64,000 nucleotides of DNA from contig NZ_LMUQ01000018.1 of NCBI RefSeq assembly GCF_009765865.1, forward strand, positions 1 through 64,000. The letters run 5' to 3'. The stretch is from Acidisoma sp. L85. Its GTDB lineage: Bacteria > Pseudomonadota > Alphaproteobacteria > Acetobacterales > Acetobacteraceae. Shown here one piece after another: positions 1 through 64,000 of this stretch; position 1 is the stretch's first letter, and every line of letters starts with the position of its first letter. The position numbers and the translations under genes were made by a program. The notes beneath the pieces are model-generated. The model was not told the origin of the DNA. It ran no database searches and was given only the letters and a program-made list of their open reading frames with translations.

Positions 1-20
1 AGCAGAAACAGTTTGTCCAT
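1..20 (-). CDS. 5' end of an unidentified gene (partial)
   Basis: Only the first six codons lie in the window, reading M-D-K-L-F-L, and the gene runs off the left edge. The start is supported by a strong Shine-Dalgarno sequence, GGGAGGAT on the minus strand at 27-34, six bases before the ATG. Nothing can be said about the product. Confidence 0.5.
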
Positions 21-91
21 GACGGTATCCTCCCGCCATCTCCAGAATCACAATGCGCCGAGCCGAAGCAAGCAATTAATGGGTCCTGACC

Positions 92-124
92 CTAGAATAG
101 CAAGCAGCCCTGTCTAGATTCTAG
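92..124. promoter_or_regulatory. Inverted repeat upstream of the left-edge gene
   Basis: CTAGAAT at 92-98 is matched by its exact reverse complement ATTCTAG at 118-124. The dyad lies about 75-105 bases upstream of the ATG at 20, where an operator would be expected. No regulator can be assigned. The rest of the 21-402 gap shows no convincing gene. Confidence 0.25.
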
Positions 125-402
125 TTCGATGGCGACGGCGATATCGCGTAGCGGGAGGTTGATTCATCGAACGTTACCTCCTGAAGTGGGACGACCGTTT
201 CGCTTGTTTCCCTCGGCGATCTGCATCCGCTTGGTTGATGCACCGCGAATCGCGATAATGCTTCCATTCAGCGTAACGGGTCGCAGCACGATGTGAAAGA
301 GCCGAATGGCGCTCATAATCTTTCCTCTCGGAGGTTGATCGCTCCGTATTCGGCTGTGTCGCCCTCGCACCCTTGGGGCGACACTCCGGCTCGATGCGGC
401 GA

Positions 403-1497
403 TCAGGCGGCTTCGCAGATGATCGACGCTCGCGTCACCTCGCGCTTGGCGGATTTATCGAGGGCCAGTTTGACGTCGCTGAGCGCGAAACTCGCATCCA
501 GCAAATCAGCGAAGGGAAAGCGTTCCATATTTTCCTCTAGGAAACGCAGAGCCTTGAGCAGATAGCGAGCGTCATAGCGATCTACCGCCATGACCTGCAC
601 CGCCCGCCGCGTAAGAAGACCTGGGTCCATCTCGATGGTGAAGCCAGGCGAAAGATTGCCCATCGCCAGGTAACGCCCGCCGCGCCGCACCAGGCCCCGT
701 ACACCTTCGTTGAACGCGGCAGGCACGCCAGTGACTTCCATGCCCACATCGGCTCCTCGGCCCCTGGTCAGGTCCTGAACCGCCTTGATCCGATCGGCCT
801 CGGTGGGGCAATCCTTCATGCTGATCACGTGATCAGCGCCGAAGGCACGCGCCTGGTTCAGCCGCAGCTCGACGCCATCGATGACGATCACGCGAATGCC
901 GCGGGTCTTCGCGATGGCCGCGCCCATCAGGCCGAGGCCGCCGGCGCCCTGAATCACGAGGGTCTCGCCATAAGTGACGCCGATGCGATCGAGCCCGTAG
1001 TAAACCTGCGAGAGTGCGCAATTGGCGCTGGCCGCGACGCTGTCGGGAATGTTGTCGGCGACCTTGTAGAAGTTCTGGCGTGGATGGATGTAGATGTGCG
1101 TCGCAAAGGCTCCGTGGAAATGTGGCGCCTGCTCCGGCTGCATGGCAAAGAACTCATAGGCATTGTCGCAAAGGTTGTACTGGCCATCGACGCAGGGCGG
1201 GCAACGCAGGCAGGTCTGGAAATAGGTCGCGACGACGCGATCCCCGACCTTCACGGGCTGGCTGTTGAAGTCGGTCGTCACCCCGTCGCCCAGCGCCATG
1301 ATGCGGCCGACCATTTCGTGGCCGATTCCGCCGCGCTTCTTTACCGGATGATGGCCGCGCCAGACATGCAGTTCGGAACCGCAGACATTGGCACGGACCA
1401 CTTCCAGGACGAGCGAGCCAGGGCCCGGTCTGGGCACATCATATTGCTGATATTCGAGCTCGCCCGGGCTGGTCATAACGGCGATCGTTCCGCGCAT
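403..1497 (-). CDS. Zinc-dependent medium-chain alcohol dehydrogenase
   Basis: A 364-residue MDR-family NAD(P)-dependent oxidoreductase, expected to interconvert a secondary alcohol or polyol and a carbonyl. The N-terminal half carries the catalytic zinc pattern (ANVCGSELHVWRGHHP, then GHEMVGR) and the four-cysteine structural zinc lobe CLRCPPCVDGQYNLC. The Rossmann motif GAGGLGLMG follows near residue 190. Length is normal for the family. The ATG is preceded by AAGGGAG at good spacing. It is divergent from a sugar-type ABC importer across 341 bases, which suggests the imported compound or a derivative is its substrate. The substrate cannot be read from sequence; sorbitol- or threonine-dehydrogenase-like activities are alternatives. 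Confidence 0.9.
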   Translation of the reverse strand: MRGTIAVMTSPGELEYQQYDVPRPGPGSLVLEVVRANVCGSELHVWRGHHPVKKRGGIGHEMVGRIMALGDGVTTDFNSQPVKVGDRVVATYFQTCLRCPPCVDGQYNLCDNAYEFFAMQPEQAPHFHGAFATHIYIHPRQNFYKVADNIPDSVAASANCALSQVYYGLDRIGVTYGETLVIQGAGGLGLMGAAIAKTRGIRVIVIDGVELRLNQARAFGADHVISMKDCPTEADRIKAVQDLTRGRGADVGMEVTGVPAAFNEGVRGLVRRGGRYLAMGNLSPGFTIEMDPGLLTRRAVQVMAVDRYDARYLLKALRFLEENMERFPFADLLDASFALSDVKLALDKSAKREVTRASIICEAA

Positions 1498-1838
1498 GGT
1501 GTATTCTCCCTTTCCTGTCGTCTTCTAATTAACATGCGATGGCTTGCTGCATTTCGGCGGCGCCATCCCGGCGGCATCCATGAATAATGCAGTGCAGCAT
1601 AAACCGAAGCCACAAGGCCTTCCGACACTTCCTGCGCAAGGACTATCCGCTTGCGTCCGCTCTTTGACCAGTCTCGCTCGGCTTCACTAAGCGTAATAGC
1701 AGCTATAGCAGACTTGAATATTGACACTCCAGCCGTAGAACGGGCTTGTGCGCTCAAAGTCGCGACGCTTTTGTCGATGAAGCCAGGGCCCCTCGACACC
1801 GAGAAACCAAAGCGCAAATCGACTTCGGGGAGGATAAT
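1498..1838. other. Divergent intergenic region (341 bp)
   Basis: This stretch separates the alcohol dehydrogenase from the ABC substrate-binding protein and must hold promoters for both. A TTGACA hexamer occurs at 1721-1726, but I find no good -10 at the right distance. No reading frame here looks like a gene. Confidence 0.4.
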
Positions 1839-2906
1839 ATGCGTCTACGTCTCGGCTTTGTATCCGTGGCTGCTATCGCCGCCATGACCTTGGCTCAGCC
1901 CATTGTCGGTTCCGCGCAAGCGGCGGACAATGTATCAATCGATGTCGGCGGCGGTCATGTGATCCGCACTGACGGCAAGGCGCTTAAGATCGCCTTCTTC
2001 TCCCTAGGGTCAAGCAACAGCTTCCTCAAGGCTCAGAACGAGAAAGCCTTCGCCACAGCCAAGGAACTCGGCGTTTCGCTCGACATTTTCCAAAGCGAAT
2101 TCGACGCGTCGAAGCAGATGGACCAGATGCAGATTGCCTTGGCGAGCAAGAAGTACAATGCGTGGATCGTCGAGCCGGTAGCCGGCAACGTGGCCTGCCA
2201 TATCGCGACCGTCCAGGCGCCCGACGCCAATATTTTGGTCGAGGACATTGACGGTACCCTGTGCGGCCGCATCCTGGGTGAAGGCGACGAGCTATGGAGC
2301 CCGGGGACGCTGAACTATGTCGGCGGCAACGAATCGGTGAAGGCTTGGTCGATCCTGTGGGCGAAGGCCGTGAAGGACAATCCCGGACCGCAAACCGTTG
2401 GGATCATGGTTGGGCCAGCTCTAAACAGCATTACCAAGGCCTTCTTCAAGGCAATGACGGATACGGCTCCAAAGAATTGGAAGATCATCGCGCCGGTCTA
2501 TACTAATTACTCGGTTCCGGATGCGGAGGAGAAGGCCCAGCCGCTGGTGCAGGCACATCCGGATATGACGATCCTGATGTCGGCCTATACGAATATCACC
2601 AAGGGCGCGGTGGCCGCCCTGCGTGGAACCAACCGGCTGGGTAAGGTGAAGATCTACGAAGGCGGCGGTACCGTGACCGGACTCGCTTACGTCAACAACG
2701 GCGTTACCGAAGCCATGCTTGCGCGCTACTCGCAGACACCGATCGATTATGCGATCCGCGCCGTGGTCGATGCCTGGGCTGGCAAGAAGGTTCCGCATTA
2801 CACGGGCGACGATGGTCATGCTCTTGAGCCGGGGCGTGACCCGAACTCCGCCTCGTTCTTGGTTACGAAAGAGAATGCCGCTAACTACAAGCCCGAGAAC
2901 GATTGA
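1839..2906 (+). CDS. Sugar-type ABC transporter substrate-binding protein
   Basis: Periplasmic binding protein of the ribose/galactose-like (Peripla_BP_4, CUT2) class, 355 residues. It captures ligand for the ATPase and permease encoded next. The chosen ATG begins a good Sec signal peptide (RLRLG, then a hydrophobic stretch ending near AQAAD) and has GGGGAGG just upstream; an earlier in-frame start at 1746 lacks these features. The mature part has the typical beginning ALKIAFFSLGSSNSF and the SKQMDQMQIAL region. Ligand unknown. A sugar or polyol fits the neighbouring dehydrogenases, but this class also binds other small polar compounds. Confidence 0.88.
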   Translation: MRLRLGFVSVAAIAAMTLAQPIVGSAQAADNVSIDVGGGHVIRTDGKALKIAFFSLGSSNSFLKAQNEKAFATAKELGVSLDIFQSEFDASKQMDQMQIALASKKYNAWIVEPVAGNVACHIATVQAPDANILVEDIDGTLCGRILGEGDELWSPGTLNYVGGNESVKAWSILWAKAVKDNPGPQTVGIMVGPALNSITKAFFKAMTDTAPKNWKIIAPVYTNYSVPDAEEKAQPLVQAHPDMTILMSAYTNITKGAVAALRGTNRLGKVKIYEGGGTVTGLAYVNNGVTEAMLARYSQTPIDYAIRAVVDAWAGKKVPHYTGDDGHALEPGRDPNSASFLVTKENAANYKPEND

Positions 2907-2947
2907 GGTACCCCGGCCGCGGTGGTCGGCATCTCGAAGGGCGAAGC

Positions 2948-4552
2948 ATGTCACTGACTGACGCCCATCGGGACTTCGACAAATCCAAACCTGCGGCCGA
3001 GACGCGGCCGCAGGGTATTACGATCATGGCCACTGACATCACCAAGCAATACGGCGCGGTGCAGGCGCTTAAGGGCGTCAGCGTCGACTTCCACGCCGGC
3101 GAAGTGCATGGGCTGGTAGGCGAAAACGGCGCCGGGAAGTCCACCTTCCTGGGCATTCTGGCCGGGCGTGTGGCGCCGACTTCGGGTAGCGTGACCGCCT
3201 TTGGAAAGACGATTCTGGGCGGAAGTCCGAGAGAGTCCCGAGCCGTCGGTATTGTCGCGATCTATCAGGAACTCACGATGATCCCGGCCCGAACGGCCTG
3301 CGAGAACGTATTCCTCGGTCAATGCCCATCGTCGCTTGGCCTCGTCGATTATCGTGGCATGCGAAAGCGCTTCCTCGAGTTGTGTGAAAAGTTCGACGTG
3401 CGCATCGCCCCCGACGCGCGGACCGACGGCTTGCCCATTGCCGACCAGCAACTGCTAGAAATCATGCGCGCCTATCAGTCCTCGGCTAAGGCGGTCCTGT
3501 TCGACGAGCCGACCGCTTCTCTTGGGGAGAATGAACGCCGGAAGCTCCTGGAACTCATCAATCAAATGAAGGCGCAGGGCACCACGATGGCCTTCGTCAG
3601 CCATCATCTCGACGAGGTGCTAGAGGTCTGCGAGCGGATAACGGTATTCCGCGATGGGGCCGTGGTGGCGAGCCGGCCGCGGAGTGAATGGAATAAGCGC
3701 CAGCTGGTCCATGAAATGCTGGGCAACGAGCTTGACAGCACCTTGCAACAGCGTCCCGCCAAGCCGTCGCGCACGCCGCGCGAGCTATTGAAGGTGCGGG
3801 ACCTAGCCGTGCCGGGGCTGCTCTATCCCGTTAGCCTGACGGTGCGGGCCGGTGAAGTGCTGGGCGTGGCGGGGCTGGTGGGATCGGGCCGTACCTCACT
3901 GATGCGGGCGCTGGCGGGCCTGGAACCCGCGACAGGCTGGGTTGAGATCGATGGCCGCGAACAGGGGGCGCCCCGCACGCCAAGGGCGTCGCGCGCAATG
4001 GGCATTGCGCTCATTCCGGAAGATCGCAAAGGGCAGGGGCTGGTGCTTGGCCGGCCCTCGGCATCGAATGTGATACTGGGCGACATGCCGGCCGTGGCCC
4101 GGCTCGGTATCTTCCAGGATCGCAATATCCTGGCGGCGGCCAAGGCGGCCGTCGCCGAATACGGCTTCGACCCGGCGCGCCTGAGAACGCCTGCGCGAGA
4201 CCTCTCCGGTGGAAACCAGCAGAAGCTCATGCTCGGCCGCTGGCATCATGCCCGCCCCCGCCTGCTGCTGGCCGACGAGCCGACGCGCGGCATAGACATC
4301 GGGGCGAAGACCGAAATCCTCGCGGCATTGCGGAAATCCGCATTGGAGGATGGCCTGGCGGTCGTCATCGTCTCGTCGGAGCTTGAGGAATTGCTCGTTG
4401 TGTCGGACCGCATCATTGTGATGCGCGACGGCCATATGGTCGATGAGCGCGACTGTCACAACGATCAGATAGACGTGAAGACTCTGCTGCATTCCGCCTT
4501 CGCCGTGCAGACCGGCGAGCACGGCGCGGAACAGATGCAGAAGGAAAGCTGA
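2948..4552 (+). CDS. Sugar-type ABC transporter ATP-binding protein (tandem ATPase)
   Basis: An RbsA/MglA-like protein of 534 residues with two fused nucleotide-binding domains, energising the CUT2 importer. Domain 1 has Walker A GENGAGKST and Walker B VLFDEPTAS. Domain 2 has the usual weak Walker A GLVGSGRTS, an intact LSGGNQQK signature and LLLADEPTRG. I chose the ATG at 2948 (MSLTDAHRDF, with AAGGG upstream) over a TTG at 2903 that would overlap the previous stop. The stop overlaps the permease start by one base, so the two are translationally coupled. Confidence 0.9.
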   Translation: MSLTDAHRDFDKSKPAAETRPQGITIMATDITKQYGAVQALKGVSVDFHAGEVHGLVGENGAGKSTFLGILAGRVAPTSGSVTAFGKTILGGSPRESRAVGIVAIYQELTMIPARTACENVFLGQCPSSLGLVDYRGMRKRFLELCEKFDVRIAPDARTDGLPIADQQLLEIMRAYQSSAKAVLFDEPTASLGENERRKLLELINQMKAQGTTMAFVSHHLDEVLEVCERITVFRDGAVVASRPRSEWNKRQLVHEMLGNELDSTLQQRPAKPSRTPRELLKVRDLAVPGLLYPVSLTVRAGEVLGVAGLVGSGRTSLMRALAGLEPATGWVEIDGREQGAPRTPRASRAMGIALIPEDRKGQGLVLGRPSASNVILGDMPAVARLGIFQDRNILAAAKAAVAEYGFDPARLRTPARDLSGGNQQKLMLGRWHHARPRLLLADEPTRGIDIGAKTEILAALRKSALEDGLAVVIVSSELEELLVVSDRIIVMRDGHMVDERDCHNDQIDVKTLLHSAFAVQTGEHGAEQMQKES

Positions 4553-5547
4553 TGAAGAGCCCAGGAAGCGCCAACGGACTCCAGTCGGCAATAGCAGGCG
4601 CCCCGGCGGCGAAGCGCCGCATGCCTTTCGATGTGAGCGATCTCGGCATGATCGCTGCACTGATCGGCGTGGTCATTGTTGCGCAAATCATCTACCCCGC
4701 ATTTCTCACCTGGACCAATATCAGGATCATCCTAAGTCAGAACGCGCCGCTGGGGATCGTGGCGGTTGGCATGACCTTTGTCATGATCGGCGGCGGCTTT
4801 GATCTGTCGGTAGGCGCGATCTACGCGTTCGCCGCGACGATGTTCGCCAAGATCGCTATGCAGAACGGCTTGGTCGAGGCCGGTGCCTGCGCGCTTGTGC
4901 TGGGCACTGTCTGTGGCGTGATAAATGGGGCTGTCGTGGCCTATATGCGCATCAACCCCTTCATCGCCACGCTTGGCTCAGCTTCGATCTTCAGCGGCCT
5001 TGCCTTCGTCTACTCGAACTCGACGCCGCAGACGCCGGACAATCCGAATTTTATGATTTTAGGTCAGGGGGTTTGGGGGCCGCTGCCCATCTCGGTTTGG
5101 CTGTTGATTGTAACGGTGCTGATAGGCGGTTTCGTATTGGCGAAGACCGTTTATGGCCAGTCGCTCTATGCCATCGGCGGCAACGAGACGGCGGCGCGGC
5201 TCTCCGGGCTACGTGTCGGACTGATCCGGGGATCGACCTTTGCGCTCGTCGGCATGCTGGCCGCCTTGGCTGGGATGATCGAGGCGAGCCGGCTGGCAGT
5301 GGGACAGGCGGATATTGGCGGCACCATCCCGCTGGATGCCATCGCCGTCGTGATCATCGGCGGCACCTCCCTTTTGGGCGGGGAAGGTGCGGTATGGCGT
5401 AGCGTGGTCGGGCTGCTGATCCTGGGTTCAATCACCAATCTGTTCTATTCGCTGGCCGTCGATCCGAATATTCAGCTGGTGGCTAAAGGCGCGATCGTGA
5501 TCGGCGCGGTCGGGCTGGATGTTTGGTCGCGTGCGCGGCGAAGATAG
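4552..5547 (+). CDS. Sugar-type ABC transporter permease
   Basis: An RbsC-like inner-membrane permease of 331 residues with about eight to ten hydrophobic segments. The family-typical stretches GGGFDLSVGAIYAF, GGNETAARLSGL and AIAVVIIGGTSLLGGEG are present. It forms the membrane channel with the preceding ATPase and binding protein and completes a minimal one-permease importer. Its ATG overlaps the ATPase stop (TGATG). A hairpin containing its stop codon probably ends the operon. Confidence 0.9.
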   Translation: MKSPGSANGLQSAIAGAPAAKRRMPFDVSDLGMIAALIGVVIVAQIIYPAFLTWTNIRIILSQNAPLGIVAVGMTFVMIGGGFDLSVGAIYAFAATMFAKIAMQNGLVEAGACALVLGTVCGVINGAVVAYMRINPFIATLGSASIFSGLAFVYSNSTPQTPDNPNFMILGQGVWGPLPISVWLLIVTVLIGGFVLAKTVYGQSLYAIGGNETAARLSGLRVGLIRGSTFALVGMLAALAGMIEASRLAVGQADIGGTIPLDAIAVVIIGGTSLLGGEGAVWRSVVGLLILGSITNLFYSLAVDPNIQLVAKGAIVIGAVGLDVWSRARRR

Positions 5548-5561
5548 GTTACGACTTCGCC
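5537..5561. terminator. Hairpin between convergent genes
   Basis: GGCGAAG at 5537-5543 and CTTCGCC at 5555-5561 form a perfect 7-bp stem, extendable by one C-G pair. It covers the permease stop and lies just before the end of the convergent iron dehydrogenase gene. This placement fits a terminator acting in either direction, although no clear T-tract follows. Confidence 0.45.
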
Positions 5562-5591
5562 GGCTCCGTTCTCCATTTCGCATTCTGGGTT

Positions 5592-6764
5592 TCAAGCCGC
5601 AAGGTCAAGGATCTCGCGCACCTGCCGGGGACCTTCGATCTTCCGTGGATTGCGTGGAACCCAAGGGGTATGCATCGCACTTTCCGCGATCTGTTTAAAA
5701 TGCTCTGGCTTGATCTCTACCTCTGACAGGCTGCGCGGCATGCCGAGGCCGGCTATGAGCGAATCCAGCAGAGCCGCCGCGTCTCCGCCGGGACGACCCA
5801 TCGCGGTGGCAACCAGCGCTTGACGTTCAGCATTCGCGGGCTTGTTCCATCGCATGACCGCGGGCAGCAGGATGCACGAGGTGTGTCCGTGTGGAATGTT
5901 GAAGGCAGAACCGAGGACATATCCGATCCCGTGACTTGCGCCCATCGGAACCTCGGCAGCGAGCGGCCCCATCGAGAGCCACGCACCGATCTGACAATCC
6001 ATCCGGGCATCGAGGTCCGCCGGGTTCGCCTTGACCCGCGGCAGCGCGTTCGCAAGCAACGTGAGCCCGCGCAGCGCCGCCGCATCAGCGAAGGGATTCG
6101 ACTCATTTGAGCATATCCCCTCCACGCAATGATCGACCGCGCGGATACCGGTCGACAGAAACAGCCACTCCGGGGTGTGGATAGTGATCGCGGGGTCGAG
6201 GATGACCGAGCGCGGAATGATATCGGGGTGACGAATTAGCTCCTTCACTCGGTGGCGCTCGTCGGTGACCGCGGCTGTGGCGCTGAACTCTCCGGCGGAG
6301 AGCGTTGTCGGCACGCTGATCTGACGTACCGATGGCGGCTTGCAGCGGGGTGGTCCCAGCAGTCTGTCAAGGCTTTTAACTGAACGAAGCGCGTCCATAC
6401 CCCCAACCGTGCGAATGTCATTGGCGAGGCACAACTGCACCGCCTTGGCGCCATCCGTGATGGAGGTGCCACCGATCGTCACGATGAGGTCAGCTTGCGC
6501 GGTACGTGCCTCCTCAGATGCCTCGACAACCGCGCTACGAGGGGTATGTGCTGGCATTCGATCGAAGATGCCGGCGCAGCGGTCACCGAGGGCACTGCGA
6601 ACGTGCTCGATCTCGTCCGTCTTGCGGTTGAGCGTGCCGCTTACCATCAGGAAGACCCGAGTCGCGTTGGCCTGCGCTACTTGCTCGGCGATCGTGTCCG
6701 ATGCGGCTGTGCCGAACGACACCTCCTCCATGCGACCGAAAATGACGCGACCACGTTTTGTCAT
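5592..6764 (-). CDS. Iron-containing alcohol dehydrogenase, maleylacetate-reductase-like
   Basis: A 390-residue type III (iron) dehydrogenase, likely NAD(P)H-dependent. The N-terminal nucleotide-binding region has GGTSITDGAKAVQL. The metal-binding half has DHCVEG, SHGIGYVLGSAFNIPHG and HTSC, placing Asp/His ligands in the family positions. The arrangement resembles maleylacetate reductases, which reduce maleylacetate to 3-oxoadipate in chloroaromatic and hydroxyquinol degradation. No ring-cleavage gene is in view, so the substrate is uncertain. The ATG at 6764 has GGGAG six bases upstream. It converges on the ABC importer, so the two need not be functionally linked. Confidence 0.82.
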   Translation of the reverse strand: MTKRGRVIFGRMEEVSFGTAASDTIAEQVAQANATRVFLMVSGTLNRKTDEIEHVRSALGDRCAGIFDRMPAHTPRSAVVEASEEARTAQADLIVTIGGTSITDGAKAVQLCLANDIRTVGGMDALRSVKSLDRLLGPPRCKPPSVRQISVPTTLSAGEFSATAAVTDERHRVKELIRHPDIIPRSVILDPAITIHTPEWLFLSTGIRAVDHCVEGICSNESNPFADAAALRGLTLLANALPRVKANPADLDARMDCQIGAWLSMGPLAAEVPMGASHGIGYVLGSAFNIPHGHTSCILLPAVMRWNKPANAERQALVATAMGRPGGDAAALLDSLIAGLGMPRSLSEVEIKPEHFKQIAESAMHTPWVPRNPRKIEGPRQVREILDLAA

Positions 6765-7530
6765 CTCTGCTCCCTGCGCAATTCACTCTGTTGAGTCGAC
6801 AAGTATGAGCTTGGCCGCGGACTTATCCCAGCCACCTTGCACGGTCCTAGACGGCCGCCCTGGTCACCGCAGCGGAATCCAGAGGAGACTCTTCCGAGCC
6901 TCGGACGTCACAGGTGCGCAATTTCATCAACACGCGATATTGGTGCGTCTCGCGTGTTGTACCGCCGAATCCGATATTGGCGATCCGATACGAATCGTTT
7001 CACACGAAGAAATCTTAAGGCCCGGAGCCCACTATCGGGGTAGTTCTCTGTGTTCCAAGCGTTGAAAAATCCGATCTGTTCGACGGGGTGTTTAAGGCCG
7101 AGCTTGCGGCCTCCCACGCGGGCGCCGCAACCTGCCGAGCAGCGTCGAACGCCAGATCCGTGACCGGCATTCGTTTTGCCGCCCCTGCGTCCTTCATTCG
7201 CATTTCTAGGCCGAGACCTGGCCGTCCGCCTTCCGCCCAACGCCGCCGATCAAAGGCTGATTACGCGATTCCAAAGCGGCCTTGCGCCGCGAAGCCCGAT
7301 GGCGGATCACGCTGCCCTCATTTGCTGTGGATTTGATGAATGCGCTTGCCGGCACGATCTGGCATATGTGTGCCTTCCCGGTCACCAGAGAATACCCACG
7401 CCATCAGCGCCTGGGACGCAGATCCGCCGGTTAAGAAGGGCGGATCGCTGCGGCAGCAATGCTGAGCGAGCAAAATCGACTTTCGCTGGTTTATGGCTAT
7501 GTTGATGTCAGGATCCTCCGATCCGGGGCT
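6765..7530. other. Long region without a convincing gene
   Basis: About 770 bases between the iron dehydrogenase and the desaturase. Several short open frames occur on both strands, but none has a plausible ribosome-binding site, recognisable motif or sustained codon bias. It probably holds promoters and degraded sequence. Confidence 0.4.
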
Positions 7531-8571
7531 ATGAAAAGGATTTTCCTCGTGTCGCATAGTTCAACGACAGTGCCCAGTCCCATGGATGCCGCTCAGCAAG
7601 CTCACTTACGCACATTTCAGTCGTCGCTCCAGGCCCGCGCGGCGTGGCAGGTGATTTCCACCTTTGGGCTTTACTTGTTGCTGACTGGGGCAATGTACGC
7701 ATTGCTGAAGTTTTCGCTATGGTTGACTTTGTTACTAGCAATTCCATGTGGTGGACTGATGGTCCGTATCTTTATTATTCAGCATGACTGTGGGCATAAC
7801 TCCTTTTTTGCCGCCTCCCTGTCCAACCGAATTCTCGGGCGTGCGTGCAGCTTGGTCACGCTAACGCCTTTTGCCTGGTGGCGCCGGGTACACGCGCGAC
7901 ATCATGTCACTTACAACAACCTAGATCTCCGTGGGTGCCCGGCTGATTTCTATACCGACTGTCTGACCTTGGCCGAATACGAGAGATTGAGCCGGTTTAG
8001 GCGTCGGTTATACCGGTTTAGCCATCATCCAGCTCTGATCCATTTGCTGCAGCCACCGTTGGTTTTTATACTTCTACAACGAGTACCCTTCGATACGCCA
8101 GCGTCCCATCCGGCGGAGCGGCGCAGTGTCTATGCGTTGAACCTCGCCTTGTTGCTCATATTTGGCACCCTTGTATATCTTTTCGGTATAACAACGGTGC
8201 TTCTGGTGCATTTTCCGCCGTTGTTGCTCGCTTCAATCATCGGCATCTGGCTATTCTCGGTGCAGCATAGATTCGAAGCATCGCAATGGTTTTCCAAAGC
8301 GGATTGGACGCAGGCCAACGCTGCTTTGCACGGCACCTCCTATCTGAAATTGCCGCGGCTACTGCGTTGGTTCAGTGCCGATATCGGCACGCATCATGTC
8401 CACCATCTGCGCCCAGCCATCCCAAATTACCGATTGCACGATTGCCATGAAGCCTGCCAGGTGACGATGGCTGCTGTGACCATTCTTACGATCGCCGAAG
8501 CACTGAAAGCGCCCAACTTCGCGCTTTGGGACGAGAATCGCCGCCGCATGGTTCCGTTTCCCGCGCGATAA
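7531..8571 (+). CDS. Membrane fatty acid desaturase
   Basis: An integral-membrane di-iron desaturase of about 346 residues that inserts a double bond in acyl chains (delta-12/omega-6-like). All three histidine boxes are present: HDCGHNSF near residue 84, HARHH near 120 and THHVHHL near 287. Paired hydrophobic segments lie before the first box and between boxes two and three. The start is uncertain: ATG 7531 is used, but GTG 7549 has a better ribosome-binding site (AAAGGA), and ATG 7582 is also in frame. The gene is visibly richer in A/T at third positions than its neighbours and is flanked by gene-poor sequence, which suggests acquisition by transfer. Confidence 0.87.
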   Translation: MKRIFLVSHSSTTVPSPMDAAQQAHLRTFQSSLQARAAWQVISTFGLYLLLTGAMYALLKFSLWLTLLLAIPCGGLMVRIFIIQHDCGHNSFFAASLSNRILGRACSLVTLTPFAWWRRVHARHHVTYNNLDLRGCPADFYTDCLTLAEYERLSRFRRRLYRFSHHPALIHLLQPPLVFILLQRVPFDTPASHPAERRSVYALNLALLLIFGTLVYLFGITTVLLVHFPPLLLASIIGIWLFSVQHRFEASQWFSKADWTQANAALHGTSYLKLPRLLRWFSADIGTHHVHHLRPAIPNYRLHDCHEACQVTMAAVTILTIAEALKAPNFALWDENRRRMVPFPAR

Positions 8572-9259
8572 TGGAAGCAAGCGTAGATCGGTTGACCGTA
8601 GATCACTTCTCGATTTAACGGTTGAGGTCGGCCGCGAGGCCAATTTAAAACTCGGTCACTTTCGTTGCCAAGTCTAGGGAGCGGACTTTCCGCCTATTTG
8701 ACTTTTGCGTCGGCTTTGCGCGGCACACACCCGAGAAGCAGCCAGGCAGCTACCGGCCAGATCCCCGTTTCAGCCACTCCCGCCGCAAGCGGCGTCCATA
8801 GGTGTGCCTTCGAGGGCATTCAACCACCCAATGCCGGCATGGTTGACCAGTACGACTATCTCACCGGCGGCCGCGACGGCCTGGGCGATGCTGGCGGGGT
8901 CCGCTACGTCCAGTTGCAGCAGTTCCAGATTCGGGACAGTGGGAATGATGCTTGCGTCCGGGGTGCGCATGGTCGCGATGAGGCGTGGAGTATCCGCATG
9001 CGCATGTCGTCCTTTCGACAGCGGAATGCGTTTTGGGTTCGAGCGTTGCACCACCTGCAACATTAACGCGTATGGCGCTTCGTTAATGTTGACGTAAGAG
9101 GACGACGACAGAGCTTGGCTGTCCGCCTCAGCCGAAACACGTTAAACTGGCGCCGATACTCGTGCGGCGGTTACCATCCGTTAACGACGATGCCCAGATC
9201 GTAAGCGGGCGCGGCTTCCGGTGGGCAGCATGGAAGAGAACTGGTGCGGGGAGAATGGG
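8572..9259. other. Gene-poor region with an SDR remnant
   Basis: Nearly 700 bases between the desaturase and the molybdenum oxidoreductase operon. The only recognisable content is a short-chain dehydrogenase fragment, listed separately. I see no other gene. Confidence 0.4.
8791..8991 (-). pseudogene. Short-chain dehydrogenase/reductase fragment
   Basis: About 67 residues on the minus strand read like the second beta-strand to NAG region of an SDR: RLIATMRTP, then LELLQLDVADPASIAQAV, then VVLVNHAGIG. The glycine-rich N-terminal nucleotide motif and everything after the NHAG loop, including the catalytic Ser-Tyr-Lys, are absent. It is best read as a decayed internal fragment. Confidence 0.6.
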
Positions 9260-11539
9260 CTATAGAAGCTTTTCCGCTCGCACGGGGAGTTCCCGTATCC
9301 GCTTGCCTGTAGCGTGAAACACCGCGTTGGAGATCGCCGCGTTCATGCCGACAATGCCGATCTCGCCGATGCCCTTCACGCCCAGCGGATTGACCCGGTC
9401 GTCGTTTTCCGGAACCATGATGATATCGATCGACGGCGCGTCAGCGTTCACTGGGACTATGTAGTCGGCGAGGTTCGCGTTGATCACCCGGGCGGAGACC
9501 GGATCAATCTCCGTCGCTTCATGCAAAGCCGAGGATATCCCCCAGATCACGCCGCCCATGTATTGGCTGTGCGCAGTTGTCGGATTGATGACGTTGCCCG
9601 CAGCAAAGGCCGAGACCACGCGCGGCACGCGTATTTCACGGGTTAGGCTATGCACGCGCACTTCGACGCAGTGGGCCCCGAATGCGTAAGCCGTGACGTC
9701 CTTGCGGTTGCCGCCCCGGCTCATCAAGGGGTGGCCGTTGTAGAGTTGCGCCATCGCGCTGGCCGGCAGGCCCGCGGGAATGTTCTCGGCGTAAACCTCG
9801 AGGCGTCCCCCAGTTCGCGGGACAGCCTTGCTTAGGGGCTCGCTCAACCCGTCCGCGTTGCGGAGCGCGCCGCCCGCCAAAATAAGCGTTGCCGGGTCGG
9901 CGCTGTGGAAGGGGCTGTCTTCAGCGGCCACCGCTGCCTCGGCCAAGCGCTGCCTGATGTCCGCGCAGGCCTTGACGACGACGTGGGTGGTCGTCGCAGC
10001 ATTGTTTGAGCCGCCCGCGACGGGGACCGGCGGCAGGTCGCTATCGCCCAGGTGGACCGTGACATCCTTCACCGCAAGGCCGAGAGAATGGGCTGCGGTG
10101 ATAGCTACGGTCGTGTAGGCGCCAGTTCCGAGCTCATGCGCGGCCATCGACACATTTGCCTTGCCCGATGGCGCGAGCGAAATGCGGACGGCGGCCGGCC
10201 CGATGTTGTTGGGGTAGAAACTGGATGCGCAGCCATAGCCCACCAGCCACTCACCCCTCCGCATCGAGGCAGGCTTCGGGTTGCGCTTGCTCCAGCCGAA
10301 TTTTTCGGCCGCCTGGTCGAAACAGGGCATCAGCAGGCGGGATGAAAACGGCAGACCCGACACCGGATCGTTTTGCGTGTCGTTGACCCGCCGCAGCTCG
10401 ATGGGATCCATGTTCAACGCATAGGAGAGCTCGTCCATCGCGCTTTCCAGAGCGAAGACGTAAGGCACCTCGGCGGGCGCCCGCATGAATCCCGGCGTTG
10501 CACGGTCGGCGTGAACAACGTTGACCGCTGTAGCAATCACCGGCGCGGCATAGAGCCGCGAAGTAGCCTCCACTCCGGCGACCTTGTAGCTGGAGGGCCT
10601 CGAGCTGACCTCCCAGCCCTCATGAAACATGGAGGTCAGCTTACCATCAGCTGTAGCGCTGAGCCGAACGTGCTGGCGCGTCTCGGCGCGGTAGGTGGCG
10701 ATCGTAAAGCCCTGTGCGCGGGTCGGCACCAACTTGACGGGGCGACCGAGACGCTTGGCGGCCAGGGCGATCCAAGCAGTGCGGGAAGTTTGGTTGCCTT
10801 TGGAACCGAACGCACCTCCAACATACCGGGAGACCGCGCGGACATTCGCCGGGTCGATGCCGAGCTGCTTGGCGGTTGCCGTCTTCAGGCCCCACATGAA
10901 CTGGGATGGCTCGTAGACGGTGAGGTTCGGACCGTCCCAGACGCAGGTGGTGGTGAAGAGTTCAATCGGGTTGTGGTGTTGTGGTGGCGTGGCGTAGCGG
11001 ACGTCGAGCTTAACAGGCGCCGCGGCGAAGGCGGCGTCAGCGGCAGCTTTCTCTTCCGTTTGGTTGCCCTTGGTCTTCTCGCCGGGCCTGCCCGCTGTTA
11101 TCGCTTGCACCTCAACGCCCGGCGCACCGAAACTCGCACTCGCGGCTTCCGCCATGGTGCTTACATGTACCTTGCCTGCCGCCTCAGCCGCGGACTCGAA
11201 CGTATCGGCCACCACAACGGCAATGATCTGCCCGTCGTGCCAGATCCGGTTGCTTTCAAGCGTGGTGGTGGTTGGGCCACCATCCGGGCCTAGCGGCGCC
11301 TTGATCTGATTGCCGACTGTCTCATAGGTCAGTATATCCAGAACGCCCGGGACGGCCTTTGCGCGGCTGAGATCGAAGCCGGTGATATGGCCGCGCGCAA
11401 TCTCACTGGTGACGAGAGAGGCAAAAGCGGGATTGGCCACGAGCTCATCTGACGCATAGCGCGCTGCCCCCGTTACCTTTGCGACGCCGTCGATGCGGGG
11501 TGTGGGCCTGCCGAACAGGCTTTTGGGATTGAAGGTCAT
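9260..11539 (-). CDS. paoC: Molybdenum aldehyde oxidoreductase, large Moco subunit (PaoC-like)
   Basis: The 759-residue molybdopterin-binding subunit of a xanthine-oxidase-family enzyme that would oxidise aldehydes with water as oxygen donor. It begins with the RIDGVAKVTGAARYASD domain, continues through YVGGAFGSKGNQTS, and ends with GIGEIGIVGMNAA, whose Glu is the expected catalytic base. Length matches E. coli PaoC (about 730). It starts one base after the FAD subunit gene, with the iron-sulphur subunit upstream, giving the PaoABC order. It has no signal of its own, so export would be by hitchhiking on the Tat signal of the small subunit. Other family members such as isoquinoline oxidoreductase cannot be excluded. 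Confidence 0.85.
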   Translation of the reverse strand: MTFNPKSLFGRPTPRIDGVAKVTGAARYASDELVANPAFASLVTSEIARGHITGFDLSRAKAVPGVLDILTYETVGNQIKAPLGPDGGPTTTTLESNRIWHDGQIIAVVVADTFESAAEAAGKVHVSTMAEAASASFGAPGVEVQAITAGRPGEKTKGNQTEEKAAADAAFAAAPVKLDVRYATPPQHHNPIELFTTTCVWDGPNLTVYEPSQFMWGLKTATAKQLGIDPANVRAVSRYVGGAFGSKGNQTSRTAWIALAAKRLGRPVKLVPTRAQGFTIATYRAETRQHVRLSATADGKLTSMFHEGWEVSSRPSSYKVAGVEATSRLYAAPVIATAVNVVHADRATPGFMRAPAEVPYVFALESAMDELSYALNMDPIELRRVNDTQNDPVSGLPFSSRLLMPCFDQAAEKFGWSKRNPKPASMRRGEWLVGYGCASSFYPNNIGPAAVRISLAPSGKANVSMAAHELGTGAYTTVAITAAHSLGLAVKDVTVHLGDSDLPPVPVAGGSNNAATTTHVVVKACADIRQRLAEAAVAAEDSPFHSADPATLILAGGALRNADGLSEPLSKAVPRTGGRLEVYAENIPAGLPASAMAQLYNGHPLMSRGGNRKDVTAYAFGAHCVEVRVHSLTREIRVPRVVSAFAAGNVINPTTAHSQYMGGVIWGISSALHEATEIDPVSARVINANLADYIVPVNADAPSIDIIMVPENDDRVNPLGVKGIGEIGIVGMNAAISNAVFHATGKRIRELPVRAEKLL

Positions 11540-11540
11540 G

Positions 11541-12569
11541 TCACGCCTTCCTGCTCGCAGGCGGCAGGGCTTTAGCCTGCATCAAGGCGCGGACGACTGT
11601 CTGTGGCCCGAGCGTTAGTTTGTAGTCGTTGTGACCATGTCCGGCCGCACCCGCCAACGCCGCCCGGCCTGCCGCTTCGGCATTCGCTTCGGTCAGCGGC
11701 TTGCCGGTCAGCACTGCCTCCGCGCCTTCAGCCCGCCACGGCCGATACGCCATGCCGCCAAGGCTGATGCGGATCTGACGCACCAGGTCCCCATCCATCT
11801 CAAGCGCCACGGCAGCGGAAGCGATGGCGAACTCATAGGAAGTCCGGTCCCGCACCTTCACGTAGACTGAGCGTTGTGCCCGCTTGCTGGCCGGGATGAA
11901 GAAGGCGGTGATAACCTCACCTGGCTGCAAATTGGTTTCGAACTGCGGCTGCCCCCCAGCCAAGCGGTGCAGGGAAGCGAACGGCAGACGGCGCGAACCC
12001 AGAGGTCCGGTGAGGCTGACATCGGCCTCGAGCGCCATCAGCGCCACTGCCCAGTCGCCTGGATATTGCGCGATGCAGCTAGAGTCGGTGCCGAGAACAG
12101 CATGATTGCGGTTGAACCCGGTCAGCGCCGCGCAGCCAGAGCCGGGATTGCGCTTGTTGCAGGCAGCCCATGTCGGATCGCGGAAATAGGAACAGCGGGT
12201 ACGCTGCAAGACGTTGCCGCCGAGGGTCGCCATGTTGCGCAGTTGAGCGCTTGCGGCGAGCTGCAGGCTCTGGGCCAAGGCGGGATAGTCTGCCTGCACC
12301 ACAGGGTGCGCCGCGACATGCGCCATCTTCGCAAGCGCGCCGAGGTGCAACCCTTCCGCAGAGGGCGTGATCGAGGACAGCTTCGGCCGCAGTGGCCCGA
12401 GGTCCACCAATCGGTCTGGCACCATCACGTCGAGCTTCATCAGGTCATAAAGTGTCGTGCCGCCAGCGAGGAGTTGCACCGGTGCATCGGTTTGCCCCTG
12501 GCCGGTCTGTCGGCCCAGGTGGACGGCCTGCGCCAAATCCGTGGCGCGTGCGTAGGAGAATGGACGCAT
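11541..12569 (-). CDS. paoB: Molybdenum aldehyde oxidoreductase, FAD subunit (PaoB-like)
   Basis: A 342-residue FAD-binding subunit of the CO-dehydrogenase/xanthine-dehydrogenase medium chain type. FAD motifs LLAGGTTLYDLMK and TLGGNVLQRTRC are present. The Cys-rich stretch CSYFRD, then NKRNPGSGCAA, matches the extra [4Fe-4S] site characteristic of PaoB rather than an ordinary xanthine dehydrogenase chain. The ATG at 12569 overlaps the stop of the iron-sulphur subunit (ATGA); an upstream in-frame start at 12635 would run into that gene and is less likely. Confidence 0.87.
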   Translation of the reverse strand: MRPFSYARATDLAQAVHLGRQTGQGQTDAPVQLLAGGTTLYDLMKLDVMVPDRLVDLGPLRPKLSSITPSAEGLHLGALAKMAHVAAHPVVQADYPALAQSLQLAASAQLRNMATLGGNVLQRTRCSYFRDPTWAACNKRNPGSGCAALTGFNRNHAVLGTDSSCIAQYPGDWAVALMALEADVSLTGPLGSRRLPFASLHRLAGGQPQFETNLQPGEVITAFFIPASKRAQRSVYVKVRDRTSYEFAIASAAVALEMDGDLVRQIRISLGGMAYRPWRAEGAEAVLTGKPLTEANAEAAGRAALAGAAGHGHNDYKLTLGPQTVVRALMQAKALPPASRKA

Positions 12570-13168
12570 CAAGCCTGCTCCATCTGCGTGCGCGCCTGTT
12601 TGATGGCTGAGACGATGTTGGGATAGGCGGCGCACCGGCAGAGGTTGCCGCTCATGTATTCACGGATGTCTGCGTCATTCGTGGCATGACCCTCGTTTAC
12701 GCAGGCCACGGCGGACATGATCTGGCCAGGCGTGCAGTAGCCGCACTGGAAGCCATCGTGGTCAATGAAAGCCTGCTGCATGGGATGCAATTCGCCGCCG
12801 GCGGACGCCAGTCCCTCGATCGTCCTGACAGCGTGACCTTGTGCGGCGAGAGCGAGCGTCAGACAGGAGAGCACGCGCTCGCCATCGACATGGACGGTGC
12901 AGGCACCGCACTGCCCATGGTCGCACCCCTTTTTGGCACCCGTTAGGTCCATGTGCTCGCGCAGTGCATCGAGAAGCGATGTTCGGGCGTCGATCACGAG
13001 CCTGTAATCGCGTCCGTTCACGTCGAGCGTAATTGAAGGCGGTCCGGCTGCAGGCGGCGACGGAGCCTCTGCTACGGGTGCAGCGCGGGCGACGACGGGA
13101 ACGGTAGCAAGTCCCACTACCCCACGGAAAAGGCCTCTGCGGCTCGGTCCCGGCGTCTTCTCGCTCAT
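12569..13168 (-). CDS. paoA: Molybdenum aldehyde oxidoreductase, 2Fe-2S subunit with Tat signal (PaoA-like)
   Basis: A 199-residue electron-transfer subunit with two [2Fe-2S] clusters. The N-terminal ferredoxin-type cluster is [12 protein letters not shown] with a downstream SC. The second cluster is QCGYCTPGQ and [10 protein letters not shown]. Translation from ATG 13168 gives a short polar start, a twin arginine (SRRGLFRG) and a hydrophobic run ending in ARA, a Tat signal like that of E. coli PaoA, so the complex should be periplasmic. The open frame extends further upstream, but that part does not resemble the family. No PaoD/XdhC-type cofactor chaperone is nearby. Confidence 0.87.
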
Positions 13169-13853
13169 ACCGCAGTTCCTTTTGGCTAGATCACCACAAG
13201 CCATCAGCAGTGCATGCCACGTCCTGCGGAAGCCATTGTCAATGCGCGCGGCGCGTTGAAACAAAATCTTACATGGTTCGAGTAAATCGCCACGTGTCCC
13301 TTTCTTGCGCGGAGATCGGAGAGTGGCTCTATACGAATGAATGTTACAGAACGGCGCCGCGTTTCCGTCGAACACACGAAAGCGTGAATTCACCCACCGA
13401 GGAATTCGTGCACAGGGAAGCGTTGATGAGCTCGCCATTCTGCCATCAACAACCGGGTCACAACGGTCGCGGAGGAGTGACGAATTCAAGCCGAGTTTGC
13501 GAGCACAGTTCTATCTTGGCTGCTATCAAAGGCGGCGATATTCGGGTGGCGACCATCGGCACCAAAGGGGCAACCGCTCGCGGTTGTTTGAAACGCCGCC
13601 GCGCCGCCAGGGCGGCGTCACGTCGTTCAGGTGTCGCGGCATTCCAACAAAGGGCTTGCTGACGCGTGAGATCAAAGCCGCACGTGGCACGACCACGATT
13701 GCAGCAATTTAAACGCTTCTGCATTGGCGCAGGCGGTTGCGACCGCGAGATGATGGAGGCGGTGCTTTGCAAATGCACCATTTGGCTCCGCCAAGTCGCA
13801 GCGGAACGGCGCGGTCAACGAGGGGCCTCGCCGCTGAGATCGCCGTCTCCCGC
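13169..13853. other. Region without a convincing gene
   Basis: About 685 bases between paoA and the GntR gene. Short frames on both strands lack motifs and ribosome-binding sites. It must contain the paoABC promoter; I could not locate it with confidence. Confidence 0.4.
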
Positions 13854-14582
13854 TCAACGAGAGGTCCGGACCCTTTTCACCTTCTGCGAGACAGTAAGCT
13901 CGATGCGGTTGATTGCCGTAGCGCCGTCTACATCGAGGAACGTAAACTGGCCAAATTTGATATCATTTTGAATTGAGCGTCGTGCCAAGTCGGGATCTCG
14001 AGTCTCCAATCCTGCGATGACGCCGTAGTGTTCGTGATCGGGACCGTAATCCTTAAGACGTCGGCGGCCGAGGTTTATTCGATGAATATGTGCCCCCATT
14101 CGGGCCCACATCATTTCGACGGTTGTGAGCACGATCGGCATCTCGGCGATGGCGACCACCGCGAGGTGGAATTCTCGATTGTAGTCACTCGCTTGATGCG
14201 GATCCCCCTGATCAAGCGCCTTGAAGAAGGCCTCGTTTATCCTGCGAACTGCTGCGACCTCTTTGCGTGTTGCTTTGAGCGCAGCAGCAGCGGCGGCTTC
14301 CCCTTCGAGATGCATTCGGATCATCTTGAGTTCGGCGACACTCGATTCTGACAAGATGGGAACGGCTATCGTCTGGGCTTTCGGCATCTCCAGGGCGCCA
14401 TCAGCCGCCAGGCGAAAAATGGCTTCGCGCACAGGTGTGACGCTCGTTCCCAATTCGTTCGCTAATTCGACTAATGTCAAGCGCTGGCCTGGCGCATAAT
14501 ATCCACTCATCAGCGCTGAGCGGAGCTGCTCGTAGACCATAGCAGAGAGGTTGCCCCGCCCAATCTTTTGCAGTCCCTTCAT
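13854..14582 (-). CDS. GntR-family regulator, FCD type
   Basis: A 242-residue transcription factor. Residues 10-75 form the GntR winged helix (LRSALMSGYYAPGQRL, ELANELGTSVTPVREA). The C-terminal helical FCD effector domain has the family Asp/His-type pattern (RMHLEGEAAAAAA, NREFHLAVV, EHYGVIAGLE). The ATG at 14582 is chosen because the winged-helix domain begins directly after it; the longer open frame upstream lies over the promoter. It is divergent from an SDR gene and close to a sugar ABC operon. A palindromic sequence between them, repeated upstream of a second SDR, is the likely operator. Confidence 0.88.
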   Translation of the reverse strand: MKGLQKIGRGNLSAMVYEQLRSALMSGYYAPGQRLTLVELANELGTSVTPVREAIFRLAADGALEMPKAQTIAVPILSESSVAELKMIRMHLEGEAAAAAALKATRKEVAAVRRINEAFFKALDQGDPHQASDYNREFHLAVVAIAEMPIVLTTVEMMWARMGAHIHRINLGRRRLKDYGPDHEHYGVIAGLETRDPDLARRSIQNDIKFGQFTFLDVDGATAINRIELTVSQKVKRVRTSR

Positions 14583-14693
14583 GTGGCGTGCACCTCGAAT
14601 TCGACCCCTGAAAAGCGGTTCTCTGTCCTTCAGCTCGGTGGAAGATGCAAGCTTACACTCAGGAGTAGGAACCCGGCAATCTTCTCTAGCCGG

Positions 14694-14720
14694 ATCATAT
14701 AGCGTATACGTGAATCCATC
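14694..14720. promoter_or_regulatory. Candidate GntR operator, site A
   Basis: The sequence contains ATCATATAGCGTATACG followed by ATCCA and lies between the divergent gntR and SDR genes. It includes the short palindrome CGTATACG. A closely similar site occurs at 20846-20872. FCD-type GntR proteins commonly bind short palindromes with a TAC/GTA core, so this is a plausible autoregulatory site. Confidence 0.45.
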
Positions 14721-14736
14721 ATTGGAGGATAGCAAA

Positions 14737-15510
14737 GTGAGCCAGCTGACTGTTCCCGATCTAAGGGGGAAGACGTATTTGGTGACGGGCGCCTCGACAG
14801 GCATAGGCGCAGCAGTCGCACGAGCCCTGGCGCTGCAGGGCGCTCAGGTTGCGATTCACTATAACAGCAGTGAGGGCCCCGCACGCGCACTGGCGGAAGA
14901 AATCAGCAAGGGCGGCGGAAAGGTTCACCTTGTCGCAGGCGATGCAGGAAAGCATGACGAAATCACGCGCGTTGTCATGGAGGCAGCTGAGTTCTTCGGC
15001 CGTCTGGACGGGCTTATCAACAATGCCGGCAGCCTTCTCAAGCGCGTGCCGATCGTGGAATCGGATGAGTCCTTTGATCGTCTGGTTACAGATATAAATT
15101 CGCATTCCGTTCTCTGGGCGTCCCGTGCGGCGATCCCATGGCTGAGAAAGCAGGGTGGAGTCATAGTCAATACGACCTCGATAGCAGCGCGGCACGGCGG
15201 TGGAGGCGGGTCGCTCCTTTACGCCGCCTCCAAAGGCTATGTCAGCACACTGACACGCGGCATGGCTAAGGAACTTGTAAAGGACGGCATCCGGGTCAAC
15301 GCCGTCTCTCCAGGAGTAATCGCGACACCGTTCCACGAGCGCTTCAGCTCCGAAGAACAGATGAAGACGATGGTGGCTTCGATTCCGATGGGTCGCGCGG
15401 GGACGGCGGAAGAATGCGCTGGCACTTACCTGTATCTATGCTCTGACATGCTCAGCGGTTACGTGACCGGACAAGTGATCGAGGTTAACGGCGGCCAACT
15501 CATGCCATAG
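14737..15510 (+). CDS. Short-chain dehydrogenase/reductase
   Basis: A 257-residue classical SDR oxidising or reducing an alcohol/carbonyl with NAD(P). The cofactor motif TGASTGIG, the NNAG motif, a Ser in VNTTSIAA and the catalytic YAASK are all present, and the C-terminus VIEVNGGQLMP is typical. The start is GTG 14737, preceded by TGGAGGA at ideal spacing; the open frame continues upstream through the promoter and is not coding there. It is divergent from the GntR regulator and converges on a CUT2 importer operon, probably sharing its substrate pathway. Confidence 0.9.
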   Translation: MSQLTVPDLRGKTYLVTGASTGIGAAVARALALQGAQVAIHYNSSEGPARALAEEISKGGGKVHLVAGDAGKHDEITRVVMEAAEFFGRLDGLINNAGSLLKRVPIVESDESFDRLVTDINSHSVLWASRAAIPWLRKQGGVIVNTTSIAARHGGGGGSLLYAASKGYVSTLTRGMAKELVKDGIRVNAVSPGVIATPFHERFSSEEQMKTMVASIPMGRAGTAEECAGTYLYLCSDMLSGYVTGQVIEVNGGQLMP

Positions 15511-15518
15511 CTTCGGTG

Positions 15519-15542
15519 GGGCGGCATTTTGCGATGCCGCCC
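15519..15542. terminator. Bidirectional hairpin between SDR and ABC operon
   Basis: GGGCGGCAT at 15519-15527 and ATGCCGCCC at 15534-15542 form a perfect 9-bp G+C-rich stem with a six-base loop. It lies between the convergent SDR and permease stop codons and could terminate both transcripts. Confidence 0.65.
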
Positions 15543-15543
15543 G

Positions 15544-16539
15544 CTAGTCCCTTCGAAGACCATAGGCGAAGACCGTCAAGATAACGATGACACCCTTGAC
15601 CACGGGCTGCAGCGTCACGTTGACTCCGAGAAGGTTCATCAAGTTATCGAGCATGGCGATGATGAGCACGCCCATGAATCCGGCGATAAGGCTGCCTCGG
15701 CCACCGGTCAGGCTGACGCCGCCGATCGAAACCGCAGCTATGGAGTCGAGCGGCAACATGACGCCAGCTTGAGGGTCGCCATAGCCAACCCGCAATGAGA
15801 AGAGCAGGCCGGCCACGGAAGCTGCCAGGGACGCGGTGGCATAGGCAACCAGACGGACACGCGAGGTGGAAATGCCGGCGAGGCGTGCGGCGCGGCTATT
15901 ACCTCCGACGGCAAAGACGAAACAGCCCGTCGAGGTTCTGAGATAAATTGCGACGAGGACGAGGACCATCAGCGCGACCCAGACGGGAAGAGGTAGGCCG
16001 ATTAGGTTCGTTGAATAAAAGGAGTTCAATTGGCGAGGAATCGTTGCACCACCGGGCGCCGCGTCGATCGTGCCGCCGCCTGTCCAGACCTTCGCGAGCG
16101 AATAGCCGATCTGCATCGTCCCGAGGGTCACGACGAAGGAGGGAAGGCGCACGAAGGTTACGAGCACGCCGTTGACGAGCCCCAGGAGCAGGCCGGAGAC
16201 CAGCGCCGCCAGGATCGCAAGGCCGACACCATGATCGAGCGAGCTCACGAAAACCACGCTGGCAAGCGCAACCGCCGCGCCCACGCTCAGATCGAAGCCT
16301 CCTGTAACGATCACCAAAAATTGGGCCGTTACCACGACCAGCAGCACGGCGTTCTGCTGCAGGATGTTTGAGAGATTTTGCGGTCGCAGTAACACGCCGC
16401 CCGATATCGCGGCGCCGATCACCGCCACTGCGAGGAGGATTGCCAGCAGGCGGAGGAGGTTCTTCTGCTCCGAGCTGGAGCCGACGATCAATTGGGTGAA
16501 GAAACGCCTCGGTTCGGCGAGGGAGGAAGACGGCGTCAT
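15544..16539 (-). CDS. Sugar-type ABC transporter permease
   Basis: An RbsC-like inner-membrane permease of 331 residues, the second of two in this operon. Family stretches VTGGFDLSVGAAVAL, GGNSRAARLAGI and DSIAAVSIGGVSLTGG are clear among multiple hydrophobic segments. Its start overlaps the preceding permease by four bases. Having two different permeases suggests a heterodimeric channel. It is the last gene of the operon and ends at a strong hairpin. Confidence 0.9.
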   Translation of the reverse strand: MTPSSSLAEPRRFFTQLIVGSSSEQKNLLRLLAILLAVAVIGAAISGGVLLRPQNLSNILQQNAVLLVVVTAQFLVIVTGGFDLSVGAAVALASVVFVSSLDHGVGLAILAALVSGLLLGLVNGVLVTFVRLPSFVVTLGTMQIGYSLAKVWTGGGTIDAAPGGATIPRQLNSFYSTNLIGLPLPVWVALMVLVLVAIYLRTSTGCFVFAVGGNSRAARLAGISTSRVRLVAYATASLAASVAGLLFSLRVGYGDPQAGVMLPLDSIAAVSIGGVSLTGGRGSLIAGFMGVLIIAMLDNLMNLLGVNVTLQPVVKGVIVILTVFAYGLRRD

Positions 16540-17486
16540 CTCCGCGCGCTCCGGCTGACGCTGTATTGGCTAAAGGCCAAAGCGATCAGAACGATCGAGC
16601 CCTTGACAGTCCCCTGAACGTACGGGGAAACGCCGGATAGATTGAGCACGCTATCGAGAATTCCAAGAAGCAATACGCCGGCGACGATGCCCGAAGTACG
16701 GCCAATGCCGCCGAACAGACTGGCACCTCCAATTATGACGGCGGAGATGCTGACAAGTTCGTAGCCTGTACCGCTCAGGGGATGCCCTGTACCTATTTTC
16801 GCAGTCAGGAGCACGCCAGCAAAACCCGCCATGAGACCAGAAAAGCCGTAGACGCAGATTTTGATTCGAGGAACATCCAGACCGGTGAGGCGGGCATTCT
16901 CTTCATGCCCGCCGACCGCGTAGATTGCCCGGCCTAGGGGCCATTGCGTGAGAAAAAGGGCCAGCAGGGCGGCACACAAAAGAAAGAAGGCGAAGCTGGC
17001 GGGAACGCCGAGGAGCCGGAGATGTGCCAAATGCATAAAGGAAAGATTCAACAGCGGGATCGGACGGCCGGAACTGATAGTGAGCGCGAGGCCCCGCCCG
17101 ATGCTCATCATGCCCAAGGTCACGACGAAGGCGGGGATGCGGGTATAGGCGACGAGCAATCCGGTGATGACCCCCGACGCCGTGCCGGCGAGCAAGGCGG
17201 CAACGATCCCGAGCTGGTAGCCCATGACCTGCGCGGCCATGGCAGTGACAACGGCCGTGATACCAATTACCGAACCCTGCGAGAGATCGATGCCGGCCGT
17301 TAGGATGACCGGAAATTGCCCGAGCGCAATCAAGCCAATCACCGAATACTGAAAAGCGATCGAGGAAAGGTTGAATCGCGTGAGGAAGTCGGGCTCCAGA
17401 ACGGCGGCCAGGCCGAAAAGGATGACGACTGCGACGACTTGCCCATGCCGGGCCAGCGACTGGGGCCTGAAGCGCGCTGACCTCAC
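16536..17486 (-). CDS. Sugar-type ABC transporter permease
   Basis: An RbsC-like permease of 316 residues, partner of the following permease gene. Visible motifs are LTAGIDLSQGSVIGI, GGHEENARLTGL and VSISAVIIGGASLFGG. The gene overlaps the ATPase by four bases at its start and the next permease by four bases at its end, so all are translationally coupled. Confidence 0.9.
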   Translation of the reverse strand: MRSARFRPQSLARHGQVVAVVILFGLAAVLEPDFLTRFNLSSIAFQYSVIGLIALGQFPVILTAGIDLSQGSVIGITAVVTAMAAQVMGYQLGIVAALLAGTASGVITGLLVAYTRIPAFVVTLGMMSIGRGLALTISSGRPIPLLNLSFMHLAHLRLLGVPASFAFFLLCAALLALFLTQWPLGRAIYAVGGHEENARLTGLDVPRIKICVYGFSGLMAGFAGVLLTAKIGTGHPLSGTGYELVSISAVIIGGASLFGGIGRTSGIVAGVLLLGILDSVLNLSGVSPYVQGTVKGSIVLIALAFSQYSVSRSARR

Positions 17487-19000
17487 GCAATCGACTCCGG
17501 CCTGGTTCGGAAAGCGAGAGCCATGACGGCTTCTTCTGTCGCGCCCTCACCGGCCAGTTCGCCGGCGATGCGCCCCTTTGCCATGACCACGATGCGGTCC
17601 GATTGCGAGAGGATCTCGGGTAAGTCAGAAGAGATCAAAAGAATACCGATACCTCGCTCAGCGAGCGTGCGGATGACAGCGTAAATCTCGCTGCGCGCGC
17701 CGATATCAACGCCGCGGGTGGGCTCGTCCAGGATCAGGAGCGAGACCCCGGCGGCCAGCCAGCGGCTCAGCACCACCTTCTGCTGATTGCCTCCACTCAA
17801 ACGAGCCACCAATGTCTTGGGCGTCGCGGGCCTCACGGCAAGGCCTCGCGTGCGGTCCGTCACCTCCCGTCGTACCCGTCGCCAAGGAACCCAACCGGCG
17901 TGGCTCAATTTCCGAACGAGCGTATATCCGCCGTTCTCAAGAATGCTGCGGGTTAAGACCAGTCCGTCGCGTTTCCGGTCTTCCGGCACCATGCCGATTC
18001 CGAGCTTTACGGCCTGGAAGGGGTCGGAGGGCGAAACCGTCTTGCCATCGAGCACGATCTGACCACTCCGCGGCCGTGTTGCCCCGAAGATAAGCCGCGC
18101 GGTCTCGGTTCGCCCCGAGCCAATTAGTCCAGCCATCCCGACGATCTCTCCGCGGCCTACAGAGAAGGAAACGCCTTGGACGGTTTCGCCATCGCTGAGG
18201 TCACGGACTTCGAGCAGAGGCGCGTTTGTAGTTTGCGCCGACCGACGAACCGGACGTTTAACGTCACGCCCCACCATATCACGGACCAAGCGATCGTGGT
18301 TGTATTCCGCGATTGTGCCGGTGCTCGCCACGCTGCCATCCCGGAGCACGGTGATGCGATCGCCGATCTCAAAGATCTCTTCCATGTGGTGAGAGATGAA
18401 CACTACCGCGATGCGCTGCTCACGCAGCTTCTTGACCAGATTGAAGAGGGCCCTCGTCTCCGTGCGGGTGAAGACGGCGGTCGGCTCGTCCAGGATCATG
18501 ACGCGACATTCGTCTGTCAAAGACTTTGCGATCGCGATCATCTGCTGTTGGGCAATCCCGAGTTCTTGTACGGGCCGGTCCAGATCCACCGAAACATGCA
18601 TGGAATTGAGAACGGCTCGGGCGCGCCGCAGCCGTTCCGCCCGGTCGATGCGGCCTAGCCTCCCGCGAGGCTCGCGACCGAGTAACATGTTCTCAGCCCC
18701 ATCGAGGTTCGGGATGAGGTCAAGTTCCTGATAGATGGTCGCAATGCCATTGTCGCGCGCCCAACGGGGAGTCATGGAGTCAAGCGGCCGGCCGGCCAAG
18801 ATAACGTTGCCAGAATCGGGTGAATAGGCGCCGGAAGCGATGCGTATAAGTGTAGACTTGCCCGCGCCATTTTCCCCCATCAAACAATGGACCTCTCCGG
18901 CGCGAAAGTCGCAGGAAACGTCCCTCAGAACTTGGATGGCGCCGAAAGCCTTGTGAATGCCTTGTAGCGAGAGGGGATGCTCTCCCTCAGACGCGATCAT
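17483..19000 (-). CDS. Sugar-type ABC transporter ATP-binding protein (tandem ATPase)
   Basis: An RbsA-like protein of 505 residues with two ATPase domains. Domain 1 has Walker A GENGAGKST, LGIAQQQMIAIAKSL and Walker B VMILDEPTA. Domain 2 has the weaker GLIGSGRTE, an intact LSGGNQQKVVLSRWL and LLILDEPTRG. It powers the two-permease importer. Its ATG overlaps the stop of the binding-protein gene by one base. Confidence 0.92.
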   Translation of the reverse strand: MIASEGEHPLSLQGIHKAFGAIQVLRDVSCDFRAGEVHCLMGENGAGKSTLIRIASGAYSPDSGNVILAGRPLDSMTPRWARDNGIATIYQELDLIPNLDGAENMLLGREPRGRLGRIDRAERLRRARAVLNSMHVSVDLDRPVQELGIAQQQMIAIAKSLTDECRVMILDEPTAVFTRTETRALFNLVKKLREQRIAVVFISHHMEEIFEIGDRITVLRDGSVASTGTIAEYNHDRLVRDMVGRDVKRPVRRSAQTTNAPLLEVRDLSDGETVQGVSFSVGRGEIVGMAGLIGSGRTETARLIFGATRPRSGQIVLDGKTVSPSDPFQAVKLGIGMVPEDRKRDGLVLTRSILENGGYTLVRKLSHAGWVPWRRVRREVTDRTRGLAVRPATPKTLVARLSGGNQQKVVLSRWLAAGVSLLILDEPTRGVDIGARSEIYAVIRTLAERGIGILLISSDLPEILSQSDRIVVMAKGRIAGELAGEGATEEAVMALAFRTRPESIA

Positions 19001-19998
19001 TAAAACTTCAGGCCCTTGGCGGTTATGGATTTGAGATAGGCTTCAGCGGCGTCCTTCTTGTCCGCGTCAAAGACCAGGATGGGCAGATTCTGGTGTGCGG
19101 CGATCGTCTGGCCTGCCAATAGCTTCTTGACGTTGGCAACAACGATTTCCCCGAAATAAGGTGGCGTCTGGGTCTCTCGGGCGATTTCGCCTGCCACAAC
19201 CGCCTCAATGGCTTGGATCTGGCCGCCCTCCCCAACAAGGTAGCCGAGTATCTCAGTCCGCCCGGCCGATTTGATGGCCTGGATCGCGCCCATCGTCATG
19301 TCGCTATAGTCTGTCCACACAACATCGATCTTCCCTTTAGGGAAGCGCTGCAGAAAATCCTGCATGACGCGAATGCCGCCTTCCTTGGTAAAGCCGCCGT
19401 TGGCGGTTCCCACAACCTTGATGTCCGGGTAAGGCTGCATGACGTCAGCCCATCCTTTGCCGGCATCGATAACCGGCGATGATCCCGGGATACCGCCGAC
19501 CCGCACTACGCTGCCTTTTGGACTGCCATTTTTGGCCTTGAGCAGCTCGACCGCCTTCTCGGCCAAGAGCTTGCCGGAATCATAGTGACTCTGGACAATC
19601 TCAGCTTTGAACTCACCCTCTCCAGGCTTTGCTGCCAAGGTGCGGTCGATGACGATCATGGGAATGCCGGCGTCGTTGGCGAGACCGACGGCAGGCGCGA
19701 GTGCTACAGACTCCAGTGGAGCGACGACGAGCACATCCGGAGATTGCGAAAGCATGCTTTCGATGTCGGAGAGCTGCTTGGCGGGATCATCGTCTGACGA
19801 GGCCGTGATGAAACGCCATCCTTGCGCTTCGATGTGTTGTTTCATATCGCTCTGATTGGTAACTCGCCAGTCGTTGATCAGATCAGCTTGCGAAAAGGCC
19901 ACTGTCACTTTTTTGGCCTGGGCAGGCGCAAACCGGCCTGCAACAGCGATGGCCGCGGTCGCGGCGGTAGCCGAGCTGAACATTCTTCGCGTTATCAC
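19000..19998 (-). CDS. Sugar-type ABC transporter substrate-binding protein
   Basis: A 332-residue Peripla_BP_4-type binding protein, first gene of the transporter part of the operon. The start is GTG 19998, preceded by AGGAGGAT, and gives an N-terminus with two arginines (MITRRMFSS) and an Ala-rich hydrophobic stretch ending in AQA, consistent with a Sec or Tat signal. The mature region has VTVAFSQADL and the VLVVAPLESVALAPAV ligand-cleft segment. The ligand is unknown; CUT2 binding proteins usually take monosaccharides or polyols. Confidence 0.9.
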   Translation of the reverse strand: MITRRMFSSATAATAAIAVAGRFAPAQAKKVTVAFSQADLINDWRVTNQSDMKQHIEAQGWRFITASSDDDPAKQLSDIESMLSQSPDVLVVAPLESVALAPAVGLANDAGIPMIVIDRTLAAKPGEGEFKAEIVQSHYDSGKLLAEKAVELLKAKNGSPKGSVVRVGGIPGSSPVIDAGKGWADVMQPYPDIKVVGTANGGFTKEGGIRVMQDFLQRFPKGKIDVVWTDYSDMTMGAIQAIKSAGRTEILGYLVGEGGQIQAIEAVVAGEIARETQTPPYFGEIVVANVKKLLAGQTIAAHQNLPILVFDADKKDAAEAYLKSITAKGLKF

Positions 19999-20094
19999 GA
20001 GACGATCCTCCTTAGTTTTGCTCCGGCCGTCGGGCCGTGAGGGATGGTTTATTCATGATCGGTAGGCGGCGCTCGATTGGCAGACCTGCTACCG

Positions 20095-20802
20095 CTACGA
20101 AACGGAATAGCCGCCGTCGATCGTGTAGAGGCTGCCATTCACGTAGGACGCCTCCTCGGAAACTAGGAAGCGAATGACGCGCGCGACCTCTTCTGGCGCC
20201 CCCCAGCGTTTGATTGGCAGCCGCCGCATTATTCCTTCGGCCCGCGCCGGATCACTCATGGCGTTGGATGAAATTCGCGTTTCGATCCAACCGGGCGCAA
20301 TTGCGTTGATTCGCACGCTTTCACCCCAGGCGACAGCGAGCGATTTCGTGAACTGCACGACAGCCCCTTTGCTCGCAGCGTAAGCCGGTGTGAACGGTGA
20401 ACCAAAGATCGCGTACATAGAGGCGAAGTTGACAATGGCGCCCCTCGCGGCCGTGAGGGCGTCCTTAAAGGCGAAGCAACAAGCAGCCGTGCCATTAAGG
20501 TTCACGTCTACGACCCGGCGGAACCCTTTCATGTCAAATTCGCCCCTATTGTGGGCGATCATGCCGGCAGCGTTGATCAGAGCGTCGAGACGTTGAAAGC
20601 GACCGGCAAAGTTTTCGATAGCTTCGTCGTCAGTGACGTCGATCTTAACGAACTCTAGGCCAGCCGGTAACTCCGTCTCAGCCTCAATTCCAATCGCGGT
20701 AACCTTATAGCCCTCAGCCAGCAGGAGCCGCGCAGTTGCTAATCCGATCCCAGTGCCCCCGCCTGAAATCACGGCGATCTTGTGCTGAGCTACCTGCGTC
20801 AT
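20095..20802 (-). CDS. Short-chain dehydrogenase/reductase
   Basis: A 235-residue SDR with SGGGTGIG as nucleotide motif, NAAG, a Ser in IVNFASMYA and the catalytic YAASK. The end, GSLYTIDGGYSVS, is typical. It lies 96 bases upstream of the binding-protein gene on the same strand, so it may be the first gene of the transporter operon. A site resembling the gntR-SDR operator lies 44-70 bases upstream of its ATG, which would place it under the same regulator. Together with the SDR at 14737 it suggests two redox steps on an imported sugar or polyol. Confidence 0.9.
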   Translation of the reverse strand: MTQVAQHKIAVISGGGTGIGLATARLLLAEGYKVTAIGIEAETELPAGLEFVKIDVTDDEAIENFAGRFQRLDALINAAGMIAHNRGEFDMKGFRRVVDVNLNGTAACCFAFKDALTAARGAIVNFASMYAIFGSPFTPAYAASKGAVVQFTKSLAVAWGESVRINAIAPGWIETRISSNAMSDPARAEGIMRRLPIKRWGAPEEVARVIRFLVSEEASYVNGSLYTIDGGYSVS

Positions 20803-21179
20803 CCTAACATCCCATCCCTCAGCCTACCGTTCGATGCGGCAGAACATCATATACGTATAGGCTATATCCAACGCTCGTCAACGGCCGCCGTGTCGCAGTG
20901 AGTGAGGGCGCACTACGGACCTATACTGGGGCCAGTGTGTCGCGCCCACTACAGGCTCGCCCAGCTGCCCCCCCAACGCATCTCGCGTCCGGCCAAGCGG
21001 CCGGGTCGACACGCGATGAGATTCCCTCTTGCGGATTGACGCCGCGGCACTGCACCCGGACAAAATCGCTGCTTTGAGGTCGATGATTTCTGCGTCGACC
21101 CCCAGGAGCCATTGCGCAAGCGTACGAAACTAGAGCAAGGTTCAATTCTACAAACCGCCTGCGACATTGCGGAAAAAAC
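20803..21179. other. Divergent intergenic region (377 bp)
   Basis: It separates the minus-strand SDR from the plus-strand flavoprotein. Apart from the GntR-like site at 20846-20872 I see no recognisable element and no gene. Confidence 0.4.
20846..20872. promoter_or_regulatory. Candidate GntR operator, site B
   Basis: ATCATATACGTATAGG followed by ATCCA closely matches site A at 14694-14720 (shared ATCATATA, CGTATA and a downstream ATCCA). It is 44-70 bases upstream of the SDR start at 20802, a normal operator position. Confidence 0.45.
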
Positions 21180-22841
21180 ATGCTCACAATCGATGATATT
21201 CTCACCGTGCCGTTGTTTTCATCATTGGGGGCGGCGGAACTTGGGCGTCTCGCACAGACTTCCGCTGACATTCATCTCCTCGCTGGAGAATTCGCCGTCC
21301 CTGAAGGGGGTGAGCGTGCGTTGTTCGCAGTACTCGCGGGCAAGATGGAGGTCGTCAAGACGATCGACGGGATTGAACGCAGGCTTGGCTGGCGTGTCCC
21401 GGGCACCATTTTTGGCGAGGTTCCGCTCGCCCTTGGCACACCATTTCCTGGCGGCTATCGCGCCTCAGAACCCTCACGCGTTATGCGTGTGGACATGCGT
21501 CAATACTACACCATTGCCGCCATGGCGCCCGAGTTCTCGATGAAGATGGGGGCACTCGCGCGCGAGCGGTTGGGGGGATTGCAGAGCATTACCGCTGAAC
21601 CGCCCAAAGCGCGTGTCACCGTCGTCGGGCCCCGTTGGGACGCCGTCTGCGGCGACTTGCGACGCTTCCTCGACCGAAACCAAGTCAGTTTCGAGTGGCT
21701 GGCACTCGATGCGCCGCATTTGCCGGCGGCATGGCCGGCCCCCCCGCCCATCGCCCAAGACTGCCCGATACTGCGACTGGCGGACGGAACGGTGGTGAGC
21801 CGGCCGAACACACGCGAAGTCGCGCGTTTGCTCGGCCTGCAGACAAGCGCACGCGCTGCTGAATACGACACGGTCGTAATCGGCGCCGGGCCGGCCGGAC
21901 TTGCGGCAGCCGTATATGGGGCGTCCGAAGGGCTCCGAACCATCGTCGTAGAGCGTGAGGCCCCCGGCGGCCAAGCGGGGACCTCCTCGCGGATCGAGAA
22001 CTATCTGGGGTTCCCCAACGGTGTTTCAGGCGACGAACTCGCAAGCCGCGCATTGCTGCAGGCGCGGCGGCTTGGCGCGGAGATACTGGTAACGCGTTCG
22101 GTTCGCAATATCGATCCAGTAACGCGCGAAGTCCTCCTCGATGGCGATGAGGTCATCAGCGGCCGCACAGTGATCCTTGCTACTGGAGTCGCCTGGCGCC
22201 GTCTTGCCATAGAGGGTTTTGAACGGCTGATCGGTAAGGGGATCTATTATGGCGCCGCACGCAGTGAAGCTGGCGCGACCAATGGCATGGATCTCTATCT
22301 TATCGGCGCGGGAAATTCGGCCGGTCAGGCCGCGATATATTTTGCCAACCACGCGCGGCGCGTGACGCTCGTTGTGCGGGGCGAGTCCCTTGAAAGAAGC
22401 ATGTCGCAATACCTCCTCGATCAGCTGCGTACGAAATCTAATATTGCTGTCCTCCTGAGGTCGGAGGTTACGGCTGCACATGGTGAGGCGAACTTGACAG
22501 AGATCGACGTTCGCGACGGCGCCACAAGTTCGGTTCGCCGCGTCGCCTGCAATGGCCTATTCGTCTTTATCGGTGCGGATGCGGAGACAGATTGGCTGCC
22601 GGCCGCGATCTCGAGGGATGCGCGAGGTTACGTGTTGACTGGTGACGACGTGGTAAAAGCTGGGGTATGGTCGCAACCACGTGATCCCTACCTGCTCGAA
22701 ACAAGTGTGCCCGGTGTTTTCGCCAGTGGCGACGTCCGATTGAGTCCTGTTAAGCGGGTTGCGGCCGCGGTGGGAGAAGGAAGCATGGTCATTGCCTTCA
22801 TCCACCAGTTTCTTCAGCAGGCCGGAAGGCAAGCACCATAG
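21180..22841 (+). CDS. Cyclic-nucleotide-binding domain fused to thioredoxin-reductase-like flavoprotein
   Basis: A 553-residue fusion. Residues about 10-115 resemble a cyclic-nucleotide-binding (Crp-like) domain (LFAVLAGKMEVVKTI, then PGTIFGEVPLALG). After a linker, residues 230-550 form a thioredoxin-reductase-like FAD/NAD(P)H module: VIGAGPAGLAAAVYGA, GGQAGTSSRIENYLGFP, a second nucleotide motif GAGNSAGQAA and the terminal ASGDVR. Where classical thioredoxin reductase has its CxxC pair, this protein reads YYGAARSEA, so it cannot do dithiol exchange in the usual way. Known relatives of this architecture also vary here. The electron acceptor and the ligand of the N-terminal domain are unknown. 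The gene stands alone. Confidence 0.87.
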   Translation: MLTIDDILTVPLFSSLGAAELGRLAQTSADIHLLAGEFAVPEGGERALFAVLAGKMEVVKTIDGIERRLGWRVPGTIFGEVPLALGTPFPGGYRASEPSRVMRVDMRQYYTIAAMAPEFSMKMGALARERLGGLQSITAEPPKARVTVVGPRWDAVCGDLRRFLDRNQVSFEWLALDAPHLPAAWPAPPPIAQDCPILRLADGTVVSRPNTREVARLLGLQTSARAAEYDTVVIGAGPAGLAAAVYGASEGLRTIVVEREAPGGQAGTSSRIENYLGFPNGVSGDELASRALLQARRLGAEILVTRSVRNIDPVTREVLLDGDEVISGRTVILATGVAWRRLAIEGFERLIGKGIYYGAARSEAGATNGMDLYLIGAGNSAGQAAIYFANHARRVTLVVRGESLERSMSQYLLDQLRTKSNIAVLLRSEVTAAHGEANLTEIDVRDGATSSVRRVACNGLFVFIGADAETDWLPAAISRDARGYVLTGDDVVKAGVWSQPRDPYLLETSVPGVFASGDVRLSPVKRVAAAVGEGSMVIAFIHQFLQQAGRQAP

Positions 22842-23146
22842 AATGTCACTGAATTGGTTGCCCAGGAAAGGTAGCCTAGAAGCCACCCCTTGCAGAATCC
22901 GCCCGGCGATCGGAACGGGATAGACGATCGGCACGCGAGAAGGAGTTCTATCGTGTGTAGAACCTGATCCTGAGCGTTTTAGATAGCTCAGTCGATTAGG
23001 CCGCGAAGGCTCCAGTGGACCGCAGCCCCGTAGAGCTGGATTGTCGATAGAGCGTCAGCCGACCTGGCGGAACTGGCCGGGCGGCGTCTCTCGTGCCGGC
23101 GGTCATTCGTCCTTGCTCTGCTTCAGCAAATGCCAGCACCAAACAT
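22842..23146. other. Region without a gene
   Basis: About 305 bases downstream of the flavoprotein and beyond the end of the convergent lysozyme-like gene. I see no gene and no clear terminator hairpin. Confidence 0.4.
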
Positions 23147-23704
23147 CTAGGGTGGACTCAATAGGACCTGGAACTCCGAGACGGATTCTTTGCGAAGCCA
23201 GGGGTCGATCTCGTGTCTTTTTGCTGGACCGTTGTGATCGACAGTGCGTCGCAGCAGGCGAGCAATATATTCCATCGCCAATTGGTGATCCTGCTTCATA
23301 GCCTGTTGAAAGTCGTTGCCATCCACCGAACCGACTTTACCGAGCACAAGCTCCTTGAGCTCCTGTCCAAACGCCATTGAGTTTGCGCTGACTTGCCACG
23401 CACCCGCTTCGATGGTGTCACGTGTGACGGACGTTGGGTTAGTTGTATCGACACCCGCATTCCAATCCCATGAGGACTCGAAACCGGCGAGGACTCGCAT
23501 GACTTCCAACATAGCGGCACGACGATGGCTAATATTCTGCCAAGGACCAAGAACGCCGACTATGTTTGAATAGATGTCTGTATTTGAGTTGGCAGCAAAA
23601 ATTTCGTCTGGCGCCGTTCTGCCCCAGGCAACGAGTTGGTTGAGAAAGCTGTCCGGTGGAACGCCTCGGTTGAGGACTGCGTCTTTCATTGCCTGAAAGG
23701 CCAT
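23147..23704 (-). CDS. Lysozyme-like protein, function unassigned
   Basis: A 185-residue soluble protein without signal peptide or membrane segment. The centre has the look of a lysozyme/transglycosylase fold: LAGFESSWDWN, with a candidate catalytic Glu at residue 76, then EAGAWQVSANSM near residue 100, comparable to the short motif after the active-site helix in soluble transglycosylases. The ATG has GGAGAGGA upstream. It is isolated, with gene-poor sequence on both sides and no phage or secretion genes nearby. The enzyme assignment is an inference from motif spacing; it may be an inactive or effector-like relative. Confidence 0.6.
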   Translation of the reverse strand: MAFQAMKDAVLNRGVPPDSFLNQLVAWGRTAPDEIFAANSNTDIYSNIVGVLGPWQNISHRRAAMLEVMRVLAGFESSWDWNAGVDTTNPTSVTRDTIEAGAWQVSANSMAFGQELKELVLGKVGSVDGNDFQQAMKQDHQLAMEYIARLLRRTVDHNGPAKRHEIDPWLRKESVSEFQVLLSPP

Positions 23705-24599
23705 AAATATTCCTCTCCGCTAGATCAGCGCACGGGGGCGTCGACGCTTCCATGTGTCGGAGTTTCTCATCGTTCAACCTCCTCCGAGTCCCAATCAGTT
23801 GGCACGATAGCCTGTCTGGACACGTAACATAGTGTAACACTGAAGGAAAAGACAGCCAAGGATTTGATGCAGTTTTTTGTGGGGGAGTACTCACTATGGC
23901 GTATCGGACACGACGCCCGGAACGATTGCGTTGCGCTCGCGCAAGCTCGAGCGCGCCAAGCGGCGCAATGCGAGCCTGGTCATTCTCGGTCCCGTTTTCG
24001 AGCTTCAGCGGCAACACGTAAGTGGCACCAATCAGGACGATCTGTGCCTTAGAGAGTCGATCTGCATCATCCTCGGGATTGCTTTGCTCGGACACCGGCC
24101 CCGTCCCTCCAGAAACCGATCACCAAATGCCGCTCGCACAGGGTCGGGACGATGTGGAAAACCCCAGAGCACGTTTACGGTTGGCGAGGACAATCCTCCA
24201 CCCGACAGATCGGTGAAGGGACTCTGAAACGCCCTGCGATTGCGCCACACGTTCTCTTCTCAAGCCGACTGGCAGCCATGGGCTCCGGGATGAGTCAGGA
24301 TCGAGCCGCTTGCCCGGCGACCGGCGCGTTGGCGCGGCCAAGTGACAGGACACGCGCCACATCACGCGCTCCTCCACCCAATCCCTTGGCGATCGTACGA
24401 CTTTCTCGTGCGAACTGAGGCATCGGGATTGCCGACGCTGCACTATAGAGTGAATACGTGAGAAGGGTGTTTATCGCGTGTTGACATTCAAACGATAAAA
24501 TGTGGAAGGTGCCGCGTCTTGCGTTGCACCGCACGATGAAGAAGGTCTCGCGATTGGAGCATATCAGACGGATTCAATCCATATGTCGCGTGCAGGAAG
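23705..24599. other. Long gene-poor region
   Basis: About 900 bases between the lysozyme-like gene and the acyl-CoA-dehydrogenase-fold gene. A minus-strand frame starting at 24095 begins plausibly (MSEQSNPEDD, then VLIGATYVLPLKLENG) but loses any protein-like character within about 60 codons and runs over the next gene. It may be a decayed gene; I do not call it. Confidence 0.35.
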
Positions 24600-25754
24600 T
24601 CACAAAAACAGCGGGCCAGTTTCGAATCCCAGCAGTCGTTTGCCCACCAATTCGAAGTTGGCTCGCCTTGCCTGAACCTGCTGGGCAACCGCATGAATAT
24701 CGCGTAATCGCCGCGCAAACGGTTGGTTTACTAGGATCGCCGTCGCACCGGCTTCGTGGAATAAGATGTCCGCAACGGCCAATGCTTCGTGAATCGCGAA
24801 GGTTGTATTGCCGCGGAGACCGATTTCCCGCTCGTTGTCCATGGGCATGCCGTAAATCTCACCGAGAGTGTGGTGAAGGTTGATGCGTGCCGAGTTGAGC
24901 CTCGTAGCGGCATGGCCAAGCAGCGACTGTATCGCGTCGCTATCACGCATAGGTATTAATCCCTGAGGCACCTTGTTCCGAGCCATGTCGATAAACGCGC
25001 CTAGGATCGCGCGGGCAAGGCCGACCGCGACTGACGCGAATGCTATCGGATAGACAGCCGCTAGCGGAATCCGATAGAGCGCTCCTGGGTGAGGAGCAGG
25101 AACGGTGCGCTTGAATAGATACGCGTTCGGGACGAACACGTCGCTGACTTCATAGCTGTCGCTGCCAGTGCCGCGCAGGCCAATTGCGTCCCAGCCGACG
25201 GTGACCTGACAGGATGCCTTTGGAAATACAAAAGTGCGGTAGCTAGGACTTCCGTCCGGCTCCAAGCTTTGGCTGCCGTCGGGCGTCTTGATCGGCGCCT
25301 GGCCGCCTAGCCAGGTCGCATGGCGCGATCCTGAGGCGAACCCCCAGCGGCCGCTAACCCGGAAGCCGCCCTCGGCAGGGATAGCCTGCCCGTTGACCCC
25401 CGCTCCCCAGGCAAGGACTATGCGCCGGTCCGAAAACATCCTCTGTGCCTCATCCGGCGGCATGTAAGCGGATGTCATGTTGCTGACCGCGTTCTGGCCC
25501 AAGCACCAGGCGGCACTGCCATCGCCTTCAGCGACCGCCTCAATCACGGCCGAAAAGGTCCGCAGATCGACTTCGGCCCCCTCTAGATCCAGCGGAATCA
25601 ACAGACGAAACAGGCCAGCATCGTGCAAAGCCTCCACCACGTTGGTCGGAAGCTCGCTTTCCGCATCGCATCGTGGCCCAGCAGCATTCAGCATTGGCTG
25701 AAGTAACTTAGCTCGAGCGACCCAATCGATCTTAGTGACCACCACTTCAGCCAT
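24600..25754 (-). CDS. Acyl-CoA-dehydrogenase-fold flavoprotein, possibly a monooxygenase
   Basis: A 384-residue protein of the acyl-CoA dehydrogenase superfamily. Its N-terminal half has LHDAGLFRLLIPLDLEGAE and DGSAAWCLGQN, the middle has the beta-domain GRWGFASGSRHATW, and the C-terminal four-helix domain ends in FELVGKRLLG. GFASGSRHATW and the WCLGQN pattern resemble the two-component flavin monooxygenase branch (IacA, DszC, HsaA-like) more than true acyl-CoA dehydrogenases, which usually carry a catalytic Glu in the last third; I do not see a clear one. ATG 25754 is preferred to TTG 25793. It is on the same strand as the nitrilase/amidohydrolase/LIV genes upstream and may be their last gene, across a 178-base gap. 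Confidence 0.8.
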   Translation of the reverse strand: MAEVVVTKIDWVARAKLLQPMLNAAGPRCDAESELPTNVVEALHDAGLFRLLIPLDLEGAEVDLRTFSAVIEAVAEGDGSAAWCLGQNAVSNMTSAYMPPDEAQRMFSDRRIVLAWGAGVNGQAIPAEGGFRVSGRWGFASGSRHATWLGGQAPIKTPDGSQSLEPDGSPSYRTFVFPKASCQVTVGWDAIGLRGTGSDSYEVSDVFVPNAYLFKRTVPAPHPGALYRIPLAAVYPIAFASVAVGLARAILGAFIDMARNKVPQGLIPMRDSDAIQSLLGHAATRLNSARINLHHTLGEIYGMPMDNEREIGLRGNTTFAIHEALAVADILFHEAGATAILVNQPFARRLRDIHAVAQQVQARRANFELVGKRLLGFETGPLFL

Positions 25755-25932
25755 ATCTGTTGTTACATCCGTTGTGTAGGCACGACGTGCCAATGCTTCG
25801 TTCGACGTCCAGCGTTCTGTCTAGTGCTGTTGCGTCGTATCACTATCTCTGCCTCCGGCGGCACGTTGAAACCTCTCGCGGCTGCGCGGGCCAGGGGCTC
25901 GACGCCCCACCGACTACATGACCACCCTGATG

Positions 25933-27201
25933 TTAATGGCTAAGCTGATCCTTTACGATCCGACCCGCTTGCACAATCATCGGCATAAAGCGGCCCTGAC
26001 CCGTCAATTGCTCGATCTCTTGGAGCGGATTTCCTTCGACCACGATGAAATCCCCCCGAGCGCCGACGGAGACGCAGCCGATCTGCCCTTCCATGCGCAA
26101 CAGTTTCGCTGCATCTGCTGTCGCGCTGCGGATGGCCTCGCGCGGTGAGAGCACACTGGCGCGAATAACGAACTCCTCAGACTGATGACGGTGCATCGGT
26201 CCGAGAAGATCCGTACCATAGGCCATCATCAACCCAGCCTCCCGCATGATTTCGAGGCTCTTCAAACCCGCCAGCCTGACATCGTCGATCTTGGCAATGG
26301 ATTCGGGCGGCAGGCCATAATCTCGGCCCTCCCTCTGAAGCATGTCATAGGTCACCAGCGTTGGGCAGGCGATGGCGTTTGATCTGGCCGCCAATTCTGC
26401 CGTCTCGGGCGTAATCAGATTGCAATGTTCAAGAGATCGGACGCCGGCTTGCACGGCGCGCCGGATCGCGGGGTCGGTATACAGGTGGGCAGACACATAA
26501 GTTTGCGCATTGCGGGCCTCCTCGACCGCTGCCTCCATTTCCGACAGTGAAAAACTGAGAAAGTCGATCGGGTCGCTAGGAGAGGAAACACCACCATTGG
26601 CCATGATCTTGATGAATTCAGCGCCCGCCTTGATTTCCTGACGGCAGGCGCGCCTCACCTCATCGACACCGTCGCAGAGTCGGCCCATGGCTCCCAGCCG
26701 GCGCGTATAGTATTGGCTGTCTCGTTCATCGAACGGACCGCGATAATCTGTGTGGCCGCCGGTCTGCGATAATGCCTTGCCGCAGATGACGAGCCTCGGT
26801 CCTACAAAATGACCCTCCTCGACCGCCATCCTCAGCCCGATATCAGCGCCACCCATATCGCGGACAGTCGTGAACCCGCGCATGAGCATGCCGCGCATAA
26901 TGCCCGCCGACTTCGCAGCGATAAGAGAGTCCGGCAGCAACGCATTCGCCCCGAGATTGGCAGATGTCGCAATGACGTGGACATGACAATCGATCAAGCC
27001 GGGCATGAGGGTTTTGCCCGCTAGATCAATCTTGCGTGCCGCGCTTGCCGTAATTTTGACGTCCGATACCTCGGCGATCCGGCCGCCTTCGACGATTACG
27101 CTCATCGACTCTCGGGGTTCGTCCTCGATGCCATCGACGATGCTGGCGTTTTCAAATAGCAAGGATTGTGGAGCGTTGTTGGCGGTCATGCTTGTTCCCA
27201 T
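25933..27201 (-). CDS. Metal-dependent amidohydrolase
   Basis: A 422-residue amidohydrolase-superfamily enzyme cleaving an amide, imide or peptide-like bond in the cytoplasm. The first metal motif is DCHVHV near residue 70. Further expected ligands follow: AEFIKIMANGG (candidate carboxylated Lys), YVSAHLY, SLEHCNL and the C-terminal Asp in MAYGTDLLG. The end ARGDFIVVEGNPL is typical of the Xaa-Pro-dipeptidase/imidazolonepropionase-like branch. It follows the GAF gene by 33 bases. A second ATG four codons in (27189) is an equally possible start. Confidence 0.88.
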   Translation of the reverse strand: MGTSMTANNAPQSLLFENASIVDGIEDEPRESMSVIVEGGRIAEVSDVKITASAARKIDLAGKTLMPGLIDCHVHVIATSANLGANALLPDSLIAAKSAGIMRGMLMRGFTTVRDMGGADIGLRMAVEEGHFVGPRLVICGKALSQTGGHTDYRGPFDERDSQYYTRRLGAMGRLCDGVDEVRRACRQEIKAGAEFIKIMANGGVSSPSDPIDFLSFSLSEMEAAVEEARNAQTYVSAHLYTDPAIRRAVQAGVRSLEHCNLITPETAELAARSNAIACPTLVTYDMLQREGRDYGLPPESIAKIDDVRLAGLKSLEIMREAGLMMAYGTDLLGPMHRHQSEEFVIRASVLSPREAIRSATADAAKLLRMEGQIGCVSVGARGDFIVVEGNPLQEIEQLTGQGRFMPMIVQAGRIVKDQLSH

Positions 27202-27234
27202 GATGAGTGAGAAGCCGCGCGGGCCAGATCGTGG

Positions 27235-27741
27235 TTAGGGTTGCTGTGACTTCGTGGCGAGTAGCGGTCCCACCAAAAAGCCCGAAATAGCTTCGAGTGC
27301 CTCGAGGTCCGAGGGCCGGTAGGCGTCAGCCGCATCCAAAACATTGATCGCGCCCAAAACCGCACCGTTCCAACTCACTGGCGAGTTTATGCAAGCCGCG
27401 CATCCGAGCGCCGCTATCAACTCATGGTCGGGAAAAGCCCAGCGCATGTCTTCCGCGCTCGCGCCCAGCCACGAGCGGCCGCTTCCTAGAACCAAGGCGC
27501 CCCACGGCGTCGGACCCATGCGCTTGCGGGCGGACATGGGGTATTCCTGAGGTCTGCTCGAATAAACCCGCTCCACCTCATCTGCGCCAGCTTCCCAGGC
27601 AAGTATAGTGAACAGCCTATGTCCGAAAATCTCGGCGCAGAGTTCATCAAAAGCGTGGAACGCAGCATGCGGCTGCCCGGTCCCGCCGGCGGCTCGGCTG
27701 AGGCGTGCCGCCCAATGGTAGGGGTGCGTTTCCGTCGCCAT
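27235..27741 (-). CDS. GAF-domain protein
   Basis: A 168-residue protein consisting of a single GAF domain: FHAFDELCAEIFGHRLFTIL at the start, CAACINSPVSWNGAVLGAIN in the core and DLEALEAISGFLVGPLLA at the end. It has no attached output domain. ATG 27741 overlaps the nitrilase stop by one base, so the proteins are made together. Stand-alone GAF proteins are seen in catabolic operons, where ligand sensing or an accessory catalytic role is suspected; neither can be shown here. Confidence 0.8.
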   Translation of the reverse strand: MATETHPYHWAARLSRAAGGTGQPHAAFHAFDELCAEIFGHRLFTILAWEAGADEVERVYSSRPQEYPMSARKRMGPTPWGALVLGSGRSWLGASAEDMRWAFPDHELIAALGCAACINSPVSWNGAVLGAINVLDAADAYRPSDLEALEAISGFLVGPLLATKSQQP

Positions 27742-28664
27742 TACTCCGCCGCCAAACCCGAACGAGGACCGCATCGACGATACTCTTGGTCGACGAGCGC
27801 GCCGTAGTGCTCGGGCCGGCGGTCTTGCAGAAGGTTCAAGCCGAAGAAGCCCGCAGTTCTGGATTGCAATACGACCTCTTCGAGATCGGCCTTATGAATG
27901 ACGAGACCTTCCTCGTTGGCAAGGTAAGCGACCACTTTGCCGTAGGGATCGACGACTTGGGAACCGCCGTAATAATCGAGCTTTTGTGAATAGGCGCCGG
28001 TTTCGCAATGGTTCGCAATAACGAGCCACGACTGGTTGAAGAAGGCGTTCCCTTTGGCGGCAAGATCCATGGCATAGCCATGGTAGTCCGTCTCGCGATC
28101 ATGCCCCTTCATCGGCCACGCATTCGACATTAGAATCAGATGGGCACCGCGAAGAGCAAAAGAGCGTATCAATTCCGGGAAGCAGAGATCATAGCAGATG
28201 ATGCTGCCGACCTTGCCGTGACTCGTTTCGAAGACCGGGGTGCCTTCACCCGGCGCGAAATACGGAAACTCGAATTGGTTATGTACCTTTCGATACACGC
28301 CGATCAGCCCTTCCGGCCCGATCAGAGCCGTGCTGTTGAAGATAACATTCCCATGTACCATCCGCTCAGCCATGCCGACTTGGATAGTCATCGTCAGCCG
28401 CTTGGCTAATTCGGCGATCGCGTCCGTTGTAGGACCCGGAATCGTTTCCGCTTCGCGATAGTAATACTGCTTCTGCTCCGCACATTCGCTGCTACCGACG
28501 GGAAAGGCGAAGTCGGCGTAGCCCTGCAAACCCACTTCCGGCAGAACCAGGATATCGACGCCTTTGGTAGCGGCCTCGTCGGCCATTTCAACCATGTGCC
28601 TCAGATTCTCCCGCTTATCGCGAACGATCTTCATGTTGGCGGCCGCCAGAGTGGTTTCGTTCAT
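27741..28664 (-). CDS. Nitrilase-superfamily carbon-nitrogen hydrolase
   Basis: A 307-residue C-N hydrolase. The Glu-Lys-Cys triad is visible as LVLPEVGLQG, VYRKVHNQF and SIICYDLCFPE. The aliphatic-amidase/carbamoylase-like branch is more likely than a true nitrilase because of its short length and the ICYDLCFPE context. ATG 28664 is chosen; a TTG at 28700 overlapping the upstream stop is the alternative. It is tightly linked to LIV-transporter genes and an amidohydrolase, so it probably releases ammonia or an amine from an imported amide or nitrile. Confidence 0.88.
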   Translation of the reverse strand: MNETTLAAANMKIVRDKRENLRHMVEMADEAATKGVDILVLPEVGLQGYADFAFPVGSSECAEQKQYYYREAETIPGPTTDAIAELAKRLTMTIQVGMAERMVHGNVIFNSTALIGPEGLIGVYRKVHNQFEFPYFAPGEGTPVFETSHGKVGSIICYDLCFPELIRSFALRGAHLILMSNAWPMKGHDRETDYHGYAMDLAAKGNAFFNQSWLVIANHCETGAYSQKLDYYGGSQVVDPYGKVVAYLANEEGLVIHKADLEEVVLQSRTAGFFGLNLLQDRRPEHYGALVDQEYRRCGPRSGLAAE

Positions 28665-28696
28665 GTCTTGTCCTGCTTGTTCCCAGACCTGCCTTG

Positions 28697-29386
28697 TCAA
28701 TTGCCGAACGCAAGGCTGACAAGCTGGTCCACCTCGACTTTGTTTTCGGTGGCTATTCTCGTGACCGAATGGCCGGTGCGGATGAGACAGAGTTCGTCCG
28801 CGAACGCACTGGCCCGTGGAACACTTTGCTCGACCAAAAGGATTGTCAATCCGGTATCGCGCAATCTCGCCAGATGCGCGTAGATCTCGTCCACGATCGC
28901 GGGAGCGAGGCCTAGCGAGGGTTCGTCCAGCAAAAGAAGGCGTGGCCGTTGTGCGACCGCGCGCGCCAAGGCCACCATCTGCTGTTGACCACCCGAGAGC
29001 TGTGACACTTTCTCGGTAAGACGGCCGCTAAGCGCCGGAAATTGATCGAGAGCATCATCTAAGCGGCGATGCAGCGAGGATGCCAGTCCCACTAAGATGT
29101 TTTCACGAACACTCATGCGCTGGAACATCCCGCGACCCTCGTGAACGACGCTGATGCCGGTCTCTCTTACTCGCGAATGAGTCGGAAGTGAGGAGACATC
29201 CCTGCCGGCGATCGATATTTTGCCTGCCGTCAGAACAAGACCCAGGATCGCGCGAATCGTCGTCGTCTTACCCGCGCCGTTGGTGCCGATCAAAGCGAGA
29301 CATCGTCCGGCCTCAAGCTGAAACGAGACATCGAACAGCGCTTGGGTCCGCCCGTACCAGGCCTGGAGATTATTCACCTCAAGCAT
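28697..29386 (-). CDS. livF: Branched-chain-type ABC transporter ATPase LivF
   Basis: A 229-residue ATPase of the HAAT (LIV) class. It shows Walker A GTNGAGKTT, signature LSGGQQQMVALARAV, Walker B LLLLDEPSLGL and the LivF-typical ILLVEQS. The start is ATG 29386 (MLEVNNLQAWYGR), overlapping the livG stop by eight bases; the longer upstream frame is the livG gene read in another frame. Confidence 0.92.
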   Translation of the reverse strand: MLEVNNLQAWYGRTQALFDVSFQLEAGRCLALIGTNGAGKTTTIRAILGLVLTAGKISIAGRDVSSLPTHSRVRETGISVVHEGRGMFQRMSVRENILVGLASSLHRRLDDALDQFPALSGRLTEKVSQLSGGQQQMVALARAVAQRPRLLLLDEPSLGLAPAIVDEIYAHLARLRDTGLTILLVEQSVPRASAFADELCLIRTGHSVTRIATENKVEVDQLVSLAFGN

Positions 29387-30161
29387 GGTGCACTTGGTCC
29401 CCAAAATAGGCGCGCCTGACCTCAGGGTCGTCCAGCACATGACCCGGGTCGCCCGTCGCAATAACGCTGCCCTGCGCCAGCGCCACGCATTCCGAGCACA
29501 TGCGACGGACAAGATCGACATCGTGCTCGATCACGATCATCGTGAAGGGCGATACCGCATGATAGGCTTGCAAAGTCTCAGTCAGCTGCCGCCGTCCGTG
29601 AGCGTTCAGTCCCGCGGCGGGCTCATCGAGTAGGAGCACCTTTGGTCTCACCACTAGGATACGCGCCAATTCGACGAGACGTCGAGTTGCGAAAGGAAGT
29701 TCTGCTACGGGCCGGTGAGCAACCGATGAGATTCCAAGTCTCTCGGCGATTTCCGCTGCAGCTCCCCGATCACGCCTCCACGAACGGCGCTGCGCTGGAA
29801 GATTGAAGAGTTGCGCGAAGATGTTTGGCTGGCTCGCCCGTTCGCATCCCACGAGGATATTGTCGAATGCGGTTTCCCCCTCCAGAAGGCGGACGGTCTG
29901 AAAGCCTCTCACGACACCGTAATGAGCCCGTTGAGCCGCTGGGAGTTTGGTCAGCTCGGATCTGTCAAGCTCGATTGTGCCTCGCTCGACCGACGCGAAG
30001 CCCGAGATCGCGTTCAGCAGAGTCGTCTTGCCAGCACCATTTGGCCCGACGAGGCCGGTGATCACATGCGGCCTGAAGACAAGGCTGACGTCTCTCACGG
30101 CAGCGACACCGCCGAAGCTCACACCAATCTGCCGAAGCTCAAGCCGGCCTTCGCCGCCCAT
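29379..30161 (-). CDS. livG: Branched-chain-type ABC transporter ATPase LivG
   Basis: A 260-residue LIV-class ATPase. It shows Walker A GPNGAGKTTLLNAISG, LPFATRRLVELARIL at the signature position (degenerate LSGGQ, unlike LivF), Walker B VLLLDEPAAGLN and IVIEHD with an intact switch His. The start is uncertain: ATG 30161 fits the family, while GTG starts at 30197 and 30254 would overlap livM. The signature sequence PFATRR is common in LivG proteins. Confidence 0.88.
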   Translation of the reverse strand: MGGEGRLELRQIGVSFGGVAAVRDVSLVFRPHVITGLVGPNGAGKTTLLNAISGFASVERGTIELDRSELTKLPAAQRAHYGVVRGFQTVRLLEGETAFDNILVGCERASQPNIFAQLFNLPAQRRSWRRDRGAAAEIAERLGISSVAHRPVAELPFATRRLVELARILVVRPKVLLLDEPAAGLNAHGRRQLTETLQAYHAVSPFTMIVIEHDVDLVRRMCSECVALAQGSVIATGDPGHVLDDPEVRRAYFGDQVHHA

Positions 30162-30174
30162 GCTGGACAACGGC

Positions 30175-31197
30175 TCAACCTCCGGCACGACCGCGTCTCC
30201 CACGGACCGCCCAGAGGGTCTCGCCCAGCTTCTCCAAGCTTCCGACCAGGCCACGGGGAATCGTCATCGCGACCACGATCATCACAGCCCCTCCGACGAT
30301 TGGGAACAGGTTGGGATAGCCGATCGAGCTGAAGACTTCCGGGACGAGGACGATATACAGCGCGCCGCACCATGCACCGAGTACCCGACCGCTGCCGCCG
30401 AGGATAACCGCCACAAGAAAGTTGACTGAGCCGAACAAGTCGAAGGTCGTCGGCGACACGAAACCCACGACATAGGCGTAGATCCACCCGGCAGCCCCGG
30501 CGAGTATTGCCGAGAGAATGAACGCCGCAATCTTCGTGCGTACGATGGGGATGCCGACCGACGCTGAAGCGAGCTCCGAGTCTCGGACCGCCAGCATTCT
30601 TCGCCCATACTGCGTCTTCCCGAGCTGAACACACATGACCGTTGCCAACAGCGATGCAATGGCGGCCAGTGCGTAGCCATCAAGGGGCTCGGACGAGTCG
30701 AAGGGCCCGAGCGTGAGCGGTTGCACCGTCATGCCTTGCGAGCCACCCGTCAGATTGCTGGCATGGTCAATGAGCCAGACGAAAAGCTCGCCGAAAAGCA
30801 GCGTGACTAAAGCGAGCCGCAGCCCCGACAAGCGCAGAGTAGGAATTGCGACAAGCGCACCAACTATGACGGCAAGCCCCAGGACGAGAACGGGCTGCAA
30901 AACAACGGGGACGCCGAAGGTGTTCGACAATGCGGCAACGTATGCGCCGATTCCGAAGAAACTCGCATGGGCGAGAGAGAGCTGTCCGGTGCGCCCATAG
31001 AGGACATCCAGGCCGAGCGTCGCGATCGCATAGATCATAACCTGCGTCACGACATACAGGTAGTACTGGCCGATAACGAAAGGCAGCAGGGCCGTGATGA
31101 CTATGAAGATACCGAAGCCCAACCACTGACTCCGGTCTTGATGTGAAGAGACCGAATGATCGGATACCAATTCAGGCACGGGCTTCATGGCGTTCAT
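30175..31197 (-). CDS. livM: Branched-chain-type ABC transporter permease LivM
   Basis: A 340-residue inner-membrane permease with about eight to ten hydrophobic segments. Family stretches ATLGLDVLYGRTGQLSLAHA, RMLAVRDSELASASVGI and VNFLVAVILGGSGRVLGAW are clear. It overlaps livH by 26 bases; an internal ATG at 31188 could be the true start. It pairs with LivH to form the channel. Confidence 0.92.
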   Translation of the reverse strand: MNAMKPVPELVSDHSVSSHQDRSQWLGFGIFIVITALLPFVIGQYYLYVVTQVMIYAIATLGLDVLYGRTGQLSLAHASFFGIGAYVAALSNTFGVPVVLQPVLVLGLAVIVGALVAIPTLRLSGLRLALVTLLFGELFVWLIDHASNLTGGSQGMTVQPLTLGPFDSSEPLDGYALAAIASLLATVMCVQLGKTQYGRRMLAVRDSELASASVGIPIVRTKIAAFILSAILAGAAGWIYAYVVGFVSPTTFDLFGSVNFLVAVILGGSGRVLGAWCGALYIVLVPEVFSSIGYPNLFPIVGGAVMIVVAMTIPRGLVGSLEKLGETLWAVRGRRGRAGG

Positions 31198-32053
31198 CGA
31201 GCAGCCGCTTCGGGACAGCGGCGAGAATCACGATAACGAGGATGAAGAGGGCCGGAACACCGCCAGCCTCGCCGAACAGATACATAGCCCAGGACTGATA
31301 CAGCGCGATACCGAATGCGCTCAGCATCGGCGGCCAATACCGGTCGAGCCCGCCGATCATGCCTGCGATGAACACATTGATAACAATCGGGGTCATGTAG
31401 AAGGCATTGACTGACAGGCGAGCGGCGAACATCATCGCCCCGACCGCAACGAACACGCCGGACACTGCCCAGGCGGCCGTGCGTAGGCCGCGGACATTGA
31501 TGCCGACGCTCTGTGCCACGGAGGGATCGGCAGCGGCGGCCCTCAGCGAAACACCGAGGCTGGTGCTGTTTAAAACGAAATAGCCTCCGATAGCGACCGC
31601 CACGCCAAGAACAACGGCGAGCACGTCGTTGCCGTTGACGAAGATGTTTCGTGAGAGGACTGGCACGTCGGTGAGGAGCTTGAGATAGCTTTGCGCGCTC
31701 GCCCCGAAGACGAGTTGCGCAAGCGCGGTGAGGAACAGGAGTTCTCCGAGAGTCACCACGACGTCGAACCCCTGCTGAGGTGGCAGACGCCGTATGATGA
31801 GCAGATCCGTCAGGGCAGCAATCAAGACCGTCACCCCGATCCCGATGAGGACGGCAAACCAGACAGGCAAGCCAAACTCGCTGTAGAGTGCGTAGCTCGC
31901 GAAGGTGCCCAGCATTCCGGTCGGGCCGTAAGCGAAATTGATGCTCCGGCTGACCTGAAATACCAGAATGATACCGAACAGAATGACCGCGTAGAGCGAC
32001 CCGGTGGCCAAGCCACCGAGCGTCACCTGAATCGCGTTGGCGGAACTAAACAT
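31172..32053 (-). CDS. livH: Branched-chain-type ABC transporter permease LivH
   Basis: A 293-residue permease with LGGLATGSLYAVILFGIIL at the N-terminus, SRSINFAYGPTGMLG, and the conserved SLRAAAADPSVAQSVGI and FIAGMIGGLDRY. ATG 32053 is preferred to TTG 32089 because the family usually begins just before the first membrane segment. It follows the binding-protein gene by about 45 bases. Confidence 0.92.
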   Translation of the reverse strand: MFSSANAIQVTLGGLATGSLYAVILFGIILVFQVSRSINFAYGPTGMLGTFASYALYSEFGLPVWFAVLIGIGVTVLIAALTDLLIIRRLPPQQGFDVVVTLGELLFLTALAQLVFGASAQSYLKLLTDVPVLSRNIFVNGNDVLAVVLGVAVAIGGYFVLNSTSLGVSLRAAAADPSVAQSVGINVRGLRTAAWAVSGVFVAVGAMMFAARLSVNAFYMTPIVINVFIAGMIGGLDRYWPPMLSAFGIALYQSWAMYLFGEAGGVPALFILVIVILAAVPKRLLDERHEARA

Positions 32054-32098
32054 CCTCGCTGCGACGCTACCCGTGATCGCGCGGTGCAATGCGCTGGA

Positions 32099-33313
32099 TC
32101 ACTGCGATTGGACTTCCGTGAACGGCGTCACCTGAGGGGTATCTTCGCCTTTGATCTCAACCAGACCAATGGCGTTCACTCCTTGCCTTCGGTCCGGACC
32201 GAAGGCAATTGGTGGCACGATGCCCGTCTGGAAGTCGCTCATGCTCTCAAGCGCCGCCATCAGGCAGGAACGGGTCAAAGCTTTGGCTTCTTGTAACGCC
32301 TTGACAGTGATCTCAGCTTGAGCCCATCCGAGTTCTTCGAATGTGCCCGGCGCACGGCCAGTTTCCTTCGTGAACTGCTCGACAAACTGTTTGACGAGTG
32401 GATCCGGGCTGTTGATGGCAGCGGTCTCCTGAGCGACGATCATTCCTTGAGAGACATCCCCGAAGGGCTTGATGTAGTTCTTGTCATCCATGCCGGCCCA
32501 TGCGGCCGTGCGCGGGCTGTAGCCTATGCGATGCATCGCCTGCAGCAGCTGCCCTGTATCTGTGTCGGTCAGAATCAAGAACGTCCAGTCCGCATTGTTC
32601 TCGCGCAACTGCGTCGCGATTGGCGTGAAGTCAGGTGTTCCTGGGACCTCTGGAATATACTGCAGAGTCGTGCCGCCGCTACCGATGGCCTGCTCTATGC
32701 CTTTCTTCGCATCATCGCCGACATTGCCCTGGACACCGACGAGACTGATCTTCTTCGGCTTATAGGTGTCGATCACGTATCGCGCCATGATCTGAAACTC
32801 GGTGATGTAATCAACACTCGTCATGAAGACGTAAGGCGTCTTCATCGTTCCCAGCTGACTCGCCGGCGAATAGGGAGCGATGGCAGGGACTTTCTCCCGC
32901 TGCAGAAAGGGAACGACGGCAAGAAAGTTCGGGGTCCCTTCGCCGCCCGCGACGGCAAAAATCTCATCGCGTTGAACAAGCGTCCGCATCTGCTGCTGCG
33001 CGACGGCTGGAGAATATTGGTCATCGAGCACTTTGAAGTTGATCTGGCGGCCTTTGACGCCTCCGGCCTTGTTGATCATCGTATAATACGCTTTGGCGCC
33101 TGCGGCGGCGCCTAGCCCGGTAGCCGCGGCTGAACCTGTCAGGGGCATTGTTGCCCCGAGCTTGATTTCGGTCGCGCTAACACCTGGCGCGGCCTCGTCC
33201 GGATTGCATACCGCGGCAGCAAAGGAGGGAGTCACCGAAGCCATCCAAAGCACGATCGTACAGGCTTCCGCCCAACGAACCTTCGTAGGCCCGGCAATAT
33301 TGTGTTTATTCAT
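32099..33313 (-). CDS. Branched-chain-type ABC transporter substrate-binding protein
   Basis: A 404-residue periplasmic binding protein (Peripla_BP_6). The N-terminus has a signal peptide ending near SFAAA. The mature protein begins with a Cys-containing segment and then TEIKLGATMPLTGSAAATG, the classical LIV ligand-binding opening; VFMTSVDYITEF and FEELGWAQAEITVKAL follow. Despite the name, this class in rhizobia-like organisms often binds amides, aromatics or urea. Its operon partners (nitrilase, amidohydrolase) point to a nitrogenous ligand. Confidence 0.9.
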   Translation of the reverse strand: MNKHNIAGPTKVRWAEACTIVLWMASVTPSFAAAVCNPDEAAPGVSATEIKLGATMPLTGSAAATGLGAAAGAKAYYTMINKAGGVKGRQINFKVLDDQYSPAVAQQQMRTLVQRDEIFAVAGGEGTPNFLAVVPFLQREKVPAIAPYSPASQLGTMKTPYVFMTSVDYITEFQIMARYVIDTYKPKKISLVGVQGNVGDDAKKGIEQAIGSGGTTLQYIPEVPGTPDFTPIATQLRENNADWTFLILTDTDTGQLLQAMHRIGYSPRTAAWAGMDDKNYIKPFGDVSQGMIVAQETAAINSPDPLVKQFVEQFTKETGRAPGTFEELGWAQAEITVKALQEAKALTRSCLMAALESMSDFQTGIVPPIAFGPDRRQGVNAIGLVEIKGEDTPQVTPFTEVQSQ

Positions 33314-33376
33314 ACTGGTCCTCGCCCTCGTATGTTGCAGTCTTGCTGGCAGGAAAACTGTCGTGGTTTGCTGGCT

Positions 33377-34195
33377 CTACCCGAATGCATAGGATGGGCT
33401 GAGCGATTGTACTTTCCTCTGGACTTGGTAGGCATAGTGCGGGGCAATGCGGCGGTTTATGGCCTGGGCCGCATCGAGCACGGCGTTGCCAAGTTTTTCG
33501 ATTTGATTGGAATCTGTGGTATCGCGCAGGAAGCTGACGCTGATGCCGGCTAGCGGTTTACCGGCAGCGTCAAGAAGGGCTGCGCCCACCGCATAAACAC
33601 CAGGTAAGCTCTCCTCAAGGGCCGGTATCCAGCCTTTCACGCGATACTCCTCAAGCTGCTTGTTCAACAGCGACCGGGTATTGATCGAGTTCGGCGCCAA
33701 ACCCGGGAGGGTCGAATTCCCCAAAAGCAGATCGATCTGTTCGGGCGGCGTTTGCAGCAGTATGGCTTTACCAAAAGCTGTTGTGGAAATCGGAAGCCGA
33801 TCGCCGACCGCCCAAATAAAGCGGACCGGCGCTCGCCCTTCGAACGTGCTTACTATGACGACGTCCTGACCTTGAAGGACACCCATATACACGGTATGGC
33901 CAGTTCGTTCCGCAAGATCGCGAAGAATCTCATGCGAGAAATTTGTCAGCCTATTGCCAGCAAGATAGGTCGCGCCCAGTTCGCAAGCGGCAATACCTAT
34001 GCGGTATTTGAAACTTCCTATACTACGCTCGAGAAACTGGGCTTGCTCAAGCGTCGCTACGATGCGCGTTACCACGCTACGCGGGAGCTCGAGAATGCTC
34101 GTCAATTCCGCGACCGTTAGTTCCGGCCTGGCGCGGCTGAACGAGCGGAGCACCCGCAAGGTTCGCTCCGTCGTCTTGAGGGTATCGACGGCCAT
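33377..34195 (-). CDS. IclR-family transcriptional regulator
   Basis: A 272-residue regulator. Residues 5-70 are the winged helix (TLRVLRSFSRARPELTVAEL, LPRSVVTRIVATLEQAQFLE). The remainder is the IclR effector domain (GHTVYMGVLQGQDVVIVSTF, STTAFGKAILLQTPPEQI, LAGISVSFL). It lies 63 bases upstream of the LIV binding-protein gene on the same strand and probably controls that operon. The region before its ATG contains two GGTCATG repeats (near 34210 and 34230) that could be part of an operator. Confidence 0.9.
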   Translation of the reverse strand: MAVDTLKTTERTLRVLRSFSRARPELTVAELTSILELPRSVVTRIVATLEQAQFLERSIGSFKYRIGIAACELGATYLAGNRLTNFSHEILRDLAERTGHTVYMGVLQGQDVVIVSTFEGRAPVRFIWAVGDRLPISTTAFGKAILLQTPPEQIDLLLGNSTLPGLAPNSINTRSLLNKQLEEYRVKGWIPALEESLPGVYAVGAALLDAAGKPLAGISVSFLRDTTDSNQIEKLGNAVLDAAQAINRRIAPHYAYQVQRKVQSLSPSYAFG

Positions 34196-34466
34196 AATGT
34201 CCGATATCCGGTCATGACACTCGCGTATAGGTCATGCTACGGTCGCGCGGAGAAGCCTGTCAAGACGCTTGTCCACAACCGAAAGGCTCCGGCCGCAGTG
34301 TGTGGCCGTTCCGCATTGGGAGAAAGTTCTTGACCAGTAGCAAACGAATGATCTTCCGGTCGGCGCCATCCATAGTTGAGAATGTGACGAGATTTCAGGC
34401 AAAGGTCAGGTTACAGCGCCGGGGGCAGAATACCTGGGAAATCTTTTTCCGAGAGGATGAACGAGC

Positions 34467-35372
34467 ATGAGGCTAGGCTTGATCGGGCTCGGCAATATGG
34501 GTCTGCACTTCGGCACCAGGCTTCTGCGAGCGGGGCACGAGGTCGTCGTATTCGATCTTGACCAGGACGCGATGAACCGGCTGCATCGCGACGGGGCGAT
34601 TGTGGCCGAGAGCGTGCGGGATCTGGCCGCACAGGTGCCGATCGTCTTCCTCAGCCTGCCGACGCCGGAGATCGTGGCCAAGGTGGCGACCGGTGCCGAC
34701 GGCGTGATCACGGAGACCGATACCCGCATCGTCGTCGACCTGTCGACTACCGGCCCCACGATTACACGACTGGTCGCGGATCGCCTCGACGCAGTTGGCA
34801 AGCTCCTGCTTGGAGCGCCGGTGAGCGGCGGCACCGTCGCCGCGGAAAATGGCACGCTGACCGTGATGGCGGGCGGCCCGCGTTCGGCATTCGACGAGGT
34901 CGAGCCCGTGCTCGCCGCGATCGGTCGGAGTATCTTCTATCTGGGAATTGATCCCGCGCTCGGGCAGACGATGAAGATCATCAACAACACGCTCTGTGCG
35001 ATCTCGACTCTGGCTAGCTTCGAACTACTGGTGTTCGGAACGAAGGCGGGCCTTAACGCAAAGACGATGCTCGAAATAATCAATGTCTCCAGCGGTCGTT
35101 CCTTCGCGACGCAGGAGAAGATTCCGCAATGCGTACTGAATCGCAACTTCCCGATGCGCTTTACGACGGATCTGATCCACAAGGACGTCAAACTATGCAT
35201 TGAGGAAGCCGAGCGCATGGGCGCTCCTCTTTGGCTGAGTCCGGCGGCCAAGCAGATCCTGGCTTTCGCGATCAGCCAGGGCGATGGTCCGCGAGACTAT
35301 GCCCACGTCATCGAGCATTTCGAACGCTGGTCGAACGCTCAGTTCGGCGCTGCTGGCCCGGAAGAAGGCTGA
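34467..35372 (+). CDS. Beta-hydroxyacid dehydrogenase (3-hydroxyisobutyrate dehydrogenase family)
   Basis: A 301-residue NAD(P)-dependent dehydrogenase. The N-terminal Rossmann motif is GLIGLGNMGLHFG, followed by DLSTTGP, the substrate-binding GAPVSGGTVAAENGTL and the catalytic Lys in GQTMKIINNTL. Family members act on 3-hydroxyisobutyrate, tartronate semialdehyde or 2-hydroxymethylglutarate. The ATG is preceded by GAGAGGA. It is divergent from the IclR gene across 271 bases and lies upstream of the GntR/UTRA operon, but a gap of nearly 190 bases separates it from that operon. Confidence 0.9.
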   Translation: MRLGLIGLGNMGLHFGTRLLRAGHEVVVFDLDQDAMNRLHRDGAIVAESVRDLAAQVPIVFLSLPTPEIVAKVATGADGVITETDTRIVVDLSTTGPTITRLVADRLDAVGKLLLGAPVSGGTVAAENGTLTVMAGGPRSAFDEVEPVLAAIGRSIFYLGIDPALGQTMKIINNTLCAISTLASFELLVFGTKAGLNAKTMLEIINVSSGRSFATQEKIPQCVLNRNFPMRFTTDLIHKDVKLCIEEAERMGAPLWLSPAAKQILAFAISQGDGPRDYAHVIEHFERWSNAQFGAAGPEEG

Positions 35373-35503
35373 GTATCATTTCCCGCCGAATAAGTTTCCT
35401 CTCCGTGCTGCGGCGGATCGGACCTGAGTAAGACCGTCGGATATGGAGTCTGAATCGGCCTATCGCCCACGGCGAGGGCAAAAGGCGGGATTTCGCGAGC
35501 CGC

Positions 35504-35533
35504 TTGCATCTGACACTCCTTGCGCCATAGGAT
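35504..35533 (+). promoter_or_regulatory. Possible promoter of the GntR/UTRA operon
   Basis: TTGCAT at 35504-35509 and TAGGAT at 35528-35533 are separated by 18 bases and lie 28 bases before the GTG start of the regulator. The match to the sigma-70 consensus is moderate. The intervening distance would also allow repression by the regulator. Confidence 0.25.
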
Positions 35534-35560
35534 CAGTCAAAGGCGAACAGGTCCGTACAG

Positions 35561-36268
35561 GTGGCGACGAAATATAAGCGGGTCGCGGATAGTCTTATGC
35601 GCGGAATCCAGGCTGGATGCTTCCAGCCTGGCGACCGGCTTCCGGGCGAATACGACCTCTCCCGCAGTTTCGATGTCAGCCGCAGCACCATCCGGCAGGC
35701 GCTCTCCAGCCTTCAGCATGCCGGTCTCATCGAAACCTGGAGCGGCGCCGGGTCATTCGTCTGCTACAATGGTGCGCGGCTGGACGATGGTCTCGGCTGG
35801 TCGCGCGCGCTCGCGCGGCATGGCGTACAAATGCAAGCCAGAACCCTCCGCTTCGAACGGATCGAGGATGTCTGCCTGGCCGAAAGGCTCGCACTGCCGG
35901 CCTCCACCTTCCTCGCCCTCGACCGGGTAAGGTATACGATGGAGGAAAAGCCGATTTCCTTAGAGCGCAGCCGCCTGCCCTGGCGACCGAGCTTCGCCTC
36001 CGTGCTCAAGGACGGGTTGGCGGAGGGTTCCTTGCGTCGTACCCTGGAGAGCCTGGACATACGGCCGCTCGGCGGGACGGAGGCGGTCGATCTTATTCGG
36101 CTGCCGCCCGATGAGGCGGCTGAGCTTCAGCAGCCGGAAGGCGAACCATTTCTCGGAACAACGCGGATCGTTCAGGACGGAGCGGGTGCCGTAATCGAGC
36201 ATGTGCGCAGCTTGTTGCACCCGGCGCATTTCACACTGCACCTCAGCTTCGGCGAGCCGCAGAAATGA
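35561..36268 (+). CDS. GntR-family regulator, HutC/UTRA type
   Basis: A 235-residue regulator. The winged helix is at the N-terminus (VADSLMRGIQAGCFQPGDRL, SFDVSRSTIRQALSSLQHAG), followed by a UTRA ligand-binding domain (LALDRVRYTMEEKPISLERS, FLGTTRIVQDGAGAVIEH, FTLHLSF). It uses a GTG start. It overlaps the ADP-ribosylglycohydrolase gene by four bases (ATGA), so the regulator heads the operon and very likely controls it in response to the imported compound or a phosphorylated product. Confidence 0.9.
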   Translation: MATKYKRVADSLMRGIQAGCFQPGDRLPGEYDLSRSFDVSRSTIRQALSSLQHAGLIETWSGAGSFVCYNGARLDDGLGWSRALARHGVQMQARTLRFERIEDVCLAERLALPASTFLALDRVRYTMEEKPISLERSRLPWRPSFASVLKDGLAEGSLRRTLESLDIRPLGGTEAVDLIRLPPDEAAELQQPEGEPFLGTTRIVQDGAGAVIEHVRSLLHPAHFTLHLSFGEPQK

Positions 36269-37308
36269 GCGACGCGAGCGCGACACAGCCCTCAGCCCTC
36301 TCGCCCCAGCGAAGCCGCGCGCATGGCGCTCTTCTCGGGCTCGCCATCGGTGACGCGCTGGGAATGCCGACACAATATCAACCCCGTGCGCTGATCGCTG
36401 AGCGTTACGGCATTTTGGACAAGTTTTATCCAGGCCCGAAGGACAATTTCATCAGCCGCGGAATGGCCGCCGGCCGTGTGACAGACGACACCGATCAGGC
36501 TGTCATCCTGGGCGAGATGCTGGTTGCCGGCGGTGGCCGGATCGACCCGGGAGCCTTTGCCCAGGCCCTGCTCGCCTGGGAAGCGCGGATGATCGCCGCC
36601 GGGTCGGCGGATCTTCTCGGGCCCTCGACGCGCCATGCGCTGACGCTCGTCGCGGCTGGCACATCGACCGAGCTGGCCGGCAGAACGGGCGCGACGAACG
36701 GCGCCGCGATGAGGGTGGCGCCCGTCGGCATCGCCTTTCCCTCGCAGCCTTTGGGCGTGCTGGTGGAGGCAGTGTTCCAGACCGGGCATGTCACCCACAA
36801 CACGACCATTGCGATTGCCGGAGCCTCCGCCGTCGCGGCGGCAGTGAGTGCCGGGGTCGACGGCGCGAGCGTGATGGAGGCGCTGCGATTCTCCATCGAG
36901 GCAGCGCGCCTCGGGGCTCTGCGCGGCTTCTATTTCGCAGGTGGAGATGTCGCGTCTCGCATCGAATGGGCGCTCGACCTGATGCGTGGCAGCGACCAGG
37001 GGGAGGCACTCGACCGGATCTATCGCCTGGTCGGAACCGGAGTGGCCACCAATGAGGCTGTGCCAGCGGCGATCGCCATCTGCGCGGTCGCGCCCGAGGA
37101 CCCTTGGCTGGTCTGCCGCTTGGCCGCGAGCCTGGGCGGCGATTGCGACACGGTCGCCGCGATCGCCGGTGCCATCATGGGCGCCTGTCATGGAGCCGAG
37201 CGTTTCCCGGCGGATGCCGTAGCACGTCTTGCCCAAGCCAATCCGGAACTGGCATTGGAGGATCTGGCCAATCGCTTGCTCGCGCTGCGACAGGACGGCA
37301 GGCCTTGA
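36265..37308 (+). CDS. ADP-ribosylglycohydrolase-family protein
   Basis: A 347-residue protein of the DraG/ARH fold, a dimagnesium enzyme that hydrolyses N- or O-glycosidic bonds to ribose. The opening GLAIGDALGMP, the first metal motif VTDDTDQA and the C-terminal GGDCDTVAAIAGAIMGA supply the expected Asp/Thr ligands, so it should be active. It starts inside the regulator stop and is followed by a PfkB kinase overlapping by four bases. That context suggests a small-molecule ribosyl hydrolase role in catabolism rather than reversal of protein ADP-ribosylation. Confidence 0.88.
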   Translation: MSDASATQPSALSPQRSRAHGALLGLAIGDALGMPTQYQPRALIAERYGILDKFYPGPKDNFISRGMAAGRVTDDTDQAVILGEMLVAGGGRIDPGAFAQALLAWEARMIAAGSADLLGPSTRHALTLVAAGTSTELAGRTGATNGAAMRVAPVGIAFPSQPLGVLVEAVFQTGHVTHNTTIAIAGASAVAAAVSAGVDGASVMEALRFSIEAARLGALRGFYFAGGDVASRIEWALDLMRGSDQGEALDRIYRLVGTGVATNEAVPAAIAICAVAPEDPWLVCRLAASLGGDCDTVAAIAGAIMGACHGAERFPADAVARLAQANPELALEDLANRLLALRQDGRP

Positions 37309-38282
37309 CACCCCGCGCGCCAATACAGCGGCTTCTTTCTGTCGGCAGCATCCTTGCCGATATCCGGATCGAGGTGCCGTCGCTTCCCCCGCGCGGTGGC
37401 GATGTTCTTGGCTCCTCCGCAACCGTGATGGCGGGTGGCGGGTTCAATATCCTTGCCGCCGCGAGCCGCCAAGGATTGCCCGCTCTCTTTGCCGGTCTGC
37501 ACGGTACAGGTCCCTATGGCACGCGCATTCGCGAGGAGTTGGCGCGCGAGGGTATCGCCACTCTTCTGCCGCCGAGCCCAGAGGCGGATAGCGGCTTTTG
37601 CATTGTCCTTGTCGAGCCAGATGGCGAGCGGACCTTTGTGACCAGCCCGGGCATCGAGGCGTCACTTGGCGAGCGAGCACTGTCCGATATCCAGCTCACG
37701 GAAAGCGATGCGGTTTTCGTGTCCGGCTACGATCTTTGCTATCCGCAGCTCGGGCCGGCGATCGGCGCCTGGATCGGTAGGCTACCACTGGCTGTTTGGC
37801 TGATCGTCGATCCCGGGCCGCTTGCCGCTGAGATTCCGCCTGCCATTATAAATGCAGCGATGTCACGTGCATCGATCTGGACCATGAACCGGCGAGAAGC
37901 CGCTCTTCTCGGGGGCACCACCGATCTCTCTGAACTCCAACGCCGCATCCGGCCGCGCCTGCCGCCGGATGCCCTGCTGATCATTCGAGACGGCGCGGCC
38001 GGCGTCCATTTCTGCTTCGACGGTTGCGCGACGTTTCACACGATCCCTGCCCCTCGGGTCGCGATGGTCGATTCCACGGGCGCGGGGGACGCGCATACCG
38101 GTGTTCTGATTGCGGCTTTCGCGCATAAGATCGATCCGCTTTGGGCCGTGCCTCGCGCAAACGCCGCTGCGGCTCTTTCGGTCACACGGCCCGGCTCTGC
38201 GACGGCGCCAAATCGAGAGGAATTGGACAGGTTTCTCGCCGAACTAGATCGAAAGGCGCGAAGACACGAAGCGGAGGCTTGA
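37305..38282 (+). CDS. PfkB-family carbohydrate kinase
   Basis: A 325-residue ribokinase-like kinase. The N-terminal GGGFNILAAASRQGL binds the sugar, and the C-terminal signature DSTGAGDAHTGVLIAAF contains the catalytic Asp. The start is TTG 37305, overlapping the preceding stop (TTGA) with GGCAGG upstream; the open frame before that runs antiregister through the ADP-ribosylglycohydrolase gene. The obvious partnership is phosphorylation of a sugar, perhaps ribose, released by the preceding hydrolase. Confidence 0.87.
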   Translation: MTPRAPIQRLLSVGSILADIRIEVPSLPPRGGDVLGSSATVMAGGGFNILAAASRQGLPALFAGLHGTGPYGTRIREELAREGIATLLPPSPEADSGFCIVLVEPDGERTFVTSPGIEASLGERALSDIQLTESDAVFVSGYDLCYPQLGPAIGAWIGRLPLAVWLIVDPGPLAAEIPPAIINAAMSRASIWTMNRREAALLGGTTDLSELQRRIRPRLPPDALLIIRDGAAGVHFCFDGCATFHTIPAPRVAMVDSTGAGDAHTGVLIAAFAHKIDPLWAVPRANAAAALSVTRPGSATAPNREELDRFLAELDRKARRHEAEA

Positions 38283-38323
38283 GTCGCGAACCGACCCCAT
38301 TCACGGCAATAAGGAATCCCAAC

Positions 38324-39418
38324 ATGGCATCCAAGATCAACCGGCGGCGTTTCGCGCAAATCCTCGGCGCAGGATTATTGGCCGTGCCAACGATCGCGCG
38401 ATCCCAAGGAACATCGCCGTCCTTCAAAGGCCAGACTCTGGTGGTTGCCTCGTGGCAGAACTACGGGGCCGATGATGCGGGAAAACTGAAGCAATTCGAG
38501 CAGTTGACCGGCGCCACGGTTAAAAACGTCTATTTCACATCGGAAGACGACCTTCTGGTGATGCTTCGCCAGGGTGGTATCGGCAAGATCGACGTCGTGC
38601 TGCCCAACCTGGAATATGTCCAGCCCGCCGCGGTTGAATCGCTGCTGCAGCCTATCGATACGTCGCGCATCAAAGCCTGGGATACGCTGGAGCCGCGTTT
38701 TCGCAACGACCCCTCGATCCGGCAGGACGGCAAAGTCTATGCCGTGCCCTGGGTACAGGGCGCTACGTCCCTTGCGGTGAACCCGGATGTGCATCCCACA
38801 CCCACGAGTTGGTCTGTGCTTTGGGATCCGGCGAACAAGGGAAAGGTCGCGTTCTTCGACGATCCCAGCACGGCTGTCATGACCGCCGCCTTATACCTGG
38901 GAGAAGACCCGCAGAACCCGGATCTCGAAAAAGTTCGCGCGGCATTGCTGGCTCTCAAGGCCAACGTCAAATTATTCTGGTCCTCGGGTGACGACTGGAA
39001 CAAAGCCTATACGACCGGCGAAATCACGATGGGCAATCTATGGTCGGGGCTTGCGGGCACGCTTCGGGCCAATGGACATCAAGTCAATTTCATTCTGCCC
39101 GACGATGGCACCGTTGTCTGGGGTGATACCTGGGCAATCGTGAAGAACGCGCCCCATCTTGATCTCGCTTATGCTTGGGTGAACTATCTCACGAGCAAAG
39201 AATATTTCGTGGAGTGGATCACTAAACCGGGTCCCAACCAGGAATTGGCGGTTCCCGTCAACATTGCGGCGATCGACGCGCTTCCCAAATCGGCGGCGGA
39301 TTCGCTTCTGGCCGGCCCCTTGATCGAATACAAAGGAAAGGTCGCGCTGCAGACCGGCATTCCACCGAAACAACTCAAGAAATGGACTCAAATGTGGGAA
39401 GAGGTGAAGGCATCATGA
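38324..39418 (+). CDS. Polyamine-type ABC transporter substrate-binding protein
   Basis: A 364-residue periplasmic binding protein of the PotD/SBP_bac_8 type. Translation from ATG 38324 gives a twin-arginine-like signal (INRRRFAQILGAG, then ARSQG). The mature part starts FKGQTLVVASWQNYGADDAG and has typical hinge segments IDVVLPNLEYV and WGDTWAIVKNAPH. It belongs to the family that binds spermidine/putrescine, but relatives bind opines, sugars acids and other compounds. Linked enzymes argue for a glycosidic ligand. Confidence 0.88.
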   Translation: MASKINRRRFAQILGAGLLAVPTIARSQGTSPSFKGQTLVVASWQNYGADDAGKLKQFEQLTGATVKNVYFTSEDDLLVMLRQGGIGKIDVVLPNLEYVQPAAVESLLQPIDTSRIKAWDTLEPRFRNDPSIRQDGKVYAVPWVQGATSLAVNPDVHPTPTSWSVLWDPANKGKVAFFDDPSTAVMTAALYLGEDPQNPDLEKVRAALLALKANVKLFWSSGDDWNKAYTTGEITMGNLWSGLAGTLRANGHQVNFILPDDGTVVWGDTWAIVKNAPHLDLAYAWVNYLTSKEYFVEWITKPGPNQELAVPVNIAAIDALPKSAADSLLAGPLIEYKGKVALQTGIPPKQLKKWTQMWEEVKAS

Positions 39419-39422
39419 GCTG

Positions 39423-40304
39423 ATGGGCCGTCGCCTCATCTCCGCGATGACCACGCCCGTTCTGCTACTTCCGGCGGCGGGCGTATTAGCGCTCATGGTG
39501 ATCATCCCGCTCGCCGTGCTCGTCTGGTTCAGCTTCGCGCCAGATGGACCGGCGGCACCTTTGTCTTTCGACAGCTACGCGCGACTCTTCGGCACGGGGT
39601 TGTATCTGCATCTCGCGCTGAAGACGCTGATCACCGCCGGCGCCGCTTCCCTCGTGACGGCAGCGCTGGCCTGGTCGCCTGCCTGGGTGCTCTCGCGACT
39701 GCCGGGAAGAGCCCGCAATCCTATCTTGCTTGCGATCATCATTCCGTATCTCACCTCCTATTTGCTCCTGATCTACAGCATCTTTGTGGTTCTCGGACCA
39801 GGCAGCCCGGTGATGGAATTCCTTCGCCTGCTCGGTCTCGCGAAACCCGGCGCGTCGATCCTCTATTCGCAGCCGGCGACGCTGGTGATGCTAGTCTATG
39901 AGAATCTGCCTCTGATGATTTTCGTTCTTTTCTCCGGCATGCAGCGGGTCGACGCGAACTTCCTCGCCGCCGCGGCTTCGCTGGGAGCAAGTCGATGGCA
40001 CCGTCTGCGCCACGTCGTCTTCCCTCTGGCCTCGCCCAGCCTGGTGTCGGGCCTCATCATGGTTTTCGTGCCCATGGGAGGTGCCTTCGTCGAATCAGCG
40101 ATTTTGGGCGGCCCCCACGGGCTGTTGCTCGGCAACGTCATCGCCGATCAGATGACGCGCGCCGATGATCCTTCTTTCGGCTCCGCCTTGTCGATCCTGC
40201 TCCTGCTCGGCATGCTCGCGATTACTGGAGTTGTCGGCGGGTTGAGACCGGCTCTCGAATGGCTGTCCGCGGAGAGGAAAGCGCGCCATGCCACGCCTGC
40301 GTGA
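39423..40304 (+). CDS. Polyamine-type ABC transporter permease (PotB-like)
   Basis: A 293-residue inner-membrane permease with six or so hydrophobic segments. The EAA loop appears as AAASLGASRWHRLRHVVFPL, the contact site for the ATPase. It lies a few bases after the binding-protein gene and overlaps the second permease by 17 bases. It forms the channel with the next gene product. Confidence 0.9.
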   Translation: MGRRLISAMTTPVLLLPAAGVLALMVIIPLAVLVWFSFAPDGPAAPLSFDSYARLFGTGLYLHLALKTLITAGAASLVTAALAWSPAWVLSRLPGRARNPILLAIIIPYLTSYLLLIYSIFVVLGPGSPVMEFLRLLGLAKPGASILYSQPATLVMLVYENLPLMIFVLFSGMQRVDANFLAAAASLGASRWHRLRHVVFPLASPSLVSGLIMVFVPMGGAFVESAILGGPHGLLLGNVIADQMTRADDPSFGSALSILLLLGMLAITGVVGGLRPALEWLSAERKARHATPA

Positions 40305-41100
40305 CGCGGAGGCAATTTCACCGGGCATGGTCGCAGTGCTGACCGTCAGCCTGGCGATCCTATTTGTGCCTCTGTTTATAATCATTCTGCTATCATTCAA
40401 CATCTCGCCCTACGGAACGCTGCCTTTTCAAGGAACGCTGAAATGGTATGGCGCGCTCTTCAGGAATTCCGGGCTGCTGGCGCCGACCTGGTTATCGTTG
40501 CAGCTATCGTTTGTCGTGGCAATCAGCGCTAGCGTATTTGGCACCACAGCGGCGGTCTGGCTCGAAAAGCGAGCGACGCGCCTCGGTGCCACGATCCTCA
40601 AGGTTGCCTTGCTCAGCGCAATCACAGTGCCCTGGCTGATCCTTGGCCTGGCGATGCTATTGGTCATGAATGCGATCGGCCTCGGCCGAGGCTTGTTCTC
40701 GATGTATCTCGGCCTTCTCGCCACGACCTTGCCTTACGTCGTCTTCATCGTCGCGGCCCGGCTGCGAGCGCTTGACCCTGACCTCGATCACGCGGCGCGA
40801 TCCCTGGGTGCGAGCGCCTTTGTGACCTTTATACGCGTGAGCGCGCCTCTCATCCTGCCCGCGATCCTTAGCGGCACGCTGATCTCATTCATGGTCTCGT
40901 TCAATAATTTCCTGATCCAGTATTTCTTGGCTCCGTTTGGAGTTCAGACACTGCCTCTAAAAATCTACACGCTCATCCGCGTCGGCTACTTGCCCGACCT
41001 GAACGCACTCGCCACTGTTATCGTCGCCGCGACCTGCGTCATCATCCTGCTTCTGCACCGCCTGGGCTTGCGCAATTCCGGCCTTCCCGGCGGAGGCTAG
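40288..41100 (+). CDS. Polyamine-type ABC transporter permease (PotC-like)
   Basis: A 270-residue permease with multiple hydrophobic segments and the EAA-loop sequence HAARSLGASAFVTFIRVSAP. LPYVVFIVAARLRALDPDL before it is characteristic of PotC/PotI-type proteins. The gene ends two bases before the ATPase start. Confidence 0.9.
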   Translation: MPRLRDAEAISPGMVAVLTVSLAILFVPLFIIILLSFNISPYGTLPFQGTLKWYGALFRNSGLLAPTWLSLQLSFVVAISASVFGTTAAVWLEKRATRLGATILKVALLSAITVPWLILGLAMLLVMNAIGLGRGLFSMYLGLLATTLPYVVFIVAARLRALDPDLDHAARSLGASAFVTFIRVSAPLILPAILSGTLISFMVSFNNFLIQYFLAPFGVQTLPLKIYTLIRVGYLPDLNALATVIVAATCVIILLLHRLGLRNSGLPGGG

Positions 41101-41102
41101 AG

Positions 41103-42218
41103 ATGAGCAAGCTCGACCCCGCACTTGGCCTCGTTGTCGGTAAAGTTCATAAGACTTATAATGCTACGCACGTATTGCAGGACGTGAGTCTTAGCGTTCC
41201 CGGCGGCGAGTTCCACACCCTTCTGGGCCCGTCTGGATCCGGCAAAACAACACTGCTCAAGATCATCGCCGGATTCACCCCGGCCGATGCGGGCACCGTC
41301 ACACTGTCCGGGTCCGTGATCACCGACACCTTGCCCGAACACAGAAACATCGGGGTGGTTTTTCAGAATTACGCTTTGTTTCCACATATGACCGTTTCGC
41401 AAAATATCGCCTTCGGACTTCGTATGCGGCGCGTCCCGAAGCTTGAGCGGCAGCGTCGAGTTCAGGATGTCCTGGCTTTGGTCCGTATGTCCGGCTTTGA
41501 GCATCGTCGGCCAGCGGCACTTTCCGGCGGCCAACAACAGCGTGTGGCGCTTGCACGTGCCTTGGTGATCCAGCCGCAACTGCTGTTGCTCGACGAACCG
41601 CTTTCCGCGCTGGATCGTAAAGTGCGGCAGGAGGTGCGCGAAGAACTCAAACGCATCCAGGCGGAGACAGGTGTCACAACGGTCATGGTAACGCATGATC
41701 AGGAGGAAGCTCTGTTCCTGGCCGATCGTGTTCTGGTCCTGGAATCCGGCGCGCTGCGGCAGGAGGGCTCGCCCCATGACATCTACCGCAACCCGGTCGA
41801 TGAATTTGTCGCTGGCTTCCTCGGACCGATCAACCTGCTGAATGTCGAGAGCCGGCCTGGAGATGGGGGAATGGTGCTGCGCCTTGGCGCGCAGGATTTC
41901 GTTCCCGCCTCGGGGCTTGCGGTGACGGTAGTGGCCGCGAAGCTGTCAGGCCCGATGCACCTCGCGGTCCGTCCCGAACAACTCACGGTCCAACCGGCTC
42001 AGGGCACGGCTAAACCACCGGACGCATTGGCGGGCACAGTCACCGGCGTCGAGTTCGGCGGCGCGGTTGTCACCGTGCGCGTCGAGGTTGAGGGAAACGC
42101 TATGGCGATTTTGGCCCTCTCTCCCGATATCCTCGCGATAGCCTCATGGGATCCTGGTTCACCCGTCTGGGTCCGCATTCGGCAGGCGCGCGTGCTGCCA
42201 GTCGCGGAGCGTCGATGA
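41103..42218 (+). CDS. Polyamine-type ABC transporter ATPase (PotA-like)
   Basis: A 371-residue ATPase. It shows Walker A GPSGSGKTT, the Q-loop VFQNYALFPHMTV, signature LSGGQQQRVALARAL, Walker B LLLLDEPLSALD and switch MVTHD. A C-terminal TOBE domain follows from about residue 280 (MHLAVRPEQLTVQPAQ). The last codons overlap the glycosidase start (ATGA). It powers the importer encoded just upstream. Confidence 0.92.
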   Translation: MSKLDPALGLVVGKVHKTYNATHVLQDVSLSVPGGEFHTLLGPSGSGKTTLLKIIAGFTPADAGTVTLSGSVITDTLPEHRNIGVVFQNYALFPHMTVSQNIAFGLRMRRVPKLERQRRVQDVLALVRMSGFEHRRPAALSGGQQQRVALARALVIQPQLLLLDEPLSALDRKVRQEVREELKRIQAETGVTTVMVTHDQEEALFLADRVLVLESGALRQEGSPHDIYRNPVDEFVAGFLGPINLLNVESRPGDGGMVLRLGAQDFVPASGLAVTVVAAKLSGPMHLAVRPEQLTVQPAQGTAKPPDALAGTVTGVEFGGAVVTVRVEVEGNAMAILALSPDILAIASWDPGSPVWVRIRQARVLPVAERR

Positions 42219-44542
42219 CGGTCAGCCTGTCCCACCAATGGAATAGCTGGGATCAGCAAGATCCGCTCTCCATGGTTCATTTACCGACGGGGTTTTGCCT
42301 GCGGTTCTCGGCCTTCAGCAGCGCGGAGGGAAACTACCGGCTGCTCGGCGTCGGTTCCGGCGTGAAGATGCTGGAACATACCTCGGATGGCGGCTTCATT
42401 CGTGCCCGGATCGCTCATGCGGATAGCGAGATGGAGCTGACCTTCGCCAAGGATCACGCGCATGCGCTCTCCGCCCGCCTTCGGATGGTTCGGCTTGGGG
42501 AATGGGGTTTGCGCTTCTGGCTCGCGCTCGAAGTTGGCTTCCTGGAGCATGGCGGAGGCCCCCTTCCCTGGCGTCCCGACGAGCCCTGGATCGAAGTCGA
42601 AAATGCAGAGCCTCTCCCGCTGCGAGAGAACCCGCGCCTGATCGGCCGCCACCGGTCGCTGTGGATATCCGTGGCGTCGCGGGATCCGGCTGTTTTCGGC
42701 GGCGCCTACGAGACGATCGAGACATTTCGCGGCGACATCCAAAGCCAAGGCTATTACGCGCCACCTCGCGCCGCAAAACTCGGACGCTGGGGCGTCCTGC
42801 GGTTCAATGCGCAAATGCATCCGGAGATCGTCATCGCAGCCACTTTCGGCACGGATCGAGAAATGGCCGTCGAGGCAACGGATTCACTTCTTTCGCGGGC
42901 GTCTAGGCTCCTCGACTCCGCCACCGCCGCCGCAACCAAGGACACGCCTCCTCGCCAAGCGGTGCGGGACGTCGTGGCTTGGAATACCCTATGGGACCCT
43001 GCGAACCATCGGCCGACGACTGTTCTCACGCGTAATTGGCTGACGACGAAATTCTCCGGCTGGGGCGTGTGGCTGAACGACATGCTGTTCCACGCGCTGC
43101 TAGCGGCGCTGGCGGGCAATTGGGAAACCGCACGAGCCAATCTTGCGGCTGCCTTGGAATACCAATCTCCCGAGGGAAATTTGCCATGTCTTCGGACCGC
43201 GACGCAGGAATGGATTGATCGCTCCCAATCTCCGCTCGGCGGCTATATTCTCTGGCGCATCTTTGAATTGATCGGAGACCGTTCCCTGCTTGCGCTGCAT
43301 TTCGCACCGCTTTTGCGGGCGCATCGCTGGTGGATCGAGAAGCGGGACGGCAATGCGGACGGCCTCATCGAATATGGCAGTTCACCCACCGGAACTGGTG
43401 CTTTCGTCCATACGAAACAAGCGGCCATGGACGAATCCTTCATGGACAACGCCCCGATCTTCGACGAAAGCGGCTTCGATCCTGGCGTGCACACCCTCAC
43501 CATGGCCGAGCCGGGGCTGAACAGTCTCGTCTCGCTCGATGCGCAATTCCTGGCGCGGATCGCCACGGAATTGGGCGACACCGCCACGGCCATCGAATTG
43601 CGGGCGACGGCGGAGCGGCTTAATGCCCGTATCTCGGAGAGATTATGGGACCCAAATCGTCAAGTCTTCGCCGGTCGGCACTGGTCGGGCGCATTCGTCG
43701 GCTCCCTCTCCGCGGCCTGCTTCTTCCCATTGATCGCCGGCGCCGCAACGGAGGCGCAGGCGTCGGCGCTCATCGATCGCTATCTCGTGAATCCGGAGAA
43801 GTTCTGGGGCGAGCGCGTATTGCCGTCATCCAGTCACGATGACCCGGCAAGCGCTGACGACGTTTATTGGCGTGGCCGGATCTGGCCGCCTCATCTGTTT
43901 CTCGTCTGGGAGGGGCTGCGCCGCCATGGGCGCCGCGACATCGCGACCAAACTGGCCGAACGGGCATGGCGGATGTTCGAAACTGGCTGGAATGAAGCGC
44001 GGATCTGCCGGGAAAACTTCCACCGCATCGATCCGTCCGGAGATGACAGTCGGGATGCGGACCGGTTCTATACTTGGGGCGCCTTGATCCCGGCGATCCG
44101 CATGCTCGACACCGCTGATCTGTCGCCTTGGGAAGGCCGGGCATTCGCGCCGAAGGCGGGAGAGGACGCTACGCTGGTCGAGCCGGGTGCGGAATGGCGC
44201 GCCACGCGCCTGGGGGAGAGTATCCACCTCGCGCTGAACGGCCGGCTGTTTCTTAAAGCCGAGAACGCAAGTCATGTAGCCTTGCCAACTGCAACCGAGA
44301 ACACCACCAGGATCGCGGCTACTCCCGCCTCAGCGGCGACCGAGGTCATCCTGTCGCTCTATGGAATTGCCGAGGCCGGGCTGCGCGTTTGTGAAATCGA
44401 CGGCGCAGCGGCGACCCCCGCCTTCACCGAAAATGGCTTCACGTTGACGATTCCGTCTCGTCGGCACAGCGTCATACAACTCTGGCATGGTGGACGCTCC
44501 GTGGAGGCAGACCCAATTTCGGGGAATCACGCTGATGATTGA
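42215..44542 (+). CDS. GH63/MGH1-like glycoside hydrolase
   Basis: A 775-residue cytoplasmic protein with no signal peptide. The C-terminal two thirds look like an (alpha/alpha)6 barrel of the GH63/mannosylglycerate-hydrolase-like group: TTKFSGWGVWLNDMLFHALL, SPEGNLPCLRTATQEW, WWIEKRDGNADGLIEYG, AAMDESFMDNAPIFDE and YWRGRIWPPHLFLVWEGL. Acidic residues in the DGLIEYG, MDES and WRGRIW regions are the likely catalytic set. The N-terminal 270 residues are mostly beta. It starts in the ATPase stop and overlaps the next gene by eight bases. A cytoplasmic location means it cleaves an imported glucoside or similar, not an extracellular polymer. The exact linkage is unknown. Confidence 0.8.
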   Translation: MTVSLSHQWNSWDQQDPLSMVHLPTGFCLRFSAFSSAEGNYRLLGVGSGVKMLEHTSDGGFIRARIAHADSEMELTFAKDHAHALSARLRMVRLGEWGLRFWLALEVGFLEHGGGPLPWRPDEPWIEVENAEPLPLRENPRLIGRHRSLWISVASRDPAVFGGAYETIETFRGDIQSQGYYAPPRAAKLGRWGVLRFNAQMHPEIVIAATFGTDREMAVEATDSLLSRASRLLDSATAAATKDTPPRQAVRDVVAWNTLWDPANHRPTTVLTRNWLTTKFSGWGVWLNDMLFHALLAALAGNWETARANLAAALEYQSPEGNLPCLRTATQEWIDRSQSPLGGYILWRIFELIGDRSLLALHFAPLLRAHRWWIEKRDGNADGLIEYGSSPTGTGAFVHTKQAAMDESFMDNAPIFDESGFDPGVHTLTMAEPGLNSLVSLDAQFLARIATELGDTATAIELRATAERLNARISERLWDPNRQVFAGRHWSGAFVGSLSAACFFPLIAGAATEAQASALIDRYLVNPEKFWGERVLPSSSHDDPASADDVYWRGRIWPPHLFLVWEGLRRHGRRDIATKLAERAWRMFETGWNEARICRENFHRIDPSGDDSRDADRFYTWGALIPAIRMLDTADLSPWEGRAFAPKAGEDATLVEPGAEWRATRLGESIHLALNGRLFLKAENASHVALPTATENTTRIAATPASAATEVILSLYGIAEAGLRVCEIDGAAATPAFTENGFTLTIPSRRHSVIQLWHGGRSVEADPISGNHADD

Positions 44543-45125
44543 GGTTGCTCCTCTGCGAGACCCAAGTGACCCATCTGGTCGAGAATGGCTTCTCGTCATT
44601 GACATGCAGCGTGTCTTCGCCGATCCGGCGAGCCCATGGGCGGTAGGCCAGTTCGATGAGGTTCTCGCCCCGATCGAGACGCTCATCGCTGCCTACGCGG
44701 GCCGCGTGATTGCGACACGATACATTTCCCCACAACCGCTTGTCGGTGCCTGGGAGGGCTATTTCGAGAAGTTCGCCTCGCTGTTGCTGCCGTCCGACGA
44801 TAAGGCCTGGGATCTCATGCTGGCCGAACACCTGTCGTATAGAACCGAGACCCGCGCGACATTTGGCAAATGGGACAGTGGCATGGCCGCCGTGCTGGGT
44901 TCAGACGCGCCGATTGCCGTTTGCGGCGTTGCGACAGAATGTTGCGTGCTTGCGACAGTGCTAGCCGCGATAGACAACGGCAGATCGGTGCGGGTAGTTG
45001 CGGACGCCTGCGCGGGGTCATCCCCACTTTTCCATGACCAGGCTCTGTCTCTCCTATCGACATTCGCCCCTCTCGTTCAGATAACGCGCAGCGATGAGAT
45101 TTTGCGGTTCCTACAATCAGCGTAA
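44535..45125 (+). CDS. Isochorismatase-like cysteine hydrolase
   Basis: A 196-residue isochorismatase-fold hydrolase. The triad is visible as LLVIDMQRVF (Asp), FGKWDS (Lys) and GVATECCVLATV (nucleophilic Cys). The start is ATG 44535 inside the end of the glycosidase gene. It lacks the Asp-x-His/His metal-binding motif of PncA nicotinamidases: the corresponding stretch reads TRYISPQPLVGAWEGYF. Nicotinamidase activity is therefore unlikely, and hydrolysis of another amide, carbamate or ureide is more probable. It is the last gene of the operon. Confidence 0.85.
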   Translation: MIEVAPLRDPSDPSGREWLLVIDMQRVFADPASPWAVGQFDEVLAPIETLIAAYAGRVIATRYISPQPLVGAWEGYFEKFASLLLPSDDKAWDLMLAEHLSYRTETRATFGKWDSGMAAVLGSDAPIAVCGVATECCVLATVLAAIDNGRSVRVVADACAGSSPLFHDQALSLLSTFAPLVQITRSDEILRFLQSA

Positions 45126-45152
45126 CTCTACAGTTCGGCGACGCCTGAGCAC

Positions 45153-45593
45153 TCACCTCAGCTTCTCTAAGAGTTGCGTGAGAAGAACCGATTCCGACTC
45201 TGTCAGCGGCGCGATGGTTTCGCGGCTGATGGCGATTGCGCGGCCGAAGTTCCGCGTCGTCACTTGTCGCCCGGCCTCGGTCAGATCAACCAGGATTTTT
45301 CGACCATCCGCGGGATCACGCAGACGCTTCGCGAGCCCGCGCTTGACCAGCCTATCGACCGTTCCCTTCACCGTGGCTCCATCCATCGAAACCGCGCGGC
45401 CCAAGGCAGTCTGGGGGGTCACGCCGATCTCGTAGAGGCGGGCGAGCACTGCCCATTGTGTAGGTTTGAGCCCATCGCCAATCATCTGCCCGAATATCGT
45501 CGTGTGGCGCTGACTCACCTGGCGCAGGACAAAGCCGATCTGCGCATCCAATCGGTAGATCGCGGTCGGCGACCGGCGTTGGTTCGTCCTCAT
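45153..45593 (-). CDS. MarR-family regulator (NicR-like)
   Basis: A 146-residue winged-helix regulator: YRLDAQIGFVLRQVSQRHTT at the dimer-forming N-terminus, LKPTQWAVLARLYEIGVTPQ, then the recognition region MDGATVKGTVDRLVKRGLAK and the wing RDPADGRKILVDLTEAG. Its place at the end of the hydroxylase/reductase operon recalls NicR, the MarR-type regulator of nicotinate genes in Pseudomonas putida, so an N-heterocycle may be the effector. It lies 53 bases after the UPF0280 gene on the same strand. Repeats between the divergent operons (52108 and 52211) are candidate binding sites. Confidence 0.87.
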   Translation of the reverse strand: MRTNQRRSPTAIYRLDAQIGFVLRQVSQRHTTIFGQMIGDGLKPTQWAVLARLYEIGVTPQTALGRAVSMDGATVKGTVDRLVKRGLAKRLRDPADGRKILVDLTEAGRQVTTRNFGRAIAISRETIAPLTESESVLLTQLLEKLR

Positions 45594-45646
45594 GAAATTT
45601 GGGCCAAGTGGGTTCCCTGGTCACCTTGCTTCATCGGAACTCGGCC

Positions 45647-46552
45647 CTAGGCATCTACCAATCGCGCAATGCGGCGCGGGATCGAAACTGCCGGCAACAT
45701 CGACGTGGCAACACTGCGACCGCTGAGATGAAGCGCGGCCGCCACGATCTCGCCTTCCGCCGCCAGACGTTCTGCAAGGCACAATCCACACGCCAGTGCT
45801 TCGTCAATTTCGCGACTGGACAGCCGGCCGACACCGCAAGTGACGAGAATTTCGCCGAGGTCGCTATCGGGTTGGATCGTGCTCGCCGGTCGGCGAAGAA
45901 TGTTCGGATGCGCAGGGAGATCGACGGCATTGGCGATCACGGTAGCAGCCGCGTCTGCCGCGGCCGCCGTCACCGCCAAGACCGTCACCGCATCAGCGAT
46001 GCCGCGTGAGAAACTCCGGCCCCGCCAGCCACTGGTGGCGATGCCGCGTATCGTGTCCGCATGATCGATCGTGAGGTTCCCGAAAAAATCTGGGCCGTTG
46101 CGCTCCGGCAATTTTGGGCGCGAGACCATGCCGACGGTCAGGCTCTGCCGCGGTCCAAGATGCACAGCAATGTCACCGCCATTGTTGACACAGGCACGAC
46201 TCAGGGGCGCGGCCTCGGTCATGATCGCGAGCATGGTCTCCGCCACGGCGCCTGCCACCGCCGCCATCGGCGTGATAAAGCCGAACCGCGTGAAAGGCGA
46301 GACAGCGGCACGCATGCGGCAGGCAATGGGATCGACAGGCCAGGGCACATTGGAAGTGACTGGCGCGCGCACCAGCGGCAGTTCCGCGCATAGCCGATCG
46401 AGCACTGTCGCGAAGGCCCGCACCGCGGCGTGATAGGCGGTGTCAACGGCATGCGCCGTACCTTCGGCCAACAGGATGAGGTCGATCGGCCCATCCTGAA
46501 GATGCAGACGCGGCGTGCCAGACCCGGTCATCAGTCGCGCGGTGGCCCTCAT
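45647..46552 (-). CDS. UPF0280-family protein
   Basis: A 301-residue member of UPF0280, a family distantly related to ApbE flavin transferases. Typical segments are VDTAYHAAVRAFATVL, MAAVAGAVAETMLAIM and the NNGGDIAVHLGP motif. The start is ATG 46552, overlapping the stop of the 6-hydroxynicotinate-reductase homologue (ATGA). ApbE-type proteins handle FMN attachment, and the partner reductase is a flavo-iron-sulphur enzyme, so a maturation or accessory role is a reasonable inference, but no activity of this family is known to me. Confidence 0.82.
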   Translation of the reverse strand: MRATARLMTGSGTPRLHLQDGPIDLILLAEGTAHAVDTAYHAAVRAFATVLDRLCAELPLVRAPVTSNVPWPVDPIACRMRAAVSPFTRFGFITPMAAVAGAVAETMLAIMTEAAPLSRACVNNGGDIAVHLGPRQSLTVGMVSRPKLPERNGPDFFGNLTIDHADTIRGIATSGWRGRSFSRGIADAVTVLAVTAAAADAAATVIANAVDLPAHPNILRRPASTIQPDSDLGEILVTCGVGRLSSREIDEALACGLCLAERLAAEGEIVAAALHLSGRSVATSMLPAVSIPRRIARLVDA

Positions 46553-48021
46553 TCCCGAGCCCGTGGTTCCAGCGGCGCCCAAGGCCAGGGATTCTCGGCA
46601 TTCGCCTTGACGTGGCGCGGTGTGCCATCAAGCACTAGCGAGGCCGCAGGCCGCACATGGTCCATGTGCCCACCCATGGCGGCAAACTGCGTCAACGGCA
46701 TGGTGAACTCGATCGGCGCGACCAAGGCGGGCGTCGGGACGTAGCCGAAAGCGTTCTCGGGCAGTCGCGTCACATCGACCATGAATGTGATACCTCCGCC
46801 TGGCCAAAGATAGACCGGCGCGCCGCCGCAGGTCAGCCGAGTGATACCCTCCGACACAGCTCGCGTCAGCCTCACTGGATTGTCGGTGACACCGGCGCGC
46901 AGCGATCCTCCGGCGCCACCGACGAAGACCACGCTGCACAAAGCAGGCTCGCAATTTTCGGCAATGCGTTCGACCGATTGCACGAGAACCTCGGGAAGCG
47001 GATGCGCGATCGGACGCAAAGCCTCGTCCAACTCGTAATAGGCGGAATGTTCGCCGGTGGTGCTGACCATCAGCATCCGCATGCCCGCCCGCGCATGCTT
47101 GGGGTCAAAAGGTTCAAGGATCGACAGAGGATCCGAAATATCGGTGCCGCCCCAGCCAGTGCCGGGATGCGCCACCTGAAAGTAGCGGCCGGGCGTGGAA
47201 CGCCGTCCGCGCATGCGAATGCCGGTCGGTGGAATGTCCAGCATCTTGCCCGCCTGATGCTCGGACAGCACGCCGGTAATGTGGTCGTCTACCACCACCA
47301 CCTCGTCGATCTTGCCAACCCATTGGCGGGCGAAGATGCCGATCGTCGCCGATCCACAGCCGACACGCATGCGATCTTCGGCCACGCCGTTCACGACCGG
47401 CGCACGCCCCGCTTGCACGATTACGCTTGCTCCCGTCTCGATCGTCAGCTCGACCGCCTTGCCATTCGAAAGATCGAGGAGCGTCTCACAGGTGACGCGG
47501 CCTTCCTTCTTGCCGCCGCCAGTCAAGTGGCCGACACCACCAAGAGACAGCATCTGCGAGCCGTATTCGGCGGTAGTCACATGCCCCACGGGCTCACCCT
47601 GGGCGAGCACCAGCGCGCGCTCGGGGCCGAGATGCCGGTCGGTGTCGATCTTCACCTTCACGCCGCAATAGCTGAAGATGCCCTCTGTAACGACGGTCAC
47701 CATGTCGACGCCTTCGACCATGGTCGAGACGATGAAGGGCGCCGGCTTGTAGTCCGGATAAGTCGTGCCAGCGCCGATCGCGGTGACGAAAGTCTCGGCG
47801 CCGCACACCATCCGGCCGTCCCACTCCACGCTATCGCCAAAGGGAACGACAGTACCGCCCTGGGCAACCGTGCGTTCCAGCAGCACCAGAGGATCGACAC
47901 GGACCAGCATGCCACCGTCATTGGCATAGCGGTCGCAGGCGCCAGCGGTACCCGGCCGGATATTGCACATGACCGGGCAAGCATCGCAGCGCACGATCCC
48001 CGGGGCGGATGCTTCGCTCAT
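46549..48021 (-). CDS. hnr: 6-hydroxynicotinate reductase homologue (Hnr family)
   Basis: A 490-residue protein resembling the flavin/iron-sulphur 6-hydroxynicotinate reductase of the nicotinate fermenter Eubacterium barkeri, which makes 6-oxo-1,4,5,6-tetrahydronicotinate. Cys 12, 15, 19 and 29 (RCDACPVMCNIRPG) form a probable cluster site. Glycine-rich stretches GGVGHLTGGGKKEGRVT, RVGCGSATIGIFA and the acidic VVVVDDHITGVL follow. It begins at ATG 48021 inside the nicB-like stop (ATGA) and is coupled to the UPF0280 gene. The neighbourhood with a nicotinate-hydroxylase-like complex supports a pyridine substrate. A different hydroxylated N-heterocycle is possible. Confidence 0.78.
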   Translation of the reverse strand: MSEASAPGIVRCDACPVMCNIRPGTAGACDRYANDGGMLVRVDPLVLLERTVAQGGTVVPFGDSVEWDGRMVCGAETFVTAIGAGTTYPDYKPAPFIVSTMVEGVDMVTVVTEGIFSYCGVKVKIDTDRHLGPERALVLAQGEPVGHVTTAEYGSQMLSLGGVGHLTGGGKKEGRVTCETLLDLSNGKAVELTIETGASVIVQAGRAPVVNGVAEDRMRVGCGSATIGIFARQWVGKIDEVVVVDDHITGVLSEHQAGKMLDIPPTGIRMRGRRSTPGRYFQVAHPGTGWGGTDISDPLSILEPFDPKHARAGMRMLMVSTTGEHSAYYELDEALRPIAHPLPEVLVQSVERIAENCEPALCSVVFVGGAGGSLRAGVTDNPVRLTRAVSEGITRLTCGGAPVYLWPGGGITFMVDVTRLPENAFGYVPTPALVAPIEFTMPLTQFAAMGGHMDHVRPAASLVLDGTPRHVKANAENPWPWAPLEPRARE

Positions 48022-51000
48022 GATGCGGAGGTCTCCGCGCGTAGCCGCGCGATGCGGGATTGGAGAGCAGGCCATGCCGGCTTGCCCGGTGCGAATTGGC
48101 GCCGCAGGAAGCCCACAAGATCCGTCAATTGGGCGTCGTTGAGCGTTTCGGCGAAGCCGGGCATGGCGCCCAGGCTCTTGTTCGCCGGTGTCTGGATGCC
48201 GTTCAGGATCACTCGAATGAGGTTGTTGGGTGACGCGCTGTGCAGGTTGCTGTTGAGCGCAAGATTCGGCTGCACGCCGAATTGCGGCATCACGGCGGCC
48301 TCATGACAGACAGCGCAGGCGTTTTGATAGATTCGCGCGCCTGGACCGCCCGAAATTCGCATAGCACCTGTCGTGGAGGCTTTGATCTCGGCCACCATCC
48401 GCGCCTCCGTCTCGGCCGTCACCGGCGCCGATTGGCTGGAGGCGAGGTAGTGAGCCATGGCGAGGAGATCGGCCTCCGGCAAACCAGCAAGTTCCTGAAT
48501 GACGGGCGCCATTGGTCCGGCCGCAGGACCATGCAACGCGGAATAACCGGTTCGGAGGTAGACGAAGAGTTCGCCCTCGCTCCAGGGGATCGGCGCATGG
48601 GACAGGCCCATGAGCGGTGGCGCCTCCCAGCCGTCGGCGACCGCGCCGCCCATGGGGCGAGAGGCCCGCTCGGCACCAAGCAGGTTGCGACCCGTGTGGC
48701 AGGCCCCGCAATGGCCAAGACCCTCCACGAGATAGGCGCCGCGATTCCATTGCGCCGAGCGGATCAGATCCGGCTGGTAGGCGCCAGGCCGATGGAACAG
48801 GAGATTCCATGCGGCCATGAGTGGGCGCAGACTGAAAGGGAAGGCCAATGCCGTTTGCGGCGCCACCGAACCGACGGGCGCTTGCGCCATCAGATAGGCG
48901 TAGATCGCTTGCAGGTCCGCATCCGTTGCGCGGGTGAAATCGGTATAGGGAAAGGCGGGGTAGAGGTGGTGGCCATCGCGGCTGACCCCGTCGCGCATGG
49001 CGCGATCGAAGGCCGCATAGGACCACGTGCCGATGCCAGTACCGATATCGGGCGTGATGTTCGGCGTGTAGACCGTACCGAACGGCGTTTGAATGCCCAA
49101 GCCGCCAGCGTAAGCAGCGCCGCCGGGCACAGTATGGCAGATCGCGCAGGCGCCCAGGCCCGCCAAGACCCTGCCCCTGGCTACAGCGGCGGCGGAATAG
49201 AGCGAGGTATCCGCTGGGGCCACGGGTGCGATGGCCGCGCGCAAGGGAAGCGCCATCGTCGCGAGACCGACCAGGCCTGCGAAACCCGCGCCCAGCGCGG
49301 CCCAGAAACCGCGCCTGACCTTGCCGGGAGGTTGCGCGGGCGTGATTCCCGCCGCCTCAAGACCAGCGCGCACACGCTCCGGCGTGAAGGGTAATTCCCG
49401 GAAGCGCACACCCGTCGCGTCGTAGATCGCATTGGCGATCGCCGCCGCGCTGGGGACGGAGGCGGACTCGCCCACGCCAAGCGGCGGCTGATCAGGGCGC
49501 GGCACCATCAGGACATTGATGACCGGCACCTCGGGGAAGGTGATGATCGGATAGGTGCCCCAGTCACGCGTCGCGACGGCGGTGCCCGTGAACGCCACCT
49601 CCTCCTTCAGCACGCGGCTGACCGACTGAATGACATTGCCGTGGATCTGATGACGCACTCCGGCCGGATTGATCATCAGCCCGGAATCCTGGCCGACGGT
49701 GACGTGCGTGACCGCGACCTCTCCAGTCGCTTTGTTAACCTCGACATCCGCGACCCAGGCTGACCAGGCGGCGCCATAACCGGGGAATTTGCTATGGACG
49801 TAGAGCGCGTAGGCGAAACCGCGCCCTCGCAGGACATCGCCATCCCCGCCCGCGCTGCCGGGCTCGGTATGCGGTACCCAATTGGCGCGTTCGGCGACCG
49901 CGTGGATCAGGTCGACGGCGCGTTCATCCTTCAGGTAGCGCAGGCGAAAGGCGATGGGATCGACACGCGCCGCCGCCGCCGCCTCGTCAATCCAGGATTC
50001 GTGCGCGAAACTATTCGGCATGGATGAGACGCCGCGCAGCCACGAGGCGCGGACGATCGGCGGCATGTCATGCGCCACGACACGCATATGCTCGTAGCCA
50101 TAGGGCGGAATCGCGGTTCGGTCGCCCATTTCGGAAATGACAGGAACAGGCGAAATGGCGCCGGTGAGCAAGGCCGCCAGGATCGGCGCGCCGTTGGACG
50201 GATACCGCACCGAGAAATCGTACCCAACGACGCCGCCCGCGGCATCGAGGCCTCCGCCAACTTCCATGAGCTGCGCGGCGCCCTTCGGCTCCCAGGCATG
50301 CTCCTGCTCGCGCGTGAGCTGCACGCGAACCGGGCGGCCAACCGCACGTGACAACAGAGCGGCATCGGCGCTGACGTCATCGGCGCAGTTGCGGCCATAG
50401 CAACCGGCGGCCTCCATGCGGATGATTTCGACCCGCTCCTCTGGGAGCTGTAAGAGACTGGCGATGTCGGCGCGCAACACGTGCGGGTTCTGAGTACCTG
50501 ACCAGACTGTCAGCCCGTCCGGCCGGAAATCGGCCAATGAACAGGACGGACCGATTGAGCCGTGCATCTGATAGGGCCAGACGTAGGTGCGTGGCATGGG
50601 CAATGCGGCGCCGGCGATCGCCGCATCCACGTCACCGCGGTTCATGAGAAGCCGCGGCGTGCTCGGGTTGGCGCGCAAGGCCGTCTGAATCTGGCTGAGA
50701 TCGGGCAAGGATGGCGTCGGCTTCCACGACACCGTCAGGCGCTGCGCCGCGAGGGCCGCGTGTTCCTCGCGCTCGGCAACAATTCCGATGAAGTCGCCGA
50801 TGGTGACGACCGCCAGGATGCCGGGGATGCCGGCCAAAGAAGACTCATCCACCGCGATCAGGCTGGTGCCGACGAAAATCCCGCTATCGAGCCCCGCATA
50901 GGGTGGCCGCACGACACGGCCATGCGCCATGCCAGCCACCCGCATGTCATGCACATAGACGAGCTGGCCGGTCGCCTTCGCCGGAAGATCAACACGCGAG

Positions 51001-51572
51001 ACAGGCTGGCCCACCACACGGTAGCCCGCGACCGGTCGCAGCGGCGCCTCGGGATCGATCCGCACCACTCGCCGTTTGCCCGTGATAAGCTCTCCGTAGG
51101 AGATCGACAGGTTGCCGCCTTTCGGCGTCAGGACGACTCCATCCTCCACCCGCAACTCGGAGAGCGAAACACCCAGCCGATCCGCGGCAAGCGCCAACAA
51201 GGTCTGCCGGGCAGTGGCGGCGGCCTGGCGCAAGGGAACGGCGGTGATCTGGATGGTCTCGCTGGCAATCGTCGCCCCTTGGTTAGGAGTGCGGGAAGGA
51301 TCACCAAGCACGACCGTCACGCGGTCGAAGGCGACATCCAACTCCTCCGCGACGATCTGGCCCAAAGCCGTGCCGATGCCCGTGCCGAGATCGACATGAC
51401 CGTTGAATGCCGTGACGTGGCCATCCGCCCCGACCATGACAAAGATTTCGACATTCTCTTCACCGTCCGGCAGCGAAGAGGAGGCGTCCGGTAAATCGCG
51501 CACCACCAGCAACACGTCATGCCACCGCATATAGTCGCGGCGATCACGCGGAAGGTCGGGCTGCGCCGTCAT
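48018..51572 (-). CDS. nicB: Nicotinate-dehydrogenase-type large subunit, Moco plus three cytochrome c domains (NicB-like)
   Basis: A 1184-residue fusion, very close in length and plan to P. putida NicB. Residues 1-735 form the molybdopterin aldehyde-oxidase-type domain (GHVDLGTGIGTALGQIVAEE, GRNCADDVSADAALL, and GVGESASVPSAAA with the catalytic Glu). One membrane segment lies near residues 760-780 (GAGFAGLVGLATMALPLRA). Three c-type haem sites follow: CAICH near 807, CGACH near 953 and CAVCH near 1084. Electrons from ring hydroxylation would pass through the small subunit and haems to the respiratory chain. The haem part should be periplasmic. Aldehyde- or isoquinoline-oxidising relatives exist, but the Hnr neighbour favours nicotinate-like substrates. 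Confidence 0.85.
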   Translation of the reverse strand: MTAQPDLPRDRRDYMRWHDVLLVVRDLPDASSSLPDGEENVEIFVMVGADGHVTAFNGHVDLGTGIGTALGQIVAEELDVAFDRVTVVLGDPSRTPNQGATIASETIQITAVPLRQAAATARQTLLALAADRLGVSLSELRVEDGVVLTPKGGNLSISYGELITGKRRVVRIDPEAPLRPVAGYRVVGQPVSRVDLPAKATGQLVYVHDMRVAGMAHGRVVRPPYAGLDSGIFVGTSLIAVDESSLAGIPGILAVVTIGDFIGIVAEREEHAALAAQRLTVSWKPTPSLPDLSQIQTALRANPSTPRLLMNRGDVDAAIAGAALPMPRTYVWPYQMHGSIGPSCSLADFRPDGLTVWSGTQNPHVLRADIASLLQLPEERVEIIRMEAAGCYGRNCADDVSADAALLSRAVGRPVRVQLTREQEHAWEPKGAAQLMEVGGGLDAAGGVVGYDFSVRYPSNGAPILAALLTGAISPVPVISEMGDRTAIPPYGYEHMRVVAHDMPPIVRASWLRGVSSMPNSFAHESWIDEAAAAARVDPIAFRLRYLKDERAVDLIHAVAERANWVPHTEPGSAGGDGDVLRGRGFAYALYVHSKFPGYGAAWSAWVADVEVNKATGEVAVTHVTVGQDSGLMINPAGVRHQIHGNVIQSVSRVLKEEVAFTGTAVATRDWGTYPIITFPEVPVINVLMVPRPDQPPLGVGESASVPSAAAIANAIYDATGVRFRELPFTPERVRAGLEAAGITPAQPPGKVRRGFWAALGAGFAGLVGLATMALPLRAAIAPVAPADTSLYSAAAVARGRVLAGLGACAICHTVPGGAAYAGGLGIQTPFGTVYTPNITPDIGTGIGTWSYAAFDRAMRDGVSRDGHHLYPAFPYTDFTRATDADLQAIYAYLMAQAPVGSVAPQTALAFPFSLRPLMAAWNLLFHRPGAYQPDLIRSAQWNRGAYLVEGLGHCGACHTGRNLLGAERASRPMGGAVADGWEAPPLMGLSHAPIPWSEGELFVYLRTGYSALHGPAAGPMAPVIQELAGLPEADLLAMAHYLASSQSAPVTAETEARMVAEIKASTTGAMRISGGPGARIYQNACAVCHEAAVMPQFGVQPNLALNSNLHSASPNNLIRVILNGIQTPANKSLGAMPGFAETLNDAQLTDLVGFLRRQFAPGKPAWPALQSRIARLRAETSAS

Positions 51573-52042
51573 CTCACGGGCGCCCCAGACGCCGCGCGCA
51601 AGGCGGCGCGCATGATTTCGACATGGGCGCCACAGCGGCACAGGTTGTAGCGAAGTGCCTCGCGTATCGTAGCCTCGGCGGGATGCGGATCATGCCGCAG
51701 CAAAGCTTCGACCGTCATGATCATGCCGTTCAGGCAATAACCGCATTGCGCACCCTGCTCGGCGACGAAGGCGGCCTGCACCCGATTCGGCGCGGCAGGC
51801 GAACCTAAGCCCTCCAAAGTCGTGATTTCGCGGTTTTCGGCCAGTGCCGCCGGCAGACAGCATGACCGCGCGACCAGGCCATCGATCAGCACCGTGCAGG
51901 CACCGCATTCCCCGAGGCCGCAGCCGTATTTCGGCCCGTTGAGGGCCAGATCGTTCCGAAGAATGAAGAGCAGCGGTGTCTGCGGATCGATCTCGACGCT
52001 GTGGGAGCGACCATTGACGCGGAGCGAAACCGGCCGCGTCAC
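51569..52042 (-). CDS. nicA: Nicotinate-dehydrogenase-type small 2Fe-2S subunit (NicA-like)
   Basis: A 157-residue electron-transfer subunit, the same size as P. putida NicA. Cluster motifs are GCGLGECGACTVLIDG with a following SCC, then QCGYCLNGMIMT and NLCRCGAH. It has no signal peptide. It starts at GTG 52042, as the first gene of the operon, and its stop overlaps the large-subunit start by four bases. It is divergent from hyuA across about 195 bases. Confidence 0.88.
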   Translation of the reverse strand: MTRPVSLRVNGRSHSVEIDPQTPLLFILRNDLALNGPKYGCGLGECGACTVLIDGLVARSCCLPAALAENREITTLEGLGSPAAPNRVQAAFVAEQGAQCGYCLNGMIMTVEALLRHDPHPAEATIREALRYNLCRCGAHVEIMRAALRAASGAPVR

Positions 52043-52107
52043 CCGACGCGTCCTATTCGCTTCCGGCTGAAGGTGCCACCACCCGTCATGCCCAACAGCG
52101 TTCCTTA

Positions 52108-52121
52108 GTACACAAACGATC
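52108..52121. promoter_or_regulatory. Repeated 14-mer, copy 1 (nicA side)
   Basis: GTACACAAACGATC lies 66-79 bases upstream of the nicA-like start. It matches copy 2 at 52211-52224 in 12 of 14 positions in the same orientation. Placement between divergent operons suggests a regulator-binding site. Confidence 0.4.
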
Positions 52122-52210
52122 TTGTTGCCCGCTTACCGGCGCTGTCAACCTCAATCCGGCATCGGCACCCTCCGCCGCTTTACCCCTCCCCGTCGCCGTC
52201 CTAGTCATTG

Positions 52211-52224
52211 GTGTACAAACGATC
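52211..52224. promoter_or_regulatory. Repeated 14-mer, copy 2 (hyuA side)
   Basis: GTGTACAAACGATC ends 13 bases before the hyuA ATG, immediately before its GGAG ribosome-binding site. A protein bound here could block both transcription and translation start regions of hyuA. Confidence 0.4.
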
Positions 52225-52237
52225 GGAGCTTCCGCTC

Positions 52238-54298
52238 ATGAGCCGACGCGTGGCCGGGATCGATGTGGGCGGGACCTTCACGGACCTCCTGTTGTTCGAG
52301 GAGGATGAGTCGGGCAGCCGTGTGCGTTTCGCCAAAGTTCCGACCACCACGGAAAATCAAGCCGAAGGCGTCCTGCAGGCGATCCACGCTGCCGGCGTGA
52401 CGGCCGCCGGCCTCGACCTCGTGATCCACGGCACGACCGTCACGACGAATGCGCTGCTGGAGCGCAAGCTTGCCCGCGTCGGGTTGGTCACGACGGCGGG
52501 GTTCCGCGACACGCTGGAGATCGGGCGCCGTACGCGGCCCCGCCCCTACGGCCTGTTCGGCGTCTTCGAGCCGCTGGTGCCACGGGACCTGCGCCTTGAA
52601 GTGCCCGAGCGCATGAATGCCGCAGGCGAGGTCGTGACGCCGCTCGATGAGGCGGCGGTCGAGGCGGCAGTGCGGCATTTGCTGGAGTCCGGCTGCGAGG
52701 CGCTCGTCATCCATTTCCTCCATTCCTATGCCAACCCGGCGCATGAGCGCCGCGCGGGGGAGATCGCGGCCCGGCTTTGGCCGAACAGCTACGTCACGCT
52801 CGGCCACGCGCTGCTGTCGGAGTATCGGGAATACGAGCGCGGCACGACCGCCTCGGTCAATGCCGCCGTGCAGCCGGTGCTCGACCGCTACCTCGATCGC
52901 CTCGTGCAAGGGCTGCGCCGGGACGGCTTCACCCATGAGTTGCTGGTCATGAACGGCAATGGCGGCACGATCGCTGCTCCGCTCGCGGCACGGGAAGCCG
53001 CCAAGACTGTGATGTCGGGCCCGGCCTCCGGCGTCATCGCCGCCGCGGTGACGCTGACCCAGTCCGGGGTGGGTGACGCTGTGACCTACGACATGGGCGG
53101 AACCTCCACCGATGTTGCGCTCATCAGCGGCGGACTCCCCGAGGTTTCGGCTGAGTTGACCATCGATTACGGGCTGCCGATCCATGTGCCCATGGTTGAT
53201 GTCCGCACTATCGGCGCGGGCGGCGGTTCCATCGCCTGGCTGGATGCGGCGGGAATGCTGCGTGTCGGGCCAAACAGCGCCGGCTCGACGCCTGGTCCGA
53301 TCTGCTACGGGCGAGGTGGCACGCTGCCCACCATTACCGACGCCAACCTTGTGCTCGGCCGCCTCGATGCCGCGAAGCTCATGACGGCGGCGAATCCCGT
53401 CAGCGTCGAGACCATACGCGCCATCTTCGAGGCGATCCTTGCCCGGCCGCTGGGCTTGTCCGTGGATCAGGCGGCGGCGGCCGTAGTGGCACTTGCCAAT
53501 ATCCACATGGTGGGAGCGATCCGGATGGTGTCCCTGTCGCGCGGCCGAGATCCGCGCGACCTGACGCTGTTCGCCTTCGGCGGCGCCGGGCCGCTGCATG
53601 CGGTTGCGCTCGCGGCTGAACTCGGCATTCCGGAAGTGCTCATTCCGGCGCGGCCGGGGCTGACCAATGCGCTGGGCTGCCTGGTCGCCGACCTGCGCCA
53701 GGACTTCGTGAATACGGTGAATGTTGCGCTGGACGTAGTCGAGATGGCGGCGGTGCATCGCGTGTTGGCTGATCAGGTGAAACGCGGCGTCGCGATCAAT
53801 GCCGCCCAGCAAGGCGAGATCCAGTTCACCGAGATTCGCCATTCGGCGGATATGCAGTTCCGCGGCCAGACCCATCTCATCCGCGTGGCGATACCCGATG
53901 CGGCAATAGGACGCGATACACTGCAATCGCTTTTCGAAGAGGCTTACTTCGCGCGCTTCCAGATCCGCATGCCGGAGATCCGAGCAACACTTGTGAACCT
54001 CAATACCTCCGTCACTGGCCGCCGCAAACCGTTTCCGATTTCCTCACTTCTCGAACTTTCGGCGAATACCGGCGATGCGATGACGGCGCGAACGGGTTCG
54101 CGGCCTGTCTTCGCGGACGGACGCTGGGCTGACACACCAATCTTCCGGCGCGAGGCGCTGAGCGTGGGTGCTGCCGTAACGGGACCGGCCGTTATTGAGC
54201 AACCCGATGCCACGACCTTTGTCGAGCCTGGTGCGCGGATGCGCGTCGATGCTTTTGGCAATCTTCGGATCATGACCTTGGCAGGCCTAAACCAATGA
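52238..54298 (+). CDS. hyuA: Hydantoinase/oxoprolinase, HyuA-type subunit
   Basis: A 686-residue ATP-binding subunit of the hydantoinase/5-oxoprolinase family, enzymes that open cyclic amides using ATP. The sugar-kinase-like phosphate motifs VAGIDVGGTFTDLLLFEE at the start and YDMGGTSTDVALI near residue 285 are intact, as is FGGAGPLHAVALAAELGI. ATG 52238 has GGAG upstream; a TTG at 52208 is less likely. It overlaps hyuB by four bases. It is divergent from the NicAB/Hnr operon, whose predicted product is itself a lactam, so ATP-driven ring opening of that lactam is an attractive role. Confidence 0.9.
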   Translation: MSRRVAGIDVGGTFTDLLLFEEDESGSRVRFAKVPTTTENQAEGVLQAIHAAGVTAAGLDLVIHGTTVTTNALLERKLARVGLVTTAGFRDTLEIGRRTRPRPYGLFGVFEPLVPRDLRLEVPERMNAAGEVVTPLDEAAVEAAVRHLLESGCEALVIHFLHSYANPAHERRAGEIAARLWPNSYVTLGHALLSEYREYERGTTASVNAAVQPVLDRYLDRLVQGLRRDGFTHELLVMNGNGGTIAAPLAAREAAKTVMSGPASGVIAAAVTLTQSGVGDAVTYDMGGTSTDVALISGGLPEVSAELTIDYGLPIHVPMVDVRTIGAGGGSIAWLDAAGMLRVGPNSAGSTPGPICYGRGGTLPTITDANLVLGRLDAAKLMTAANPVSVETIRAIFEAILARPLGLSVDQAAAAVVALANIHMVGAIRMVSLSRGRDPRDLTLFAFGGAGPLHAVALAAELGIPEVLIPARPGLTNALGCLVADLRQDFVNTVNVALDVVEMAAVHRVLADQVKRGVAINAAQQGEIQFTEIRHSADMQFRGQTHLIRVAIPDAAIGRDTLQSLFEEAYFARFQIRMPEIRATLVNLNTSVTGRRKPFPISSLLELSANTGDAMTARTGSRPVFADGRWADTPIFRREALSVGAAVTGPAVIEQPDATTFVEPGARMRVDAFGNLRIMTLAGLNQ

Positions 54299-56043
54299 CC
54301 GTGAGCTTCGCTACCGATCCGCTGACCCTGGCGGTCATCGAGGCCGGATTGCAGCAGGTCTGCAACGAGATGGACCTTGCCTTCTCCCGCTCCGCCTTCT
54401 CGCCGGTTATTGCCGAGGCCGACGATCGTTCCGACGGGATCTACGACCGCCACACCGGTTCCCTCATCGCGCAGGGCGAGCTTGGCTTGCCGGTATTCGT
54501 CGGCGTGATGCAAGCCTCGACCGGGGAGATCATTCGCCTTATCCGCGAAGGCCGTGTGGCAGCACCCGAGCCGGGTGACGTCTATATCGTCAACGACCCT
54601 TATCTCGGCGGCACGCATCTGATGGACGTGCGCTTCGCCATGCCCTTCTTCCATGAGGGCGGATTGTTCTGCTGGCTGCAGAATACGGGACACTGGCCGG
54701 ATACCGGCGGCATGACTCCTGGCGGCTTTTCCGCTCACGCGACGGAGTCCGAACAGGAAGGGCTTCGGCTGCCGCCCGTGAAGCTCTTCAAGAAGGGGAT
54801 CCTGGATCAGGAGATCCTCTCGATCATACTCTCCAATATCCGGGTAGCCGACCAGCGTATCGGCGATATCAAAGCACAAGCGGCCGCGCTCAAGATGGGC
54901 GAGCGGCGATTGACGGAGCTGCTCGCCCGCTACGGCCGAGACGTCGTGGAAAGCGTCATCGGCGAAATGCGTGAGCGCGCGAGCAGCCTTATGCGCGCGA
55001 AACTCGCCACCGTGCCGGATGGGCGCTACGAGAGCGAAGCCTCCATCGATTCAGATGGTGTCGTCAATGAACCGCTGCGCATCGCGCTGACGATGACCAA
55101 GGCGAACGGTGTTTTGAGTTTCGACTTTTCGCGGTCGAGTGCGCCGTGCCGTGGCCCGATGAATTCGGTTTTCGCGACGACGCTCTCGTCTGTTTATCTC
55201 GCCGTGCGGCATGTATTTCCGGATGTGCCGCTGAACGCCGGGGCGTTCGAGCCGCTGCGCGTGTTGCGGCCTGAAGGCACCTTCCTCGACGCCCGGTATC
55301 CGCGGCCGGTCTCGGGCTGCGCGGCAGAGGTTTCCCAACGCATCGCGGAGGCGGTCTTTCTGGCGCTGGTTCAGGCTGTCCCGGATCTGGTGACTGCTGC
55401 GCCCGCCGGCACCTCCGGCAACTTCGCGCTGGGAGGCTTCGATCCCGGGAAGGGCACGTCTTACGTGATGTATCAGATCTCCGGCGGCGGCTACGGCGGC
55501 AACGCCCAGCATGACGGCCTTACGAATGGTTGCTCGACCATCGGCATTTCCAAGACCACGCCCGTCGAAGTGCTGGAACAATACTATCCCGTTCTCTTTC
55601 GGCGCTTCGCCTTGCGAGAAGGTTCAGGGGGTGCGGGCGCGCATCGCGGTGGGTTTGGCGTGCATTACGAAGTGGAGTTGCTGCGCGGCGAGGCGCGTGC
55701 CAGCTTCGTCATGGACCACGGGCGCTTTGGACCACCCGGCGTGCTGGGTGGGAAAGACGGCGCGCCGAACATCGTCCGCGTTCATCGCAACGGCGTCGTA
55801 TATACGCCCGAGCATCTCTCGAAGGACCAAGACATCCAGATCGCGGCGGGTGACCGTGTAGAAGTGCTGACGCCGGGTGGCGGGGGCTACGGCGATCCGG
55901 TGTCGCGTCCGCAAAGTCTCGTTGAAAGGGATAATCTACGTGGATATTACACGCAGATCGATTCGCGCGCGTTGTGGCCGATGGCCAGCGTAATAGAAAA
56001 TACTAATCTCCCACCTTATGAAACGAAAACCAAACGACCATGA
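54295..56043 (+). CDS. hyuB: Hydantoinase/oxoprolinase, HyuB-type subunit
   Basis: A 582-residue partner of HyuA. It begins DPLTLAVIEAGLQQVCNEMD and contains VYIVNDPYLGGTHLMDVRF, DFSRSSAPCRGPMNS, GNFALGGFDPGKG and the C-terminal VEVLTPGGGGYGDP, all typical. Length is usual for the family. It is translationally coupled to hyuA (ATGA). The last 20 or so residues after the GGGGYGDP motif are less conserved. It forms the catalytic complex with HyuA in the cytoplasm. Confidence 0.9.
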   Translation: MTVSFATDPLTLAVIEAGLQQVCNEMDLAFSRSAFSPVIAEADDRSDGIYDRHTGSLIAQGELGLPVFVGVMQASTGEIIRLIREGRVAAPEPGDVYIVNDPYLGGTHLMDVRFAMPFFHEGGLFCWLQNTGHWPDTGGMTPGGFSAHATESEQEGLRLPPVKLFKKGILDQEILSIILSNIRVADQRIGDIKAQAAALKMGERRLTELLARYGRDVVESVIGEMRERASSLMRAKLATVPDGRYESEASIDSDGVVNEPLRIALTMTKANGVLSFDFSRSSAPCRGPMNSVFATTLSSVYLAVRHVFPDVPLNAGAFEPLRVLRPEGTFLDARYPRPVSGCAAEVSQRIAEAVFLALVQAVPDLVTAAPAGTSGNFALGGFDPGKGTSYVMYQISGGGYGGNAQHDGLTNGCSTIGISKTTPVEVLEQYYPVLFRRFALREGSGGAGAHRGGFGVHYEVELLRGEARASFVMDHGRFGPPGVLGGKDGAPNIVRVHRNGVVYTPEHLSKDQDIQIAAGDRVEVLTPGGGGYGDPVSRPQSLVERDNLRGYYTQIDSRALWPMASVIENTNLPPYETKTKRP

Positions 56044-56237
56044 AACAGGCGCATTGATTGTTCATGCATGGCTTTTGGGTGAGACGCACCGTCATCAGTG
56101 TTCGTGGCAGTATGTTCGTGGACCATGGATCGGGGCGCTTCTCAAAGCGTGCGAAAGCTCCCCGAGCTCCCGTCCGATACTAACGACCGTGCAACTCTCG
56201 CATCCATCCACAAAGACGGCCGGCTACGACTAATACG

Positions 56238-57134
56238 TCAGCGCATGGCGGGATTTGCGGTAAGGAACTGTTGCTCCAGAAAGTCGATGAACGCGATGAC
56301 CCGCTGGCTGAGCAAGCCTGCCGTTGTCACAGCATACAGGTTCGCCTCGCCGACCGAAAATACATCAAGCGCGGTCGTGATCTGGCCGGCGCTCAACTCC
56401 TTCCGGATACCCAAAGCGCCTCTCCGGATGATGCCGCGTCCCGCGAGTGCCCAGTCGCGAAGGGCCGCGCTGTCGTTGGCAACGCGATCTCCTTGAACGC
56501 GGACCGACATCGGCTTGCCATCAACCAGGAAAGGCCAGGCGGCGGACGGTGCGTCGGGGCGTGCGTGTACAAGGCAATTGTGCTGCGCAAGATCATCCGG
56601 CTTCTGGGGCATGCCCCGCGCATTCCAGTAGGCCGGCGCCGCGCACACGACTCGGCTGACCCGCAGCAGCAAGCGCGCTTTCAAGGTCGAGTCAGTCAAC
56701 GGGCCGAAGCGTAGGGCGACGTCGATTTCGTGCCCTACCAAATCGACGACATCGTCCGCGAAATGCAGAGTGATCTTTACTTCCGGATGTTCGAGTAGAA
56801 ACCGGTCGACGACAAGCGCTAGCCCGTGCCAGCTAAATTCCTGCGGAGCGGTGATCTTGATCGGGCCTCGCAATGGCCCATTGTGCGCACCCGCGATCGC
56901 CGCATCCCAGTCGGCTAGGATACGTCGCGAGTCAGACAGGAATTGCCGCCCCTCGTGAGTGAAGGACAACCGCCTGGTGGACCGGGTGATGAGGCTTGCT
57001 CCGGCCCGCTCCTCGAGCTGCTTCAGCGCGACCGTAACCGTCGATGTGGCCACGGACTCGAGGCGAGCCGCTCCGGACAGGCTGCCGGTCTCGGCGATGC
57101 TGACGAAAAGGCGCAAGGCCTCAATCGTGTCCAT
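56238..57134 (-). CDS. LysR-family transcriptional regulator
   Basis: A 298-residue LTTR. The N-terminal helix-turn-helix is MDTIEALRLFVSIAETGSLS with SVATSTVTVALKQLEERAGA. The effector domain follows from residue 90 (GPIKITAPQEFSWHGLALVV, LRFGPLTDSTLKARLL). It is divergent from the SDR gene with 146 bases between starts, the usual arrangement for an LTTR and its target. Confidence 0.92.
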   Translation of the reverse strand: MDTIEALRLFVSIAETGSLSGAARLESVATSTVTVALKQLEERAGASLITRSTRRLSFTHEGRQFLSDSRRILADWDAAIAGAHNGPLRGPIKITAPQEFSWHGLALVVDRFLLEHPEVKITLHFADDVVDLVGHEIDVALRFGPLTDSTLKARLLLRVSRVVCAAPAYWNARGMPQKPDDLAQHNCLVHARPDAPSAAWPFLVDGKPMSVRVQGDRVANDSAALRDWALAGRGIIRRGALGIRKELSAGQITTALDVFSVGEANLYAVTTAGLLSQRVIAFIDFLEQQFLTANPAMR

Positions 57135-57280
57135 TTCTCGCGGTTCCCGAAAGGTGAAATCGAACCAGGCCTGATTATCACAGGTGGCGAAACAAACAAT
57201 ATTCCGGCCTCACACCTTGGACCGCCGACCGCCATGCCATGCGGAACCGCGGCCAAGATATTTCCTGGAAAGACAAGATC

Positions 57281-57979
57281 ATGGCTAAGGTCGTCATCGT
57301 CACCGGCGCTTCGCAGGGCATCGGTGCTGAAATCGTCAAGGCGTTTCGAAGGCTCGACTACCGCATTGTCGCGACCTCGCGCACGATCGAGCCGTCTGAA
57401 AATCCGAACATTCTGACCGTCGCAGGTGATATCGGCGATCCCGCGACCGCCCAGCGCATCATTTCCGAAGCGGTCGCGCGGTTTGGCCGGGTCGACACGC
57501 TGGTAAACAACGCTGGCATCTACATCGGCAAGCCTTTCACCGAGAACACCATTGAAGACTATAACGCCGTCATGAACGTGAACATGGCCGGCTTCTTCCA
57601 CATCACCAAGCTGGCCATCGCCGAAATGGAAAAGCATTCGAGCGGCCACGTGGTGAGTGTCACCGCCAGCATCGAGAACGGCATCACTGGCGCGCACATG
57701 GCGCTGGCGGCGCTGACCAAGGGCGGCCTGAACGCCGTCACCCGGGCGCTGGCGATTGAATATGCCAAGCAGGGCATCCGCGTGAACGCGGTCGCGCCAG
57801 GCGTTACCAAGACGCCGATGCATCCTACGGAAAATCACGAAATGCTGGGCACTTTCCATCCGCTGGGCCGCATGGGCGAAGCAAGCGAAGTCGCCAGCGC
57901 CGTCGTGTTCCTGGACTCGGCAGAGTTCGTCACGGGAGAAATCCTGCACGTCGACGGCGGCCAGAGCGCCGGTCGCTAA
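57281..57979 (+). CDS. SDR-family oxidoreductase lacking the catalytic Tyr
   Basis: A 232-residue SDR with TGASQGIG, NNAG and a conserved Ser in VSVTAS. Where the catalytic Tyr-x-x-x-Lys is expected, the sequence is MALAALTKGG: the Lys is kept but the Tyr position is Ala. The C-terminus EILHVDGGQSAGR is ordinary. ATG 57281 is preceded by GGAAAGA. It is divergent from a LysR regulator and followed by a hairpin. A recognised SDR subgroup shares the xLTKGG pattern, so this may be a natural variant chemistry rather than decay. Confidence 0.88.
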   Translation: MAKVVIVTGASQGIGAEIVKAFRRLDYRIVATSRTIEPSENPNILTVAGDIGDPATAQRIISEAVARFGRVDTLVNNAGIYIGKPFTENTIEDYNAVMNVNMAGFFHITKLAIAEMEKHSSGHVVSVTASIENGITGAHMALAALTKGGLNAVTRALAIEYAKQGIRVNAVAPGVTKTPMHPTENHEMLGTFHPLGRMGEASEVASAVVFLDSAEFVTGEILHVDGGQSAGR

Positions 57980-57987
57980 GCGAGTCC

Positions 57988-58023
57988 AATGGAGCCTTTG
58001 CGGTTATCGCGAAGGGCTCCATT
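57988..58023 (+). terminator. Hairpin downstream of the SDR gene
   Basis: AATGGAGCC at 57988-57996 pairs with GGCTCCATT at 58015-58023, and inner bases extend the stem with a small bulge. It lies nine bases after the SDR stop. The following T-tract is weak. Confidence 0.55.
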
Positions 58024-58224
58024 AGCCTTCCTGCAAAGGCAACCTGGAATGTTCCAGACCCCTTTCACCCGGTGCAGAGACTGACCATCCGTGCGCTTCA
58101 GCTTCTCTTCGCAAGAGGACAGCTTCCGCGGCCGCGCCGTCTCTCTGATACGCTGAACGATGCATCGCCACCGACGCAGTTGGGATTCAGGCCGGCAATT
58201 TTCAGCACGCCCATAGGAACCGAT

Positions 58225-58712
58225 TTGCCTCCAACATCAAGCCCGGCGGCGGTGCAACAGTCGTCCCTGGCGGTGCTGCTAGCCAGCAGCTTCGCCTTCA
58301 TCATCGTCCAGCTGGACGTCACCATCGTCAATGTCGCGCTGCCCAAAATGGGCGTGGAGCTGGGCGCCCAGGTCAGCACCCTGCAATGGGTGATCTATGC
58401 CTACACGCTCGGCTTCGCCAGCTTCTTGCTGTCGGCCGGCGTGATTGGCGATAAATTCGGCGCCAAGCGTGCGTTCCTGAGCGGATTCGCCCTGTTCACT
58501 GGCCTTCCTCGATTCCACTTGCGCCCACGATAGTGCCGGCCCTGACCACGTCGATCTTGTTCAGCGTCGAAAGGCATCTGGCCGGGACGGCATCGGCCGT
58601 GCTGAACACAGCGTGCCAGGTGGGCGGCGCGACCGGGGTCGCCATCTTCGGCGCCATTGTGGCGAGTGGCACCGGCGGGCGGTCATGGGCGGTGTACGGA
58701 GTGCAATGCTGA
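58225..58712 (+). pseudogene. MFS transporter with large internal deletion
   Basis: The 5' part encodes the first two or three membrane segments of a DHA2-type drug/MFS transporter (LASSFAFIIVQLDVTIVNVA, STLQWVIYAYTLGFASFLLS, GDKFGAKRAFL). At about 58500-58515 the sequence changes frame and jumps to the family's C-terminal part (ALTTSILFSVERHLAGTASA, then CQVGGATGVAIFGA) before a stop. Roughly two thirds of the normal protein is missing, so it cannot function. It may once have been the SDR's neighbour under LysR control. Confidence 0.8.
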
Positions 58713-58773
58713 TTGAAGCACTTAGTCTGCGATGCGGCCGGAACTTCTGTTCGGATTTCTGATCGCTGACAAA

Positions 58774-59469
58774 CTAGGCTAGCGTCTTCGCCATTTCGGC
58801 CGCTTCAAAGTAAGACGCGCCGAGTTTCGCATATTCGTTCAGATGATTGTACAGAAGCGTGACCCCGCGCGCGCGCCAAAATCCGACGTCCGACGCTGTG
58901 ACAAGCATGCCGGCAGCCTTGCCAGCTGCGGTCAAACGCCCGACGAGACTTTCGATAACCGCGATGACGGCAGGGTCGCGATAGTCTCCGCCTTTGCCTA
59001 GACTTTTCGCGAGATCGACTGGCCCAATGAAATAGGCGTCGATACCAGGCAATTCGATCAGCGCGTCAAGAGCCTCGGCAAGACCGGCGGTCTCCACTTG
59101 CATGATGACGATCTTGTCTTCGGCGTTGGTCGGGAAGCAGTATCGCACCGATTCGACGACCTCGCGCGCCTGCGGCACAGTCTCCACACGCGGCACGACG
59201 ATGCCGTGAATGCCGCGCAGCATATAGCGCTCGATGACCCACGGCTCGGGCGCGAAGATCCGCACCAGGGCGCAGAGCCCGGCGGCGCGAGCGGCGCGGG
59301 CCATGTCCTCGACGCGCTCCGCCCCCGGGCTGCCCTGCTCCATGTCGATCATGACGGCATCGGCGCCAAGGCCGCCGATGAACTCCACCAGACTGGGTGA
59401 AGGATGATCGGGGTTCATCATCACGACGCGTTCGCGCGCTAGCAGCCGCTGCTTGAATGTCCGACTCAT
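58774..59469 (-). CDS. HpcH/HpaI-family aldolase
   Basis: A 231-residue class II pyruvate-type aldolase that cleaves or forms C-C bonds of 2-oxo/hydroxy acids. It shows FIGGLGADAVMIDMEQGSPG at the N-terminus, GIVVPRVETVPQAREVV, the metal-ligand Glu in IMQVETAGLAEA and the second ligand Asp in AYFIGPVDLAKSLG. ATG 59469 overlaps the preceding stop (ATGA) and has GGAG eight bases upstream. It is the last gene of the amidase operon and is a natural final step releasing pyruvate or a related fragment. Confidence 0.88.
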   Translation of the reverse strand: MSRTFKQRLLARERVVMMNPDHPSPSLVEFIGGLGADAVMIDMEQGSPGAERVEDMARAARAAGLCALVRIFAPEPWVIERYMLRGIHGIVVPRVETVPQAREVVESVRYCFPTNAEDKIVIMQVETAGLAEALDALIELPGIDAYFIGPVDLAKSLGKGGDYRDPAVIAVIESLVGRLTAAGKAAGMLVTASDVGFWRARGVTLLYNHLNEYAKLGASYFEAAEMAKTLA

Positions 59470-60359
59470 GGCCATTCTCCAAATTCCTGACCGTTTTGCC
59501 GCCGGTAAGCCTGTATCACGCTGGAGTCCGTAATCCCGCCCCCCTCGCTCGCCAGAGCCGAGGCGACGACGCGGGAAACCGCACGTGCAAGCGGTATCGC
59601 GCATGCGAGAGAGGCCGCCTCCGCGAGGATGATCTGGAGGTCCTTCTCAAAGATCGCGAGCCGCGGCCCGCTCGTCGCGTCGCCGCTCAACATGATCGGT
59701 GCCTTCGTCTCGAACATTCTCGAAGTGCCGGACGAGGCACAGATGATTCGATAGAGCAGCGCGGGGTCGAGCCCCGACGTCATGCCAAGAGTCAGTGCCT
59801 CGGCCGTCGCGACGATATGCGTCGCGGTGAGAAGCTGATTGACCATCTTGGCGCGGGAGGCGTCGCCCGCGCGGCCGCTGACCTCGAAGATGTGCCTTGC
59901 GATCACCGGCAGAAGCGGGCGGACCGCGGCCATCGCCGCCTCATCTCCGGCGATGATGGCGGCGAGCTCTCCAGCGGCGGCCCCCGCCGCGCCGCCGCTG
60001 ACCGGCCCGTCCAGCAGATGAGTGGCCGAGGCCAGCAGCCGGTTCGCGGTCTCTTCGGCAAAAGCCGGCGGCACGGTGCTCGCGAGCCACACGGTCGCGC
60101 CGCCGGGTATGCCAGCGGCCGCGCCGTCCGGGCCGAAGAGCGCCGCCTCGGCCTGCGTGGCGTCACGCACAATGACCAGGAGAACCTCGCAGTCAGTAGC
60201 GGCCTGGAACGGCGTCGCCGCCCGCTCCGCGCCCAGCCGCACCAGGCCCGCCATCGCCGCCTCGTCCGGGTCGTAGGCGCGAACCTCGTGGCCCGCGGAA
60301 AGCAGTCGGGCCGCCATCGCGCTCCCCATGGCACCCAGCCCGAGAATGCCGACCCGCAT
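59466..60359 (-). CDS. 3-hydroxyisobutyrate-dehydrogenase-family oxidoreductase
   Basis: A 297-residue beta-hydroxyacid dehydrogenase. It shows the Rossmann start MRVGILGLGAMGSAMAARLL, the substrate loop DGPVSGGAAGAAAGEL and the catalytic Lys in ASRAKMVNQLLTATH. ATG 60359 is used; a GTG at 60380 overlapping the amidase stop is possible. The family includes 2-hydroxymethylglutarate dehydrogenase from nicotinate fermentation and tartronate semialdehyde reductase. Its pairing with an aldolase suggests it reduces or oxidises the aldolase substrate or product. Confidence 0.88.
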   Translation of the reverse strand: MRVGILGLGAMGSAMAARLLSAGHEVRAYDPDEAAMAGLVRLGAERAATPFQAATDCEVLLVIVRDATQAEAALFGPDGAAAGIPGGATVWLASTVPPAFAEETANRLLASATHLLDGPVSGGAAGAAAGELAAIIAGDEAAMAAVRPLLPVIARHIFEVSGRAGDASRAKMVNQLLTATHIVATAEALTLGMTSGLDPALLYRIICASSGTSRMFETKAPIMLSGDATSGPRLAIFEKDLQIILAEAASLACAIPLARAVSRVVASALASEGGGITDSSVIQAYRRQNGQEFGEWP

Positions 60360-60376
60360 TGCCAAGACGCCCGCCG

Positions 60377-61795
60377 TCACGCGAATGGCGGCCTCGCACG
60401 GTACCAGCCCGCCGCCTGTTCATAGGCATGGGCGACGCGCAGCACTGTCGCTTCTTCGTGCCAGCGTCCGGCGATTTGCAGCGCGAGCGGCAAGCCGTCG
60501 CCGTCGAACCCGGCCGGCACCGAAATCGCCGGCTGGCCGGTGATGTTGAAGGGCGGACAATAGCGCGTCAGCGACCCCATGAGGTTTTCCTGCACGTTCG
60601 CGACCGTCACCTCCTCGGCGCCCACCGGCCAGGCGGGGAAGGGCACGACCGGCATCAGGATCACATCAACCGACCGCATCACCGCCTGATAATCCGCGAT
60701 GATCTTCTGACGCACCCGATGCGCGTGAACATATTCGACCGCCGGCATAAACGCGCCCTGCCGCACCAGGCTCAGCACGGTCGGCGAGTAGTCCTGCGGC
60801 CGCGTCTTGAGATAATCGCGGTGGCTCTCGGCCAGTTCGGACGCCGCGATTGCCCACATGATGGTGCGCGACAACAGATGGTCCGGCAGATCGACCTCGA
60901 CGATCTGGGCGCCCTGCTCTGCCAGCGAGGCGATCGCGGCGTCGCAGGCGGCGCGCATCTGCGGGTCGATGAGCTCGCTCGCCTGCAGCTTCGGCACACC
61001 GGCGACGATCCCACGCAGCCCAAGCCCCAGATCCGCCGTGACATCCGCCACGGGACGGCGGGAACCCGCGGGGTCGCGCGCATCGGGGCCCGCGATGGCA
61101 TTCTGCACGAGCGCCGTGTCGCGCACGGTACGCGCGAAGGGGCCGACGTGATCGAGGCTGTAGCCCGCCGGTACCACGCCCGCACGGCTGACAACGCCAT
61201 AGGTCGGCTTCAGCCCGACAATGCCGCAGGCGGCCGCTGGCAGGCGCACGGAACCGCCGGTATCCGTGCCCAGACTCGCATAAGCAAGCCCGGCCGCGAC
61301 TACGCAGGCGGGACCGCTGCTGGAGGCGCTGCAAGTCCGGTCGGTCTGCCACGGATTGCGGACTTCGCCGTAATCCTCGTGCACGCCGCCAAAGGCGAAT
61401 TCGTAGAGATTGGTCTTGCCGAGGATAACCGCGCCAGCCTGCTTCAGCCTTTGCACGACGGTCGCGTCCTCATCCGGCACCCAATCCGCCAGGATGCGAG
61501 ATCCGGCCGTGGTCCGAATGCCGCGTGTCGCCATATTGTCCTTGATGGCAACCGGCACGCCGTGCAGCGGTCCGAGGCGCAACCCGGCTTGCGCCAGTCG
61601 ATCCATACGCTCGGCCTGCGCCAGCGCCGACTCGGCCAGCACGGTGATGAAGCAATTGAGCTTCGGATTGAGCCGCTCGATCCGGTCGAGCATCAGCCGC
61701 GTCACCGTCACGCTGGTGATCTCGCCCTTCTCGAGCCGCGCGCTGATCTCGCTCAGCGACGTGAAGGGGAGATCGGTATCCGTCTCGGTGCTCAT
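60377..61795 (-). CDS. Amidase-signature hydrolase (AtzE/GatA-like)
   Basis: A 472-residue amidase-signature enzyme with the Ser-cisSer-Lys triad: Lys in GVPVAIKDNMATRG, the cis-Ser in SASSSGPACVVAAG and the nucleophile in GTDTGGSVRLPAAACG. Length is typical. ATG 61795 has GAGG upstream. The small AtzG/GatC-like protein encoded seven bases upstream suggests a two-subunit enzyme like the AtzE-AtzG 1-carboxybiuret hydrolase. The substrate is presumably an amide imported by the peptide-type ABC transporter of the same operon. Confidence 0.9.
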   Translation of the reverse strand: MSTETDTDLPFTSLSEISARLEKGEITSVTVTRLMLDRIERLNPKLNCFITVLAESALAQAERMDRLAQAGLRLGPLHGVPVAIKDNMATRGIRTTAGSRILADWVPDEDATVVQRLKQAGAVILGKTNLYEFAFGGVHEDYGEVRNPWQTDRTCSASSSGPACVVAAGLAYASLGTDTGGSVRLPAAACGIVGLKPTYGVVSRAGVVPAGYSLDHVGPFARTVRDTALVQNAIAGPDARDPAGSRRPVADVTADLGLGLRGIVAGVPKLQASELIDPQMRAACDAAIASLAEQGAQIVEVDLPDHLLSRTIMWAIAASELAESHRDYLKTRPQDYSPTVLSLVRQGAFMPAVEYVHAHRVRQKIIADYQAVMRSVDVILMPVVPFPAWPVGAEEVTVANVQENLMGSLTRYCPPFNITGQPAISVPAGFDGDGLPLALQIAGRWHEEATVLRVAHAYEQAAGWYRARPPFA

Positions 61796-61802
61796 CTCCG
61801 CC

Positions 61803-62000
61803 TCACCAATGATCGATCGGGAGCGTGACAGATGGCTCGAAGCCCGTGACATGCACGGCCCAAAGCGCGGCGAGGCCCGCGAAACCTCCGGCCAGTTGCT
61901 CCGCCAGAGTCGCGGCCTCTGCGGCACTCACCTTGATGTCGATCATCTCCGCATAGCGCTGCACCGCCTCGGCGGTGACGGCGAATTCCGGCTGCGTCAT
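61803..62000 (-). CDS. AtzG/GatC-like small amidase subunit
   Basis: A 65-residue protein. Its short helical body VSAAEAATLAEQLAGGFAGL is like the small partner proteins that wrap amidase-signature enzymes (AtzG, GatC). The start ATG 62000 overlaps the ABC ATPase stop (ATGA), and the amidase begins seven bases after its stop, so co-production is assured. The sequence is short, so identity rests mainly on size and place. Confidence 0.65.
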   Translation of the reverse strand: MTQPEFAVTAEAVQRYAEMIDIKVSAAEAATLAEQLAGGFAGLAALWAVHVTGFEPSVTLPIDHW

Positions 62001-62983
62001 CTTCGCGCTCCCTCTACTGGTCCAGCCCTGGCGGCAATGCGGCCGTGACAACTTACCTGACGTCCCGCCCCAAACGGCAGCAACATCGGCACGACTGTGC
62101 GACATTGCGGCTGCTCCAGGCTGCAGACTCCCGCGAAGCGGCAGCCGTCTGACGCCACGACCTGAACGCGGTCGCCCTTCGCCAAGCCACCGCCCCGCAG
62201 CGCGATCTCGGGATCACGGAGCGCCAGAAGAGACGCGGTGTAAGGATGCAGCGGCGTTGCGAACAGATCGGATGTGGTCGCCGTCTCCACGACCTTGCCG
62301 CCAAACAGCACCAGCGCCTCGGCGGTCAGATGGCGGACCACCGCCGGGTCGCTGCTGATGACGACATAGGTCAGTCCCAGCGAACCGGCGAGATCAACCA
62401 GCAGATTGAGGATCTGCGCGCGAATGGAGACATCCAGCGCCGAAACCGGCTCGTCGAGCAGCAGCAGGCGCGGCCGCGTCGTCAGGGCTCGTGCGATGGC
62501 AAGGCGCTGGATTTGTCCGCCGGAGAATTCATGCGGATACCGCGTCATCTGCGACGGTGGCAGCCCCACCTGCTCCATCGCGGCACCCACGGCACCCCGC
62601 AGCTCCGCAGCGCTGAGAGCACCATAGCTCAGCAACGGCATGCCGATCCCATCCATAACCGGGCGCATCGGATTGAAGGAGCCCTGGGCGTCCTGGAAAA
62701 CCAGGCCGATATGGCGTCGCGCCCTTTGCCAATCCCCCCGCGAGGCCCGGGCAAGATCCATCCCGGCCACGCGCACCGCGCCGGAGAGGGGCCGCATGAG
62801 GCCCGTCGCCACGCGGCACAGCGTCGTCTTGCCAGCACCGGAGTCACCGATAACCCCGAGCGAGCGATCCTGCATCACACGCAAACCCACGGCATCGAGT
62901 GCCCGGGAGGCGCCCGCCCGTCCGCCACCCCGGCCATAAGTCGCCGTCACCGCCTCGAGTTCCAGCAGCGGCGCGTCAGTCAC
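61997..62983 (-). CDS. dppF: Peptide-type ABC transporter ATPase (DppF-like)
   Basis: A 328-residue ATPase. It shows Walker A GDSGAGKTT, the Q-loop VFQDAQGSFNPM, signature FSGGQIQRLAIARAL and Walker B LLLLDEPVSALD. At the switch position it reads VVISSDPAVV, with Ser in place of the usual His, so its own hydrolytic site may be weak. The C-terminal Cys cluster (FAGVCSLEQPQC) is of the oligopeptide-transporter ATPase type. The start is GTG 62983, overlapping the dppD-like stop by eight bases. Confidence 0.88.
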   Translation of the reverse strand: MTDAPLLELEAVTATYGRGGGRAGASRALDAVGLRVMQDRSLGVIGDSGAGKTTLCRVATGLMRPLSGAVRVAGMDLARASRGDWQRARRHIGLVFQDAQGSFNPMRPVMDGIGMPLLSYGALSAAELRGAVGAAMEQVGLPPSQMTRYPHEFSGGQIQRLAIARALTTRPRLLLLDEPVSALDVSIRAQILNLLVDLAGSLGLTYVVISSDPAVVRHLTAEALVLFGGKVVETATTSDLFATPLHPYTASLLALRDPEIALRGGGLAKGDRVQVVASDGCRFAGVCSLEQPQCRTVVPMLLPFGAGRQVSCHGRIAARAGPVEGARR

Positions 62984-63953
62984 GTCGCGCTGCCGGGTCG
63001 AGGAGGTGGCAGCGTGCCTCGCGCGCGGGGCCCGCCGGCAGAAGCGCCGGCATCTCCTCGCATGCCGCGAAAGCATGCGGGCAGCGCGGCCGGAAGCTGC
63101 ATCCCGAAGGCAGCGCCGCAAGATCCGGCGGCGTTCCCGGCAGCTCGAACAACCGTCCGCCCTCGCGCTTCTGCAACGCCGAGAACAGCAGGCCCTGCGT
63201 GTAAGGATGCCGGGGATCCGAGAAGATCGCCTCGGCCGGACCCTGCTCGACGATGCGGCCAGCATACATGATGACGACGCGATCCGCGATGCGGCGCACC
63301 ACGCTGAGATCGTGGCTCACCAGGATCATCGCGAGCCCGGTCTCCCGACGCAGCTTCTCCAGCAGCGCGAGCACCTCGATCTGGCTGAGGAGATCGAGAG
63401 ACGTCGTCGGCTCATCGGCGACCAGAAGGTCGGGCCGGATAAGCAGAGCGAGCGCGATGCTGACACGCTGCGCCACACCGCCGCTGACCTCATGCGGATA
63501 CTTGTCCAGCACCGCCTCGGCATCGGCGATGTTGCAGCTCTGTAGCGTCTGGATGACCTCCGGCCGCAACTCCCGCCAGGGCTGCGGCAAGTGCGCGCGC
63601 AACACCTCCGCTATCTGCGCACCCATTCTGTATGCCGGATCGAAGGACAGGCGCGAGTTCTGGAAGATCATGCCGATCCCCCTCCCTCGTATATGCCGCA
63701 GCCGCTTCTCCTGATGCGGCCGCAACTCCTCGCCCTTGAAGGTGATCCGGCCACCGACATAGCGCGTCGGCGGCGAGGGCAGCAGCCAGGACAGCGACAT
63801 GCAGGTCACGGTCTTGCCGGAACCGGATTCACCGACAATGCCCAGGGATTCGCCGGATGAGATGGCGAAGGAGACATCCTCCACGGCATGCACCTCGCCC
63901 GACGGCGATCCGAAACGCACCGTCAGGCCCGAGACCTCCAGCAGCGCAGTCAC
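62976..63953 (-). CDS. dppD: Peptide-type ABC transporter ATPase (DppD-like)
   Basis: A 325-residue ATPase with Walker A GESGSGKTV, Q-loop IFQNSRLSFDPAY, signature VSGGVAQRVSIALAL, Walker B LLVADEPTTSLD and an intact switch VSHDLSVV. The C-terminal Cys-containing domain (PSGCSFRPRCPHAFAACEEM) is typical of Dpp/Opp ATPases. The start is GTG 63953, overlapping the upstream permease stop by four bases. Confidence 0.9.
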   Translation of the reverse strand: MTALLEVSGLTVRFGSPSGEVHAVEDVSFAISSGESLGIVGESGSGKTVTCMSLSWLLPSPPTRYVGGRITFKGEELRPHQEKRLRHIRGRGIGMIFQNSRLSFDPAYRMGAQIAEVLRAHLPQPWRELRPEVIQTLQSCNIADAEAVLDKYPHEVSGGVAQRVSIALALLIRPDLLVADEPTTSLDLLSQIEVLALLEKLRRETGLAMILVSHDLSVVRRIADRVVIMYAGRIVEQGPAEAIFSDPRHPYTQGLLFSALQKREGGRLFELPGTPPDLAALPSGCSFRPRCPHAFAACEEMPALLPAGPAREARCHLLDPAARRD

Positions 63954-64000
63954 AACCGGGTCCGCAGCCGGGGATCGAGCGCCACGCGCAGGCCGTCGCC
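63950..64000 (-). CDS. Peptide-type ABC transporter permease, 3' end (DppC-like)
   Basis: Seventeen codon positions at the right edge read GDGLRVALDPRLRTRL and a stop. This matches the end of DppC/OppC permeases, whose last residues commonly are LGDxLRDxLDPRLR. The rest of the gene and the upstream transporter components lie outside the window. Confidence 0.75.
   Translation of the reverse strand, partial: GDGLRVALDPRLRTRL

Follow-up and report, generated by a model that had tools for sequence, protein, structure and literature searches.

An Acidisoma operon with YegU-, YegV- and YegW-like proteins probably supplies an adjacent nicotinate-degradation cluster from pyridine N-glycosides

The nine-gene operon at positions 35561-45125 of the window, that is, the 64,000-nucleotide stretch of Acidisoma sp. 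L85 contig NZ_LMUQ01000018.1 analysed here, probably imports N-glycosylated nicotinate and/or nicotinamide and frees the pyridine ring for the nicotinate-degradation cluster beside it. We put the probability of this reading at roughly two in three, and the riboside is most likely the N-glycoside concerned. Gene content, homology and a recurrent linkage to nicotinate genes are the observations from which we infer the substrate and every catalytic step.

The tight packing of nine genes described in the initial annotation is borne out, since all nine open reading frames lie where it placed them, successive genes are spaced by -4, -4, 41, 4, -17, 2, -4 and -8 nt (a range of -17 to +41 nt), and each of the nine proteins has a Pfam match above the gathering score. 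We infer corrected starts for the genes of the PfkB kinase (37305, a TTG), the glycosidase (42215) and the isochorismatase-like protein (44535). The UTRA-type GntR regulator proposed for the head of the operon (35561-36268, on the plus strand like the other eight genes) likewise matches Pfam GntR and UTRA, and the start of its gene is overlapped by a direct repeat, ACAGGTnCGnACAGGT (35544-35562, plus strand). This candidate operator is kept in all four Acidisoma upstream regions, the rest of which are poorly similar. Failure of the gene set to be conserved as a unit had been named beforehand as grounds for refutation; in the search that was run, the operon was found in four of five Acidisoma genomes. 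The complete nine-gene set occurs in the window's own genome and in G283, in G378 and G395 no gene for the isochorismatase-like protein was found in the stretch read, about 2-5 kb beyond the glycosidase gene, and in G389 a nicotinate cluster is present and the operon absent. Outside the genus, Halomonas salipaludis has members of all nine families, arranged there as two divergent groups.

The nicotinate cluster (45153-56043; MarR, hnr, nicB, nicA, then hyuAB) begins 27 bp beyond the operon. Its NicR-like MarR regulator (45153-45593, minus strand) is 47% identical to the MarR protein of the Rhizobium nicotinate clusters L045 and L046, and the two subunits of nicotinate dehydrogenase, NicB with its cytochrome c domains (48018-51575, minus strand; MoCoBD, Cytochrom_C) and NicA (51569-52042, minus strand; Fer2_2), are 58% and 59% identical to their Rhizobium counterparts. 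The gene for 6-hydroxynicotinate reductase, hnr (46549-48021, minus strand), is 64-68% identical to plasmid genes, and 15 listed plasmid relatives comprise eight annotated as 6-hydroxynicotinate reductase, one hypothetical and six unannotated entries; its protein matches no Pfam or NCBIfam family. The same operon contains the gene for what we take to be a UPF0280-type protein (45647-46582, minus strand; it scores 364.5 bits with NCBIfam NF003322, 'hypothetical protein', where the cut-off is 290), and a gene of this type follows hnr in clusters L047 and L169 as well. A HyuA/HyuB-type pair (52208-56043, plus strand; Hydantoinase_A, Hydantoinase_B), proposed to open the reduced ring, has relatives of 60-72% identity in hnr clusters L047, L169 and L170, the last two of which hold MarR or nicR genes and a homologue of the window gene annotated as nicB. 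The hnr cluster itself looks ordinary, with nicA, nicB, hnr, hyuAB and MarR as in the Neorhizobium and Paracoccaceae plasmids that degrade nicotinate via 6-hydroxynicotinate, whereas the nine-gene operon appears to be an added supply line in Acidisoma. A liv-type ABC operon lies within the Neorhizobium nic cluster and another close to the window operon, but the pairs are 24-26% identical and no link is drawn from them.

The regulator, the hydrolase (36265-37308) and the kinase (37305-38282) are homologues of E. coli YegW, YegU and YegV (29-35% identity) and are likewise encoded together. The hydrolase is 35% identical to YegU over 330 residues (E 6e-61), the kinase is 32% identical to YegV over 308 residues (1e-35), and the regulator matches YegW with an E-value of 1e-13. 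The operon differs from E. coli yegTUVW in that an ABC importer stands in place of YegT, in that a glycosidase and an isochorismatase-like protein are added, in that a motif Glu of YegU is Gln in the Acidisoma hydrolase, and in the nicotinate cluster that adjoins it. Passages of a 2024 paper (PMC10819704) tie YegW, or GgaR, and yegTUV to ADP-glucose and glycogen, with gel shifts of YegW by ADP-glucose and expression data, and a corresponding role could be supposed for the Acidisoma genes. Such a role is however very improbable, as it is not suggested by an importer, a glycosidase and an amidohydrolase beside nicotinate genes, as the Acidisoma regulator is just 29% identical to YegW, and as the functions of yegTUV are called unknown in the same passages.

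The hydrolase belongs to the ADP-ribosyl hydrolase family (DraG/ARH; ADP_ribosyl_GH, PF03747, 5.1e-61) and is proposed to be an N-ribosyl hydrolase, while the curated NCBIfam scores for DraG (95 versus 337.05 bits) and Tri1 (78.6 versus 490 bits) are not reached. The motifs TDD and DxDT are retained, but the Glu of GDAxGxxxE, present in the three solved relatives with alignments shown (1t5j, 2cwc and 2woe), is Gln, and the change might alter or abolish hydrolase activity. At least 556 relatives were found at E<=1e-3, a figure that covers the wider ARH family, and in the best 80 loci, which were analysed, the residue is Gln in 78, Glu in L111, and without a corresponding motif in L117. A tree of 76 rows, made up of the window and 75 loci (100 loci were fetched, of which 25 were dropped because filtering left them without a clean ARH frame, and L111 and L117 are absent), separates 71 Gln rows, the window among them, from five Glu rows that include YegU, with a support of 100/100. 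By this tree the window protein is a YegU relative outside the deep clade of YegU. Importer-type ARH proteins are spread over three distinct clades, and in every one of these at least one member is encoded next to nicotinate genes, the window being one such member; L095, whose nicotinate flag is a 23% match, is left out of this count. An ARH gene was also seen after a PTS gene in Enterococcus raffinosus (L044), with no adjoining PfkB gene annotated, and is not counted as evidence.

The kinase (PfkB, 1e-32) is proposed to be a ribokinase. GAGD is invariant in all eight kinase sequences and the best solved relative of the profile is E. coli ribokinase (3.8e-42), while the window protein stays below the curated ribokinase score TIGR02152 (89.4 versus 299.65 bits). 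The same substrate could also be handled in reversed order, with the PfkB protein phosphorylating the riboside and the YegU-type protein then cleaving the nucleotide to nicotinate and ribose 5-phosphate, just as PsuK and then PsuG act on pseudouridine. This notion would be in agreement with the pairing of hydrolase and kinase seen in annotated examples with MFS, NCS1 and ABC transporters, with the handling of 5'-phosphorylated ribose by ADP-ribosyl hydrolases, and with the existence of nucleoside kinases among PfkB proteins, some of which are found among the matches of the kinase profile. The profile is however nearest to ribokinase, with the adenosine kinases behind (best 1.3e-27), and we hold the kinase-first order to be an unlikely variant within the main reading.

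The importer consists of a PotD-family binding protein (38324-39418; SBP_bac_8), two permeases (39423-40304 and 40288-41100; both BPD_transp_1) and an ATPase (41103-42218; ABC_tran, TOBE_2). Calling it polyamine-type was right as to family, which is that of the PotABCD spermidine/putrescine importer, since among solved proteins PotD (3e-58) and PotF come closest to the binding-protein profile and agropine and mannopine binders appear as distant matches. Several contact residues differ, however: within the set of acidic and aromatic residues that we take to contact polyamine in PotD, W34, Y37, W229, W255, D168 and D257 are kept in the window protein, whereas E36, Y85, E171 and Y293 are changed, giving six kept and four lost. 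Judging from these residues, binding of polyamines only appears unlikely. Uptake of polyamines or opines, which the relationship to PotD, PotF and the opine binders could be taken to indicate, was rejected as highly improbable on the grounds of these residues and of the other enzymes present, which belong to other families, and the suggestion of an opine-like substrate found no support.

The glycosidase (42215-44542) is of the MGH1/trehalase/GH63 kind. It matches MGH1-like_GH (PF22422, 1e-42) and Trehalase and not the Pfam GH63 domain at E<=0.001; the label GH63-like is a loose one, though the best solved relative of the family profile is YgjK of GH63. The Asp of MDN and the Glu of EN[FY] are invariant in all eight sequences, and the enzyme is probably cytoplasmic judging from its N-terminus. 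The isochorismatase-like amidohydrolase (44535-45125; Isochorismatase, PF00857, 2e-23) has as its best solved relative a protein named pyrazinamidase/nicotinamidase (4.5e-8); its profile built with PncA and NicF rows is excluded from the evidence. The nicotinamidase PncA is recognized by a metal-binding motif and an Asp/Lys/Cys triad. Asp and Cys are present in the window protein, but Lys is absent from its usual column (a Lys is found in FGKW instead), the metal motif is missing and the curated PncA score is not reached (25.7 versus 174 bits), and an ordinary nicotinamidase was rejected on these grounds. The initial description of the active-site motifs as intact thus needs qualification for this protein and for the hydrolase.

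In the mechanism that we propose, the PotD-family protein and the ABC importer would take up a cationic pyridinium N-glycoside, the YegU-type hydrolase would cut the N-ribosyl bond and the YegV-type kinase would phosphorylate the ribose released. The glycosidase may act on another class of substrates, for instance nicotinate glucosides, by taking off a hexosyl group, or it may remove an additional sugar carried by the riboside, and the isochorismatase-like enzyme would hydrolyse the carboxamide if the ring is nicotinamide, whereupon nicotinate would be degraded by NicAB, Hnr and HyuAB. The GntR/UTRA protein would sense substrate or product. The earlier scheme of importing a compound with a glycosyl or ribosyl group and an amide, followed by deglycosylation, phosphorylation and amide cleavage, fits this mechanism but had missed both the YegW/YegU/YegV identity and the adjacent nicotinate cluster; its idea of a nucleoside-like or plant-glycoside substrate agrees with the findings. 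Plant conjugates of nicotinate include the riboside, N-glucoside, N-pentoside and N-rhamnoside, and two nicotinate conjugates are highly accumulated in Arabidopsis roots, according to passages of PMC6776627. Among the matches listed, titles and abstract openings on yegU/yegV, hnr clusters and the breakdown of nicotinate riboside or glucoside give no account of this pathway. It is a tentative notion, to which we give somewhat less than even odds, that no bacterial system for both salvage and degradation of pyridine N-glycosides (nicotinate or nicotinamide riboside and plant nicotinate glycosides) had been recognised before this one, and that the entire YegU/YegV family, whose members range from E. 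coli to Streptomyces, is made up of pyridine-riboside hydrolases and their ribose kinases behind three kinds of transporter, rather than of ADP-ribosyl or glycogen enzymes. If the main reading is true, a substrate class would be named for E. coli yegTUVW and for a widespread hydrolase family, soil and root bacteria would gain a route to plant vitamin-B3 conjugates, and the yegTUVW question would become testable with a few purified proteins.

Alternatively, genes for the catabolism of plant compounds may tend to cluster, and the linkage to nicotinate genes might be a by-product of this, with the operon serving some other plant glycoside or nucleoside. In agreement with this, operon and hnr/nicB cluster lie on separate contigs in three other Acidisoma (G283, G378 and G395), and a clear nicotinate cluster is found within about 10 kb at just two (L093, L102) of the best 80 ARH loci, where Nic reference proteins match in seven, several of these flags being weak or transporter matches. 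Among 201 Halomonadaceae genomes, however, which carry ARH in 12 cases, nicB in 32 (57-62% identity, E<1e-240; six of 38 matches, at 41-44%, were set aside) and the glycosidase in five, all five with the glycosidase have importer and ARH beside it and nicB 1-25 kb from ARH. Six of the 12 ARH-bearing genomes have nicB, in five of them within 25 kb of ARH; the locus of G927, with its ARH match in two pieces, was left out of the reading. H. salipaludis holds the nine families together with relatives of nicB, nicC, nicD, nicE and nicX within about 26 kb. In the window's own family, seven of 12 glycosidase genes lie 9.0-11.6 kb from nicB, three of the 12 genomes being without a true nicB and two having it on another contig. 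In a test of 35 genomes (18 from the best 80 ARH loci) that left out the alphaproteobacterial locus L078 and three rhizobial or Paracoccus plasmid records, hnr was found in five of five non-Acidisoma alphaproteobacterial ARH genomes, as compared with 67 of 384 across the class, in support of the main reading. Related genomes are not independent samples, but the Halomonadaceae counts and the spacing in the window's own family, together with the nicotinate-linked member in each of the three importer-type clades, make a clustering by-product rather improbable.

Parts of the operon are found with nicotinate genes elsewhere as well. On Rhizobium plasmids (L045, L046) the glycosidase, PotD-type importer and isochorismatase-like protein lie within the nicotinate cluster (34%, 36% for the binding protein and 31% to the window), but no ARH/PfkB/GntR module is found in the 22 kb read, and a GH3 and a large glycosidase-like protein are there instead. 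In Pleomorphomonas a PotD-type protein and the glycosidase lie 9-10 kb from hnr, in Burkholderia stagnalis ARH and importer adjoin relatives of nicB, nicX and MarR, and a 38% relative of the isochorismatase-like protein lies in a nicA-nicB-hnr cluster, with no ARH in the stretch read there. The names nicC, nicD, nicE, nicF and nicT are given here to Pantoea and Rhizobium genes by annotation and order, partly after what we take to be the known nic cluster, and hits elsewhere were named by similarity to these.

The recurrent linkage holds for the version with importer and glycosidase and not for most NCS1-type loci, which form the majority (an NCS1 match in 62 of the best 80 ARH loci, as compared with 11 importer flags, of which L060 and L105 are 26% matches). 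Five NCS1-type Halomonadaceae genomes have neither glycosidase nor nicB at the thresholds used, the module is without nicotinate-gene matches in Vibrio, Caballeronia and Paraburkholderia (L172, L177, L178) and without annotated nicotinate genes in Plesiomonas, and no nicotinate genes adjoin yegTUVW in the 12 kb read in E. coli. Pantoea was withdrawn as general support, because yegTUVW adjoins nic genes only in P. dispersa of the three loci read and not in two other plasmids. The isochorismatase-like protein occurs in 25 of the best 80 ARH loci, and a Lactiplantibacillus row combines an NrtR-like gene (below the cut-off), nicotinate phosphoribosyltransferase, the isochorismatase-like protein, ARH, an NCS1 transporter and PfkB.

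The nine genes at 35561..45125 lie on the + strand with intergenic spacings of -17 to +41 nt, and each of the nine proteins passes the gathering cut-off of a Pfam family, which bears out the tightly packed set described in the initial annotation. The window is the initial 64 kb of a 135.5-kb contig in a 6.4-Mb genome. Where the regulator gene begins there is a direct repeat, which is conserved in four of four Acidisoma, and sigma-70-like sites and terminators are no more frequent than in shuffled sequence. The regulator resembles E. coli YegW (29%, 1e-13), the ADP-ribosylglycohydrolase-family protein (ARH) resembles YegU (35% across 330 residues, 6e-61) and the PfkB kinase YegV (32% across 308 residues, 1e-35), and judged by these similarities the first three genes are a YegUVW module. 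The module is found with three kinds of transporter, namely an MFS type (YegT, in E. coli and Pantoea), an NCS1 'cytosine permease' (62 of the best 80 loci of a genome scan have a match) and an ABC importer of the PotD type (11 of the same 80, two of the matches being weak). We believe, at odds of roughly two to one, that the operon is an importer-type variant of this module combined with a nicotinate-associated glycosidase (GH), pyridine N-glycosides being the likeliest substrate. The earlier functional interpretation, uptake of a glycosylated amide compound followed by deglycosylation, sugar phosphorylation and amide cleavage, is supported in part and sharpened to this module and substrate class.

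The association with nicotinate genes recurs in other bacteria. Among 201 Halomonadaceae genomes ARH occurs in 12, nicB (57-62% identity) in 32 and GH in 5, and all five GH genomes fall among the six that have both ARH and nicB (hypergeometric 2e-9, a value to be taken merely as a guide since the genomes are related). In these five, importer and GH adjoin ARH and nicB lies 1.0, 19.8, 21.3, 24.3 and 24.6 kb from it; the sixth has the importer without GH, with nicB 2.8 Mb from ARH, and at the thresholds applied both GH and nicB are absent from the five genomes of the NCS1 type. These neighbourhoods were read in all the ARH genomes but G927, and the loci of Halomonas salipaludis and Salinicola also hold relatives of the Pantoea/Rhizobium genes labelled nicC, nicD and nicE, and others. 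Within the window's family but outside its genus, GH occurs in 12 genomes, with nicB 9.0-11.6 kb away in seven (four genera), on another contig in two and absent from three. Furthermore, on Rhizobium plasmids the genes that separate nicotinate dehydrogenase from MarR include GH, a PotD-type importer and a cysteine hydrolase, Pleomorphomonas has 6-hydroxynicotinate reductase (hnr) 9-10 kb from a PotD-type protein and GH, and in Burkholderia stagnalis, which belongs to the third importer clade of the ARH tree, relatives of nicB, nicX and MarR adjoin ARH and importer. Further instances are a plasmid locus of Lactiplantibacillus plantarum, described below, and the isochorismatase-like hydrolase, which is present in 25 of the best 80 ARH loci and has a relative in a nicotinate cluster. 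All five alphaproteobacterial ARH genomes tested outside Acidisoma have hnr (locus L078 lying outside the sample and one hnr being in two pieces), compared, regardless of genome size, with 67 of 384 genomes class-wide.

In the window itself a nicotinate-degradation cluster (45153..56043) follows the operon. A MarR gene on the - strand ends 27 bp beyond the last operon gene, succeeded on the same strand by a UPF0280-type gene, hnr, nicB and nicA, and then by a HyuA/HyuB pair on the + strand; the same set, annotated nicA, nicB, hnr, hyuAB or apc, and MarR or nicR, is found on Neorhizobium and Paracoccaceae plasmids. The cluster is present in five of five genomes of the genus, but the three other operon carriers have the two on separate contigs and one species has the cluster without the operon, so that adjacency in the window by itself is little proof. 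An HpcH-type aldolase, an L-threonate-dehydrogenase-like protein (below cut-off) and an amidase in succession at 58774..61927 (-) possibly serve later steps of nicotinate breakdown. At 9260..12569 and slightly further (-) there is a second molybdenum hydroxylase with a 2Fe-2S subunit, the two proteins matching those of Rhizobium nicotinate dehydrogenase at 37% and 43%. On the other flank, inspection by eye of 27741..35372 shows a - strand operon for an ABC importer of the branched-chain type, which includes a nitrilase-like gene, and then an IclR-like regulator, a 3-hydroxyisobutyrate-dehydrogenase-like gene (34467..35372) standing immediately upstream of the nine-gene operon.

As to the individual proteins, of the residues that we take to contact polyamine in PotD, the binding protein retains W34, Y37, W229, W255 and two Asp but not E36, Y85, E171 and Y293, and it would be better suited to an aromatic cation with a single charge, such as a pyridinium N-glycoside, than to a polyamine. 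ARH would cleave the N-ribosyl bond. For the kinase the closest family is ribokinase, and the nine genes include no pentose isomerase, which would favour ribose over arabinose or xylose. GH has one Asp and one Glu invariant in eight of eight aligned sequences, their roles being presumed here, and by eye no obvious signal peptide; since it is also present in nicotinate clusters without ARH close by, it probably acts on glucosides or other hexosides. In three other Acidisoma (L018, L019, L130) GH matches just residues 1 to about 638 of the window protein (42215..44542), the final 130 or so being unmatched. The PncA metal motif, which holds the ring nitrogen, is absent from the isochorismatase-like hydrolase (ICH, 44535..45125), and we may speculate that an enzyme whose substrate ring is N-glycosylated could dispense with it. 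ICH and a 38% relative (SKW motif; L170, 1736..2293) have their Lys in a GKW/SKW motif rather than in the usual column and likewise no PncA metal site; the relative belongs to a nicA-nicB-hnr cluster of marine origin, where the stretch read contains no ARH. Natural substrates of the proposed class exist, since according to PMC6776627 Arabidopsis contains nicotinate riboside, N-glucoside, N-pentoside and N-rhamnoside, the latter two being high in roots. Plants produce a nicotinate N-rhamnoside, and a 914-residue protein named carbohydrate-binding (L045, 7226..9970), which adjoins GH and GH3 genes and has relatives in L021, L023-L027 and L030, has weak, below-cut-off similarity to GH106 rhamnosidases.

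Against pyridine N-glycosides it should be mentioned that a clear nicotinate cluster lies within about 10 kb in only two of the best 80 ARH loci (L093, L102), and that the nicotinate link is missing in two of three Pantoea loci read. In NCS1 and MFS types nicotinate would instead enter NAD salvage and ribose central metabolism, a version for which a Lactiplantibacillus plantarum plasmid locus (L043, 4824..11196) is the sole support so far; here a regulator resembling NrtR (5e-13, short of the curated cut-off) is followed in a row by nicotinate phosphoribosyltransferase (1e-205), an isochorismatase-like hydrolase, ARH, an NCS1 transporter and PfkB, an arrangement that looks like an NAD-salvage regulon. 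The YegW effector is ADP-glucose according to PMC10819704, but in our reading nothing in the operon would point to this compound.

A further point against the pyridine N-glycoside reading is that Gln replaces the Glu of the GDAxGxxxE motif in 78 of the best 80 ARH loci (codon 36373..36375 in the window), which appears to alter the active site across a widespread family of enzymes. A tree of ARH proteins with 76 rows (25 loci omitted) divides, with a support of 100/100, into five rows with Glu, including YegU, and 71 with Gln, including the window; L111, outside the tree, has Glu. The window ARH domain retains TDD and DxDT. Importer-type rows form three separate clades, which represent three changes, each of them either a gain or a loss.
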